DNA from: Sphagnum magellanicum
Lineage: Eukaryota > Streptophyta > Sphagnopsida > Sphagnales > Sphagnaceae
Direction of reading: 5' to 3'
DNA length: 64,000 bases
NCBI GenBank assembly: GCA_021904315.1
Contig: CM038925.1
Location: forward strand, 1,304,501 to 1,368,500
Numbering within the stretch: the first letter of the stretch is position 1; every line of letters starts with the position of its first letter. The notes below the pieces were generated by a model, which had not been told where the DNA came from, did no database searches, and saw only the letters and a list, made by a program, of their open reading frames with translations. Made by a program: the position numbers and the translations under genes. Shown here one piece after another: positions 1-64,000 of this stretch.

Positions 1-990
1 TCACCTAGATTTCACGTATGAAATCATTGGTGATCAAGTTGAAGACATGGTTAACTACAACTAGGATGTGGACTTCTAGATGTAGGTTTAACATTTTTTT
101 GACCTTTGATATAAATTTTTCATTTGTCAAAAGTCTTAGATCTTTAGCTACTTTGATATTGTTAAGCCCCACTTGTCTTTTCTTTTCTATGATAGCCTCT
201 TTATTTGCCTTGATTAGAGTTCTTTGAACATCATTGTTGATCACCATCTCATGTGCTATGGTGGCAAAGCTACTAGACTATGATTGTAACACTTCCGCCT
301 TTGTTTATGGCTTACCACTTGAAGTAGATGTAAAACTAGAGCTTTAAAGTAAATGATGGAATAGATGTTAGATCATTTATAAACTTACATATTGTAAGAG
401 GAGTTGAGGCCTAAGTACTATGGGTGGGATAGATGTGCCATGAATCACATTTTGTCACCTTTTGAAAATATTCCGAGTGGCATGTCCATCTGTGTAGACT
501 ATTACTTTCAACTATGCCAAGTTCTTTTCACTTTGCAACACCACCCTCTCAAATTCCCTTCCTCATTGGATGTCCTAATTTTCAACTCTTTCAATGTGTT
601 CCGAAGTTGACATTTCAAAGTATCTTCATGAAAAGTTCAATTGGGAAAGTTGCTTTGTAATTTGCAAAGACCATTTTCCACACAAGGTTAAGTATAAACT
701 TCATCACTTGTTTCTTCTCTTCTAAATATTTTGAAAAATGTTGATGGTAACTTGTGACTATGGTTTCAAAACTTTTCATTGTACTAGAACCCATGGTTGT
801 TTTTTCCTTTTTTTCACTTTTACAAGTTGATGAAAAGACGCCATTTCATTCTCTACATCTAAGTGAAACCTTCATGCTCGCATCACCACATGGGACTCAT
901 CGTTCTCACTTGTTATGCCTACATAAACAAACATCACACAAACCTCTTTCAACACAAATGCATAGCCTCTTTCAACACACAAATCTAGAA
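1..990. other. No gene recognised
   Basis: AT-rich DNA with only short open frames on both strands. The longest minus-strand frame at the extreme left (80 codons) resembles nothing I know. No splice-supported exon, TIR or LTR was seen. Confidence 0.4.
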
Positions 991-1300
991 TTGAATTGTT
1001 TCAATTCCAACATAGTTGAATGTCACAAATGGTCACAACAACAAATACTCTGGAAATTTTTTGGAAGTTTTCCAAACTTGACTATTTCAAGTCTAACATA
1101 TTTTAAGTATCCTTTAATGGTCACAAACAACAAAGTTTTTAGAAAAAAATTGAAAGCTTTTCAAACTTGATTATTTCAAGTTCAACAAAATTTAAATGTC
1201 ACAAATGGTCATAAACAATAAAAATTATCGAAAAAATTTGAAAATTTCCAAACTTGATTGTTTCAAATCCAACATAGTTTTTTTTGTCACAAATGGTCTC
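991..1300. repeat. 88-bp tandem repeat, about 3.4 copies
   Basis: The motif TGTCACAAATGGTC recurs at 1021, 1197 and 1285, and a diverged copy starts at about 1108, giving a regular 88-bp step. Each unit also carries CCAAACTTGA and TTTCAA followed by TCCAACATAG or a variant. The partial unit at 991-1020 holds the end of the motif. A 138-codon open frame runs through the array but is explained by the repeat. Confidence 0.85.
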
Positions 1301-1355
1301 CTAAAATAAATAAATAAATATTTTAAATATTTAAAATAAATTTTTTTAAAAAAAA

Positions 1356-1690
1356 CCTCCAAAAGGTGAAAAAATCTTTTGATTTGGGGTTTCAGGAACC
1401 AAACAAAAAGGGGTAGCCCTTAGAAAAAAGAAATGAACCTCCAAAAGGTGAAAATAGTCTTCCCATTTAAGGTTTCCAAATTTAAACAAGTGAAGATAGT
1501 CCTCAAAACAAAAAAATTAACCTCCAAAAGGTGAAACAATCCTCCCATTTAAGGTTTAAGTCAAGCAAATTGGGGATAATTTTGAAAAATAAAAAATAAA
1601 CCTCCAATTAGTGAAATGATCTTTTTGCTTAAGGTGTAAAAGGTGAAATAGATATTTTCAAAGTTGGCAATGTTGATATAGAGTAATTTT
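1356..1690. repeat. 82-bp tandem repeat, about 4 copies
   Basis: CCTCCAAAAGGTGAAA starts at 1356, 1438 and 1521, and a diverged copy starts at 1601, giving steps of 82, 83 and 80 bp. Units continue with CCCATTTAAGGTTT. The period is twice that of the 41-bp array that follows, and half-units share a GTGAA..ATAGTC core, so the two arrays may be related. Confidence 0.8.
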
Positions 1691-1694
1691 ATTT

Positions 1695-2140
1695 AAAAAC
1701 ATTTGGTCATAAAAACTTCAGGAAAACATAATTAGTGGGCCCATTGAATCATATAGATTTCAAAAAACCAAATGAAATATGGAAATAGCCATACTAACTT
1801 GACCTAACTAATTTCAATATTGGAAATGGTAATATAGAACTTAGTTAGGTAATTTCATAGTTGGAAGTGGTCATATATACCTCAATTACACATAATCAAA
1901 TGGGAAATTGGTCATTTAAACCTTAACACACCAAAATCAAACTAGCATTTGGTCATACAACTTGAAGGAAACATAATCAAATATAAAAATGTTCATACAA
2001 TTCAAGAAAATAAGTATTTCCATATGGAAATGGTCATATTGATTGGAGATATTAAAATTAAATATGGAAATGGTCATACAAACCTTAAGAAACTAGAATC
2101 AAAACCTACATTTGGTCATATAAAATTCAAAAATCCCTAA
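1695..2140. repeat. 41-bp degenerate minisatellite, block 1
   Basis: The core TGGAAATGGTCATACAAAC, or a close variant, recurs about every 40 bp (near 1870, 1909, 1952, 1990, 2030, 2070 and 2113), followed by CTCAAGAAAA-like sequence. Short open frames translate it as a repeated G-N-G-H-T motif, which is a by-product of the repeat. The same unit returns at 3.8-4.46 kb. Confidence 0.85.
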
Positions 2141-3795
2141 TTTGGTAATTTTGTTAGAAGAAAATTGGGTTTTTGTAACCAATCAATTTGCGATTACTTG
2201 TAACTATTTGTTGTTTTTGACTATCATTGGTTATTTATGCAACTATTTTTTGCATTTGGTTTTGCTTGCAATTAACTTGCAACTAATGTTTTCTTCATTC
2301 TTCCATTTTGACAACTTTTAACATAGTTTTCATCCAAGAAAATCCATCCAATTCCCATTAGTTGCAAATGAGGTCAAATTAATTGCAAACCTATGTGTAT
2401 AATGGTATACTAAGTGTATTATATTCATTAACATATAAGTGGATACTAAAATGTACATGTGTACATATATATGACGAGTTATGTATAATGGTTGTATTTT
2501 TTACAAAAAATTATTATTTTATAGTCATAGAAAAATACCAATAATCACAGTAAAATGAATAATTAAAATTAATGTATTTTTTTGCAAAAGAAATATAATT
2601 ATAATAGTTATGCATTTATCATAATAACTATATAATTTATAATCAAAGTTACTATTCATAATTTCTGATTTTTATTTTAAATTATTATTAAAATATTCAT
2701 AGTAATTTTACTTAACTACATTATTTGATGTAGTTACTATGACTATAATAACTTAAATACATTTATTTATTATATTCATTATTATAACCATTTACTTAAA
2801 ATAAAATAATCATAATAACATAAAGTTTGACACTATTTATATGTATTAATAAAGTAATTAAAATGAATTACTTTGTAAAAGTGGCACAATTTTTAATTAA
2901 ATTTAATTATTCATAACTTATAACTTGTAATTTTTTTATTAGCTTTATATATATATATATATATATATAGTAATTTTAATGGAATTAAATTCCAATGACA
3001 TGATTTCATTGAAGTTAGTTTAGGTGGGATGGGCTATAGTTGTAGGTTGTACAAAAAGACAATTCAAAACTACAAATCTATTAGAGGTTGATTCCAAACT
3101 AAATTTTTAAAGAAATAAACATTTCACAAGTTGTAATGTTTCAAAATGTCCTTATGGATCCTAAGATATCCCCCCCAAAAAAAAAACAATTTTTTTTTTT
3201 TTTTTCAATGTCTTTTGGAATCTTTGTGCCCTTCAAAAGAAAATTTGAATCTTTGTGTCTTTCCAATTTCATACACATGTTTACATGTAATTTCATACAA
3301 ATGTAAATATGTGTTATTTCATTTGAATATGTTGAGATTATTTCAAAAGATTAATATTTTTTTTTCTTTGAGATTAAGTTAGTTTCCAATTTTTTTTTTT
3401 TCCTTAAATACCTAATTCAAAGATTTAATCCCCTCTTGCTTAGCTGATTTAATGTTTATCCACCCTAATTGCTTCCAAAATTTCAATGAATTAAAAACAA
3501 GGGTGGCTAATTAAATCTCCCCTTGGATGATAATTGGGCAATCTTTTGTACAATTTGAATCCTATATATATCTGAAAATAACAAAATTTTCAAATGTAAA
3601 CCTTTTTTTTTTTTGGGGTCATTTCATCGTCAATAGTAGTGCGTAGCAATGCAGAGCCCAAGTTAATTAATGTAATTATTGTAATTGTAGGATTATATTA
3701 TAGTAAATTAAGTTATTCATTTAGTTTCAAAATTAGTACATATTTAAAATATTCACAATAATTTAACTATAATTGATGGGTTAAACCCACTTGAA
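2141..3795. other. AT-rich spacer splitting the 41-bp array
   Basis: No gene is seen. The segment separates two blocks of the same 41-bp satellite, so it may be an insertion. It contains a (TA)n microsatellite at 2946-2969 and poly-T/poly-A runs near 3180-3205 and 3603-3614. No convincing matching terminal repeats were found at its edges. Confidence 0.5.
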
Positions 3796-3799
3796 GAGT

Positions 3800-4460
3800 G
3801 CATATTTAGGTATGAAATTGGTCATATAGATTGGAAAGCAAAATTAGATATGGAAATGGTCATACATACATCAAGAAAACTTGTTCATCCATGAAGTGGT
3901 CATACAAACTTCAAGTTGTAAGCACAACCAAGTATGGAAATGGTCATACAAACTTGAAAAAATCAAAAATTACGTATGAATTTGGTCATACAAACCTCAA
4001 GAAAGTATATTCAAGTATGAATTTAGTAATATAGTCCTCAAGAAAGTTTAATCATAGTTCAATTCAACATAATCAAGTATGGATTAATTTGAAATAGAAC
4101 CAAAATTGCATTCGGTCAATCAAACTTCAATAAGACAACTTGAAAAATGAACTTGGTCATCAAAGGTCAATTAGGCAGAATCAAATATGACATTGGTCAA
4201 ATCGACTTGAAGAATGTATATTCAAGGATGAAATTGGTCATACATATTGGAGAAAACAAAATTAGGTATGGAAATGGTCATATAGATCTATAAAAACCAA
4301 ATTAGGTATGAACCGAACTTGTAAAAACCAAATTTCAATAATGCAACTTGAAAAATGGACTTGGCCATTCAAAACTCAATTAAGCACAATTAGATATGAC
4401 ATTGGTCATATAGACCTCAAGAAGGCATAATTAGATATTACATTGGTTATACAAAAAGAT
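3800..4460. repeat. 41-bp degenerate minisatellite, block 2
   Basis: GGTCATACAAAC-type cores occur near 3821, 3858, 3896, 3939, 3982, 4151, 4193, 4235, 4276, 4402 and 4443, about 41 bp apart. The unit is the same as in block 1, so both blocks probably come from one array. The following 4461-4898 holds no recognised gene. Confidence 0.85.
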
Positions 4461-4898
4461 TGAACTCCAAAATTTAAAACATTTACAACATGGAATTTCT
4501 TCCATATCAAAATATGATATTTCAAACAAAATTGACAAAAGCAAGTGACATCTATCTAGCGGTCTATCAGACCAAATTGGAGTCAATGCTTGATTTAGTT
4601 GGGTCAAAATCATAAAATTCCTCCAAGAGGTAAGTTGCATGCAAGAACATGGTCAAACATTGGATATCAAACTTGAGGCACTTTTCAAGAAAACACCTAG
4701 GGGATCTAGTTTTTGCAATGTGTTGAAAATATCATGCATGGGTAATTTGACATGCCTTAAGTGCATTCCACTACAATTTTTCACCTACAACAATGGTGTT
4801 TGTGAAACTAGGCAACAAACTATTTAGTAGTGGTTTCAATTGCAAGTGTAGGGTTTCGCGAAGTTGGGTTTTCTAGTTGCTTGGTTGTGGTCTTTGGA

Positions 4899-6884
4899 CA
4901 CTACAAGGAATTTGTAAATATACAATTGGATTTAGAACTCATTTTTAGTCATAATTACCACATGCAACTTGCTATAGTGCCTAGTCACCTTGGACAAGGT
5001 CATAAAATTCTAGTCACAAAAGACAATACATGGCACCAAGTTGCAAAAGCTGTCATATAAAGATGCGACTTACATGAACTTTTCATCCATCCAAACCAAC
5101 TTACATGGCATCGTCATTTTGTAACTAATGTTATGATTCAAAAATGTAGTGACATTATTTATATTTGTTTAAATATTTATCATTTAAATAATAAAATAAT
5201 AAAATAATATATTTATATTATTGTTAATTTCATTAAATTAAACCTATACCATGTTGACATGTGTCATTACATAGGTTAGGCTTTAAAAGTTAGTTTAGGT
5301 TACTAGGTAGGCCACCTATTGTGCCTATTTAAAATCATTTAATAGGCACCTAGCCTATGTTGGCTATGTAGTTAGGAAACCTTCAATCAACATACTAATG
5401 TTGACAACAACCCATGCCATTCATGAGGATTGATCCTTGAACATCAGGGATGGAAATCAACTCCTTTACCACCAAGCCACCCCACTTGTGGAAAAGAAGT
5501 AATGTGCATTTGATTTAACCTATTTGATTTCAAACATTACACAAAACATCATCTTTGAACTTTTATTAGGATTTTGTTCAAATGACAAGATTAAAATTTA
5601 AACTTAAAGTTTTTCCAATAATGTACACAAACTTTTTTTTTCCTTTTAAAAATATAAATCAATTTGAAAAGAAAAATATTTGAATTTCATCATTCAATAC
5701 AATTTCAAAGACCATTCCGTGGAAAAAATAAATTCAATCACATAATTTATAAATGGATAATATAATAACAAATAGATAAATAAAGTTCATATCTTAAACC
5801 TTCATTCAATTCTAAAAATTATATCATACAATTTTTTTGACATATCATAATTTTACCAATAGAATTTAATTAAAATTTGTGACATATAATTTATTCACAT
5901 ATAATATTTATAAATGAATCATAAATAAATTATAATCAAAGTTATTTTATTAACTTTATTTCTGATATAAAAGATTAATTTAGATAATCAATTTTAATTT
6001 CTAAATACTGATTAATGCCATATAATTAATTGATTCTATGGAACTATAAATTTTATTATGTTTACACATATAATATCTTAAGTTTTACTTAAAATTATGA
6101 TAATTTTTTTTTGTAAAAGTAAAATATATATTTTCACATCTCAAACATCTATTTGATTTAAGAAATCATATTATACAACTTTGCTTATAATAGATCATAA
6201 TTGTACCAAAAAATGTAATTTAAATGTATGATATAAAATGGGTCATAAATTACTCCTACTACCTAGCATATTTAATAAATAAATTACATAGCCTAATTAA
6301 TTGAATAATTAATATAATAACATTATCACATATCAACAATATGATAAAATACCTAAGATTTAGCCTTATTTTTACCATTAATTGCCATGGGTCCTTTGAA
6401 ATTTTCACAAACCCACCAAACCTTACTACACATTTAATGGTTAATTCATTGAAAAAATTTAAGGGAAAACAATTAGACCATTAAATCTAGCAATTTTGTT
6501 GGCCAATTCTTTTTTTTTCACATTTGGTTACATGTGCATTTGTGACAAAAATTTATAGTCGCAAATCAAGTTGAAAAGATGCCATGTGGTATCCAATGGC
6601 CTTTGAACCACCTTCTAAGTCCTAAACACAACTACATTTTCATATATTTTGGGATGCCACTAAAAATGGATGATATAATTGTATTTTTCATTTTCATCCA
6701 AATCAACATTAGTCGCAAGTATAAATTGCACATGCAACTGCAAATCACTTTGTAGACGTTCATCGACTAGTAGTCATTTTTACCAAGTGCCACGGAGGAT
6801 AGTCATATCTAAAGTCGTAAAAATGGTTGATTTGGACAAAAGTAGCAAACACATGGGTTGGAATGGACAAGATTCCTTGTAGTG
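4899..6884. mobile_element. Non-autonomous CACTA-type DNA transposon
   Basis: The left end reads CACTACAAGGAATTT at 4899. The right end (6870-6884) is the reverse complement of CACTACAAGGAATCT, a 14 of 15 match in inverted orientation. The flanking triplets are GGA and GGT, close to the 3-bp target duplication CACTA elements make. Both subterminal zones repeat short words such as CATGCAACT, AGTCGCAA/GTTGCAA and TAGTCAT, as is usual in this superfamily. The 1.99-kb interior is AT-rich with no transposase frame, so it would need enzyme supplied in trans. A tRNA-like SINE fragment lies inside. Confidence 0.75.
5398..5483 (-). repeat. tRNA-derived SINE-like fragment
   Basis: Read on the minus strand, the segment has a box-A-like TGGCTTGGTGG (plus 5469-5479) and a box-B-like GGATCAATCC (plus 5427-5436) at tRNA-like spacing. 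The box-B arm is not perfect and no CCA end or cloverleaf is convincing, so this is a SINE head or tRNA relic and not a tRNA gene. It sits inside the CACTA-type element. Confidence 0.45.
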
Positions 6885-9879
6885 GGTAATGTTGATGTGT
6901 TAGTGGAGTGAATGAATGCATTAACAAAAAAACCAATCAATTCTAAACATTCTTACATAGTTTGTTGTAGAAACCAAAAATAAACCACACAACCAAAAAG
7001 AAATATCCCCAAAGGTTGAATTGTCCATCATAACAATCACAAAACATTTCTTCTCCTAAACTACCAAAGTCTCTACTAAAACCATGATGTTGTTCAAGGT
7101 TGAAGATCTTTATCTTCACCTCTAAAATCGGTGATCTTGTGTTCCTCTATAGCTTTACAAGAACATGTGATTAGGGGAGCCTTCCACTTCTCATGGCACC
7201 ACCTTCACCAAAGTTCTATTGCAACACTTGTGCTTTCTAAAGTTTCATCTCCAACTTTTTTGAACCTGTAGAACACGATGGTCAAACAACTTGCTCACCC
7301 ATTCACAACATTTTGCACTTTCATAAGCTTTTGTGCTTTCATAAGCTTTCACACATACAAAAAATCCAAAAGATGTTTTCTCAAAAACTTTTCATTTGAT
7401 GAACAATCGTTGTAAAAATGTTTGTGCAAACATGCATCCCTAGGCGTGTGGGCATCAAACTCCTTCAATGAAAATTGAAACAAGGGACCAAACTAGTTTT
7501 ACCATTGAGTTTAATGGAAAAACTAGTTTAGGTCCTTGTTATTTTCCTATCTACATTCATCACCCCTAGTTGCAACTGTCATCCCCTAAAAGGACAAAAT
7601 TGACCAACCTCACTCCTTAACTCTTTGACTTTATCAATAACTTTATTGTCTAGGTTAGAGTAATGTTTTATAAGAAACCTACTTCTTTAATTGTGCATGC
7701 ATAAGGATCTTTTAATGACTACAACCCATATTAGTCATCTTAGGTCTTGGGTATGGAGTTTGAAGGCTTGTAATAAACTTTATTTTCAATTTGAACTTAG
7801 TTGTGAAGTGATACTACCATGGAAACTCAATTTTCTTTTAAACTTAACAAGTTATAAACTTTGCTCACTAAACATAATTAATTCCACAGTTGAAAAACAC
7901 TTTGGGTCCAAGAGTGTCTAGACCAATGCCCTATAGAAAATTGTAGAGGAAAAACATTGATTTTATCTTATTTTTCACCTTATTAACATATGAAATCAAA
8001 GTTGTTTCAAATAATTTCACAATGGGTGAAAATCATGGTAAAATAAATAATAAAAGTATAGGAATTTCCATTAAAATCTTGTTTCATTCATATAACTATA
8101 GCAAAATATCATCAAATTGGTTGAAATTATGTGTCAAGTATGTACCATCCATGTTATCTATTAAGGTGAAAAATGAGAGAGATGAAAAGAGAAAAAAAAA
8201 TCACCAAACTAGGAACCAATATCTATTGTTGCGATATTGCCCAATTTGTGTGCTTCAAATGCAATAACTAACCAATGAAACCTATCCCAAAATATTTGTT
8301 GGAAATACCATTCCATGATTGGGAAAACCATGAAAATTTGGATACTTTTATATTTGTAGTAAGATTGCAAATTGATAATAAACAATGTGATAAAGAAAAA
8401 ACAACAAAATCAACAACCTTCAAAAGCTAACAACTTGATATCATGCAAAAATTGATTAGTGAAAGGTGAATTTGATAAACCTATATTTTAAGCGCATTTG
8501 CATAAACCTCTTTTAGGCGCTTTTATATACAAAATGGAGACAATAATCATTCTGATGTTAATATTAATGATACTAAGTGAATCCACCTATTATGTAGAAA
8601 AAACTAAGCTAAAAAGAATTGAAGCATGCTTATGTTAAGTGTGCCCAACCTGAACTAAGTAATTATTCTTGTATAAAATATTGGTAAATAAATTTTCACC
8701 TGTAAAACCATGTTGCTACCATGTTTGTTTTAACTTTATCCTTGGGCTCATAACCAAAACTAAGGCATGAAAAAAAGAGTGGTTAGGAGAGTGTCATGGG
8801 ACTCAAGCACATTCCCACAAATGTGGAAGAATGATTCCCAACATTCCCAAATGGATTCCCGCTTTGGTTTAATTAGAATTCAACAAATGTCCCAAATTTT
8901 TAGGGTTTATTTAAACCTTTGGAAAGGTCTTTATAATTGGGATTGCATTCTCATTTGGAGAGTTGAAATAAAACTTATGATTTAAAAAATTGTCAATAAT
9001 CGAATTGGAAGTTTAATTCTGAATCATTAAAATTTAGGAAACAAGGATCAAATGACTTCCAATTAGAGTGTGAAATATTGCATTCAAAAGATATCTTTAA
9101 AAGTTGTAACTTTTTCATTGAGAGCTTTCGAATAAAAGTAATATGTAGTAAGAGTTACGAATTTGCAAAGTTACATGATTTATAACATGACAAAATGGAA
9201 TTCCCATTTTGGAGTTTTAGGAAATTTCAACACCAATGGTAAATTATATTATAGGGAGGCCAATGATGATTCCTCCCAAGTCCAGGCCATGATGAGTCAT
9301 GTGAGTGTGTTTTTCATCACTTCATATTTACACCATTTTTACTTCAATTTGTAATAACTATCATTTTAAAAATTTGTGCATCAATTTCTTGAATGAATCA
9401 ATTTAGTGGCCTATTATCACAAAAAAAACCTTCAAGCACTCCTTTCCAAAAAAATATACTTTTCACCTACACCCTTTTACAAAATTTCCACATCTCAAAA
9501 GAGATATTTGAATGCTTGTAATGACAACTTACAAGGATTTCAGCATGCTTCCTCTTCCTAACAAATTAAATCCAAAAAACTTATACTGTAGATTCCTCTA
9601 GTCTTCCCCCATACCTTCTATTTTCATAAACTTTCCTATAGTTACCATCTCCTAGCTCTTGTTGTAATTTTGGTGCACTCCTTTTATGCATTCCCCTCAT
9701 TCATTCCATCTAGTTCATGGAAGAACATAATAGAATACCATCAAAAAAATTGCACAATTATAACAAGCAATGAAAGTAGTTGTTTCCTTGAGTGATAGAA
9801 GGTGGTAATATTTTTAGCCTTTTGTTTTTTATCAATTTAAATTGAACTACCTATAAAACTTCAAATTCTATATAAAGTA
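6885..9879. other. No gene recognised
   Basis: AT-rich intergenic DNA with open frames of at most about 80 codons, none with a recognisable family signature or splice context. A short tract at 8767-8985 is open but unrecognised. Confidence 0.4.
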
Positions 9880-11528
9880 AAAAATGTTAAATTATGTATT
9901 AGATAATTTTAGATTGTTCTTATGTTCATTCAACACATCTTTTGGATGCATGGAATGCTATAACTTTTCTTCTTCATGACATCCTTCGGTGAAATCGTGT
10001 TACAAGACCCTTGTACATTTCTCTTTGTATTTTATAATATAAGCTTCCACATCATATTTCCTTTCATATTTTTTTCTCAAACCTACCTTTGTTCAACTTA
10101 ATTAAAGTGGTATTAAAATGTAAAACGAATAAAATTTCATATTATACAAGAAATTCAAATTTTTCTTGTGGAATTCAAAGTGAAAATGACAATTTGTTCA
10201 TTTAAAAAGAAAAAAAAAATTGCACATTCAATCAATATACACAAAAAAAGTCCTCATATATGTGATAACTATAAAACATCCACAAAATTGTGGAATTATT
10301 TATGTTATAGGAGAACATTTAGTTTTTTAAAAAATGAGATCTTGCTATTATTTCATAACATGAGATAAAAGTTTCCAATTTTAAAATTATTATATAAAAA
10401 TAATAAAGAACACATCACTTAAAATTTTCCAATTTATGTAATATAAAAAAATGATGGGTCTTATTTCATGTTTGGAAATAAAACATAAAACTAATTTTAA
10501 AATATGAAAAATTATTACAAATTGTCAAAGGATTGGAAACTAAACCCGTTTCCCTAGGGCCTTCTTCAATCCTAAGTGACATTATTCATCATCTACCATT
10601 ATTAGACCTAGAAGTAGAGGGGAATTCCCACAACAAAATACATGTGTATTAACAATCATTTCAAATTGTTTAAACAACAACTAGGTTTCACATATTAGTT
10701 TTAATAACACATTTAAGGAAGTATGGGATGAATTTCTTTGATTGTTTCAAATATAAGATTCAGTATACAAAATGTACTTAATGGAATGGCTAACAACACT
10801 TAAGATGAAGAAAAATGAAACTATGATGAAAAACGTTCACAAATAGTTGTTTATGGTTAGAAAATCAATGAAGGATGAAGATGTAGTGCTTGCATTGATG
10901 CAGAACATGCCACCTCTTTACCATATTTTTCTAGTTTCCATAAAAGGTTAAACCTTTACCTTACAAGCATTAATCACATATTTAATATCCAATTTTGGTT
11001 TCTTCAAGTATCATGTACCAAAATTGGAATGTATTTTTTCCTTGTTAAACAATTGGCTTTGGCTAGAGGAGAATGTTAGTTACGTGACACATAAGCATAT
11101 TTTTATAAAATAAAATTGAATTAATTGTAACTTGCACCTTTCAAAATGATTTATATATTTTAGGTCAATCACAATATTTGATTGAAGATAACACAAACCA
11201 AAAGGCAATGATGGATACAATATCTAAAAACAAAACATGCACATGGCATAAATGTTTGGGGCACATAAGTTCAAAAGACTATAAGAATTGGTAAGTAACC
11301 AAATGGCAAAAAAATCCATTTGAAGAATGAAATTTTGTTTTGGGAATAATGTATTTTAGGGAAAAAAAACCAAATTATCATTACATTAAATCACACATTG
11401 AAAACTTTGTAGGTTTTTAGAAAATGGATTGTGGCAACCTATCTGGATTTGTCATAAGGTTTGACTAATAACTTGAAAAAATGAAAAATAAATGCAAAAT
11501 TTAATGTAGTCATTTCAATGAATAGGAA

Positions 11529-11600
11529 GTAGTTTAATGGTAATGACTAAATCATACTTCCTTAAGATGTTGGGTTCAAATCTCAAGGGGAGTTGTAGAA
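11529..11600 (+). repeat. tRNA-derived SINE-like fragment
   Basis: A box-A-like TAGTTTAATGG (11530-11540) and a box-B-like GGTTCAAATCTC (11572-11583) are spaced as in a tRNA-derived SINE promoter. No acceptor stem is visible. The fragment lies inside the copia fossil, so it probably inserted after it. Confidence 0.45.
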
Positions 11601-12502
11601 CATATCAATTTTTTGTTATACACAAAACATTAGAACATCAATTGCACAATTTTATGCAAAACCATTTTGGGCACAAAATGACAAGCCCTATGAAGTTCAA
11701 TGGGGGGACTCAAGAATATAACATCCTCTTACACCCTTGAATAAAATATGTGTCACACCAATACATGGCATTCATGATTAGGCCCATATGACTATACATA
11801 GCATAAGTAATTAGAAATGGCATACGCCAATTTGGGTCCAATTCGACTAAAAATGATATAAGTGACTAATCCAATTGAAAAGAACCAATCACAAATTTCA
11901 TGTTTTGACATAGTGGAGGTTTCTAGATGGAAGAATAAGACTTTGTTTGAAGCAATTTTCAACATGTTCCACCATGCAAAATTTATTAAAGGCATATTGG
12001 GGTGAAACCATATGAATGACTACATATTTTCAAAATTGACATCCAACAAAAGCATTCAATGGTCAAACTCCATATAAGATTTGGTGTGGAAAGTCACCAA
12101 ATTTCTCACACCATCCATCCTTCTTAAATTCAAAATAGAGTTTCAAGTCACCCAATTTTTACCCATTTGGAATCATGTATTAAATTGAGTAGAAAGAATC
12201 ATCCAACTATTCTTGAAAGAAAAAAAAATGGATCCAACATATTTTTTATAAAGCTTTTATTAGGTCCTTCATGTACCTTTCTATATGCACTCAACTTAAC
12301 ATATTTTTTTCCACAAGTATAATTGCCTAATGCTTAGTTCATTTCGATGAAAGCCAATGGATTATTGCAAAATGCATTTTTCATTACCTCAAAGGCACCC
12401 TAACAATGGGTTTATTTTATGCTACATCACAAATTGATTTTATTTTACATAAAAATTCAAACATATTGGGTTGATAGTTTAGATATTTGAATATCCATGC
12501 AT

Positions 12503-12652
12503 TACTACAAAATGTGGGTGCAGTTCACTAATCCCTATTTATTAAACTAGTAAATTCATTGCATCCAGCTAGGTTTTGTTCACTAGGACCAATGAATTTA
12601 CTCAAAATCTAGTGAAATCACTTGGCGTATAGGGACACCTTTTGTTGTAGTG
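12503..12652. mobile_element. Small CACTA-like MITE (about 150 bp)
   Basis: The right end reads, on the minus strand, CACTACAACAAAAGGTGTCC. The left end reads TACTACAAAATGTGGGTG, which aligns after small gaps. Internal inverted words (TTCACTA and TAGTGAA) add to the symmetry. No clean 3-bp target duplication is seen. It sits between the RNase H remnant and the 3' LTR remnant of the copia fossil. Boundaries are tentative. Confidence 0.45.
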
Positions 12653-13690
12653 GTGGTTGGATATTGTTTTATATTGGGTCAATGTGTTATCAATTGGGTT
12701 AGTTGGAAGCCACGTGTTTTGTCACATTATCTTACGTTGAAAGTGAATACATATCATTTTCATATGCATCCACCAAACCAATTTGGTTGTGCTATTTGTT
12801 TTGCTCATTAAATTGTCCACAAACCACTCACCATTAAAATTTTAAATAATCAAAATGTTATATTTCTCATAGAAGACCCCAAGAGCATCTCCAATGATGT
12901 TTGGTATGTGATCCTACATAGTAAAATTGGATGAAAAAAATCCAACAAATGTTGGTTTGGTTCAAGAGAATGGTTGTGACTAATCTGCATAATTGCGCAT
13001 GTTGCCATGGTTGGTAAAAAGCACAACAACGTTGTGCACATGCAAAAAAGATTGTAATAAATATGATTTAATTATTTTTTAATGAACATTTTTTATTAGC
13101 CCGTCATAAGGATTGGTCTAGGTGGTTTGCTATTAGTAGTCCCCCACCTATTTGTTGTCCTAATTTTAGTTTTATGGGTGGGGTTGCAAAAGAGTAGATA
13201 ACTAAACTTGGATGTGAAAAATATTTTTGCAGGGTCATATACTAAACACTGCAGAGGTGCTCAAAGTTTCATGAGAGAAGAAAATAAAATAAAATTCAAG
13301 TTCATTTCATTCTAGAACAAGTTCAAACCAATAAATTGAGTCAAAATGTTATTTTGTTCAACTTTAACATGGTAGCAAACATTTGAACACTAGAAGTTTG
13401 TCCAAGGACAAACATTTAGATTAATGGGTTTAAAAACTATTTAAAAAATAGCAATGTTTGGTATGTATTACATAATTTTAGATATTTTCTACATTCATCC
13501 AACACATCAATCCTTTGGATGCATGGAATGTTGTGACTTTTTTTAGTCACATCCTTTAGCTAGATCATCATACTTAAAAGCCTTGTCCATTTTTCTTAGT
13601 GTCCTACAATATATGTTTTTGCTTCATGTTTTCACTCATAGTTGTTTTTTGTATCTTACCTTTTCACTCATCTTAACAAGGAACAAGTTA

Positions 13691-14744
13691 CGACCAAATG
13701 CCATGCATAACATGATTTTTATTTAGATATTGTTGTTCATGAATATTTGTGGGAGCTAGCAATAGTGTGAAGATACATATATATTTCATCAATTATTTTG
13801 AATAATTTGAGCATCAATTCAAGATTCCAAATTAGGATTGGATTAAGATCTACACTTTTAAACCTTAGTATTGGGATTAGATTGATTTTGTATTTGTAAT
13901 TTTTAGTTGCATGATGTTAGCCCAAAAATGGGGCCTTGATGGCTTGCAACTTGCTCATCAAATTCTTGGTTGTATAATGATGCTTTAAGAACACAACCCT
14001 TGTAAACTACTTATGTAAAAATCTTACTGAAGATTAATGTTGTGCACACACACCTACATTTGAATAATGAAGCATTTTGCTTCTTGTATCACATCTAAAT
14101 GTACCATATACTATTTCTAAACATATGGATTTTACAAATTTAGTTTTCCCTCAATAATGTAATGTTTTCTCTCACACATTTAATACTTAACTTTCACAAA
14201 TATGAAGAGTTGCCTTTCCATTTTTGCCTTCCTTAATTATTAACACATCATTAGAATGTCAACATTGCACACACCACACACACCATGCCACAACAGAACA
14301 AGAACAATTAAATTCATATGCATCTTTCACATGTCATCCAATTCTAAAAAACACGCACTTGTCCTATAAACACAAGCACACAAAGAAACACAAAATCAAG
14401 GCTAATTATCCAATGTTGAGATTGTAGTTACAGTCTCCTTTTAGAAGCTTTTTTAAAAAAGAAGGCAACAATGACCTTTGCAATCCTTCAAGCTTTTTGC
14501 CAAAACTAGATAAAACATAAAATTTCTTCTAAACCCTAATTTAACTCCTTTCACACCATTGAAGGTTTTATGCTCTTCTATCATGACTACATTCACATTG
14601 ACTTTATTTTGGGCCCATTTAAATATTATAGATAATTTTTGATTCTTTTCAAAGTCTTTTGCAAGTTGGTATGTGGTAGTGGATGGCAATTTGATTGACA
14701 CACTCCCAAGTCCCAAGTTGGGCTAAGTCACTCAAGTTGTTAAA
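13691..14744. other. No gene recognised
   Basis: AT-rich DNA. An 87-codon minus-strand frame at 14453-14716 is open but unrecognised and has no supporting context. Confidence 0.35.
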
Positions 14745-15510
14745 TTTCTGGGACTCGGGGCACGCTCCCAGCTTCCAGCACTAAAAGGGGTGAGAGGGGC
14801 GTGCTAAAAACTCCAGGATAGACTAGGAAGAGGGACAAGCTTACTCAATTATATGGTCCTACATCCAAATCCAACCAACAAGTTGGTTAGAACTCATTTT
14901 GCACCTTTTTGGTGTTGAGACAAGCCACGGGCTACCTTGGACTCACTTGATTCACCATAGCCCGGACTCAGGGGAAGCCACCACCTTCCCCCATATAGTA
15001 TTCTCTGCAGCTCTCCGTCGCACTTGCATCCAAATGGCTCTTTTTCCCAGGACTCCCAAAGTGGAATCCCGAAATTGTCCCGGTTTGGACTCTTGGGACT
15101 TTGGACGCTCATAACTTCTCGCCCCAAATTCGGATCGGGACAAGGTCTGAACCAAAGTTGTAGCTCTCCTCGAGAGCTTTCCAAAGGTGTGTCGCACTCC
15201 CCCTGCACGCACCGGAATCGGGTCGGTTCCCGACTTTTAGTGGTCGGGAGTCAAACTACCAGTTTGACTCCGGCCCCTTCTTTCGACCATAACTTGTGCT
15301 GCAGATGTTCAAATGGCTCATGCAAGGCCATTTTGGACATTTACACTTTAAGACCTTTCCAACGGTATAAAGAAGGCCTCAATGCGAGGTGTTTTGACCC
15401 TTGCAATCGCGCTCTGAGTATTCGGGAGTCTCAGAGGACTCCCAAATCCCATTTTCGGGAGTGTGAGTGGCGACCTCACACTTCCCTCAAAGTGAGGTTG
15501 CGACACTGAT
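14745..15510. repeat. GC-rich repeat island, probable retroelement fragment
   Basis: The composition changes abruptly from AT-rich to clearly GC-rich at about 14745 and back at about 15510. The sequence carries phrases typical of plant LTR-element non-coding regions: a TTCGACCATAACTTG-type stretch and twice-repeated AGCTTTCC/ACCTTTCC contexts. The long open frames on both strands (161, 104 and 86 codons) overlap each other and resemble no protein, as expected from GC-rich non-coding DNA. No gag, pol or paired LTRs are visible, so the family is uncertain. The next 550 bp (15511-16059) hold nothing recognisable. Confidence 0.4.
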
Positions 15511-16059
15511 GGCATTATGAAAATCCAAATATTTGGTTATGGCATTGGGAGAAAAGAAAGGTGGCACACAAGTGTTATATAGACAATATTAGCCAAAAAA
15601 CTAATGTTGGGTGGTTTTGGTTTTTTCATGATAATTGTCGATTTTGGTATTTAACCTAATTAAAAAAAATTGGCCAAGGTTTTAGGAAATTGGAATTTGA
15701 ACCCCTTGTCTAATTGTCACATTATTAACTTTCACAAATTTGTTACAACGATTTTCAAAGGTAGGTCCCACAGTTAAATTATAATTTAAAAAATTGATTT
15801 GATATTTTTTTCTTGTAATTCAAAAAATATATATATCAAATTTATTAGCCAAAAAAATGGAAAAAGGGAAAATCAAGTTTTTTTTCCAAACTATGACATG
15901 TCCGCAATTTTTTCCTTCTCAAAATCACCCTCAAATTGGTCCAACTCCTCTTCTAAAACTACAACCATTTCAATAACCCTACTAAATTTGAAGGTATTTT
16001 GCAACCAACTTTTAGATCATTAGGCTAATTCTTATTAATAAATATTAACTTTTCTAATT

Positions 16060-18660
16060 TTTAAAAAAAAAACATGTTTCTAGATTAGTGAGTATATTGA
16101 CTAAATAAAAGATTATTTTAGTTTATATTTGTGACCCCATAATGCTTAAAATTTGGTGAGCAAGAAAACCCATAGTAGGGAACATGGATTTATGCTTTTC
16201 CCACCATTGGAGAGGGCACATTATTTTTTTCACATCCATTTGATATCTTCTAAATATCAATTGGTCTCTATTCATAGTTCCTTGGTCGGTTCACTTGTGT
16301 TAACATTCATTTCAAAGATATCTAGATGTAGTTTTCAATGACTCCTTCCTCTATACAAACATTTCCATTATTTGCCAATGGATACAAGTGATGATAACAT
16401 TTCTTAAGCATAGGATATAACTTTTTTTGTCATATTGTTCAACAATAGATATGCCATGTTCATGACCAAAAATGAAGATACTAAATGAAGATTTTTAAAT
16501 CTTAGATTTAATATTAACGAAAACATGTTGTGAAATTTTCTTTTTTCAAAAATTTTAAAAAGTGAAAGAAAAGAATCCAACACATTGCACATTTCCTTTT
16601 TGATTTAAAATGCAAGCAAAGACATTTCAAGGGCAATTTAGAATCATCATCCATATGGTTGTTTAGGTTTGATGAAATTTCAACTTCTCCCTTCATCTTC
16701 AAGCTTGTTGAAATGACATAATTTAGAGTTTCACTAAATAACGAATGGCCAACATATTATTTTAAAAACATGTAGTCACAACTAGAGACAAATAACCAAC
16801 AATTGTATGGGAAACATGCCACGTAAGAGGAGGTGGAATTCAACTAAAAACTCGGGCTGTAATCTATTTGACATTATGAAAAATGATAATTGTTTTTGAA
16901 ATAACAAGGTTTCCAAATCTATACACAATTAACATTAAGAGTTAAGAACTTTGAAAAAAAAAAAAAACGTTTTTGAAACCAAATTGACGAAAAATAAAAT
17001 TTACTAGTTTATTTTAACTAGAGTGTTCAACTTTCTTGGGCAAATTCCAAAACCAATATAAGCTTTGTTCCATTCTTGTTTGTTGCTTTTAGATTTTTTG
17101 GGCCATGGTATGCATTTTTGCAAATTTGATTGAACAACCTTTATGGATACATATTTGAAGCTTTTGTCAACTTTTTCCTTTTTTATCCCATATTGACATG
17201 CTTTAGAAAACACAAGGCCCAAGAAAGTACCTTAAAATTTTTATCCAAACATAAAATCTCACAACTAACCACATATTTTAATGCCATTGTCATTATATTC
17301 AAGTTTGCCCCTTCATTTTTAACATAAGCAATAATCTTCTTTCTTAATCCAAATTCATCCAACAATGTAATTAAGTTTTTTGCCAAAACTTGTCATGTAG
17401 TTTCATATGTGTCAAACAAACCTATTGTGATCTACTTTGGTTGCCAATCAACCCCAGGCATAAGCATGCTAAAGTAGGCCAATTGGTGATCCTTGCTCAA
17501 AAAGTAAAAGTAGGTGAAAAGTAGAGTTTGCATTTTTGAATTTTAAGGCTTTTAGCAATGCTACAAATTTTTAAATGTACTTGCTATACTAAATAAACCA
17601 TATATGGTCATGTTTCATGTATTCTATTACTTTCATCATTTTATTTACTTATCGCAAGTTAATGTTTGATACTTTTCAAAATCAAACTATTCAAATGTTG
17701 TGATATTGATGTTTGAGTTATCATGCATATTGATACTTTTTTTTTGAAACTTTCATATTTCAATTATGATAATGTGAAGTATCTAAAAAATATTTTTCTA
17801 AATTAATAGAATTATGTGTCTAAAACATGATTTTCTATATGAACCCAAACACTAATACTTGCATATAATATGTCAAAACAGTCCTCTAACAATGTAAAAG
17901 TAAGACATATAAATTTTTGGTCAAATGATAATTAATTAATATATTTTTACGTTACTTTGTGCAATATGGACAACATTGTAAATTTGGAAAGTAGAGTGAA
18001 AGTAGGTTGACGTAAAAGGAAACACAAAATTTTAAGCTTTTAAAAACATATCCATACCATCCTACATACACTCATGTAGTTTTTTTGTATGTTTTTAAAT
18101 ATTAGGTTCTACTTTCTATGCTTTAAATTGACAATTTTGTGTTTTCTACTTGCAACATATACTTTTTTGGCCTACTTTTGTGTCCTTGCACTCCCCCCCC
18201 CCCCCAAAGAAATTTTTATCACCAAAGCAAAAATGTCATGTATTATCTTTAACATTCATAAGTCAAAACTTGCTATGACAAAATAATATATGTAGGTTTT
18301 GGCAAAACATATTCTTGTTTTATCTTCTCCACCAAATTGGGGACACCTCTTATACTAATATGAAATTTTTCAAATGAAACACCACTCTTGGACATAGATG
18401 CATTGCAAGAGACTTCAACCATGTACTTTTCACAAATTGAATAGGTAGGTGATTTTTGCAATCAAAAGGCCAAGGTCTTGTAATGATTTTTTTTTGTTGC
18501 ACATCATCTTTTTTGGAAGGATCATTTCCACCCAAAAAAAAAGATTTGCACTATTAGACACATTACATCTTCTTTTTATTGGTTGTCTTTATAATACCCT
18601 TTTCATAGGACTATGATTCCTCTTGAAATGTTTTTGCAATCGCAATAGGTTTGCATCCAT
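16060..18660 (-). mobile_element. Decayed hAT-superfamily transposase gene
   Basis: Minus-strand translation in pieces recovers an almost full-length hAT transposase in order. An N-terminal BED-finger-like part lies at about 18.6-18.3 kb. The catalytic-core stretch at about 17.46-17.18 kb includes D-W-Q-P-K, I-T-I-G-L-F and L-L-D-E-F-G-L-R-K-K-I-I-A-Y. Next comes K-A-C-Q-Y-G and W-P-K-K with R-P-R-K-L-N-T at 17.2-17.0 kb, then H-N-M-F-S and L-R-F-K-N-L at about 16.5 kb, and a dimerisation-tail-like stretch at 16.3-16.07 kb. Stops and frame changes separate these pieces, so the gene is dead. The matched blocks are ones I recall from gymnosperm hAT proteins. TIRs and 8-bp duplications were not found. 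Confidence 0.8.
18193..18205. repeat. Poly-C run (13 C)
   Basis: An uninterrupted run of 13 C inside the hAT remnant. The exact length is likely to be polymorphic or assembly-sensitive. Confidence 0.8.
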
Positions 18661-19794
18661 ATGTTTTTTCAAGGTCCGTATTTCATTAGGTTTATAATAT
18701 GATACATTATTCCTTTCCTTGCTTGAGTTTTTGCTAGACTATATACATCAATTGGACTATTGTAATACAAGATGCAACACATAATTTGAAAAGCTTTTCC
18801 ATCCATTTCCTTATTTTCATTTACACAATAAACAACCCAACATAATGTAATTTCATTATGAGGTTTCCATAAGATTCTTTGAGTTCACATGTAGGTTCTC
18901 AAGATTGACTTATGTCTTTCATGAGTGGACTTAATTTCTATTTGCAAATTGGGATTTTCCTTTGAAACTTCTACTAGAGGTTCTTTTTCCATAGAAACTT
19001 CATTGGGAAAAAAATCACAAAGCTCATTTTCAATTTTTGTTACATTTTCATTTTAACTTGATTATTCCATTTTCAAATAAAACATTTTCCAAAAGAAAAT
19101 AATGATGTAATGGTGAAGTGAAAATTAAATATATTTCACAAAAGGATTTATATTATAAAAATTTAATTTAACATTGGACTACCTAAAGCAAAACAAATGG
19201 AATTCAAAGCATTGACAATCATTTACAAAATTGTTTGCTTTTATGTATCATGTGATAAATGCAAATGTATAATGAATGTGGAGCATGCAACTTTCTTCCA
19301 ATAGGGCATATGCACATTAAACCCCCCAAAATTTGTTCTAACAAATACAATATTTTTGTTTTTTTTGTAATGTATAGAAATCACATATTCGATTTTAAAA
19401 AAAATTATATTTGATTAGTTTTAGATTCAAATTGATAAATTATTTAAAAAAAACCTTGAAGAAATCTTGATGACATCCTTTGGCTATCATAAAGTGGTCC
19501 ACCTTTAATGTGCTTTCACCCAATAGCCAAAAACCTTTTCATAACTCACAACATATAACAATAGGTTAACAAAGGAAAAGAAAAAAACAACAATGCAACC
19601 AAAACAAACAAAACAAATACACAAAATGAAAAAAAATCACAAACAAGAAATTTAAACAGAAACAAAACAAAATGAAAGGATACTCACCAAACTTGAAAAG
19701 GAAAGCTTGAAGTTCATTACTCCAAGACCTACACGAATTTTTTTGGGAAGAATACTAATCCAACAAAAAGGTTCGAAACAATAAATAAGGCAAA

Positions 19795-19955
19795 ACAACA
19801 AACAAGGTGGAAAGACAAGGGCAGCAAAGGTACCTCAAGGTGAAAGAGGTGTGACAATAAGTTGAAGTAACAAGGTAACACAACAAGGTGAAACAACAAG
19901 GTGCAATAGCAAATCAAAGTAGCAAGGTGCAACATCAAGGTAAAGTAGCAATTAA
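19795..19955. repeat. AACAAGGTGAAAC-type short tandem repeat
   Basis: The words CAAGGTGCAAC and CAAGGTGAAAC recur every 15-25 bp. The 94-codon minus-strand frame over this stretch is rich in leucine, cysteine and phenylalanine only because of the repeat. Confidence 0.65.
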
Positions 19956-22753
19956 ATGCATGGTACAACAAGCAAGAAACCAAGGTGGGAAAACAACACG
20001 GAGCAACAAGCAACTAATCTAAGAAAACAAAAAAACATGGAAAATTAAGAACATGGAAACAAAACCAACAACAAAATGACCAAAAAAAATGTGGTGCCCA
20101 AGCATTTGCTTGGCCTTCTTTATATTTGTGGAGAGTGGAAACAATGTCATCAAAAAAAGAAGGAGACTAGTTATATTGTCTATAGATGTAGAGTCAAAAC
20201 AATAACAACATATGAATAAACATTAAAAATTAAAGAATGACCATGAAATTATTAGAGTTGCAAAAAACACCAAGTTACTCTATGAACATTTAACTAACTT
20301 AAACAATGTAGCAAATCTATTTTATGGGCTGTAAGGAGTCAACACTTTTCAATTTTTCTTTCAAAAGCCCATTGATCTTTTTTGTGGCAATTCACATGAT
20401 ACCCCATAACAAATTGAGATTTTGTAATAATTCATGGAACATTCTTGCCTCCAACATAATTCTACCCAAGAAAGTTGAACATAGAATAATGGAACAATTA
20501 TAAACAACCCATCAACAAAATTAGTCCAATCACCCCAAATTTGTTTATAAAATTCCCAATCCCTTTTTGAAGTTCGTACAAATGTACACATTCTTTCCCA
20601 AAAGCATGAAACCCATGTATATCCCTTAGATTTCCCAATTACTTCACACCCAACATATACTTGCCACATAGACCATTCACAAACCCCTTATAACATTTCA
20701 TCATTTTCTTTAATTGGCCTTTAACATCTACTTCTAAGCCTAAATTCAATGGAAATGCATGGCTTCACAAATAAAGGCAATTCATGGCAAATGGGCATTT
20801 TTCCCAACCAACACAAAGTTGCAACCTTATATTACTATATTTGCTAGACCTTGATGCCAAATGAACTACCAATTTCCAAACAACAACCATGAAAAAAAAA
20901 CTTAACTTTATCTTCTATTGCATTGCATTCGGAGCTCCTCCACTTATACAACTCCTTTCAAAACTCCATAATGCACATCGTCCAAACACAATGCAACACA
21001 TCATCAACTTTAAAAATAAGAAAACACTAATCAATGTTTAGTGTGGTCGAAGTTAGAAATTACAATAACAAAGGCATCTCCCATAACTTGCAAGAAAACA
21101 AAAACACAAAATGCAAAACTCATTGTCCACAAGGCTTCACCACCCATCACCATTAACTATTGAAAGTTTTGTTGTCTTTTGCTTTCGATGATTGATGGTG
21201 CTATTTCATCCACTTAGGGTTTCATCACCCTAATTTTGTGTCACAACAACACCTCCATGCACAATGGCTACATGGTGCCACCCCTAACCCTAATATCATT
21301 TTCTTTGTATTCCTAAACCTAAAACTTAGTTTAATAAGCCTTACCAACCATCCTACACCCTAGATGCTAACATGGACCCTTAGACCCTAGACCCATATTA
21401 TTGAAAATTGGAACTAAGTATGTCTTAATGTGACATGAAAAAAAGTGAATTAGATAAGTTAATAATGTGAACACATGTAGATTTTAGGTTTTTGTTTTTA
21501 GATTTAATCATTGTCAACGTTCTACATAGTGATAGTGAAAAAGTATCCATCGCTATTTGTTTATGTAGTATAGCCATCACCATAACGACTTCAAGAAAAC
21601 ATGTGAGAGATAGTAGGATAGTTTGTTGTTTGTGTGTAATACAAGACTTATCTATCCAAAGCTGTGGATGATTGAGGATGCCGAAACAACATTGAATATG
21701 AAGTTTTAGAAATTGGATGGTGCAAGGCATGATAAAAGGCGGATGTGGGAAGTGGTTGAAACAACGGAGTCATTCCAAAAAAATTGTTCTATGATGTAGA
21801 GTTTCCTTGTAGTCGTTGAATATGTTTCTATTGCACCAATGACTACTTAGTGGCAAACATGTAATGCAAGTAGTAGCATTTTCTATGAAGGGTTGATGCC
21901 AAGGTGTGATGACAAAATGAGGAAATCCAAGCCATAGTTAGATGGGCATATACACCATGCATTTTTGCACGAGTGAAAGAAAAGTGTTGGAGTCCATTTC
22001 AATTCGTATAGCAGGCATGGTGTATAGTGAACATTAGAAACCCCAGTTGGGGTATCCTTGGGTTGGATAGAATGGGTGAAGAGACAAACATATTTAGGAA
22101 GTTCCTAAAGATGCACTTGTATCCTGAGTCTACACAAGCACATTTGCCATATTGTGAGTGGTTCTAGTTAGATGAACCTGGTGATTATCATTTGCATATA
22201 GGCTCAGATAATGTTGGATTTATGGATTTGAGTAGGGAAGTCTTCTATGTGGGAGTTGAGGGTATTTCTTTGAATTGTTGCATGATTAGGGATGGGTTGT
22301 AACAACTCAAAAAGACTGAATGAACACTGAGAGGTCTAACCTTAGGTTATACCTCTGAAAATTTAGATTGTAGTATGTCTCTGGTTGATGTCATTTAGGA
22401 ATCCACATACAGTTTCAGCTGGAGGTAGGCACAAGTTGGGCAGAATATGAACATTGTGCCATGGGAATCAATACATCAAGAATTCTGAACCTTCTTGTCT
22501 TGAGTCTGCTGTAGGCACATGATATCAATTTCTATATGCATGACGCTTCCATGATACAAGTCTGAATTCTTTGGAAATTATAGTATTAGCTACTAATACT
22601 TTAGGTGTTTGTTATGTCTACACACAAGTTCTATGGGCCTTCTCTTTTGGTTACACTAATACCAAGGAAGGTTTTCATATTTGAACATTTAAATACCTTG
22701 GGCTGTTCTTATAAGGCCACCTCTCAGCCCAGTGACCTGTTGGATTTCATAGA

Positions 22754-22777
22754 GGGTATCATCATTTTATGATACCC
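22754..22777. repeat. Perfect 9-bp hairpin
   Basis: GGGTATCAT is followed by the loop CATTTT and then ATGATACCC. It sits about 2.6 kb upstream of the first SPH gene. No T-run typical of a terminator follows and the function is unknown. Confidence 0.6.
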
Positions 22778-23689
22778 GTCAGTTTTCAGGGTGACTGATT
22801 CTCACCTCATTCTTAAAAATTCTGAAAAACCACCCAACGCTGGAAAGATCCAGCAGCCCAGCAGTGCGCCATGCAAGATGGATGTAGTGTGGATAGGAAA
22901 CAATTTTTCATTGCATTCCTGTCCTAAAGGAACCCACAGTCATTAGCTATGTATCAACAATCCACATGAATCTACCTACCTAGCAGTCACCAAGTGCCCT
23001 ACCTACTTACCAACCTACATGATAACCACTTACATCCTACTTACATCTGATAGGTACACTGGGTAGTGTGAGGGGGAAGTAGGAAGGTTTACAAGATTGG
23101 TTACCATGGTGGAACCTTGGTAACTTAGTTGTGATTCAACACAAGTGAGTCATACTGGGATTCCAATGGATGGTGCACTCATGACTGGTGGCTGTTGGGT
23201 CACAATAATCCAAAGGTATTCTGCCATCAATTTTGGTGATTATAGGAAAGCCTCTAGAACTGCTTCAATGCATGGAAGTAAGAGATATCATTCACTAAAA
23301 TATCAACAATTTCTTTGTGTTCTTTTGAGCAAAATTGTGATTATTTGGATTCCAAGACCAAGGTCTTTTTTTCAAACCTTTTTTTATATGAAAAAAGGAT
23401 AATTTTCCAAAATTTACCAAATTAATTCTAATTTACACTAGAAAACCAAAAAAAATCCAAAAAAATCCCAAAATATTTTTTTGAATAGAATGACAAATTT
23501 AAAATAAAATAAAAATCACTGTCCAAGACCCTTCCATGTTGTACAAGTAATACTAACAATTAAACCGGTAACAAGATTGTCTTGTGCATTCTACAATGGT
23601 CAACATCATTACATTAGCTCAAGTCCAGAGCATGTAAATTTGTCTTTTCTTGCAAGACTTTTAAGAACTTTTCAAACCCTAGTTTGGCT

Positions 23690-23920
23690 GCAATTTCTTG
23701 GAGAGAATATTTGCAATATATAACAAATGAAAGGCAAATTTGATTACAGAATAGAAAACTTTGAAGTCAAGAAAATGTAAGCATGTCTGAAAAGATAAAA
23801 CCAAATGTAAAAACACATTTAACAAACATCTCATGAACAATAAATATTTTCCACAATTCAGGAATCTTCTGGAACTCCAAGAGAACGTCAAACGTAAACA
23901 CTACTCCATCAACTAGGTTT
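23690..23920. repeat. Dispersed repeat, copy 1 (see 31250-31475)
   Basis: Contains CATGTCTGAAAAG, AAAACACA and GGAACTCCAAGAGAA in an order matched by CAAGTCTGAAAAG, AAAACATG and GGAACTCCACAAGAA at 31.3 kb. It lies within the 1.3 kb found only in duplication copy A. Family unknown. Confidence 0.55.
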
Positions 23921-25386
23921 GCAAATGATGATGACGCTAAATTGCAGTTATTCACAAAGTAGCCCAAACTGGGGGTACTGGGCTCCAGTTTTGCTGAAAC
24001 TGGGGACGAAATGAGAAGTCAGGCTGAAAACAGTACACAAGGGAAAAACAGCGCATCAAACTAATTGTCTCACCTAAGCTAGTTCTCAGGAGAGTTTTAC
24101 CCCCAGTTTTGGAGTCCCCTCATCTACACACTGTTTGCTTATCATATTCTTCATTATATCAAACCTTCTCATAATAAGGTCTTGCAAATCTTGTCAACTG
24201 GTGCCCAGTTTCAGATTTTGCTCACTTTATGGAAACACTCGAATTGGGGATGAAACAGGGTTTAGAGGGTCAGACTAGGACCCAAAGACAGAGTGACTTT
24301 ATGGAGAACTCTAATGTGCCGCAAGATTTACCAGTTGGTAAGTTCTGCTTGTGCAGAAATCTTCTTTTTGTTTAGTCAGTGACTTAGCTTCTTGAGCTTA
24401 ATTTAGCCTAACCAGCATAAGTTCCTACTTTTTACAACCCAAAAAGTTACTGCTAAATCTAGTTTAACTAGTTGTAGAGTATGTAGCTACTACTTTGCCC
24501 CATTATTCACATGATAATGACCCTGTTGCATCAATGGCTGCTTGTTTATCAAATAACATTATATGAAAATACATGTTGTCAAATTGAAGATTACAATGTA
24601 TTAAGCCCCACATCTATGTACATCAACTATAAAGGCCTTTCCAAAGTGATTTTGACAAACTCTTCATTCAATGGGTCCACCATTAACAACTCATCGATCA
24701 AGATCTACCAGCCCAAACGTTTATAGTTGATTTGACATTTTAAAACAAGGGGGACAACTCAGTGCCTCTTCAAAAGTTGGGGAGGATCAATAGTAAATAC
24801 TAACTGCAACCCATGTCCTAAGTAGACCCGTGGGATAGGTATCTCTCTAGATCATGTTGATAGTGATACATGCAGGGTTTTTTTTTCCCAATTTTGTGAT
24901 GTAGGCACAGTGGTAACCATCCATAAGAGGAAGAGCCAAATTTGGCTACAGGTCTCAAAGAGGAGAGTAGTCATTTTCTAGAATCCTGCCATGTTTTTGC
25001 AACCTCCAAGAACCCACTGTCTGAATATGGTGACTTCCATGTTTTTTTCCTTAGAATGTGGCGAACTAAAAGGCATCTAAAAAGAATCTTGTGACAGCAC
25101 CCAAAAAAAATTGTCAGCGATATTTTGCACAATTATTTTTTTTGGCTAGTGATGTGATGTCCAAAATGTGATGCCAGTCATTGGTCAATACAACATTTTG
25201 TCATGTTCCTAGTTAATTTGTTTAGAGAGTGAAAAATTAACATCACAATTTTTGATGCTAACCCATTGTGCATAATGGTGGTCAACATCAATCCAATAGT
25301 TTCCATATCCTTAAAGTGAACTAGGGTTAAAATAGAGTGGTGAACCTGGGGTGGGAAGGTGGGCTGTGACAAGTTTGTCAAAACTG

Positions 25387-25393
25387 TATAAAG
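25387..25393 (+). promoter_or_regulatory. TATA box of SPH gene A
   Basis: TATAAAG preceded by TTTGTCAAAACTG. The matching place in copy B has TATAAAAG preceded by TTTGTCAAAAACTC. The conserved position, about 155 bp before the start codon, supports a core promoter. Confidence 0.75.
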
Positions 25394-25544
25394 AGAGAGG
25401 AACTCCAAGGTTAACTCATCAGTGTCTCTTCGTTTGTGTTAGTTTTCCTCTCCAACAATCAATTTGTATTTGTGTGTCTTAAGACTGATAGTATACCACT
25501 TTAAACCAAACTCTGAGGAAAAAGAGCTCTGTCGTACAGTAGCT

Positions 25545-26224
25545 ATGGCTGTTCATCAGGGGATCAATGGGAAAGTCATTATGCCACTGGCAACCTGTGT
25601 GTTTGTGGTTCTTCTGCAGCTACTTGTGATGGGGAAACCTGTGATCTGCCAAGAAACAAATGTTCTCATCTCAAATGCAATGCCAGGGGAGGTCCTGACA
25701 CTTCATTGTCACTCTAGAGATAATGACCTAGGTGTGCACACACTTGCTTACTTAGCAACTTATCAATTCAATTTCGAGGTTAACTTTTGGGGGACAACAC
25801 TGTTTACTTGCGATTTTACCGCCACTAACCACCCTACAAGTCTTGGCCTCATTGTCTTTCAAGGTCCTAGTTATCAACATGGCCAGGCTTGGATATGTGT
25901 AAACCAATGCAACTGGTCAGTATATGAATATGGCTTTTATCTCAATGGTCGGTATCAAGCTTCATGGCCAAAACTTGGCACTGATACAAATGTCAGTACT
26001 TCTACTCGATTCTCTTTGCATTTTGTTTTGTTGGATGCAAAATTCATAGATGTATTTGTTTGGTGTCAATATAGGCTGGTCATGGCCATTCTCTCTTGTA
26101 GCTGCTGCTGACATTCAGAAGATGATGAATGTGTCATACTGTGATTGTTAACCTGAAACTAGCTTAGGTTAATTAATCAAATCATGTGTTGAATTATGCA
26201 GGTAACAACAGTTCTGTGATCTGA
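25545..26224 (+). CDS. S-protein homolog A (plant self-incompatibility S1 family), two exons
   Basis: Predicted small secreted protein of the S1/SPH family, whose founding members are the pistil self-incompatibility determinants of poppy. Most other members have unknown roles in cell-cell signalling. Exon 1 is 25545-25995 and exon 2 is 26202-26224, giving 157 residues. Residues 11-34 form a hydrophobic signal peptide. The S1 domain follows, with L-H-C-H-S at 53-57, N-F-W-G-T-T-L-F-T-C at 80-89 and C-V-N-Q-C-N-W at 118-124. The four cysteines (55, 89, 118, 122) fit the two-disulfide fold. The start is the ATG shared with copy B. The longer upstream frame opens on TTG and is unlikely. The 206-bp intron (GTACTT...ATGCAG) is inferred from copy B. 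Splicing gives the tail N-V-S-N-N-S-S-V-I with N-glycosylation sequons, while retention would give 188 residues ending without family likeness. Confidence 0.85.
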
Positions 26225-26276
26225 CACTGGATTCGGAGACATCCCTATACGTAATTTGTTGCGCCATTTACAGCAC

Positions 26277-26282
26277 AATAAA
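26277..26282 (+). terminator. Poly(A) signal of SPH gene A
   Basis: AATAAA in the context CACAATAAATCCAT, 53 bp after the predicted stop. The same words occur at the same place in copy B. Confidence 0.65.
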
Positions 26283-26520
26283 TCCATAGGATTAGAGTCA
26301 ATGTTCTAGTTACATGGCACATTCCATAAGATGTTTGCCAATTATCAATTCTAGGGCAATAACATTGAACTAACCCAGAGATGTTGGTACATGAGGAGTT
26401 CAATGCAACACTTGATATAATAAATTGAAGTCTCCATATTCTCAATTTTAAGTTTGCATGAATGATCGTTTTTCTGAAATGCCCACAAATTGAATGCTTC
26501 TAATTTGTTTATTGCTCAAG

Positions 26521-28640
26521 GTGTTTTCATACAAACACCAAATCTACACTATGGCATGTATATAGTAGGACTAATGCAACTGGTCAAATGGCATTTGGCA
26601 TGCTGCACAAATGTGTTGTCACTACTAATACTTACATCAACTCTCAACTAATTTTTTGAAATGAATTCCTTGATCCAGACTTGCATTATAGTTATCATTG
26701 GGCAATTGCAAGAGGTTGCACCTATCTGATAAGCTTCTACTTCCCAAACACAGGTCAAAGTTACTCATGAAACTACAATATAGGTTTTTCTGGGGTTCTA
26801 ACTTGTTGTGAATATGATTTGATTGGTAGCTTGGATGTAAGATCCCTGCTCCTATTTGCATAGCATGCATGGCCATACCCAGCATTAATTAGCTCACTAA
26901 GCTTCCTGGTCAGATGGTGAATGCATGTCTCACTATCCAATTCAACTGCACATTCTGGATGGTTATGCTTGCCATTTGATCAGGGTTTGCTGTCTGGAGG
27001 GTGCATTGGAATAATCTGTTCCAGAGGTGATGCTTTGGTAGGTGGGGCTGGTTTGGTTGTACTCTGTGTGTTGGATCATGGAGTTTCTTTGAGAATCAAA
27101 CCGAATGATGTGAAGACTAAAGAGGAGAGAGTCTACAGAAAAATGGTTCTCCCTTCTTGGGCCACATTTTCCATGTTAGGTATTAGATTCCTTGCCATCC
27201 TAATCACACTCAAAAAACTACAATTCTCTTCATGATGCTTGTCATGAAAAATCAAAATTACTTGGAGTTGTTGTGACTTAGAGGCTTTCCCCTGTGCCTG
27301 AAGCATTTGAGAATTCTCTTGCAGCTTTGTTATTTCAGGCATTGCAAACGAAAAATAAAATAGACCTAAATTGGCTTCATGAAAAGCTCTGGATCTGATG
27401 TGTAAACTCGCTCATACAAATATTATTAGTGTAACTGATTGTTGGCTGTGGATATGAAGATATCTGAATCATTGATTCTTAGGACTTTACTCAAGGCTGT
27501 TTAGCATTTGGATTTTCAGGACACTGGGCTAAAATTCGAATATCACCCCCATTTTGGGTTTGGAAATCCTGAAAGCTCCTGATGGAATTGCCTCACCTTA
27601 TACTTCAGATTCTACTGCCTCTCAAAGGTGGGCTCTAATATGCATATTTGCTACATTGTTATGATCTAGGGAGGTCACCTTTCAAAGACTTCTTTCAAGT
27701 CCATTCTCATGCATGACCTTGGGAGATAACCCGACCAAGACTATGGCGCACTCTCTAGCTAGCTGATTTTGCAGCTTTGGTTGTCATTCATCGCGTCATT
27801 TAGTCAGACACAACATAAGTACCACTTTTTAAAAAGCTTTATTGTCATGCCCCCGGAGGAAAGAGACTTTGCACCATTGTAGAATTCTTAGGTGAAAATT
27901 TGGCTTGAACTAAGGAACCATTTTGTGGACGATAGCAGGGACTTACCAGTGCTGACCGGTTCTCACTAGGACCCCCTGGTTCTCAGATTGGTTCTCACAA
28001 GGAGAACCAACTGGTAGCACCAAAGGTGAAAACCGGTTTGAAAACCAAACCCATGGTTCTCACCCAAGTGAGACCAGACACCAGACCCAATGAGTACTGG
28101 TTATTATTATTTTTTTGAGACAACAGGGTTGGTTCTATGAGAGTTTAGGTTAGTTTGTAGGCTGGAACACCCACTGCATAAAAACCCCTAAGGAAGAGTG
28201 GATAGTGACTAGGTAACCGGCCAGACGATGCTAGCTACCAGATATAGGCATGCCTATGCTAGCTACCACATATAGTCAATGCATGCTGAGACTATATCTG
28301 GTAGCCAGTGGCCTTGATCTGGTTATGTACTACATAACCGGTGAGAGCAGCCCGGTTACCAGAAAAAAAACGAGCCACGGGAGTGGTGAGTTTTTTTCCA
28401 GTAACTGGGCTGCTCGAGCCGTGTTACGGGACATAACTGGTGACTTGACAGATGGGATTTCACCTGCCTATAACTGACGACTACTTGGATGTCTGGGATG
28501 GATGCCGTTGTCGCTCTCCAAACAACCCCCTGCACCCATCTGCGCGACCCAGTACACAGCAGATATGGGTTGTAACCTGAGACCTCTCCGCCAATGGGGT
28601 GATGCCATGCCGCGGATTTTAGGGAGGAACCGGTTATGAG
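26521..28640. other. Intergenic DNA between SPH genes A and C
   Basis: No gene is recognised. A 104-codon plus frame at 26921-27235 is open but unrecognised. At about 27.94-28.13 kb the words GGTTCTCAC, ACCGGTT and GTGAGACC recur in both orientations, starting with CAGTGCTGACCGGTT. This resembles the end of the element in the intron after gene C (29953-30355) and may be a relic of the same family. Confidence 0.4.
28234..28305. repeat. Inverted repeat around GCTACCAGATATAG
   Basis: GCTACCAGATATAG at 28234-28247 is the exact reverse complement of CTATATCTGGTAGC at 28292-28305. A second direct near-copy, GCTAGCTACCACATATAG, lies in the loop. About 1.2 kb upstream of SPH gene C. It may be part of a small transposon or just a cruciform. 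Confidence 0.6.
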
Positions 28641-29499
28641 ACATAAACAAGGAAAGCAAATCAAGCTGACCTATAATGGAGCACTATTTCTCATAACCAG
28701 CCTCTTGACAGACAGAAAGTGCCTCTTCATGGATGAAAAGTAGACTACTTCATCTACCTTCAAGAAGGTAGTAGGTGATGAGAAGTAGTTCTCATCTCAA
28801 GGACGAATCAGAAGGCGACACGTCTGGAGATTCGTCTTCCCGCTGATTATCCTTGTGGGAAGTGGGTGTCCAGGAGCTCTCGAGGCGGTCTTTGTTTTCC
28901 AAACCCCCCCCCCCCCGCCCCTGCCCGCCCCCCCGGCCAACAAAATTGCACCGCTCTTTCAAGATGCCGTCTCTTCTTCCTCGCGGACAAAGATGGATAG
29001 CTATCGAGGATCCCGAGTCTCGATGTATACAGTCTCAGTCATGGGCCCCCCACGCAGAAGACGGAAAACAATGGGAACTCGACGGAGTCGAGACAGGAGC
29101 AGAAAGAAGACGAGGAGGAGGGGACGTCTACGCATCCCTGACTCCCGATATAACGTGAAGAAAGAGGATGGTCATTGCTTATCACTCACCTCTTTCTTCT
29201 CTCTTTTTCCCTAGCTCTAATATTTGTGCTCGACTTGAACGACTTCCAGTCTTTGCCGGAACGGTGGAGAGCTTGCATCAGGTGAGAACGTCTCATTGAT
29301 TTCCTAATTCGCTTCTGTATGCATGCCGCTTCTCTTCAGCAGGATCTGCATTGTTTGTACAGTAGTGCTGATCATCGGATCTTTAGTTCTTCGTTCTTCC
29401 ACAAAGTTTCTGATGTTATATACAATGATATAATTTCATCGGTTGTGCCTGCAGAGCAGATTATCGATCTAGAGGACGAAACTTCCAAGCTCGGCACAG
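28641..29499 (+). promoter_or_regulatory. GC-rich promoter and 5' leader of SPH gene C
   Basis: Composition rises sharply compared with its surroundings. A likely leader intron runs from 29282 (CATCAG then GTGAGAAC) to 29454 (TGCCTGCAG), 173 bp, so the leader would be spliced shortly before the ATG at 29500. An arginine/serine-rich frame from ATG 28993 to 29214 lies upstream and could be a uORF or chance. A second possible acceptor, TTTTTCCCTAG, ends at about 29215. No clear TATA box was found. Confidence 0.5.
28904..28938. repeat. C-rich tract with G-quadruplex potential on the minus strand
   Basis: Runs of 13 C, then CCCC, CCC and CCCCCCC, separated by single or few bases. The opposite strand has at least four G runs with short loops, just upstream of the presumed leader of SPH gene C. 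Confidence 0.65.
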
Positions 29500-29928
29500 A
29501 TGGCTACTTTTCATGATCTACCGAAAATGATCACGATGCCTGCAGCAATTGTGGCTGTTTATGTGTTGGTGGTGGTACTACACTTGATGATGAAACCTGT
29601 GACCTGCATCCCAACAGTAGTAACCATGGTGAACGACATGGACGGGTTGGTGTTGAATGTGCATTGTCATTCTGCAGAGGACGACTTGGGCTGGCACGCG
29701 GTGAATTTCCAATCAAATTATATTATCTCCTTCGAGGACAACTTCACAGGCACAACGTTGTTCACATGTGATTTCAACGCAGGCGATCCGTTCCCGACTA
29801 CCAGCATCATCGTCTTTCGAGGCTTTGCATACGGTCCTAACATGCCATGCTACGCCACATGCACATGGACTGTGAAGACTTCCGGTTTCTTTGATAACGG
29901 TGTCTTCAATACGCCATGGGCTCCTTGA
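29500..29928 (+). CDS. S-protein homolog C (plant self-incompatibility S1 family)
   Basis: Intact 142-residue frame opening with ATG right after a leader-intron acceptor. A hydrophobic signal peptide covers about residues 12-35. The S1 domain has V-H-C-H-S at 54-58, D-D-L-G-W-H at 61-66, N-F-T-G-T-T-L-F-T-C at 81-90 and C-Y-A-T-C-T-W at 117-123. The four cysteines (56, 90, 117, 121) match genes A and B. It ends P-W-A-P, where A and B continue into a spliced Asn/Ser tail. The coding sequence is more GC-rich than A or B and its flanks do not align with theirs, so it is an older paralogue and not part of the recent duplication. A 3' leader intron from 29955 (TGAG then GTGAGT) to 30538 (CTTGCAG) is likely. 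Confidence 0.9.
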   Translation: MATFHDLPKMITMPAAIVAVYVLVVVLHLMMKPVTCIPTVVTMVNDMDGLVLNVHCHSAEDDLGWHAVNFQSNYIISFEDNFTGTTLFTCDFNAGDPFPTTSIIVFRGFAYGPNMPCYATCTWTVKTSGFFDNGVFNTPWAP

Positions 29929-29952
29929 GTCTGATCATCAGTCTCTCATATG

Positions 29953-30355
29953 AGGTGAGTCACTAGGTCATACCAGTCTCAACTGGCCCGTTATTTCCCC
30001 CCCCTTTTTTTTAAAATAACCACTGGGCGCTAGGTTTTTCCATTGTTTTGGGCTGCCGGGTAGGTTATCAAATAACGAACTGATAACCACCTGTTATCGT
30101 ATCGGTTACTAGCCATTTATAATTTTTAAAAAATAAAAATAAAAATATTTTTTTTCTGTTTAAATTTTTTTTCGTACTAGTGTTTTATCAAGATTGATTA
30201 CCTACCATTGTAGGTTATTAAAATTTTGGAAATTCATTACCAGGTGGTTATCAATTTAACCAGTTGTCAAGCACTGACTGGTAGGTTATTAATAACCGGA
30301 TTGATAACCAGTTCAAAACTCAATAACCGGTCAACACGGGTTCATACCCACTTCT
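29953..30355. mobile_element. MITE-like element in the 3' intron of SPH gene C
   Basis: The left end has GGTCATACCAG..CAACTGGCCCGTTATT. The right end, read on the minus strand, has GGGTATGAACC..GTTGACCGGTTATT, an imperfect inverted match of about 30 bp. Inside, GGTTAT, GATAACC and ACCAG words repeat in both orientations. TSDs were not resolved. hAT-like affiliation is a guess from the CAGTGCTTGACA-type interior. Confidence 0.45.
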
Positions 30356-30701
30356 GTAATTGTAATATTGTAGGATGCTGCAAGAAATTTATCTATTCAT
30401 GAAAACTTTCACATGTTCTTTTTTCCATCAACTTTGGTGTAGTGTAATCTCTGTCATCAAAACCTAATTGTGGGTGTCAAAATCAAAACCCAGTCTGGTG
30501 TTAGCTAAACTAAAATCTTGTGTTCCATCAGCTTGCAGGATGAAGCCATGAGAAGCGTTGCAAAGATGGACCTCATAGTAAGCTCAACAAAAGCAATTGT
30601 TTCCATTCATGTGTGACACAAACGTTCAGTGATATTCTAGCTTCTTGTGAACCAGCTCTGTAATGATGGAACAGGGCTACTACTGAATGCAGCCACTGCA
30701 T

Positions 30702-30707
30702 AATAAA
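30702..30707 (+). terminator. Poly(A) signal of SPH gene C
   Basis: AATAAA in GCATAATAAACTG, about 165 bp after the inferred 3' intron acceptor, followed by T-rich sequence. Fits a spliced 3' UTR. Confidence 0.5.
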
Positions 30708-33700
30708 CTGTTTTGTAATTCAGAGGTTGTGGAGCTGTGTGTATAATTTCTATAGGGCTAGCTACTAACAATGTGAATGTTGATCAGTTATTGATGCTGG
30801 GTTGATTCTTTTGGATCTATTTATTCATGATTCCAGCTTTGGGCAGCTGCTGGAATTAGTGCACATTTGTAGAATAGTTTTCTAGGGTTTTCATGTTGTT
30901 GGATGTGTGATTTGTCTGCATGATTAAGTTATGCTCCACCATTATGGGCAACATTTATCATGAGGCCTGCTTCATGGACTTGCCCAATGGGTTTCTGGGT
31001 ATTTGAGGTTTTCAAAAGCAGGACACCCTTATAAGCACGCTTATATGAATGTAGATCTGAAGTTTTCTGCAGTTGGGGCAGATTGGGAGTTTTAATCATT
31101 CTCCTCCTAACTTGTTTCAAAGTCTTTTGAAACCTATTAATTAGCTCAAGGCCATAAAATCTTTACAAGTGTTTTTCTTGTGTGAGACGGTTAAGACGTT
31201 TCAATCGCTTTAAGACTGCAAATATCAAGGTTGTTGGAGATAGTGATCCCTAATTTCATACATTTATGCAACAGTGGCACTGAAAGATAAACAATACAAT
31301 TAATCAACCTTCAAAAGCATCTTGTGAAATGTGAGCAAGTCTGAAAAGTTAAAAAGCCAATGCAAAAACATGTTGAAATTTGAAAATGAATTGTGTTTAC
31401 AAACTAAATTTTCCAAAAGTCCAAGAATGGTCATGGGTTTTTGGGAACTCCACAAGAATATAAAACTTGAAAGGCTGGATTATGTGACCTGGCACAGTCT
31501 GTTGGAATCTTGTTATGACTCACTTGTGTAAGAATCGCAATTGAATTACCAAGATTCCATATTAAACCATCCTACTTCCATCTCACATTATGTAGGTAAC
31601 TATATATGTAAGTACAAGTCGTGTGCTCAGCGCAAAGCGAACTATGTAAGTACAAGTAAGTACAAGTACAACTGGAAACATCACACCTTGATTTTCCTAG
31701 ACCTATTGAACTTTGAAAAATCATAGGAAATATTTAAATAAATATTTTTGTAATTTTTTTCATGAGTGCATTTATTGGGTTCTATAAATTTTGAAATTTC
31801 AATCATATTAAGAATATTGTGTATTTTGATGTTCTTAATCATTGCATTTAAAAAACAATTAAGGAAATGTGATGTTAATTTTTTTCCTTGAACTTTTTGG
31901 TGAAGAACACAAATTTGAAATATGATTAAAATTTTTTTTTTGAATTTTTATCCTAATGTAATTTTGAAGTCATTTTATTTTTAGGTTTTTATTATGAAAT
32001 TATTTGAATAAACATAATTTAGTTATGAATTTTCAAAGTTAAAGCCCTTTTAAGTAAATGAGTCACTTTAATTAGGAATGTCTTTTTAGATTTCATTTTT
32101 AAAATTCCAGAATAAATTTCAAGCCATATATTAAGGCATGGAATGAATAAACACAAGAAAAAAAAATTATAATTATGAAATCATTTAAAAGAAAAGGCCC
32201 AAAAAAATGATTTGGCCACTTTCGGTTTCTTAACCATTCCTTTAAAAGGTTCCTAATGGCATGATGGTACCACCCAAGAATGGGTTCACCCACGACGTAG
32301 GTAAAGGTTCATTCATGCTTGATAATAAACTATATGTTAAATTGGAGGTAATTTAAAAAGAAAATTATCACATGTGTTCACATGATCCTAGGTGCAATTT
32401 GATGTGGCATGCATATAAATGTGAAACAATGTTAGTGTAGGTGTTACATTATCACCATTTCCCAGTAGGTGGATCTTGACATTCCATAGTGTCCACATAG
32501 TGCCTCTTGTACACTTTGTATAAGACAATGCATTTTGTCCAAGTTGTAAAGCAAAGCCTTACCTTTTCTCCTAACCCATAACCTATCATCCTTATGTTTT
32601 TGTCTCAACACATGGCACAAAGGGAGTCTTTTGGGATCCATATCAACCCTACATGCATAACTATCTCTAAAAATTCAATTTGAAATGGGAGCAGTCAATT
32701 TCTATTGTTTTTGCAACTACCTATACCCAACCAACAAAATATTATTTTTCATGCACTTGAAATTGGGGTGGGGAAAAAAAAAATTAAATAAAAAATGTGT
32801 GAAAATATCCATTTGAATATGTAGTTTTTGTGTCCAAAACACCTTGCAAATGAAGGTGATTCTAGAGTTAGAAACCCAATATGTCTCATTTGGCTTATGG
32901 TTCATTAGGATCTAAATCACACATTTTAGTTATCACTATTAAAAGTGGCAGTCGTTAAAGGTCCATATTGAAAATGAAATAGAAAACATAATTTCGATAC
33001 CTTGGATATTATAACCTTGTACCACTAGCAATTCATGGCAACCTCAGGATCTGACGCATGTGAATCATAAGTTTGTCCCACCATGTTTTTTTGATATCTT
33101 CAAATTTTTTTTGTCACATTTTTGTACATAAAGCCATTCCAAATGGTGGCCATATTCAACATTGGTGTCAACCAACTCCTTCCAAGCTTTCTTGCATACT
33201 CACAAATTTTCCAAAACAAATGTTCAACTTACTATTAGCAAAATATCACATATTTGGGGCCAAATGTGGTTCAAAATCACAAAATTATTAAAAATGTTGG
33301 AAAAGTCCTCCATTGCCCCTATGCACCTAGAAAGAAAATATTGTAATGCATCCATTTAAATCCAAAAATACAATGATGAATTGGAACTCTACAAAAATTT
33401 GCCATAAACTCATTGGTGTGCACAATCTTTAAAACCAAATTGAAAGAATTAGAAATTTCTCCAACCTCAAGATTCTGAAGTTGATTCAATTTCAATGTAT
33501 AGTCATTTTCAAAACAACAAAGATGTTGATTGCATTTTGGCTTGAGGTACATTCCACCAATTCACATTTGGGAAATGGTTTCAAAGGTTATTAATTTGGC
33601 CTCAGAAGGGGACTTACCGGTCCTTGAGTGACAGGAAAGTGAGGCCAAAAATTATTTGACTAACATCATGCCCACAACCCTAGAAGGCACCAACAAAGAA

Positions 33701-36419
33701 ACTTTGTAGCCTTGATCACCCAATACAAAGTGGTGCAAGTGATGCGAGATGATCAAACCTTATTAATGTATGTAGGCTTCCTACTATCAACCATGTATAA
33801 GCATTAGCCAACAATTTGCTATCACCCCATCCTAATTCCTTGGATGGAACCCCACTATTGCTTGCCGCCACTTCCCTTTCCCATAAATGTTTGAGTCTCA
33901 ACTATAACTGTTGCAAGACCTAGTTATTTACTTAGCACAATCAAAACTCCAAATACCACTGCTGATAGATTCCTTGCAATCTTGAAAGGCTATTAAAATT
34001 CCACATGTTAATCATTTAAAGATGGAAGAAAAAGGAAGTCAAGAACAAACCCACAATTTGCTAAATAACCTTGATTAAAAGTTTAAATCCCTTTTTTGAC
34101 AGCAAAAAAGGGCATTAAAAAAAAACTTTTGTCCACTATAGTTGCCCATTTTCCCAAGGACTTGCCACACATTCTATAGGTATGTGCAGGGCCTCATTAT
34201 GATTTAAACCTGCTATTCACTCAATTGACATAATCAACATAGGTCACTAACCTCAAGACAACTACTACCCACATACAATTTGCACATAATGCACAATATT
34301 TCCTGCTCAAACATGCACAAAGAAAAGGGTATCTAGTTTCCAGCACAATGTCCAGCAATTGATGTGTCAACCAGTGATCCAATGCTTGCTACAATAGTGT
34401 CATAAACACAACCACATGCTTCAATCTTTGCAACTCGAATTGGGCCCTCTAACATCTAGTCAAACAGAACAAAAACAAAATTAACAAGGTAGAGAAACAA
34501 CAACAGATTTAGTACTGTGGCTTTAAACCCTAAACCTAACATAGTTTCCAATGCCAATTGAGTGCCATAATAACTCTCTAATTGTAGTTGATCTCATCAA
34601 GACTAGCCACAACTAAGGATTAACATACCATACGAGTGTTTGTTGCAATGGCTAGCTCTACCACTCAAAATGCATTGTGTGCGTGCATTAAATAGTGCAT
34701 TCCACTAGCAAACAAGAAATTGGTGCCAAGACCCACTAATAGTTCAACTTTAGGATGAGGTTGGGAGCCAAAAATTCTTGTAGAAACGATTGCATTTTCA
34801 TTCACATATCGCAACTGCACACCAAGAAGGGATTTACTAAGGATCAACACCTTGAAAGTTTCAAGCGGTTTGACCCCTATATGAGCTATTAGTGTTGACC
34901 ATCTTCTTATAGTGTACATTAAGTCATAATGTTCAAATGAACAGCTAGAGCTCTCATGCACAAGAATTCACACAAATGAAAAGTAACATGAAGGTTTCAT
35001 ACAATTATTTTTGAATCTTGCCTTCCACTAGGTGCAAAAACATGCATAGTAGTTGTCAATCCATTGATAGTTAAATTAGTGAATGTTAATATTCCAATGA
35101 TCCATCTTCATGTGAAAATTAACCAGTTACATGTCAAAAAGGTTATTATAGAAAAGGGTAGGACATGGGAAAAGCTTCCCATACAAATAAAAATATTTGG
35201 CAATCCATGCTTCAACATTCAACCTTTCATAAGTCTTCAGGCAATATCCGACTCATAAATATAGGTTATTTGCTCATATTCTTGCATCTAGCCTTTGGTA
35301 AGCAAACATCTGCATTTGTTGTTAAAGGAACAAGTGCCTATCAAAGGACTAGAAAAAAAAAGTTGGGCACAAAATAATATCTATCAACCAATGTATCCGA
35401 ATAACAATAGTGTATACATGTCATGGGGTAGGTAGGTGAAGTAGTAGTTTGTCATTGTAGTCTTGGACTAAACAAAGAGCAAGGCAAATTGTAGTTACCT
35501 GAGAAGTTTGGCAAAATCGTAGCACACATCTCAATAAGCTAATGCTACACCTCAAACGATATTTACAACTCTCTTCTTCATGGTAGTTCTTTGTGGTTAA
35601 CAACAACGGTCTCTAAGGTTGCATCCTTTTTTGATGGTAACGAACAAATTGCTCTATGCAGGTATATGGTTTAGAAGTTGTGGATGAACGTCTATTGATG
35701 TTATTGGATGAAAATGACTGTTTTCATCTACATTTTTTATTCATTTTTTCCTGCCCATTCCTACCATGTTCCCTATTTTCAATTGTGTTAGAGCAATACA
35801 TCTAAGGGATTTGACAACATGTCGTAGTTGTAGGTGATGGAGAGTATGGAACTAAAAGACAATTCCAAAGTAAAGGGAAGACGCCAATAATGCACATGTT
35901 GCAGAGCAGAAATGTGAGTATGAACGTAATAGGGATGCTTGTTGGCTTCTCTTGCATACTTGCTGAATCCTCTTCAAGACACGGCAAAATAATTATATGT
36001 AGATTTACCTTTAAATATTACAAACCATTTCATTTTCTATGTAGTGTTAATTAGATGGTGTAGATTGCTTTATCCTTTAGGTTTCATAGCACCACCCTTG
36101 TGGTACATGTTCTTTCACTTTCATTGCTGTAAATTTCTCTATGTGGATATTTTGAAGTTTATAAGGAGTCTATTTTTACAAGGTAGTTTTTTTCATCGTA
36201 ACACAGAATAGGTGCTTAAGTCATCCATTGTTTGCATTTTTACAGTTAGGAGTCATTATCAAAGAAAGACAGTGGCACCTAGGTTTGTTCTTACTGAAAC
36301 CAGGAAAACCTTTGCAGTGAAACGCTAGGTTGGGTAGAATAAGGGAGATGCAAACCTAAAGGAAATTAATTCCTCAAAGGAGATGGAAAACGGTTTTGTA
36401 GAGATGGAAACCAATGATG
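30708..36419. other. Mostly unannotated intergenic DNA
   Basis: No gene is recognised. The second copy of the dispersed repeat of 23.7 kb lies at 31250-31475. A 65-codon minus frame at 32444-32641 has protein-like composition (R-R-K-G-K-A-L-L-Y-N-L-D-K-M-H) with no stops, but the family is unknown. A 98-codon minus frame at 34665-34961 is likewise unrecognised. Both could be exon or element relics. Confidence 0.35.
31250..31475. repeat. Dispersed repeat, copy 2 (see 23690-23920)
   Basis: Shares ordered blocks with 23.7-23.9 kb, including (T/A)GTCTGAAAAG and GGAACTCCA(A/C)(G/A)AGAA. Same orientation. Family unknown. Confidence 0.55.
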
Positions 36420-38050
36420 ATTACACACTAAGTTGGTTTTATTGGCATTTGACCTAGGCTAGTTGTTTCTTCCACATCCTATGTTTTTATTCTTTGAATG
36501 TAGGTTTGTAAATCTTCACAAGTCTTGAAGCTTGTTTTAATCCTTACAAACTTTTGAGTAATTTGCATACTTTTTCTTGTTCTTCATGATTGAAAAATCC
36601 CTTCAGTTGCTCCATATACATTTCCTCCTTCACCTCCCCATGTAAAAAACAGTCTTGATGTCAAATTGCATGATCTCTAGGCCTTTAATCATAGATAGTC
36701 CTTACGCTATCAAACTTTGCAATGGGGGTGTATGTTTCAACATAATCAACTCCAAACCTATGAATAACCCTTTGCTACCAATCAAGCGTTGTATCTCTCC
36801 ATATTGCTATCCACTTTGGGTTTAACTTTAAATGCCCATTTGCATCTTACTATCTTTATTATTGGTGGGACAATCACAAGCTTCCAAGTTTGGTTTGCAT
36901 GTAATGACTTGATTTCCTCTTGCATACCTTCTTCAAACTTCTATCTATCAAATGATAACATGGCAATTTCACAAGTTTCAAGTTCATCTAGTAAGCCTAG
37001 TAATTTTGTCAAACCAGCAAAGGCTGGATGATTACTCCCCCATTCACCAAATGTGATTAGTGGCTATTTTGTTCAACCTAAAGAAGTTCCTTCTTGAGGA
37101 ATGTCATGATCATTGAAAATATTAGTCTCTTGATATGAATCACCTACTTAGTTGCTTGTTGCAATGAATCTTGGTCTTCAATGAAAACATCTTCATATAT
37201 AGTGTGACGAGGTTTAGTGGCTTTCCCACTTTAGGAAAACCTAGGTGCATTCATTGCCTCATGTTCACTCTAACTTAAGATTAGGTTTCTACTCATCTTT
37301 GATATCAATGTTTTGTTCTTTAGGACTACTTTCAGAAGTATTTTCGATATTCAATCCCTAATTTAATGAAACATTTTTGTTGATGATTATTTTTCTTTTT
37401 TCAATACACCACAAATCATAAGCATTTGAGTTAGTATTGTAACCTAAAAAGATGCACTTCATGCTCTTTGGTTCCAATTTCTTTCTCAATTCCTTTGGTA
37501 CATGTGCATAATCAATGTTACCAAAAACTTTCATATGACTGATGCCAAGTTTCCAAAGGTGATTTGCCTTTTAGGACTTTAGTTCCTATCCTCTTTTGAA
37601 TGTAGACATCAGTATGAATAACCTCACCCCAAAAATTTTAACTAAATTTCTACAGAGGAGTATGGATCTAATTTTTTCCACCATTGTTTTGTTATCCCTT
37701 TTTAGAACACTATTTTGCTGGGGTGCATAGGCAACACTAAATTCTTGGAAACTCCTTTTTCTCTTAGGAAACTCTCACTTTCTTTCAGTAAATTCTACCC
37801 CTCTTTCACTCAATTTTTTCATCTCAAAACTTGTGTCTCTTATGGTTTAATGTAAAAACACTAAAAATGCTAGAATACTTCTCCCTTTGACTTCATGTAG
37901 TAAATATTTTATAAGAGTTTAGGATCATCTTTAAACATTCGTGACACATATCTGCATGATAAAACGGGTCTTAATGACAAGGCAAATTTACATAGTTAAA
38001 TTTTTGGGCATACAAGATTGAAATCATTGAACAACATTATTTTGACCAAA
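36420..38050 (-). mobile_element. Ty1/copia pol fossil (broken, partial)
   Basis: Minus-strand pieces give the copia order integrase then reverse transcriptase. Integrase-type G-V-E-F-T lies at about 37.8 kb. The integrase-RT linker with F-L-G-Y-N and Y-D-L-W-C-I-E-K-R lies at about 37.4 kb. RT-type T-P-I-A-K-F, then F-L-H-G-E-V-K-E and G-L-K-Q-A-S, lie at about 36.75-36.5 kb. Gag, the RNase H end and LTRs were not found. Many breaks are present, so it is an old dead copy. Confidence 0.85.
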
Positions 38051-39401
38051 GCTTTGCATATTATCACACCATAACAAACAAACCAATCAATAGTTTAACT
38101 TTCTTGCATGCACATTATCATACATGTTCTCTTCGACCATAAATTCTAGCTCTCTTCACACATTGTCCTTTATTTCTTTCCATAGTGTGGCGTTTTGTAT
38201 TACATGGCAGTGATTTAGACACAAAGATCTTGAGATGGTTTAAAACAATAGTGCCACCTTTGTGTGGATAATTCCTATCCTCTATTGGGGCCAGTACATT
38301 ATTAGTCCACTGAGGTGTAGGAAAACATGCACTACAATGTTTTGCTATCTTTAACCAGAATCTTTTTCAGGTTATACCCATAAAAGGTACCAACTTAGAC
38401 CAAATATGTTGTTCATTCTAGGATTGAATGGTAATTATATACCCAATGTCACCTTCTACTTAGTGTTTTTACAGTGGGTTCTTGGACATTGTGTATGCAA
38501 TCTAATCTCTTTTCCATAGTATCTTTCTCTCTTACACTAAACGTGGGTCCAAAACATTGCCTACATGCATGCTATGTATTTGTTGTAAGAAAAGGTCTTT
38601 TGTAAATTGCTGATGTGTATGGAAATCTTGTTTAAACTTGCTTTGGACTCTTTGTTGTGGTTATAGGTAGGGTCCATTTAAATGGGATTTTAGTCCAAAG
38701 TTGAAAATTGCAATAAACATGTGGTGTTCTATTTGTGATTTTTTGAGAATTTCTATTGGAACAATAAAAATCTTAATGCGGTGATGTTTTTGTTGCAGCT
38801 AAGACAAGTGTAAAAAGTGCTAGTTTTGCAGTGAAGGATGAGGCACATTCTTGTCTCTTGAGTGTTAGCCAACATACGTGCCAATTCTATGTCTTTCTAC
38901 CGATTTAAAAAATTTCAAGATGATGAAAATTTTATATTATGGGTTTGTTCATATTTTGGGCAGGTTTATTATGTAGTCATATATGCCCATCATATATTGA
39001 GAAATGCTATTGAAATCAATGGGTAGTCATTACACCTATAAGTAGATGGTTGTTGTTAGGTTTTGAGGAGGGTATGGCAATGGACAAAAATTGTGATGGA
39101 TGGAGATGACTCAAGATCCACATTCAAAATCTACTTTTTGTGTGTTGTTTGGTTTTAAGGGTAGATATTCAAAAAGATGTGGAATCAATGCATGAGGAGA
39201 ATCATGAGGTAGCTAAAGTGGTGGCATGTTCCTTTGTGACAAAGATGGAGAGGAAGAAGAAGTTGTTGCAGATTCCTTATAAAGCAAGTATACCCCTTGC
39301 CCCAACCCCATCTTAGTCAACTGGTCCAGTGGAACACACAACAATAGGGTAGTGGTCATGGCAACCACCACCTGGGTGGTTGCAACAACCATGGATGCAA
39401 A

Positions 39402-39418
39402 CCCCCCCCCCCCCCCCC
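39402..39418. repeat. Poly-C run (17 C)
   Basis: An uninterrupted C run inside the CACTA-type gene region. Length is probably unstable or assembly-sensitive. Confidence 0.8.
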
Positions 39419-42400
39419 GGTGAGTAATGGCACAATAGGGGCCATTGTCCTATGTTGGGCCATGGATGTAAACACCTCCAAATGTTGCTACACAATATAT
39501 GGGGACAGCAAATGCCCTTCCAACATAGCTACCATATGTGCTTCAAGTTTTGGTTCAAGCACCCGTCCTTTCAATGCAACAAACTATTGTACCATTAGTC
39601 AATTAAAAAGTGTATCTAGAGCAACTAGGAAAGTTGTGAAGAAAGAAAGTGATGTAGCAAGCAAAGTTGGGTAGGCCGTTGGTAAAAAGCCCCACAATAT
39701 CATAATAAAAGCACGAGGTGATGTTGATAGACGATGTGTAGGGAAGAATGCATGGGATGAGGTAGTGAGGACCTTAATTAATCCCCAAAATTTTGGACAT
39801 TAGTGTTTTGCAATGGGAAGGCCATGAACCTTCATCCTTAAGTAAGTTGAGGGTAGCCTTAGATAGGGAGTTTGAATATGTAAATAATGAATTGTCTATT
39901 GTCGAATTTAAAAATGTTGTGAAAAAATGTTTGAAAATATAGCGTTGCAAGTTGAAAGCTTTGTACTTGGGAGGCAAAATTGAATGCCTAGTGAACTTAA
40001 AACCTACTCATTGGGAGAACTTGAAGGTTCATTGGAATAAACAAAAAACAAAGAGGAAAGTAAAACAAATGATAAATGTCAGGAGTCTAGTGAAAAATCT
40101 GTTGAATGTGGGCCAATTGGGCAGAGCTGGAAAGGAAGTTCAAATGGTAAGTGCTTCTGACAATTCAAGGTTAATTAGCATCACAATTTCATTGAATGAA
40201 ATTTTTTTGTTCTATGTACAATACTTTAACTTCATAATTGGGTTGTGTTGTAGGAAAAACAAAGGCAAAAAAACCCAAGTTTGATTGAAATTGTAAAAGA
40301 TCTGCAAGGATATGAACAAATTAGCTCAACATTTGTAAGCTTGATTCAACTTGAACAATTGTAATCTATTGTCATGATTTATTTTTATTTTTGTGTTACC
40401 CCTAACCTTTTGATAAAATTGGGTGCCAATCATAATGTGGCGATGCTAATGATTTCATTTACAACTCATTTTAATAGCTAGGTAGTGGATTATTTTATTT
40501 AGGTATCAAAGAGAATGTCAATGAGATTGACTAACTTGGAAACTAAACGAGCTAAGTTGGAAGGGAAGGTTTTAGATGTGTTGGATAAAACACATGCCAA
40601 TAGTCAAGCATTGGCTAACATCAACTCCATGTTTTCAAACTTCTTGGGGAAGTTGAAGGACCAAGGTAGTCCTAGTTCAGTCGAACCCAAAGCTCTTTAT
40701 GAACAGCAACTTCCATTGCCTCCATCACCTCATGTTGTGGTTCTACTTGGTGTAGTTGCTATGTTGTTTGAATCAGGTCCATTGGACACCTATGGTGTAG
40801 GTAATGGCAATGGGAATGTACATTTTCTTTCTAGGGGCAAAATCGGGGCAAGTTGCATACATGTAGGTGGTTCATAAAAAATGTTGGCAACTACAACTCC
40901 TCCATTAAAAAAGGTGGTATCAAATCCCAACTTAATTGATCAACATGCCCCCAAACATGGTTTTGAAGGAGTAGCTTGTGTTGTTTTGCAACTTCAAGTT
41001 TCACCAATAAACAAGAAATCGTTGAACATGAGATCATTGAAATCTTTAGCAAAGAATCCTATTAGTGAAGGTGTTGAAATTTCAACTACAATACAAGTGA
41101 AAATTCAACAAAGATTGTTGGGTGGATTTATATTGCAATCTAGGAGTTTAGATTGGCCTAAACAATGATTATCCATTTGGTTGTGCAACAAAATCTACCT
41201 TGAAAAGAATTAAGGGGCATGGTGATTACACCTTCAGAATTTTACAAAAAAAAAGCAAAAGATCATTAGGTGGGCAATCGCCCTTGGTACCCATTTGTTT
41301 TCCTGTCTTAAATTGCTATTATTCATTTTGCGAACCAATTTAGTTTGTTGAATTGTTAGTTTATTGATCTTGGTTAATTATTGGCAATTATTGTTGCCAA
41401 GATTGTAGTTTGTTGTAGGTTAATTGGTGACATTATTCAACCCAAAGAGCCCCCAAAAAAAGGTTGCGGGAGGTAAAATCGATGGACTATGGGGGGTTGA
41501 CAAATGGCATGGCTCTATAATTCCAAATCTTTTTGTCAAAGTAGATATTTTAGTTGTTCATGTTGTTGAATTCCCACTAATGGTCACAAATGAAACAACT
41601 GATCAGTTTACAACGGGGGATGCCATAGGCTCATTTGCCTTATGGAGTTCGAAGTATGTAAAAGACTTTGTTTAACATTGTTTTCACAATGATCAAGAAA
41701 TAGATTTGTATGACATGTTTATTTATTTTTGGTGCCTCTTTGGACACCCACTTTGTTATGACCCATGATGTTGAATTGGAAAAATAATTCATTGTCGAAG
41801 TTTTATTTCAAATATAATGATTAATTAATGTCTTACATGTGGCATTTCATGAAATTAAAGTAATTACAAAATTCATCCACAATGACTAAAATACTATTAC
41901 ATAATCACGGAGGAATGACTATATGTCATCTTGCTCTTACATACAATGTCACAATTAACCATAGACGTGTCAAACTATAAAGTGCCCATGTTAGACAAAT
42001 GGCATTCGGTATGAGGACATGTGGCACAATCATATGATGCCACATGTCCAATCAACGAAAATTCAATTGCATAAGATACATGTTTTTGCATCTAAAACAA
42101 CTACCAAATTACTAATTTATGACTAACATGTGGAAAAATCCATCCATGTGCACCAATAAGTAATGGCCATGTGTAGTAGAAGAAATCAAGTTGTCATATG
42201 TTAGTCGAAAAAATATTGCCACACACATACCTTTTAAATACACCATAGCCAATGAAAACTTGACACTTATGCTCATTTATGAATCAAGATAGTCATATCC
42301 AAGTTATTTTTTACTTGACACCTTGTACACTACTTCTATCTAAAATGACTACTACGTGGCAACAGGTGTTGCCACGTGCAATCCATGTCACATAACATGT

Positions 42401-42542
42401 GTATCTAATGTGACAAAAATGACTGCACAATTGTCCATAATGTCTATTAGCTGAGAACTACCATGTCATGTCCTCTACGACTAAGTGTTCTAAACGTCTT
42501 GTCCAATATGACTTTTAAGGCCATTAGTCATTTGTGTCCTCA

Positions 42543-42575
42543 ATGACTGAAAAATCAGTCATAAGGAATCCTTAT
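42543..42575. repeat. Paired palindromes at the CACTA right end
   Basis: ATGACTGA-AAAA-TCAGTCAT (42543-42562) is a perfect hairpin. It runs into ATAAGGAATCCTTAT (42561-42575), a palindrome around one central base. Both lie within 45 bp of the element tip, where transposase-binding structure is expected. Confidence 0.7.
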
Positions 42576-42594
42576 TTTCTTCTAGTGATAATCA

Positions 42595-42800
42595 TCTTAC
42601 ATGTCAATAGCACATTTTTTTATATTGGACCCTTGAACTGAACCCCAAGCCTTTAGACACACTCATTGTACCTTATGAAAAATGTTTTTTTTAATGTGAA
42701 GAAGGGTCCAATTCAAGGTTCAATTTACTTCAAATTGGTCCCTAGGCTTTTGGTCCTTGGACCATTGTCTAAGTGAAACTGAGAGTCAGTTTACCCCAGT
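42595..42800. repeat. Dispersed repeat upstream of SPH gene B (see 62590-62775)
   Basis: GGTCCAATTCAAGG, TTTACTTCAAAT, GGTCCCTAGG, TTGGACC and a GTGAAACTGAGAGT block follow in the same order as related words at 62.65-62.77 kb. Both copies are on the plus strand and both sit just before gene-bearing segments. Family unknown. Confidence 0.6.
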
Positions 42801-42804
42801 TTAC

Positions 42805-42981
42805 AAATCGAGCCCCAAACCGGGTTCTGCTTCCTGCCTAATTCCAAAATCAAGCCCCAAACCCAATTCCAGCCTGGTTCCAAAACTGGGACCCAAACCT
42901 AGTTCCAATCCCTACCTGGTTCCAAAGTCCAGCCCCATATGCAGTTCCAATTCCTGCCCAGTTCTGGAAATTGGGCCCAAT
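42805..42981. repeat. Imperfect tandem repeat, about 40-bp unit, 4-5 copies
   Basis: Units begin AA(A/G)TC(G/A/C)AGCCCC or AAACTGGGACCC and end with GGTTCCA or AATTCCA. The 105-codon plus frame over it, with repeated S-P-K-P words, is explained by the repeat and lacks any gene context. Confidence 0.65.
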
Positions 42982-43945
42982 TCTGGGTGTGTTCTGAGAG
43001 GTTCTTGGTACCCAGAACCAGCCCTTTTTGATACCCAGATCTACCTGGTGATGCAGGTACCCACCCAACACTAGTGTGTATGTATCTATCTACTAGCACC
43101 AAGTGCCTTACCAGCTTAGCTCTGTACATAGCACACACTTACAGTAGCTAGATACTTACCCACTTACATAGGTAGTTACTAGTTACACAGGTAGTGTTAG
43201 GTTGAAGTAGACAGGTCTGCATGATACATTACCAAGGGTTACACTATCGGTGACCTTGGTAAATGAGTTGTGGTTCATCCACAACTCAACCTCAAGGGGT
43301 TTCCAATGGATGATGGATGCACTGGTGGGTGCTGGCCGGGTCACATTATCTGGCCCACATTGTGTACATGATAGTGACACTGTTGCATCCTTCTTTTCTG
43401 AAGTCTATGAGAACACACATCGTTGCTGCTGAAGGGAAAGGAAAATACTACAAATGTCATGCTCGCCACATATCTGTGCATCATCGGTGAATTCCTTTTC
43501 AAATTATTTTTAAAAACTCAGTCACACAAGTCAATCAAGCAACCCCAAAAAATTCAGTTGATTTGACATCTAATTTCAAGTGGATCACTCAATTGCCTCT
43601 TCCAACAGTTGTAGAAAGATCAACATGCATCTCCTAATTATGACAACCCATGTCCTGATAATTAGATAGTAGAGATATTTATCTATCTACATCAATGTGT
43701 ATTGCATTGTGTCCAAAATGCTACTTAATTCATTGGCCAGATGCATATTTATCATGTCCCTAGCTACTTTTCCTATGGAGTGATCATCTCAAAGACTGAA
43801 CATCACAATAGTTGATGCTAACCCATTGTAGCACAATGCTTATCAACATCAATCCACTATTTCCCTTTTGCAAATGCTTACCTAATATGAACTTGGGAAG
43901 AAACAGAGAGTTCACAGGGGCCAAACACAAGTTTGTCAAAAACTC

Positions 43946-43953
43946 TATAAAAG
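43946..43953 (+). promoter_or_regulatory. TATA box of SPH gene B
   Basis: TATAAAAG at a place corresponding to the TATA box of copy A, with the shared upstream word GTTTGTCAAAA. The start codon is about 145 bp downstream. Confidence 0.75.
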
Positions 43954-44094
43954 GGGGGAAATCAAAGCTTAACTCAATATCAATTCTTTTATGCTAGTAG
44001 TCATTCTCCTCTCCTACAATTTAGATTTGGGTGTCTTCAGACAAATACTATAGCTTGCAACTCTGAGAAGAAGAGCTCTGTGGTGCCTGTAGCT

Positions 44095-44880
44095 ATGGCT
44101 ATTCGTCAGGGAATCAATACAACCAGAATCATTATGCAGATCATGGCAGCTTGTGTGTTTGTGGTTCTACTAGGGATGGGGAAACCTGTTTCAGGTCGGG
44201 AAATATATGTTGTAATCTTGAATGACCTGCCAGGGGAGGTCCTTCAGACCCATTGTCACTCTGCAGATAATGACCTACAGATACATGAAGTTCCTTACCT
44301 ATCAGATTATCAATTTAGCTTCAGGGAAAACTTTTGGGGAACGACTCTTTTTACTTGCGATTTCACTTCTATCAAACACCCTACAACAGGGAGCATCATT
44401 GCCTTCCAAGGCGATCATTATGATGGCAACATGCCATGTGTTCAATACTGCAATTGGTCGGTCAACCCATTGGGCTTTTATCTTAATGGCCAGTTTGTGA
44501 AGGCATGGCCAAGTGCCACGAATATGAAAAATGTCAGTAAATTGTATTGCATTTTCTTTCCATTTTGTGTGCTAGATGCAAATTTGTATGTTTAATGTGC
44601 GGTACTGTAAATATGAGGGTGACCAAGTAGGTATCAGTGTGGTGGTGAGAATGCATATTTTGTAGGTAGTTAGAAAATGTAGTTTCCATTTGGTCCTAAC
44701 TTTTGAGGTTTGTTCAGCAGTGTTGCTGTTACTGATTTGAACTTGTCATAAAGGGCAGAGTCATTACATGATGAACTCCTTGTTGGAACTAATACAGTCT
44801 AACCAATCAGATCTTGTGTGTTGTATTATGCAGGCAACAACACTTCTATGATCCGGTTGTTGATGGGAACGTCTCAGTAA
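44095..44880 (+). CDS. S-protein homolog B (plant self-incompatibility S1 family), two exons
   Basis: Duplicate of gene A. Exon 1 is 44095-44536 and exon 2 is 44834-44880, giving 162 residues. A signal peptide covers about residues 12-34. The S1 domain has T-H-C-H-S at 52-56, N-F-W-G-T-T-L-F-T-C at 79-88 and C-V-Q-Y-C-N-W at 115-121. The four cysteines are 54, 88, 115 and 119. The start is the ATG at 44095. The upstream GTG-opened extension of five codons is not conserved. The 297-bp intron (GTAAAT...TTATGCAG) has donor and acceptor at the same codon phase as gene A. Joining gives N-V-S-N-N-T-S-M-I, matching A, then eight further residues. Sequons lie at Asn146, Asn149 and Asn150. Unspliced reading would end at 44595 with an unrelated hydrophobic tail. 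Confidence 0.85.
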
Positions 44881-44905
44881 ATCACAACACTGCTGTTTTT
44901 GCCAC

Positions 44906-44911
44906 AATAAA
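44906..44911 (+). terminator. Poly(A) signal of SPH gene B
   Basis: AATAAA in GCCACAATAAATCCAT, 25 bp after the predicted stop and matched in copy A. Confidence 0.65.
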
Positions 44912-45029
44912 TCCATTGAATTTCTAGAATCAATGCTTTAGTCATAGCAAGTTTCTTTTATGTAAAAGGCTTTGCCAAATATAAGTTTTTGGGCATTACC
45001 TTGAAATAACCCACAGTCATGTGGGGAGT

Positions 45030-45110
45030 TTGCAACACTTTGACATAATGTGAAGTTTCATATCATTGATTTGCAACACTTGATATAATGTGAAGTTTCA
45101 TATAGTTGAT
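45030..45110. repeat. 41-bp local tandem duplication
   Basis: TTGCAACACTTTGACATAAT... (45030-45070) is followed directly by a near-identical 40-bp copy (45071-45110). Copy A of the segmental duplication has the motif once, so the doubling occurred after the segments separated. Confidence 0.8.
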
Positions 45111-45272
45111 TGTTTCGTGAATGGTCTTGTTGTGAAATGCCCACAATTGGATGCATCTTATTTCTGTTGCTTACATATCATTGATGGACAATACCAAAGT
45201 TATATGTTTATGAACCACTTGTTTCTGATTATGGATCTGGCAGTCTTTCTTAAAAATGAATGAATATTGTAC

Positions 45273-47310
45273 TTACCATCCTTGACCTAAAATCTGTCTT
45301 CTTTGTTTTTTGTCTGCAAATACCTCAAATGGAGGTTGGTTTCTCACAGCAATCACAAGACTTGGTCGGTGCATGTGTGCCCAAAGATTGATCCCATGTC
45401 TTGTAACCATATCATGAGGCACCTGCAAATTTCAAGAGACAAATGTGCTTGTGACAGAAGAGATACCTATATATGTTCATGATTGCACAATAGGTTTCAC
45501 TCAAACTATCTCCTAACATGACCAACTTGAGAAGTGCATCTAGTGGAGGACAGATGCGCCTAATTTGGCAGTGAAGAGACATCCCAAAACTCTGTGTAAA
45601 ATTTTAAGGAATTGTCCCCTTGTTTCAAAAGGATTTGTTTACTTTTATTTGTAAAGGGGATTTTGTTTCACACAGCAAAAGATGGGACCACAGATGATTC
45701 TCATTATTTTCTTTGGGTGTTTGTTTCAATACTTTCCATACTGGACCTCTTTTAAATAATCTTTTCATTTTTTTTCACTAACTGTAATTTCAACAGTTTT
45801 ACAAGGTGTTTTAAATACTTGTTTTTGTTTCAATGTTTTTTTTAATGGCAGGTATTTTTAATTCTTATTTCAAGGTGTTTCTGCATTAATTTTTAAAAAC
45901 ATCTTTTGCTTGGGGGTGGTGTAGAATCTCTGTTTTGACTTCAAAAGACAGTACCTTCAACCTTGTGGTTCCATCTCAAAACACAGAAGCTTTGTGTGGA
46001 CAAAATACAGTTACAAGGTTAGTGTATGATACTCCTCAGGAAAGACGACATCTATACTAAGGACCTGGGAAATATGGGACTGAGGAATCCAACAGCAAAC
46101 TTTGTTGAAGCCTAGACTCAGTTTCCTGACTACACCTAAATGCATAAGTGGGAGTATCTGAAGGATTGAGCTTTCTGATAAAGCATAGATACTTGCCAAT
46201 CCCCTGGGAAACATTTCAGAATGCAGATCACCACACCAGAGCTCAATCTGTATGTGATTTCAAGGTATCAACAAATTCCTCAGCATGTCTGCCAGCCATA
46301 CTACCCCCACCAGCTGTTACTGCACACTACCAAACTGTGGGAGATATGTCTTGAGATGTTAGAGAGGACGAACACACATTGCAGGGCAGAGTCAAGCTGA
46401 ATTGCAGCAAGATATGAATAAGATATGTTTTCTCACCCTTCTCCAAGGACCAAATCCAAAATCAGTGATTGCTTCACCCGCTGATCGCCATTGTGGATTC
46501 ACCAACAGCAAGGTCATCTTTTCATCACTGCTGGCCAATGACCTTACCTATCCCAAAGACACATTTACATACACAGTATATAACTAGTGCAAGAAGACAG
46601 CATATCATATGCACTGTTCATCAAGATCCAGCCACATCATGGTCCTGCAATAGTTATAGGTATAGATCTTGGAAATAACAGAGAAAAGAAGTGAAGTGAA
46701 AACATACACTAGGTCAACTTCTGTGGTATTCCACATGAGTTTAACTCTGGCTTTCAGAAATACTCTGAGTTTTCCAGAAAACACAGCAGCAGTAATGAGG
46801 GATAGCTGCTTCAGTGCTTCAGCTATAGGAAAAATGAGAGCAGCTATGCTCTTATCTGCCAGGTACAGAAGACCAACAGGATCCATTTCATTGTCCTTCT
46901 CACTGATGCAGCGTGTTATGCTTTGTCACCTAACAGACTCATTGACTTGAACATAGCAGTGATCATCTTTGAGCATGCAATAAACTTGTCTCTTATACCA
47001 CATGGATTAGTCCCTGGCACATTAACAGCAAAAGGAAATTCTTTTTCCAAAAAAAGGAAACAATGTGTCAGAGCTCTTGCATAAGCAAATCTTCTCCAAG
47101 ACATTGCATCCAATTTACTCCTTTACAGAATCCTGACAGGCAGCATATTCAGAAATATCACATAGAAGTAAAAGATTGAACCCGGGCTCAGTACCGAGGT
47201 AGTTGAACTTGTGTTGATCAACAGGGAGTAGAAGCTATAGCTTCTGCTGCTGTTTACCACTGGCTATTGCTCTTTGTACAGCCTCCCCTGGCTCTGCACG
47301 CATGCCATTG
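45273..47310 (-). pseudogene. DUF1995-domain (plastid-type) gene, six exon-like blocks, apparently inactivated
   Basis: Minus-strand blocks read in family order. About 47310-47185: A-V-Q-R-A-I-A-S-G-K then L-L-L-P-V-D-Q and F-N-Y-L-G-T-E-P. About 47055-46935: N-P-C-G-I-R-D-K-F with F-I-A-C-S. 46902-46764: A-A-L-I-F-P-I-A-E-A-L-K-Q-L. 46547-46437: L-L-L-V-N-P-Q-W then D-F-G-F-G-P-W-R-R. 46288-46193: A-E-E-F-V-D-T and I-L-K-C-F-P-G-D-W-Q. 45422-45273: a final block beginning V-P, spliced on after W-Q. GT/AG borders are seen at most joints. Two faults are clear: a TAG at 47235-47237 where the family has Glu in L-E-L-L-L-P, and a 1-bp loss near 46262 (TTGAA for TTTGAA). DUF1995 proteins occur in plants and cyanobacteria, and several are plastid-targeted. 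No transit-peptide exon was identified. The last block might instead splice at GGATG|GTAAGT. Confidence 0.7.
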
Positions 47311-49700
47311 ACCAGTTTCCTTCCAAGTATTATAATTGCTGCAAAGGGTGAGAGAAGAAGTGACTCTGAGAGCAACAAACCTTGACATTATGTTGGAAGA
47401 ATATTAGAACTGGAGGAAAGATACAAAACCTGGTCAAGAGCCAGAAGAAATAAGAACCAAAAGGGTAGAAGAATCCCACCTGCTTTACTTCTTCGTCATG
47501 GTTTGTGGGTCAGGCCACTGTTGAGCCTCTGAAACAACTACATGTGACCCCTTCACTTTCAGAGCTACAACTCTTTCCAGTACCCCATTTCTCAACACCT
47601 TTAGGTCTGTCTGCCAGATGATTGCCCTGCTGCACTTCAACTCATGAAAGACTTGTTCCGGACAAGGAGTCGCACCCACATTACATGCTTTCCTATAACC
47701 ATGTTTGGTATACAAAATCTCATGCAAGAGATAGCAGTTGTAGCATGACCAAACATTGCTGCCATAGTTGCTTTACCCTTAGAAATGCCCACACAAGTTC
47801 AATTCCATGAGACTTTCCTATTCAGTGGCATCTCTTGACAAGATGTATTCCCAGAGCTTGGTTTCCAATTCAGACAAAAACACAAACTACTGGTGTCTTG
47901 CCAAACTATGAATAGAAACCAGATGAAGAAAACCCAGAATTCAGCATGCTCAGACCAAGAATCATGGAATGAGTTTGTAGAACATATACAACATGTAAAT
48001 GGTAGGCAACCGTGAATGTGCTCAGGCAGAAGCTTGCATGACCTACTATCTGGATTGGGAGTAAAATTGTTGGTCTTGACATCAGAAGCATATTAATTAT
48101 AGGTTATAAACCATAAGCTCCCTTACCAGTTATGTTGACATTAGCTAGATCCTTCTACATCTGCCGCTGCAACACAACAACATCCTTCCAGGATCCTTCT
48201 TCATCCGATGCTGCAACACAACAACATCCTTCTATATCTGCTATTGCAACATACAAGATCCTTCCATGTACATCAGTCTTGAATGCCAAGCTTCTGCCAC
48301 CCTCCAGATAAAAAACATAACAGCAGAAATATCACAATATGAAGAGGCCTTAAGAAAGCCTTAAGCCTGCTTGCAAGGTTGCAGCTTCACTTGCAACTGG
48401 ATCAATGCAGCGACTGGCATCCTCAAATTGAGATCTGTTCCCAAGAATCCCCAACAGTTTCATGCACCATAACTTGCCTGGGATTCACAGGGTTCAACAC
48501 AACTGCTTTTGATGGCAAATTGTGCTTGCATTTCATGGTTCAACCCAACTACTGAGCTTCAAGGAGCACAAATACAACAGCTAACTCTGATCTCAAGCAT
48601 CCAACCTGAAATGATGCCTAACGTGAGGTAAATGCTCCCGGTTTGAACCAAATCAAAGCTCTTCCATTCACGGTGGTTGCCTCTGGAAACAGCAACATTG
48701 GCAGGTGGTCAGTGCAAGGAGCTTTTCTCTGCATCAGGCAGATGTTCCCATGTCATGAAATTCCCATACAAGTTTGAGATGAAAAGAGTGAGGGTAGAAC
48801 CATCGATCACTAAACACACACCTATGACCAAACACTGAACCATATCTTACTTATTATTGCTTCATTTTGAGTGATCTTCATGGCTGTGGGTGTCAAGTAG
48901 AGACCTACAATACCTCTTTGAACTCTGAAGACAAAGGAGCAACCAAGAAGAAGCATGAAAAGGATGCAATGTCCAATTCAAAAAGCATGAGACCCCTTAC
49001 TTTCAGACCCTCACATCTTCTTCATTTCTTGTCTTAATGATCCAAAAGATATGGGTGCACCAACTAGAGCTCTATAAAACCTCTTTGTCTCCAAAGGTAA
49101 CATAATAATGTCCAAAAAAATTTGATTCCCAATCACAAACTATTTTAACACACCCATCATTGAACATTAAACCCGTTACTTCGAGACCTCATATCTTCAT
49201 GGCTATGGGTGTGCCAGTGAAGATTTACAATACCTCTTTGAATTCCAAGGCAACAAAGGACTTTCCAAATATTTCAAACCTTTTGATACACTAATTGTTC
49301 AATCATTGGCTATCTACCTTAAGGGAAATTGAAACACGAATGTGATAGTAATACTTCAACACAAGAAAAAATCCTTTTGCATCTAATGTCACAACACAAC
49401 AAGATCCTTGCAGAATCCTTTTTCAACCAATGCAGGAACACACAAGATCCTTATGCATTTGCAACAACAACATAATAAGTTTCTTCCACGCATTCAATAT
49501 TGCCTATCAAGTTAATTTTGTCACCCTCCAAACAAAAAAATTAATAGTAAAATGCAACAAGACAAAAGTTGAAATAAGATTGTTCAATGTGAACGTTAAT
49601 TGGATCATGTATAAGGTTTTCCAGAAACAACTACTACAACTAAACACTAGCAACTCCCCAAAGTTTCATAGAGGAAAAAATCCCAAGCAACTAATAAAGA
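47311..49700. other. No gene recognised upstream of the DUF1995 pseudogene
   Basis: Less AT-rich than most of the window. A first exon or promoter of the pseudogene would be expected here but I cannot identify one. An 80-codon minus frame at 47485-47727 has no recognised family. Confidence 0.35.
48150..48265. repeat. CAACACAACAACATCCTTC tandem repeat
   Basis: Three imperfect units of about 35-50 bp, each with ATCCTTC, a CATCTGC/CATCCGATGC-like stretch, then GCAACACAACAACAT. Related words recur at 49370-49470, so the repeat is dispersed locally. Confidence 0.65.
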
Positions 49701-50440
49701 TCTAGTCATATACACTACTAGATACCTAGCCTATGTGCCACATAAGCAACCTAGTTTAGGTGCCAGATAGGCAACCTAGCACAAACGTCACATAGGTACC
49801 TAGTTTTGATGCCACATAAGCTACCAACCCATGGCCTAACCTAGGTACATAGGTAGGTTGTCTATTGTTATGGATTTGTTGATTATTTTTTCATATTTGA
49901 AAATTTTACTTCCAAAATAATGGCATAATAATTGCAAAGGCAACCAACATATATTACAAGATAATGGATGAACCAATACAATGAAATGAAAAATACATTA
50001 TGTCACTTGCAACTGGTAGTCAATTACAATGTATCATTTGCTACTAACATGGGATTTTTAGTTACAAATGTCTCTCGTAGTTGAAAAATAGTTACAAGAG
50101 TCAATCATTAATTTGTAATTTTCTTGTAATGACACAATTAATGTAGATCATTCCATCTAAACCTTAAAACAAAAGGAATGCATAGTCCTGATCAAATTGC
50201 TTATATGCATAATGTAAAAAACAATGTCACCATTAAAAAATTGCAAAATCAATTTAATTTTTTACGTTTTTTTTTTGTTGGCATAAGTTTCTTCTTGAAA
50301 TGTTTTTAATGGGTGATTACATATTTGATAATGTTCTTTAGTTTTCATTGTTTGTGCACACCAATGTTGGTGGTGATAAAAATAGTAATAGACCCCCAAT
50401 TGTTATATATCCACATATATCAAGTCACTTACCCAATATA

Positions 50441-50462
50441 GGGTTGGGGGGGTGGGGGGGGA
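50441..50462 (+). repeat. G-run tract with quadruplex potential
   Basis: GGG-TT-GGGGGGG-T-GGGGGGGG on the plus strand: long G runs with one- and two-base loops in otherwise AT-rich DNA. Not linked to a recognised gene. Confidence 0.6.
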
Positions 50463-53400
50463 GATTTTAAAACTTGGGCGAAGGAAATCCAAAGGTGAGT
50501 GTTTGAAAAAAGCTTGCGTAGGAGAAAATCACAAACTTGAAAATGTTAAGGTTTTTGTGAAATTGAATCAAGTTGCCACCATGAACACATGATTATTTAA
50601 TTCTTTTAATGTTTTGTGTTGCATGGTGGTGAACAATAATGGCATCATTGTTATGAAGTTTGGGAAATAAGTTTAGGGCTACACGACTTGAGACTTGACA
50701 ATGGATTGTGAATATAAAAATGTATTCCATCACCATTGATAAACAACAAGAAATTGATGTGAAATTGTATGCATCGGCCTTCAAAGTTGAAAAATACATT
50801 GTAAGATGTTCATTCCTTTATTAAACATAATTTGACTATAGATCTATAAGTTGCAATCTACTTATGGCAAAGGTTTTTCCTCTTCCCATACAAAGGATCA
50901 TCACAAAGATGATAAACCACAACAATCAAATATTGTCATCTAAAATGTTAGATTATGAAATGAGTTCTTTTATTTTGATGAAATGGAACAAGCCTTCTTC
51001 ACTTCACTATGTTTTCTTTTGAAAATTTCCATATTCTTATATTCAATGTCACATCTGAAATGAGATCAATAAATAGATATCCTTGTAATCCAAAAAATAT
51101 CTTGATGTCCATACTTTCAACCTAAAAAAAAGTCTTTTACAATTAAAAACTATAATGCCACTAACTTTATTCTAGCAAGCAACATAAAAAAGTTATTGTA
51201 ATTAATTTATCATTAAAATGCAACATACATAACACATTATGATTTAATACAAACTTGACCATTACCTATATTTACACATATAATGATGGTTTTTTAAAAA
51301 TGATTGGAAAATTGAGGAACTAGACTTCATCACCATATTTGGTATCTTGTTTCACCTAATTATTGTGACATTTGTCTTGGATGTCATGGTTTGGCTTACT
51401 ACAAACACACAACACATTTAATGAGATATTTATTAACAACCTAAAAAAATTGTATAAGTTTACATGCATTTTTTTTAAAACTATTTTTCAAATGCAACCA
51501 CAATTTTGCTTTTCAAAAAAAACTTGCTTTGTATGTACAACTTTGATTTTGTTGGATTCAAACATTATCAATAAGGCCCTATAGCACAAAAACAATGAAA
51601 GTCATCGTGAATGCACAAAATAACATTTGAATGTAGTTCAACTCCACCTTTCACTTCAAAATCCAAATGTTCAAACACATTAAAAAAACATCACAAAATG
51701 TTTGTTGTCGCTAATTTCTTCACCTTTCTCAAATTGTTCATTATTTTAAGTAACATTTTATAAGTCAAAATTTAAATAAAATGGATGTTTTCCTCACACC
51801 CTTTTTCTTTGATATAAACAAACAAAAAAACAAGCAAAAACAATCCTAACTATGTACATATGATAGTTGCATCATCAAAAACTAAAATGCACAAAATGCT
51901 TAGAAAGAAAGACCATTTGTTTTATAATTTATCTTGAATTTCTTGATAACAAACATGATGCATGAAGGCCCTTGATGCAAAGGGGGGATCTTATTACCAC
52001 ATTTAACTTACCATAACACAAGTAAAAAAATACAAAAGAAACTATTTTTTTTTATTTAAATTATAGTGGGTTGAAGTATATTAATATGAGAAAGATACAT
52101 TGTAATTTTCTACTAAAATATGAAAAATAGTTCCAAAAATAATTGAATTGATTAAAAACCTTTATGGAATTTATAATATCAAATTCACATGTGATTTTGC
52201 ATAATTTGAACCATTTGAAAATTTTGATAAATCTCATATCCCAAGTGGGGTTTTATGAAGGCGTTCATCATATTAAGTTTTTGGTAAATTGAAATTTTGA
52301 CCAAGAAAATCACTTTGAAATGAAGGGTGTCATTTACATTGTCAATTAGGCCAATGCATAAAACCCATTTCAATTGTTTATTTGGATGATTAGTGAAGTA
52401 AATAGTAATGTGATTAGAAACAAAAAATTGATTATGTTATACATATTTATGGCATAAATATACCCATGGTTTATTGAAAGTAAATGATTAAATTTATCTA
52501 TTTATTCCAAATAATATTATATAACATTATTTTTGTGAAATTCATAATTATAAAGCCTAAACATAAAAAATTAGACCCAAAATTAAATGCATCAAATACA
52601 TTAAAAGAAATCTATCATTTTGCAACACCATTTGCATTAATTTTCAATTGCATGTGACAATATGTATATGGACAATATATATGATATGAATTTATACTTT
52701 ATATATGTGTGTGTGTGTTATGCTACAAGGGTTGCCGATGGTGACACATGTTCATTTGTGAAGGCCAATTATATGGTGACATGTAACATTTAAACATTAT
52801 TTCATTATTCATCATTATTAATTAATTATTAATATCTTAGCCATCCAATAAAATGTGAATCGGGTTTTAACACATGTCCATTTGTGAATGCTAATTATAT
52901 GGTGACACTAGCCAATTTTAAAAAGCCCATTGATTATATATTTTAACTAATTAGGTAGTTGGTAGGCTATAGGTAAATAGGTAGGTAGGTATGTATGCCA
53001 TAGGTAGGTAGGTCATAGGTAAATAGGATGGTAAGGTTAGGCTAACTGGGTAGGTTTAAAATAATCCAATTTTGTGTTTGGGGTTAGCCTTTAAAGTTGA
53101 ATCTCTTTCATTGACCCATCCCAAATGGCATTCAATAAATGTTTGTGAACAAGACAAGTGCATTTACTTATATATATAGTGTGCACATTTGGAATCCAAA
53201 GCAAAAAACATATGGGATAAAAAATTAAGTTGCAAGTGCAACAACTATAGTTGCAACTTACATGCAAATACTAGATGCTACTTATGCCATATTAACCTAG
53301 TTTACCTACTAGTTAGATTAAATATATTATAAGCAATAAAATTTAATTATTAATAATTATAATATAATGATAATATTATTAATTGGTTAATAATTGTAAT

Positions 53401-54067
53401 TATAATTTTTTTTGATAATTTCATATGATTATCTATAATGATTAATAATATTATAATATAATTACTTTGGCTAAATTAATTTTGGTTCAATTACTAACTA
53501 TAGTTAAATTAATTAGAAGGCTAAATCAATTAATTATTTTAATCATGTTAGTTTAATTTCATGGTTAAATTAACCATGGTTAATTTAATTTCTTAAATAG
53601 TTTAGCCATGGTTAATTTAGTGAAAGTTAATTTATCTATGGTTAGTTTAGCTTCATAGTTAATTTAACCACAATAGTTAATTTGGCCTAGGTTAATTCAA
53701 CCATGATTAATTTAACCAAGGGACCTAATTTAAGTTTAACCTTGATTAATGTGAATTAAACTTAGTTTTAGCCAATGTTTGCCTTGGGTAACATTAATTA
53801 ACATGGTTTAACCTTAGTATTCAAGGTATAAGACTACTATACATAGCTAAGGTAGATATATTAAGTGTATTAACGTAAGTATATATTAATTTAGGCCATG
53901 ATTTTTATGACATGTGTCCATTTTGTACAATACTAGTTGTATGGTAGTTGCACACACAACCGTATGACCCAAAAATTATACAATACCAATTTTGTAATTG
54001 GAAACACAATAAACTTAATTGCAAATGACACTTGATTACATGTAATTGCATAATGACTAGTTGCAAA

Positions 54068-54087
54068 TGACAAGATTTCTACTAGTG
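54068..54087. mobile_element. Solo CACTA-type terminus
   Basis: The complement reads CACTAGTAGAAATCTTGTC, a typical CACTA tip, followed outside by ATA. A partner left end was not identified. The internal side carries AGTTGCAAATGACA-type words, as in other CACTA subterminal regions here. Confidence 0.45.
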
Positions 54088-56740
54088 ATACTACAATACT
54101 AAACCCAAAAAAACCCAAGAGGGGGTCATCATAATGTGGTTTCACCCAAAAATCCATATTCAATTTAAGTTAACTAACACAATCCATTTTTAAATCCATA
54201 AGATTGATATTCATTATTTTGTTATGTTTTCTTCATTGTTGAAAAACATCATATGTGTTAGTTTTGCGTAAATGGATCCCTTTTTGTGGTATCCAAGAAA
54301 AGTTTAATATTTTAGACATAACAACAATTTAAAAACTATCACAATCACAATTGCAATCACAATCCATATGGTTAACACTATTAATCTACAATAATTATCC
54401 TTCAAAGAATGATCAAGAGGTTAGAGAGAAATGAACCTTTGAGTTTCACATTTCACACCATAAGTTGCAAATCTTGTTGTTACATAAGTTATTTGTTTAT
54501 TTATAAACACATATATGATACCTTATGTCTATGGTTGGAGTTTGATGAGTGCAACACGAAACAAATTACAAGAAATATATAAGCCTACATAACGACTTCA
54601 TATTGGAGTTACATGAATATGATGTACAATATCACATGCACTTTGCTATTGACAATCATTAATATTGCATTATATCTAATAAAAGAAATTGTAAAAAAAG
54701 CTAGTTGGATTAACAAACATAAAAAGGGTTGAGTTTGAAGATGGGTTTAATTTTCTTAATAATGTCCACATGATGTTATTCAACAAATGTCAAATGTGGA
54801 GGCTTTCCAAACAATATTAGAGAAAATAACATATTCGCTAAAACATGTAAAGGTGCAAGTGTGTGCTTTTGACATGAAACTATGACCAACCATCCTCTCA
54901 AGTTTCTAGATGGGTCTTATGACAATGTAATGATCATTTCATATTTGATCAATGGTCATGGTTAACCTCGTTGTCAACCAAGAGGTTAGTTTCACTCATG
55001 TTCCAACCAAAGATCTCTTTTGAAAAGCTTTTGTGATGTCATTAGGCTTGGTCTTTTTTTAGAAACAAAATTTGATGTTGGAAACTACATGGGATTGTGA
55101 TTGACGTCATGATTGACTTCACATGCACCTCAAGAGAAGACTTGTTTTTTCATGGCACGTGGTGGATGCAACATGTAGGTCAAGATAGGAGTTAGGACAT
55201 TCAAGGCCTAAAGTACACACCTAAGCCAAATTTTTCACTGATTATTTCAAAGTCACCAATGTTGCACATAGAGGTCATGAGTTCTTTAATCACTATTCAA
55301 AATGGGTATTGATAAAGGCATTGATTAATTACATTTGTATTTCAATATAACTCAAATCTAGTAACTTGATGTATAAGTCCATGTTTTTTATTTTGTTTCT
55401 AGGAAAAAACCAGAATTGGAAAAGTCCACAACTTTAGTAAATTTGAAGATGCACTTTTGTCTTGCTAAAGGAATTCCTTGCAAATTGGTTTTCACATATG
55501 GAGAAGTGAAGCTAGGTATGCATTACTACTTGTAAAGTTGTGGAAGTTAAGACAACCATTGTGTTTGTTGATTTCTTTCACATCATTATTCTACCATAAC
55601 ACTTTTTTTTAATAAAGATATCTATAGTATTTGTGTAAATATTTAAATAAAATCTTCATGTGTTGTCCTTTCTTTGTTTTTGGAGAAATAGGAATTTTTT
55701 TGTATATAAGACCAAATAAATTCTTTGGGGGTGAAAGCAAAAGTATATATACACAAAAAGTAATCCTTGAAGAAGTAATCATGTTTTTACAAATAAATGC
55801 AAGAAAGTAGAATCAAAACCTTTTCATTCATTGTGAAACTATCATGGGCATTAAATATTGAATTTATAGTATGTTGTGTACAAAGATCGCAATTTTTTAA
55901 TGTATTAGAAGTAGGTAAAACATATTTTAGAAATTGACTAATGAAATTGCGTTCAAATTTACTTTATTAGAAGGTTGATGTATTATTACTTTTGAATTGG
56001 AACTTGAAAGTGCATAAGTAAATTTTAGATTGGAATTAACCAAGAAAGTTAAAAAATCCAATGTTTTTCAAACCTACTTGTTTCTTTAGACAACTTACAA
56101 AGTAAAAACAAATTTATTTGCATTTTTGAGAAATCTATTTAAATTTAATTTAAACATGTGATTATTTAATATCATTGACATAAATTCAAAAAACATTTTC
56201 ATACTGATCATTGCAACAAATAATATTTCTAGATTTAAATATGTTAATAATGCTTAATTTATGGTTATTTTACATTTTTCTTGACAAAGATCATGGAATT
56301 CATAATTGCTTATGCTTTCACCCTTGGGCAAAAACATGGTAAAGTAAACACATAAGATACTCACTTTTATCATGTGTCATATACATAGAAACATGCAAAT
56401 AGCATTGTGAGGAATTTTTGCACACCTTCACCATTAAGATATGCACTCACAAAAAAAACCCGGTTGGAAGTGGAACTACTATGTAGTTGTAGTCTAACAC
56501 GTAAGGCGGTTCAAGGTAAGTAATGAAATTCACTAAGGATCTAATGCATTGTGTCCAACATCTACACATAACATCCTAATCTAACATGCATTGAATTTTT
56601 GAAAAATTAATCTAAAAGGAGCCATGGTATAAAATTTCATAAGTTTTTAGTTTTATTTTTATTTTTTTGATCAAGAGTTAAACTTTGAACTAAAAACCAC
56701 TTTGCTTAGATTGAAGGAAAAAACAGACAATTCGACCCCC

Positions 56741-57125
56741 CTCTACTTCCAACAAGTGTAGCTCCCTTTCAACAACTTCGATGATGCTGAAATTTTGGAA
56801 GAACCTTCTACACCTTCCAAACTAAAACTAATTTAATTTTGACACAAATCCAACGATGGATTTGGAAGGAACAATTAATTGAAATAAAAATCCAGAGGCT
56901 TTGTCATGGAATTCCTTCCATGGACTCCACCACAACACCCTCTACTTCCAACCAATGTAGCTCCCTGACAACAACTTCGATGATGCTGAAATTTTGGGAG
57001 AACCTTCTACACCTTCCAAACTAAAACTGATTTCATTTTGACATAAATCCAACGGTGGATTTGAGAGGAACAACTAATTGAACCAAAATTCCAAAGGTTT
57101 TGCTACAAGTACTTGTTGCACACAA
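56741..57125. repeat. 199-bp tandem duplication
   Basis: CTCTACTTCCAAC starts at 56741 and 56940. Both copies continue through AACAACTTCGATGATGCTGA, GAACCTTCTACACCTTCC and ATCCAACG(A/G)TGGATTT. They are highly similar, so the duplication is fairly recent. It lies about 0.9 kb upstream of the gene at 58.0 kb. No coding function is seen. Confidence 0.85.
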
Positions 57126-57997
57126 CTTCCTTCCATGTTTGATTCTTGCACACTCCTTTTCCATGAACACCTCTACACACATAAGGACGAAACATTCTTC
57201 TTCACACTTCCTCCTCCTCTTTTTTTCCTTTCCACATACACACAATGCCCTCTTTCTTGATAAGCTTCCATGACCTTCCTTAAGCTTGTTTCCCTTGTCC
57301 AATGAAAGCTTGAAATCCTTTGCTCTAATCAATGGCCTTCTCATCCTTCTAAAGCCAATGAGAATTGAGAATAAATTGCCATCCAATTGAGTTTAGGATG
57401 AGAATTTTTGGGCCCAATGAGACACAAGGAAAATTCCATCCTCCAATCAAATAGGATGACAATCCTCATGACTAATGGGATTGGAGGATTCATTCCTTCC
57501 TTTATCTTGGATATTTTGATGAAGTCTCTTGAGCTTGATCCTTATCATTTCCGTCCGTTGACCTTCACATCTTATTTCTTCATCCTAATTACTTCAAGTA
57601 ACTAACTACTAGGATAGTTTATCGGTAGTAACTAATAACGTCCTTGAATTCTTACTTGACTAATTCAATGGTTGAACTAACATTCCCTTGTACCATTTAT
57701 TCTCTTGATATCACCTACCTATTTATTTTACCATGCACTAGTTAACTATGTAATACATAGTAAATTGGAAGTAAAATTTGCACCACAAAAAACCCCCACA
57801 TACTTCTAGATCCGCCGTCGAAATTAGGGTTTGATGAATCCATTAGATCTAGGATGTTCGAGTTTTCATGAGGTTCCGTCGTCACTCCCACACCTTACGC
57901 CTACCTTAATTTGTTAAATAAAAAGGCTTCACCTTCGCAAGTACCACATTGTTTGTACTACCTTCTTGGTTTTTGTTGATGTAGGTGAGAACTAATC

Positions 57998-58411
57998 ATG
58001 GCGGATGATGTCGCTACGCCTTCGAATCCTCCAGTTGCACCAGTAAAACAGGAAGAGCTTGAAGAAACACCATTCGACGTGATTGTTTCTCAACGGCCGC
58101 GCGAAGAAGAATTGCCCAGGCGAGTGGTGCGCACTCGAGTCAATCGTTCGGCATGGGATCGTCGATTGTATCCTAACCCACATGCTTTAATAATTTATTT
58201 AGAATTCGTTCCTGCTCGTGGAGCCGCGCCAGAAAGGTTTGAAGAGTATCAATGCGAAGATGATGATGTCCATTTCCATTGTCGAACGTGGGTTCCCAGT
58301 GATGGCCATTATCGTTGGCTACGAGGGCCAATCAACCCCCTTTCCATGGAGCACCGAGCCGAGTACTTCACTTGCACCATTCGTCGCATTCTAGATTTTT
58401 TGCAATTGTGA
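57998..58411 (+). CDS. Unknown 137-residue acidic protein
   Basis: Not recognised. It is an intact ATG-to-TGA frame whose base composition is clearly richer in GC than its surroundings, ending abruptly at the stop codon. The protein has a Pro/Glu-rich N-terminus (residues 1-40), an R-R-V-V-R-T-R-V-N-R basic patch (about 41-50), then a compact part rich in Trp, Tyr and His with C-E-D-D-D-V-H-F-H-C and W-V-P-S-D-G-H-Y-R-W. No signal peptide or membrane segment. A likely 5'-leader intron acceptor (TTTTTGTTGATGTAG) ends at 57984, 13 bp before the ATG. An A-rich leader with ATTAGGGTTTGATG lies at about 57.83 kb. A gene fragment captured by an element, or a lineage-specific gene, are alternatives. 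Confidence 0.6.
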   Translation: MADDVATPSNPPVAPVKQEELEETPFDVIVSQRPREEELPRRVVRTRVNRSAWDRRLYPNPHALIIYLEFVPARGAAPERFEEYQCEDDDVHFHCRTWVPSDGHYRWLRGPINPLSMEHRAEYFTCTIRRILDFLQL

Positions 58412-58524
58412 TCTATCCTTTAAGTCGGTTATAAAGTTATATTTCACCTAAGGCTACTAAGGCGAAAATGTTAATACTTAAATTTGATTTGATTATATTT
58501 AAAAGTTTGATAGAAGTGAAATTA

Positions 58525-58530
58525 AATAAA
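58525..58530 (+). terminator. Possible poly(A) signal of the 58-kb gene
   Basis: AATAAA about 115 bp after the stop codon, in AT-rich DNA where the word is common, so support is weak. Confidence 0.3.
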
Positions 58531-61500
58531 GATGTATTAGGATTATATCCTAAAAATCTTACAAGTACATCATTAGTGCTTAAAGATTCTTCTACATACT
58601 AACTTAACCTTGTCATGGCGAAATGCTATTGTTAATTATGGGCTAATATTCCCTATATATCAATAAATCACATCTAATTCTACATCCCCTTTCCCTTCTC
58701 TACAACATAAAAAGGATAATGTACTTTAAAAGGTTTATTAGGTGCTTAACTGATTAAGCGCTACATCAACTGAAATAAAGAAGTACTATATGCCTAGAAA
58801 TATCACAAAAGCTGATTCAACTATTAATAATCACTACTTGGAGGCTTATAAACATTCAAATCATTAGTACTAAGGAAAATTACGGAATTAAAGCTTAACT
58901 AATTGTTGAGCTATAATCCATGGCTCACACATCAAAATGAATGGAAATATATGATAAAAAGTTATATGCATCTTTATTGAACTTATGAAAATTTAATTCT
59001 TAAAAAATAACACATGAATTTTTAAGTAAATCAATTAATAAAATTTTATTTATGAGGATGAAAATTTTAGGTTTCTGGGTACATGAACACAAATTACTCA
59101 ATTGAATATGTGTTTATTAAGTAAGGAATAAAGATGATTTCATTTTGAATTTTTGAATTTTTGAATTTTTTTGTCAAATATGTATTATATTTTCTACTTA
59201 TTGGAAGCCTAAAACCAACTTCATCCTTATTTCATATGTACTTTACAGAAATTCACAATTTACAAAAAATAAACATAAAAATTATTTTCATTTCAAACAA
59301 GTAGATAATTGGTATTAAAATATTCAATCTCTTAAGGAACTAACATGAATGAAATTGAAAAAACCAACATTGGATGGGATTATATATTTTTTGAAATGCT
59401 AAATACAAAATGCTTTGAAAACCATAAGCTATTATAATTATGGTAGTTGAAATACCTAGAACTAAAGTTGTTTTAAAAATCAAATGACCACACAATAACT
59501 ATTGCACAACCTTGTCCACAGAAATCAATTAAATAACTTCCAATTCTTGTGCAATTAGTAAATCTTTGAGCTTGTTTATTCTTTCACAATCGTGGTGAAC
59601 ATTTTGGCATCATAAAAACTTCACATCCAAAGGGTTGTCATTTAACAAGGTCACCTCTTCACATCTCAATTCAATTGAAACTTCTTCACAAATGATTTAC
59701 CCTATTCTAACTTGGGGATATTCTTAGGCCTTGGGCCAAAACTACAATTGCAAATGATTTCACAAGAAGAGAACATGGCAACAACCAAGGGGGAAGGGGT
59801 TAACTTTGGCACTTGGTTTTTCAATTCTGCAACTTTCAGCAGTAATGGTTATACAAAAAAATAAACAGGTTGTTGTTAGAGTCATGGAACAGTTTGCTGT
59901 GTTTAGACTTACTTAGTTGTAAATCTTGGTTGTGGAAGGTTTGCTGTTCAAAATTAATAGTCGAAATTGTGATTTTTTACACAAATAATCAATGAATTTT
60001 TAAACGTTTGGCAAAATTGAAAAATATTTTAATTTATGCCAAAATGATAAAGGTACTACAATATATAATCATTTTAATCAACTAGGAGAAAAGGAAGAGC
60101 AAAAAAAGATCAAACCTTATTGTCAAATGATTCTAATACCCTCTTGTAGAAAGTGGAAATGTGGCGTTTGTACATAAAGTGGCCTCAAAAAACTTGTCAC
60201 AATACCACTATGTTCACACCCATTTATTGTTTCTTGGTAAAAACCCTACCTCAACACCTTATTTAAATTTAGGACCTATTTAAACCCTTGAGCCACACTT
60301 TGTATTAAAACCATTTAACAAACATTGAGTTTAATTTCTTGATGTGTACTCTAGCTCCATGTAGATTTGTTGGTTCAATTTTTTAATTACTTAAATTTGA
60401 TTAACACTAGTTTGTACTATCTAAACTTGTATAATCTAAAATTGTATTATCTAAACTTGAATACAAAACATTTTACACCTTAAATCTCTTTTGTTAACTC
60501 CATCTCCACATTACACGACACATATATTAAAAACAAAAACATCAAAAAATGAAAATAAAAATAAAAATGCATCACTTGTTTGAAGAAGAAGAAGAACAAC
60601 AAATCAAGTTGAAAATGGAAGAAACAACTTACAAAGAAAATCATATAAACGTTTCTAAAATCCTAAATCTAAGGGAAATTTGCAAAAAATATTGGGTCCA
60701 ATTTATTGGATTTTAAAATAAAGTTTACCTAAATGTAAATAATGTATTTACAATAAGATTATGATAATTGACATTAAATTATATTTAAAATTCTCAATTT
60801 TGAAGTGACATGTATGGATGTTCCAATGATGCCACAATAAACAATGTCATGATATGCCAATGATACCAATGATAGTCCATTACGTTAAGCTTTGAAACTC
60901 TTGTTTTAGTTATTATTTCTTTTCAGGTCTTTAATTAATGTTCCTACTACCCTACCTAATCAAGATCTCTTAGGAAGCTCTAGCCTCAATTGATTAAAAA
61001 ATGGGTATTAAGGTTTTTGAGTTAAAAGAATGGAATAAGGGAAGTAACAATGGGTTTCATTTTGTAGTTTAAAGAACTATTTCATCCTATTATATATATT
61101 TTGTCCAAATATTGTTTGGTTGTGGAAAACATCAAAAATTTCTATATTTCTAAGAAGAAAAGTAAACACCCTAAGCTATTTGATGAAAATTTCTTATAAA
61201 TAGCCTAAGGCAAATGTCTTAGGCCATTGATGATGGGTTCAGCAACCATCCTAAGCTAAATGTCTGGCAAAGACATTAAGACAAAAGCCTCATGAGCCTA
61301 AACCAAAAGTCCTAAACAATAGACCAAAAGTCCCATGAACATTTAAGCCAAATGTCTTACAAACACATTAAGTCGCGTGTCCTAGGGTCCAATGTGAAAT
61401 AACTTTAGGCTTTAGAAGTGAGAACATGTCTTTAAGATCAATACATGTTTTGGCCTAATGATAGATGTCAAGCCAATAAGTTTCATCCCAAGCCAAAAAA

Positions 61501-62589
61501 TGTTTTGGTATGTTTTGGCTTGGGCATTTTGGCCTAGGGTTCAAATCATTTTTTAACATTTTTGTCTAAAGCCCACACCACACTTGATGTTAAGGTGTAG
61601 CCTTTAACATGTGCTAACACTAACCTATGTGTTTTTGTGTGTTTTATCATCATGTAACTAATATTTTCACCTTAAAGCTTAATAAACTTTTGGTGTCAAG
61701 TCCACATAACGTGTCAATAGCAAGGTAGCATTGCAAGGTCAACTTCAACACCAAAATCCAAATATGCATCTAGAACTATTGTGAGAGGTAAAGTTTTTTT
61801 TTCCTCTTTTTGTTGCATTATCTCTTTCTTTCTTTTAGATTGTAGATAAGCTCCATTGTTGCTGCAACATGTTGTGTGCATTTTGGAGTGTGTGCAATGA
61901 TTTGGAATGGATTTAAATGAAAATTCGGACTTGAGTATTTTGGTTTTTGCTAGTTGTTGTTGCATGGTCCAATGTTGTAGTAAAATTTATTTTTTGAAAA
62001 CAACTATGAGACATTATGTGCTTGGTTTGTTGTAGTTTAAATTCGAAGATGAAAGTTGATAAAGAGAAAAATCCTGGTGTTAATACAAAACATGATTTTC
62101 TTGCACATGCATGCATCTATCTAGGTGTGTGCATTGCATTGTTGCAAATTTTTTATAGACAATGCTAAATAAAACCTATAGAAGAACAATGACGCATTTA
62201 ATTATGCACATGTGTGCGCAATAGCAATGTGAACTTGCAAATAAAAGTGATGACAAGAAAAACTAGAAAAAGAAAAGGGACATGAATAGCTAGAAAGAGA
62301 AAGGGAAGGAATAAGAGAAAGAAGGTGACATGCTCTTAACATTGAGACATTTGGTTCAATTTTCAGACTTTACATAACACTAAATTAATTTTGAAGTCTA
62401 CAATTTTTTTACGATTTAATGTTTGTTAACACTATATTAACTCCAATGTCGCATCACATGCCACCTCATACATAATATTAGGTAACAACACATGTCTGGA
62501 TTGTTGCAATTATTTGTCACCCTAATAAACACTGAGACAGCATAGGCCTTACCACCAGGTGTGGCATGGGCTTAAGGGCCACTCTAGAT
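58531..62589. other. No gene recognised
   Basis: AT-rich DNA. Short GCCAAATGTCT/AAGCCAAA words recur irregularly at 61200-61530. No open frame has a recognised family. Confidence 0.4.
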
Positions 62590-62775
62590 TAGGGTCCAAC
62601 GTCCATGGTCCTACGGAATAGAGCAATGATTTGAAGAACCAAGATGCAAGAAGCTAGGGTCCAAGGCAAGGTCCAACTCAAGGATTGAATTTGCTTCAAA
62701 TGAGTCCAAATTGGTTCCTAGGAATTTGGACCCTGGACCCCATCTCAAAGTGGGACTAAGAGTAGAATCATTTGT
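62590..62775. repeat. Dispersed repeat upstream of the 63-kb gene (see 42595-42800)
   Basis: GGTCCAA, CTCAAGG, TTTGCTTCAAAT, GGTTCCTAGG, TGGACC and an AGTGGGACTAAGAGT block appear in the same order as at 42.7 kb. The minus-strand 60-codon frame here is incidental. Confidence 0.6.
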
Positions 62776-62795
62776 GGCATGTAGGCCTAGCATGG

Positions 62796-62815
62796 ACCCT
62801 AAACCCTAAACCCTA
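62796..62815 (+). promoter_or_regulatory. Telo-box in the promoter of the 63-kb gene
   Basis: ACCCTAAACCCTAAACCCTA: interstitial copies of the plant telomere-type motif. Short telo-boxes are known in promoters of plant translation and cell-cycle genes. The position, about 530 bp before the predicted start codon, fits a promoter or leader element. Confidence 0.55.
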
Positions 62816-63345
62816 GTCCTAGAGTCACATGCCGTCTTCCTGTCTGTTCCTATTCCATACTCGCAACAGAAAGTCTGGCTACGATTACAGGCTCGGAATC
62901 CAGACTTTGGCTAGTTCGCTGAAATGGCGGAAAAGAAGGTTCGGTACAAGTCCGGCAAAGGTTCGGCCGTCGGCTCTCTCGTTCAAATTCAAACCACTCT
63001 GGCTCCCAGTGCCGTTGTCGGGTATATGTTTGTGTATTTTGCGTGCCCACTATTCACTTGGAGCGCAGTTTCTTGTGATTGTGCACTGTCAGGAGGGTTT
63101 GCTACTTAGAGATTGCTTTCTTCTTGTTGCTTCAGAAAAAGGATCAGCTTTCCTCAGTTCCTTTGCTTTTTCTGTTCAGCAAAAGTTGTCGTTTGGTTTG
63201 TTTCTTGTGTTTTTCGGGGTTTTTTTTTATCCGGGGTGGTTTGCTCAGCCCTTGTTTTGTGTAGCTTGCGTGAGTGTTTGCTGTCCGTTGTGAGTTTTTT
63301 TGTCCCCGTCCTCATAGCACTTCGAGTTTTCTTTGAGTTTGGAAA

Positions 63346-64000
63346 ATGGTTTCTTACCATAGTCTCACGCGTCGGGAACTGCAAGCGCTCTGCAAGCAGC
63401 ACAAGATCCCAGCCAACAAGACCAATGTGTTCATGGCGGATGCTCTGACGACACTTCTTGGTGTAAGCAGCTTTTTCGTCGCGCGATCTGGAATGAATGC
63501 ATTTGTTGCTCCTTAGCTCGTGTTCGAGGTCTTTCTTTCTGTTTTTCTGTGTCCATTTTTGCTAGTAGTCAGGGTTTAAATGTCTTTCTGTTTCCGTCTC
63601 TTATCTTTCAGGGTCCTACGAACAAGGAGGCCTCTGTAGAGGAAGAGGCTCCTGTAACCGCAACGGAGGCTGAGTCTGTAGGAGAGGTGTCTGAGGGCAC
63701 TGTTACAGGTAACTAGTTCCTACACAACATTACAGGCGGTTTAAGCATGTAGCAAAGTTTGTAGCTTTAGCTCCATAGCAGAAAGTTTCTCAACATTGTA
63801 ATGTGCTGTGTGCGTCTTTGCAGACGACGCATCGAAGCCTGTCGCTAAACAGGCTGTGAAGAAGAGGACGGAAAGGCGTCCTGCTGCAAAGAAAATGCAG
63901 GCGAATGTCAACATCCCTGAAGACCTCTCCAGTGCTGTTAAACCTGCAACCAAGAGGGCACCGTTGGGATCTAAGCTTCCAAAGCTTGCCAACATGATGA
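63346..64000 (+). CDS. Multi-exon plant protein with short SAP/LisH-like N-terminal module, 5' part only
   Basis: Exon 1 is 63346-63462, exon 2 is 63612-63708, and exon 3 is 63824 to beyond the window, all with GT/AG borders and compatible phases. Exon 1 encodes a helical module: S-L-T-R-R-E-L-Q-A-L-C-K, then K-I-P-A-N-K-T-N and M-A-D-A-L. It resembles the N-terminus of a set of poorly characterised plant nuclear proteins I recall as LisH- or SAP-like. Exon 2 is Glu/Ala-rich and acidic. Exon 3 is Lys/Arg-rich (K-K-R-T-E-R-R-P-A-A-K-K), suggesting a nuclear, nucleic-acid- or microtubule-binding protein. A second ATG frame from 62924 (61 codons) lies in the presumed leader and may be a uORF. 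The telo-box upstream would fit expression in dividing cells. Function is inference. Confidence 0.7.

Follow-up and report, generated by a model that had tools for sequence, protein, structure and literature searches.

Three clustered S-protein homologue genes, two of them with a probable 3' intron ahead of a probable last exon of five codons

Three genes of the S-protein homologue (SPH) family are clustered on the forward strand of the 64,000-nucleotide stretch of DNA analysed here (the window). The best explanation of the locus, to which we give a probability of about 0.5, is a cluster of secreted SPHs in which two genes, A and B, each have one 3' intron at AAT/GTCAGT...ATGCAG/G (slashes mark exon boundaries) and a last exon of five codons. 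A preliminary description of this DNA had reported the cluster and had proposed a spliced, glycosylation-rich tail. Its observation was partly confirmed and its interpretation partly supported.

Gene A starts at 25545, gene C at 29500 and gene B at 44095. All three match PF05938 (Self-incomp_S1), with E-values of 1.6e-21 (A), 6e-21 (B) and 1.3e-19 (C) and bit scores of 71-77 against a curated cut-off of 24. Judged by these matches, they are true SPHs and unremarkable members of this large plant family, whose proteins are small and secreted. Exon 1 of A (25545..25991; 149 codons, ending in phase 0 at AAT) and exon 1 of B (44095..44532; 146 codons) each encode an N-terminus that reads as hydrophobic in translation and the whole S1 domain, matched at residues 40-140 and 39-131, respectively. 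Gene C (29500..29928) has an uninterrupted coding part of 142 aa. Four cysteines (C55, C89, C118 and C122 of A) are invariant in the three genes, and so is the word F-T-C (F87 T88 C89 in A numbering). The preliminary description takes a word of the F-W-C type to be more usual in the family and the shared F-T-C to suggest one clade. The clustering, the complete domain in exon 1 of A and B, and the shared F-T-C had all been described correctly. A TATAAA word is present 5' of A (25387..25392) and of B (43946..43951), and their AATAAA poly(A)-like signals (26277..26282 and 44906..44911) align with each other. Pfam was run on 17 proteins including the three SPHs, in a window with 46 stop-to-stop frames of at least 85 aa. 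A search for a fourth SPH copy in the window (tblastn with A, B and C) gave only matches of E > 1 outside the three loci. A scan for bacterial-type promoters 5' of A, a type not relevant here, found no match. Relatives of the SPH genes numbered zero in a plasmid collection (query A), in viral contigs (A and the three-gene alignment) and in genome contigs (the alignment and B); since these collections were plasmid, viral and prokaryotic, absence from them is no evidence of rarity.

The structural model agrees with the family assignment. An AlphaFold model of A exon 1 alone (150 aa), built from the three-sequence alignment, has a mean pLDDT of 66.9, with values below 50 at residues 1-35 and 146-150, and consists of an N-terminal helix followed by beta-strands. 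Its best PDB match by Foldseek is SPH15 (6g7g; E 3.6e-5, TMt 0.65, at moderate model confidence). The sole other PDB match with E < 0.001 is human HGSNAT (8vly; E 2.9e-4, TMt 0.13). The model therefore predicts the SPH beta-sandwich fold for the exon 1 product of A. The same SPH15 chain is reached weakly by phmmer (E 0.07), and in that weak alignment the F-T-C of the three genes faces W-N-C of SPH15. The genes resemble Arabidopsis SPH15 and other SPHs in domain, four cysteines, beta-sandwich (in the A model), small size and hydrophobic N-terminus. A probable 3' intron, followed by a last exon of five codons, sets A and B apart from these.

Sequence comparison indicates that A and B arose by a fairly old duplication and have homologous flanks, and that C is more distant. 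The A-B alignment spans from ~390 nt 5' of the ATG to past the poly(A)-like signal. Identity is ~68% (0.675; 251/372 ungapped columns) 5' of the genes, 296/432 in exon 1 and 167/246 in the 3' region 26263-26520. In exon 1, dS is 0.67 and dN 0.35 between A and B, and the dS of C is 1.57 against A and 1.52 against B; dN/dS is 0.52 (A-B), 0.35 (A-C) and 0.34 (B-C). Since A and B are duplicates that are alike upstream too, a common downstream sequence says little alone. In the block that begins at 26171 and closes with the TGA (26219), 41 of 49 positions are identical (26/31 before the acceptor and 15/18 in exon 2), for which the binomial P at the 5' rate of 0.675 is 0.009, with block limits picked after viewing the alignment. 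The best 40-column window outside exon 1 lies in the promoter (36/40 at 25239). Windows over the acceptor and exon 2 form the next separate block (34/40 at 26184-26185), so that the conservation of exon 2 is notable, not unique. Identity then drops to 16/38 ungapped columns at 26222-26262. Even when up to 3 mismatches are tolerated, the window contains the word made of acceptor and exon 2 nowhere but at A and B. As a single A-B pair was compared, constraint is hard to separate from shared descent.

That A and B each contain a 3' intron is likely, if unproven. The probable introns, GTCAGT...ATGCAG, occupy 25992..26201 in A and 44533..44833 in B. Among the 6367 AG sites on both strands of the window, their acceptors rank 18 (26201) and 8 (44833), that is, in the best 0.3%, according to splice matrices that, like the U1 end, are generic and not trained on this plant. 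Branch-like sites precede the intron ends, with TTAAT 25 and 29 nt ahead in A and CTAAC 31 nt ahead in B. Between A and B, the putative intron hardly aligns in its middle (26042-26170; 60 of 129 ungapped columns identical, 89 gap columns), and its ends are conserved, with 39/49 after the donor (gaps allowed) and the 26/31 before the acceptor given above.

The preliminary description held that the unspliced C-termini do not resemble each other. This is true of the proteins, but the DNA after the donor is clearly homologous, as the 39/49 ungapped columns show. A 28-nt stretch after the donor matches at 21/28 with a +1 offset against 11/28 in register, which is how the proteins differ while the DNA is alike; unrelated random pairs reach 20/28 in 0.01% of 20,000 draws. 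A best match at a 1-nt offset, through +1/-1 indels after the donor, argues against coding read-through. Read-through would make both genes single-exon, with A continuing to TGA at 26109-26111 (...VMAILSCSCC) and B to TAA at 44593-44595 (...VLDANLYV). SPH genes are often described as single-exon, neither gene has a strong donor where exon 1 ends, and the 17 read-through codons have an A-B dN/dS of 0.51, similar to that of exon 1. The two frames are nevertheless shifted relative to each other by the indels, the tails after NVS are unequal (37 residues in A, 18 in B), and top-0.3% acceptors and branch-like sites are conserved downstream. We regard the single-exon structure as unlikely.

A 3' intron could also begin at another donor within exon 1, such as 25916 in A, giving truncated forms, or one gene could be decaying. 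The donor CTG/GTCAGT at 25916 is the stronger one inside A (top 1.2%). Pairing with U1 is also better at 25916 and at 25948 of A, both in the top 3.3% of GT sites. Joined to the acceptor at 26201, it would cut the S1 domain of A to ...CNW and a stop, a product without the last predicted beta-strands (130-133 and 136-139). The counterpart in B, 44457, is weaker (top 21%), and the B sites, this one included, yield unrelated products. Such forms, or a decaying gene, are very improbable.

The donor assignment was made by listing every GT in 25900-26119 and 44450-44639 with an open upstream frame and pairing it with acceptors of score > 1.5 and introns of at least 60 nt; the choice followed the listing of all donors and is partly post hoc. 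The preferred donor, AAT/GTCAGT, lies 4 nt 5' of the one proposed previously. Its hexamer is identical in A and B, and it is in phase 0. Exon 2 of A would then read GTA ACA ACA GTT CTG TGA (VTTVL and stop; 26202..26219) and that of B GCA ACA ACA CTT CTA TGA (ATTLL and stop; 44834..44851). The spliced products would be 154 aa, ending ...TDTN-VTTVL (A), and 151 aa, ending ...NMKN-ATTLL (B). This frame gives tails of equal length, aligned TGA codons and one sequon across the junction (N-V-T or N-A-T).

The preliminary description had placed the donors at 25996 and 44537, in phase 1. Its proposed junctions can be read, 25995/26202 giving an A protein ending in TDTNVSNNSSVI (157 aa) and 44536/44834 a B protein ending in MKNVSNNTSMIRLLMGTSQ (162 aa). 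In that frame, exon 2 encodes SNNSSVI up to TGA at 26222-26224 in A and SNNTSMIRLLMGTSQ up to TAA at 44878-44880 in B, with two further overlapping sequons. The frame is open in both genes, and both extra sequons are kept despite one Ser to Thr codon change. The two proteins had been said to share the ending NVSNN(S/T)S(V/M)I. This describes A (NVSNNSSVI), but B runs on for eight residues (NVSNNTSMI-RLLMGTSQ) to its TAA, so that tail lengths differ and the stops are unaligned. The A-B alignment also places an indel inside or adjacent to the donor word. The donors themselves are poor, because 64% (A, TCA/GTACTT) and 46% (B, TCA/GTAAAT) of GT sites in the window score as well or better, and they match 4 (A) and 5 (B) consensus positions. 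AAT/GTCAGT matches 6 of 9, and it is equalled or exceeded by 13% of GT sites with the generic matrix and by 33-35% with U1 pairing. The extra tail of B sits in the region of 16/38 identity. The drop in identity past 26222 means that the conserved block ends approximately where the short tail ends, before that extra tail. We consider the longer tails decidedly improbable. Of the earlier intron proposal, the conserved top-0.3% acceptor and the indels after the donor speak for an intron, and the donors chosen were the weaker of two candidates.

In each of these readings, the Asn that closes exon 1 belongs to a sequon (NVS unspliced, NVS in the longer tail, NVT or NAT in the short one). The first N-V-S of the proposed glycosylation-rich tail is accordingly there without splicing as well (NVST in A, NVSK in B), and the additional overlapping sequons are confined to the phase 1 frame. 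Sequons so near the C-terminus are often used poorly. On sequence grounds, the last exon of A and B most likely adds five residues, not a glycosylation-rich tail. A neutral simulation retains stop, frame and sequon of the short tail in 19% (divergence 0.32) to 45% (divergence 0.17) of draws, which makes the aligned stop modest evidence and the short-tail donor a preference, not proof. Exon 2 by itself has no purifying pattern; of the differences in its 5 codons, 1 is synonymous and 2 are nonsynonymous.

Because the two candidate donors overlap as a GTNNGT tandem, each gene could make both forms, the short tail (VTTVL or ATTLL) and a long tail frame-shifted by 4 nt. A known class of 4-nt alternative splicing, and a noisy one, works through GYNNGY tandem 5' splice sites, as far as the accessible part of the source goes (PMC4267661), and GTCAGT in A and B resembles these sites in its two GT donors 4 nt apart, whose use is putative. 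The word GTCAGT is identical in the two genes, which fits dual use. The later positions of the second donor differ between A and B, however, and the title of the GYNNGY paper reads 'more noise, less regulation' (PMC4267661). Use of both donors appears quite unlikely. A more speculative extension, which we would call a long shot, is an SPH subclade whose last micro-exon, behind the tandem donor, is conserved and whose 4-nt donor choice switches the end of each secreted ligand between TT(V/L)L and a sequon-richer NN(S/T)S. If the plant were a fern or gymnosperm, the genes would also belong to a family that one survey, in its accessible text, reports as not found there (PMC10619864).

Gene C bears on these models through its 3' end. 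It terminates in FNTPWAP and a stop, without the tail exon and its sequon; a tail ascribed to all three genes would be present in two of three. The lack of a tail in C counts against the best explanation. A donor-like GAG/GTGAGT lies 26 nt 3' of the stop of C (29955..29960, + strand), in the top 0.13% of GT sites by matrix and the top 0.4% by U1 pairing. It is a possible donor of a 3'-UTR intron, for which no acceptor is established. Together with the unequal tails, unaligned stops and poor donors, the tailless C leaves the idea of a conserved glycosylation-rich sub-type unsupported.

Under the preferred model, splicing would join exon 1 to the five-codon last exon, and the N-X-T sequon formed across the junction would offer a potential glycosylation site. 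Export would go through a putative N-terminal signal peptide. The proteins would fold as a beta-sandwich with presumed disulphide bonds and may act as extracellular ligands, as is known for Papaver PrsS. The analogy extends to size and cysteines, since PrsS is described, in the part of the source consulted, as a pistil-secreted protein of ~15 kDa with four conserved cysteines (PMC3166141). In its accessible text, a 2026 paper (PMC13033167) links interspecific pollen-pistil interaction to PrsS and to another SPH, named SIPS.

SPH genes had been presented as often single-exon, but introns in them are already treated in the literature (PMC3924332, PMC9862265, each in its accessible part). SPH served as a test family for SPADA, which was built for genes of one or two exons (PMC3924332). 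A Turnera study points to a supplementary figure for the intron/exon structure of SPH genes and dropped sequences with 'potential but ambiguous introns' (PMC9862265). According to the same text, SPHs occur in non-seed plants, Amborella, eudicots and four monocots, the genes are under-annotated, and those of Turnera are clustered, as A, B and C are. A tail of the kind proposed here is not described in the accessible text of PMC3924332, PMC9862265, PMC10619864, PMC3166141 or PMC13033167, with supplementary files outside the search.

In summary, the coding part of C is uninterrupted and A and B are probably two-exon genes. Apart from the 3' exon, the locus is a normal SPH cluster, and the finding is an ordinary one in which a gene model is corrected. 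Short exons at the end of a gene are easy to overlook or misplace, and the right 3' exon matters for expression or peptide work on SPH ligands. The locus adds new members to a known family, two of them with a probable small last exon.

Outside the S-protein homologue (SPH) genes, the window contains several repeats and open frames. A direct repeat of 165 nt is present in two copies at 56739-57102, which are 90% identical and spaced 199 nt from start to start. At 1834-4453, an 85-nt repeat built around TTGGTCATA forms a loose family, its seven copies showing 60-76% identity to the reference copy. Long overlapping open frames on both strands at 14894-15509, with no Pfam match in the one frame scanned, are possibly a repeat element. 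The Pfam scan also found no match for a 137-aa frame at 57998-58411 with the N-terminus MADDVATPSN. The open frame at 46666-46947, in a stretch richer in G+C (0.42), has a match to PF06963 (ferroportin) with E 0.005 that stays below threshold, at 16 bits where the cut-off is 24.6, and could be a gene fragment.

Donor-like sites exist at all three SPH genes. In the duplicates A and B, the same word, GTCAGT, forms a GTNNGT tandem donor at 25992-25997 and 44533-44538, respectively. Shortly past the stop codon of the more distant gene C is GAG|GTGAGT (29955-29960), very strong by donor scoring. This site may belong to a 3'-UTR intron of C, possibly a remnant of the one that A and B probably share.

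A and B also have a strongly conserved upstream block (25237-25296 in A and 43797-43856 in B), which holds the top 40-column window of their alignment outside exon 1, with 36 of the 40 columns identical. Within it, TTGATGCTAACCCATTGT is the same in both genes, and was not found elsewhere in the window, including upstream of C, with up to three mismatches allowed. The block is likely a promoter element common to both genes.
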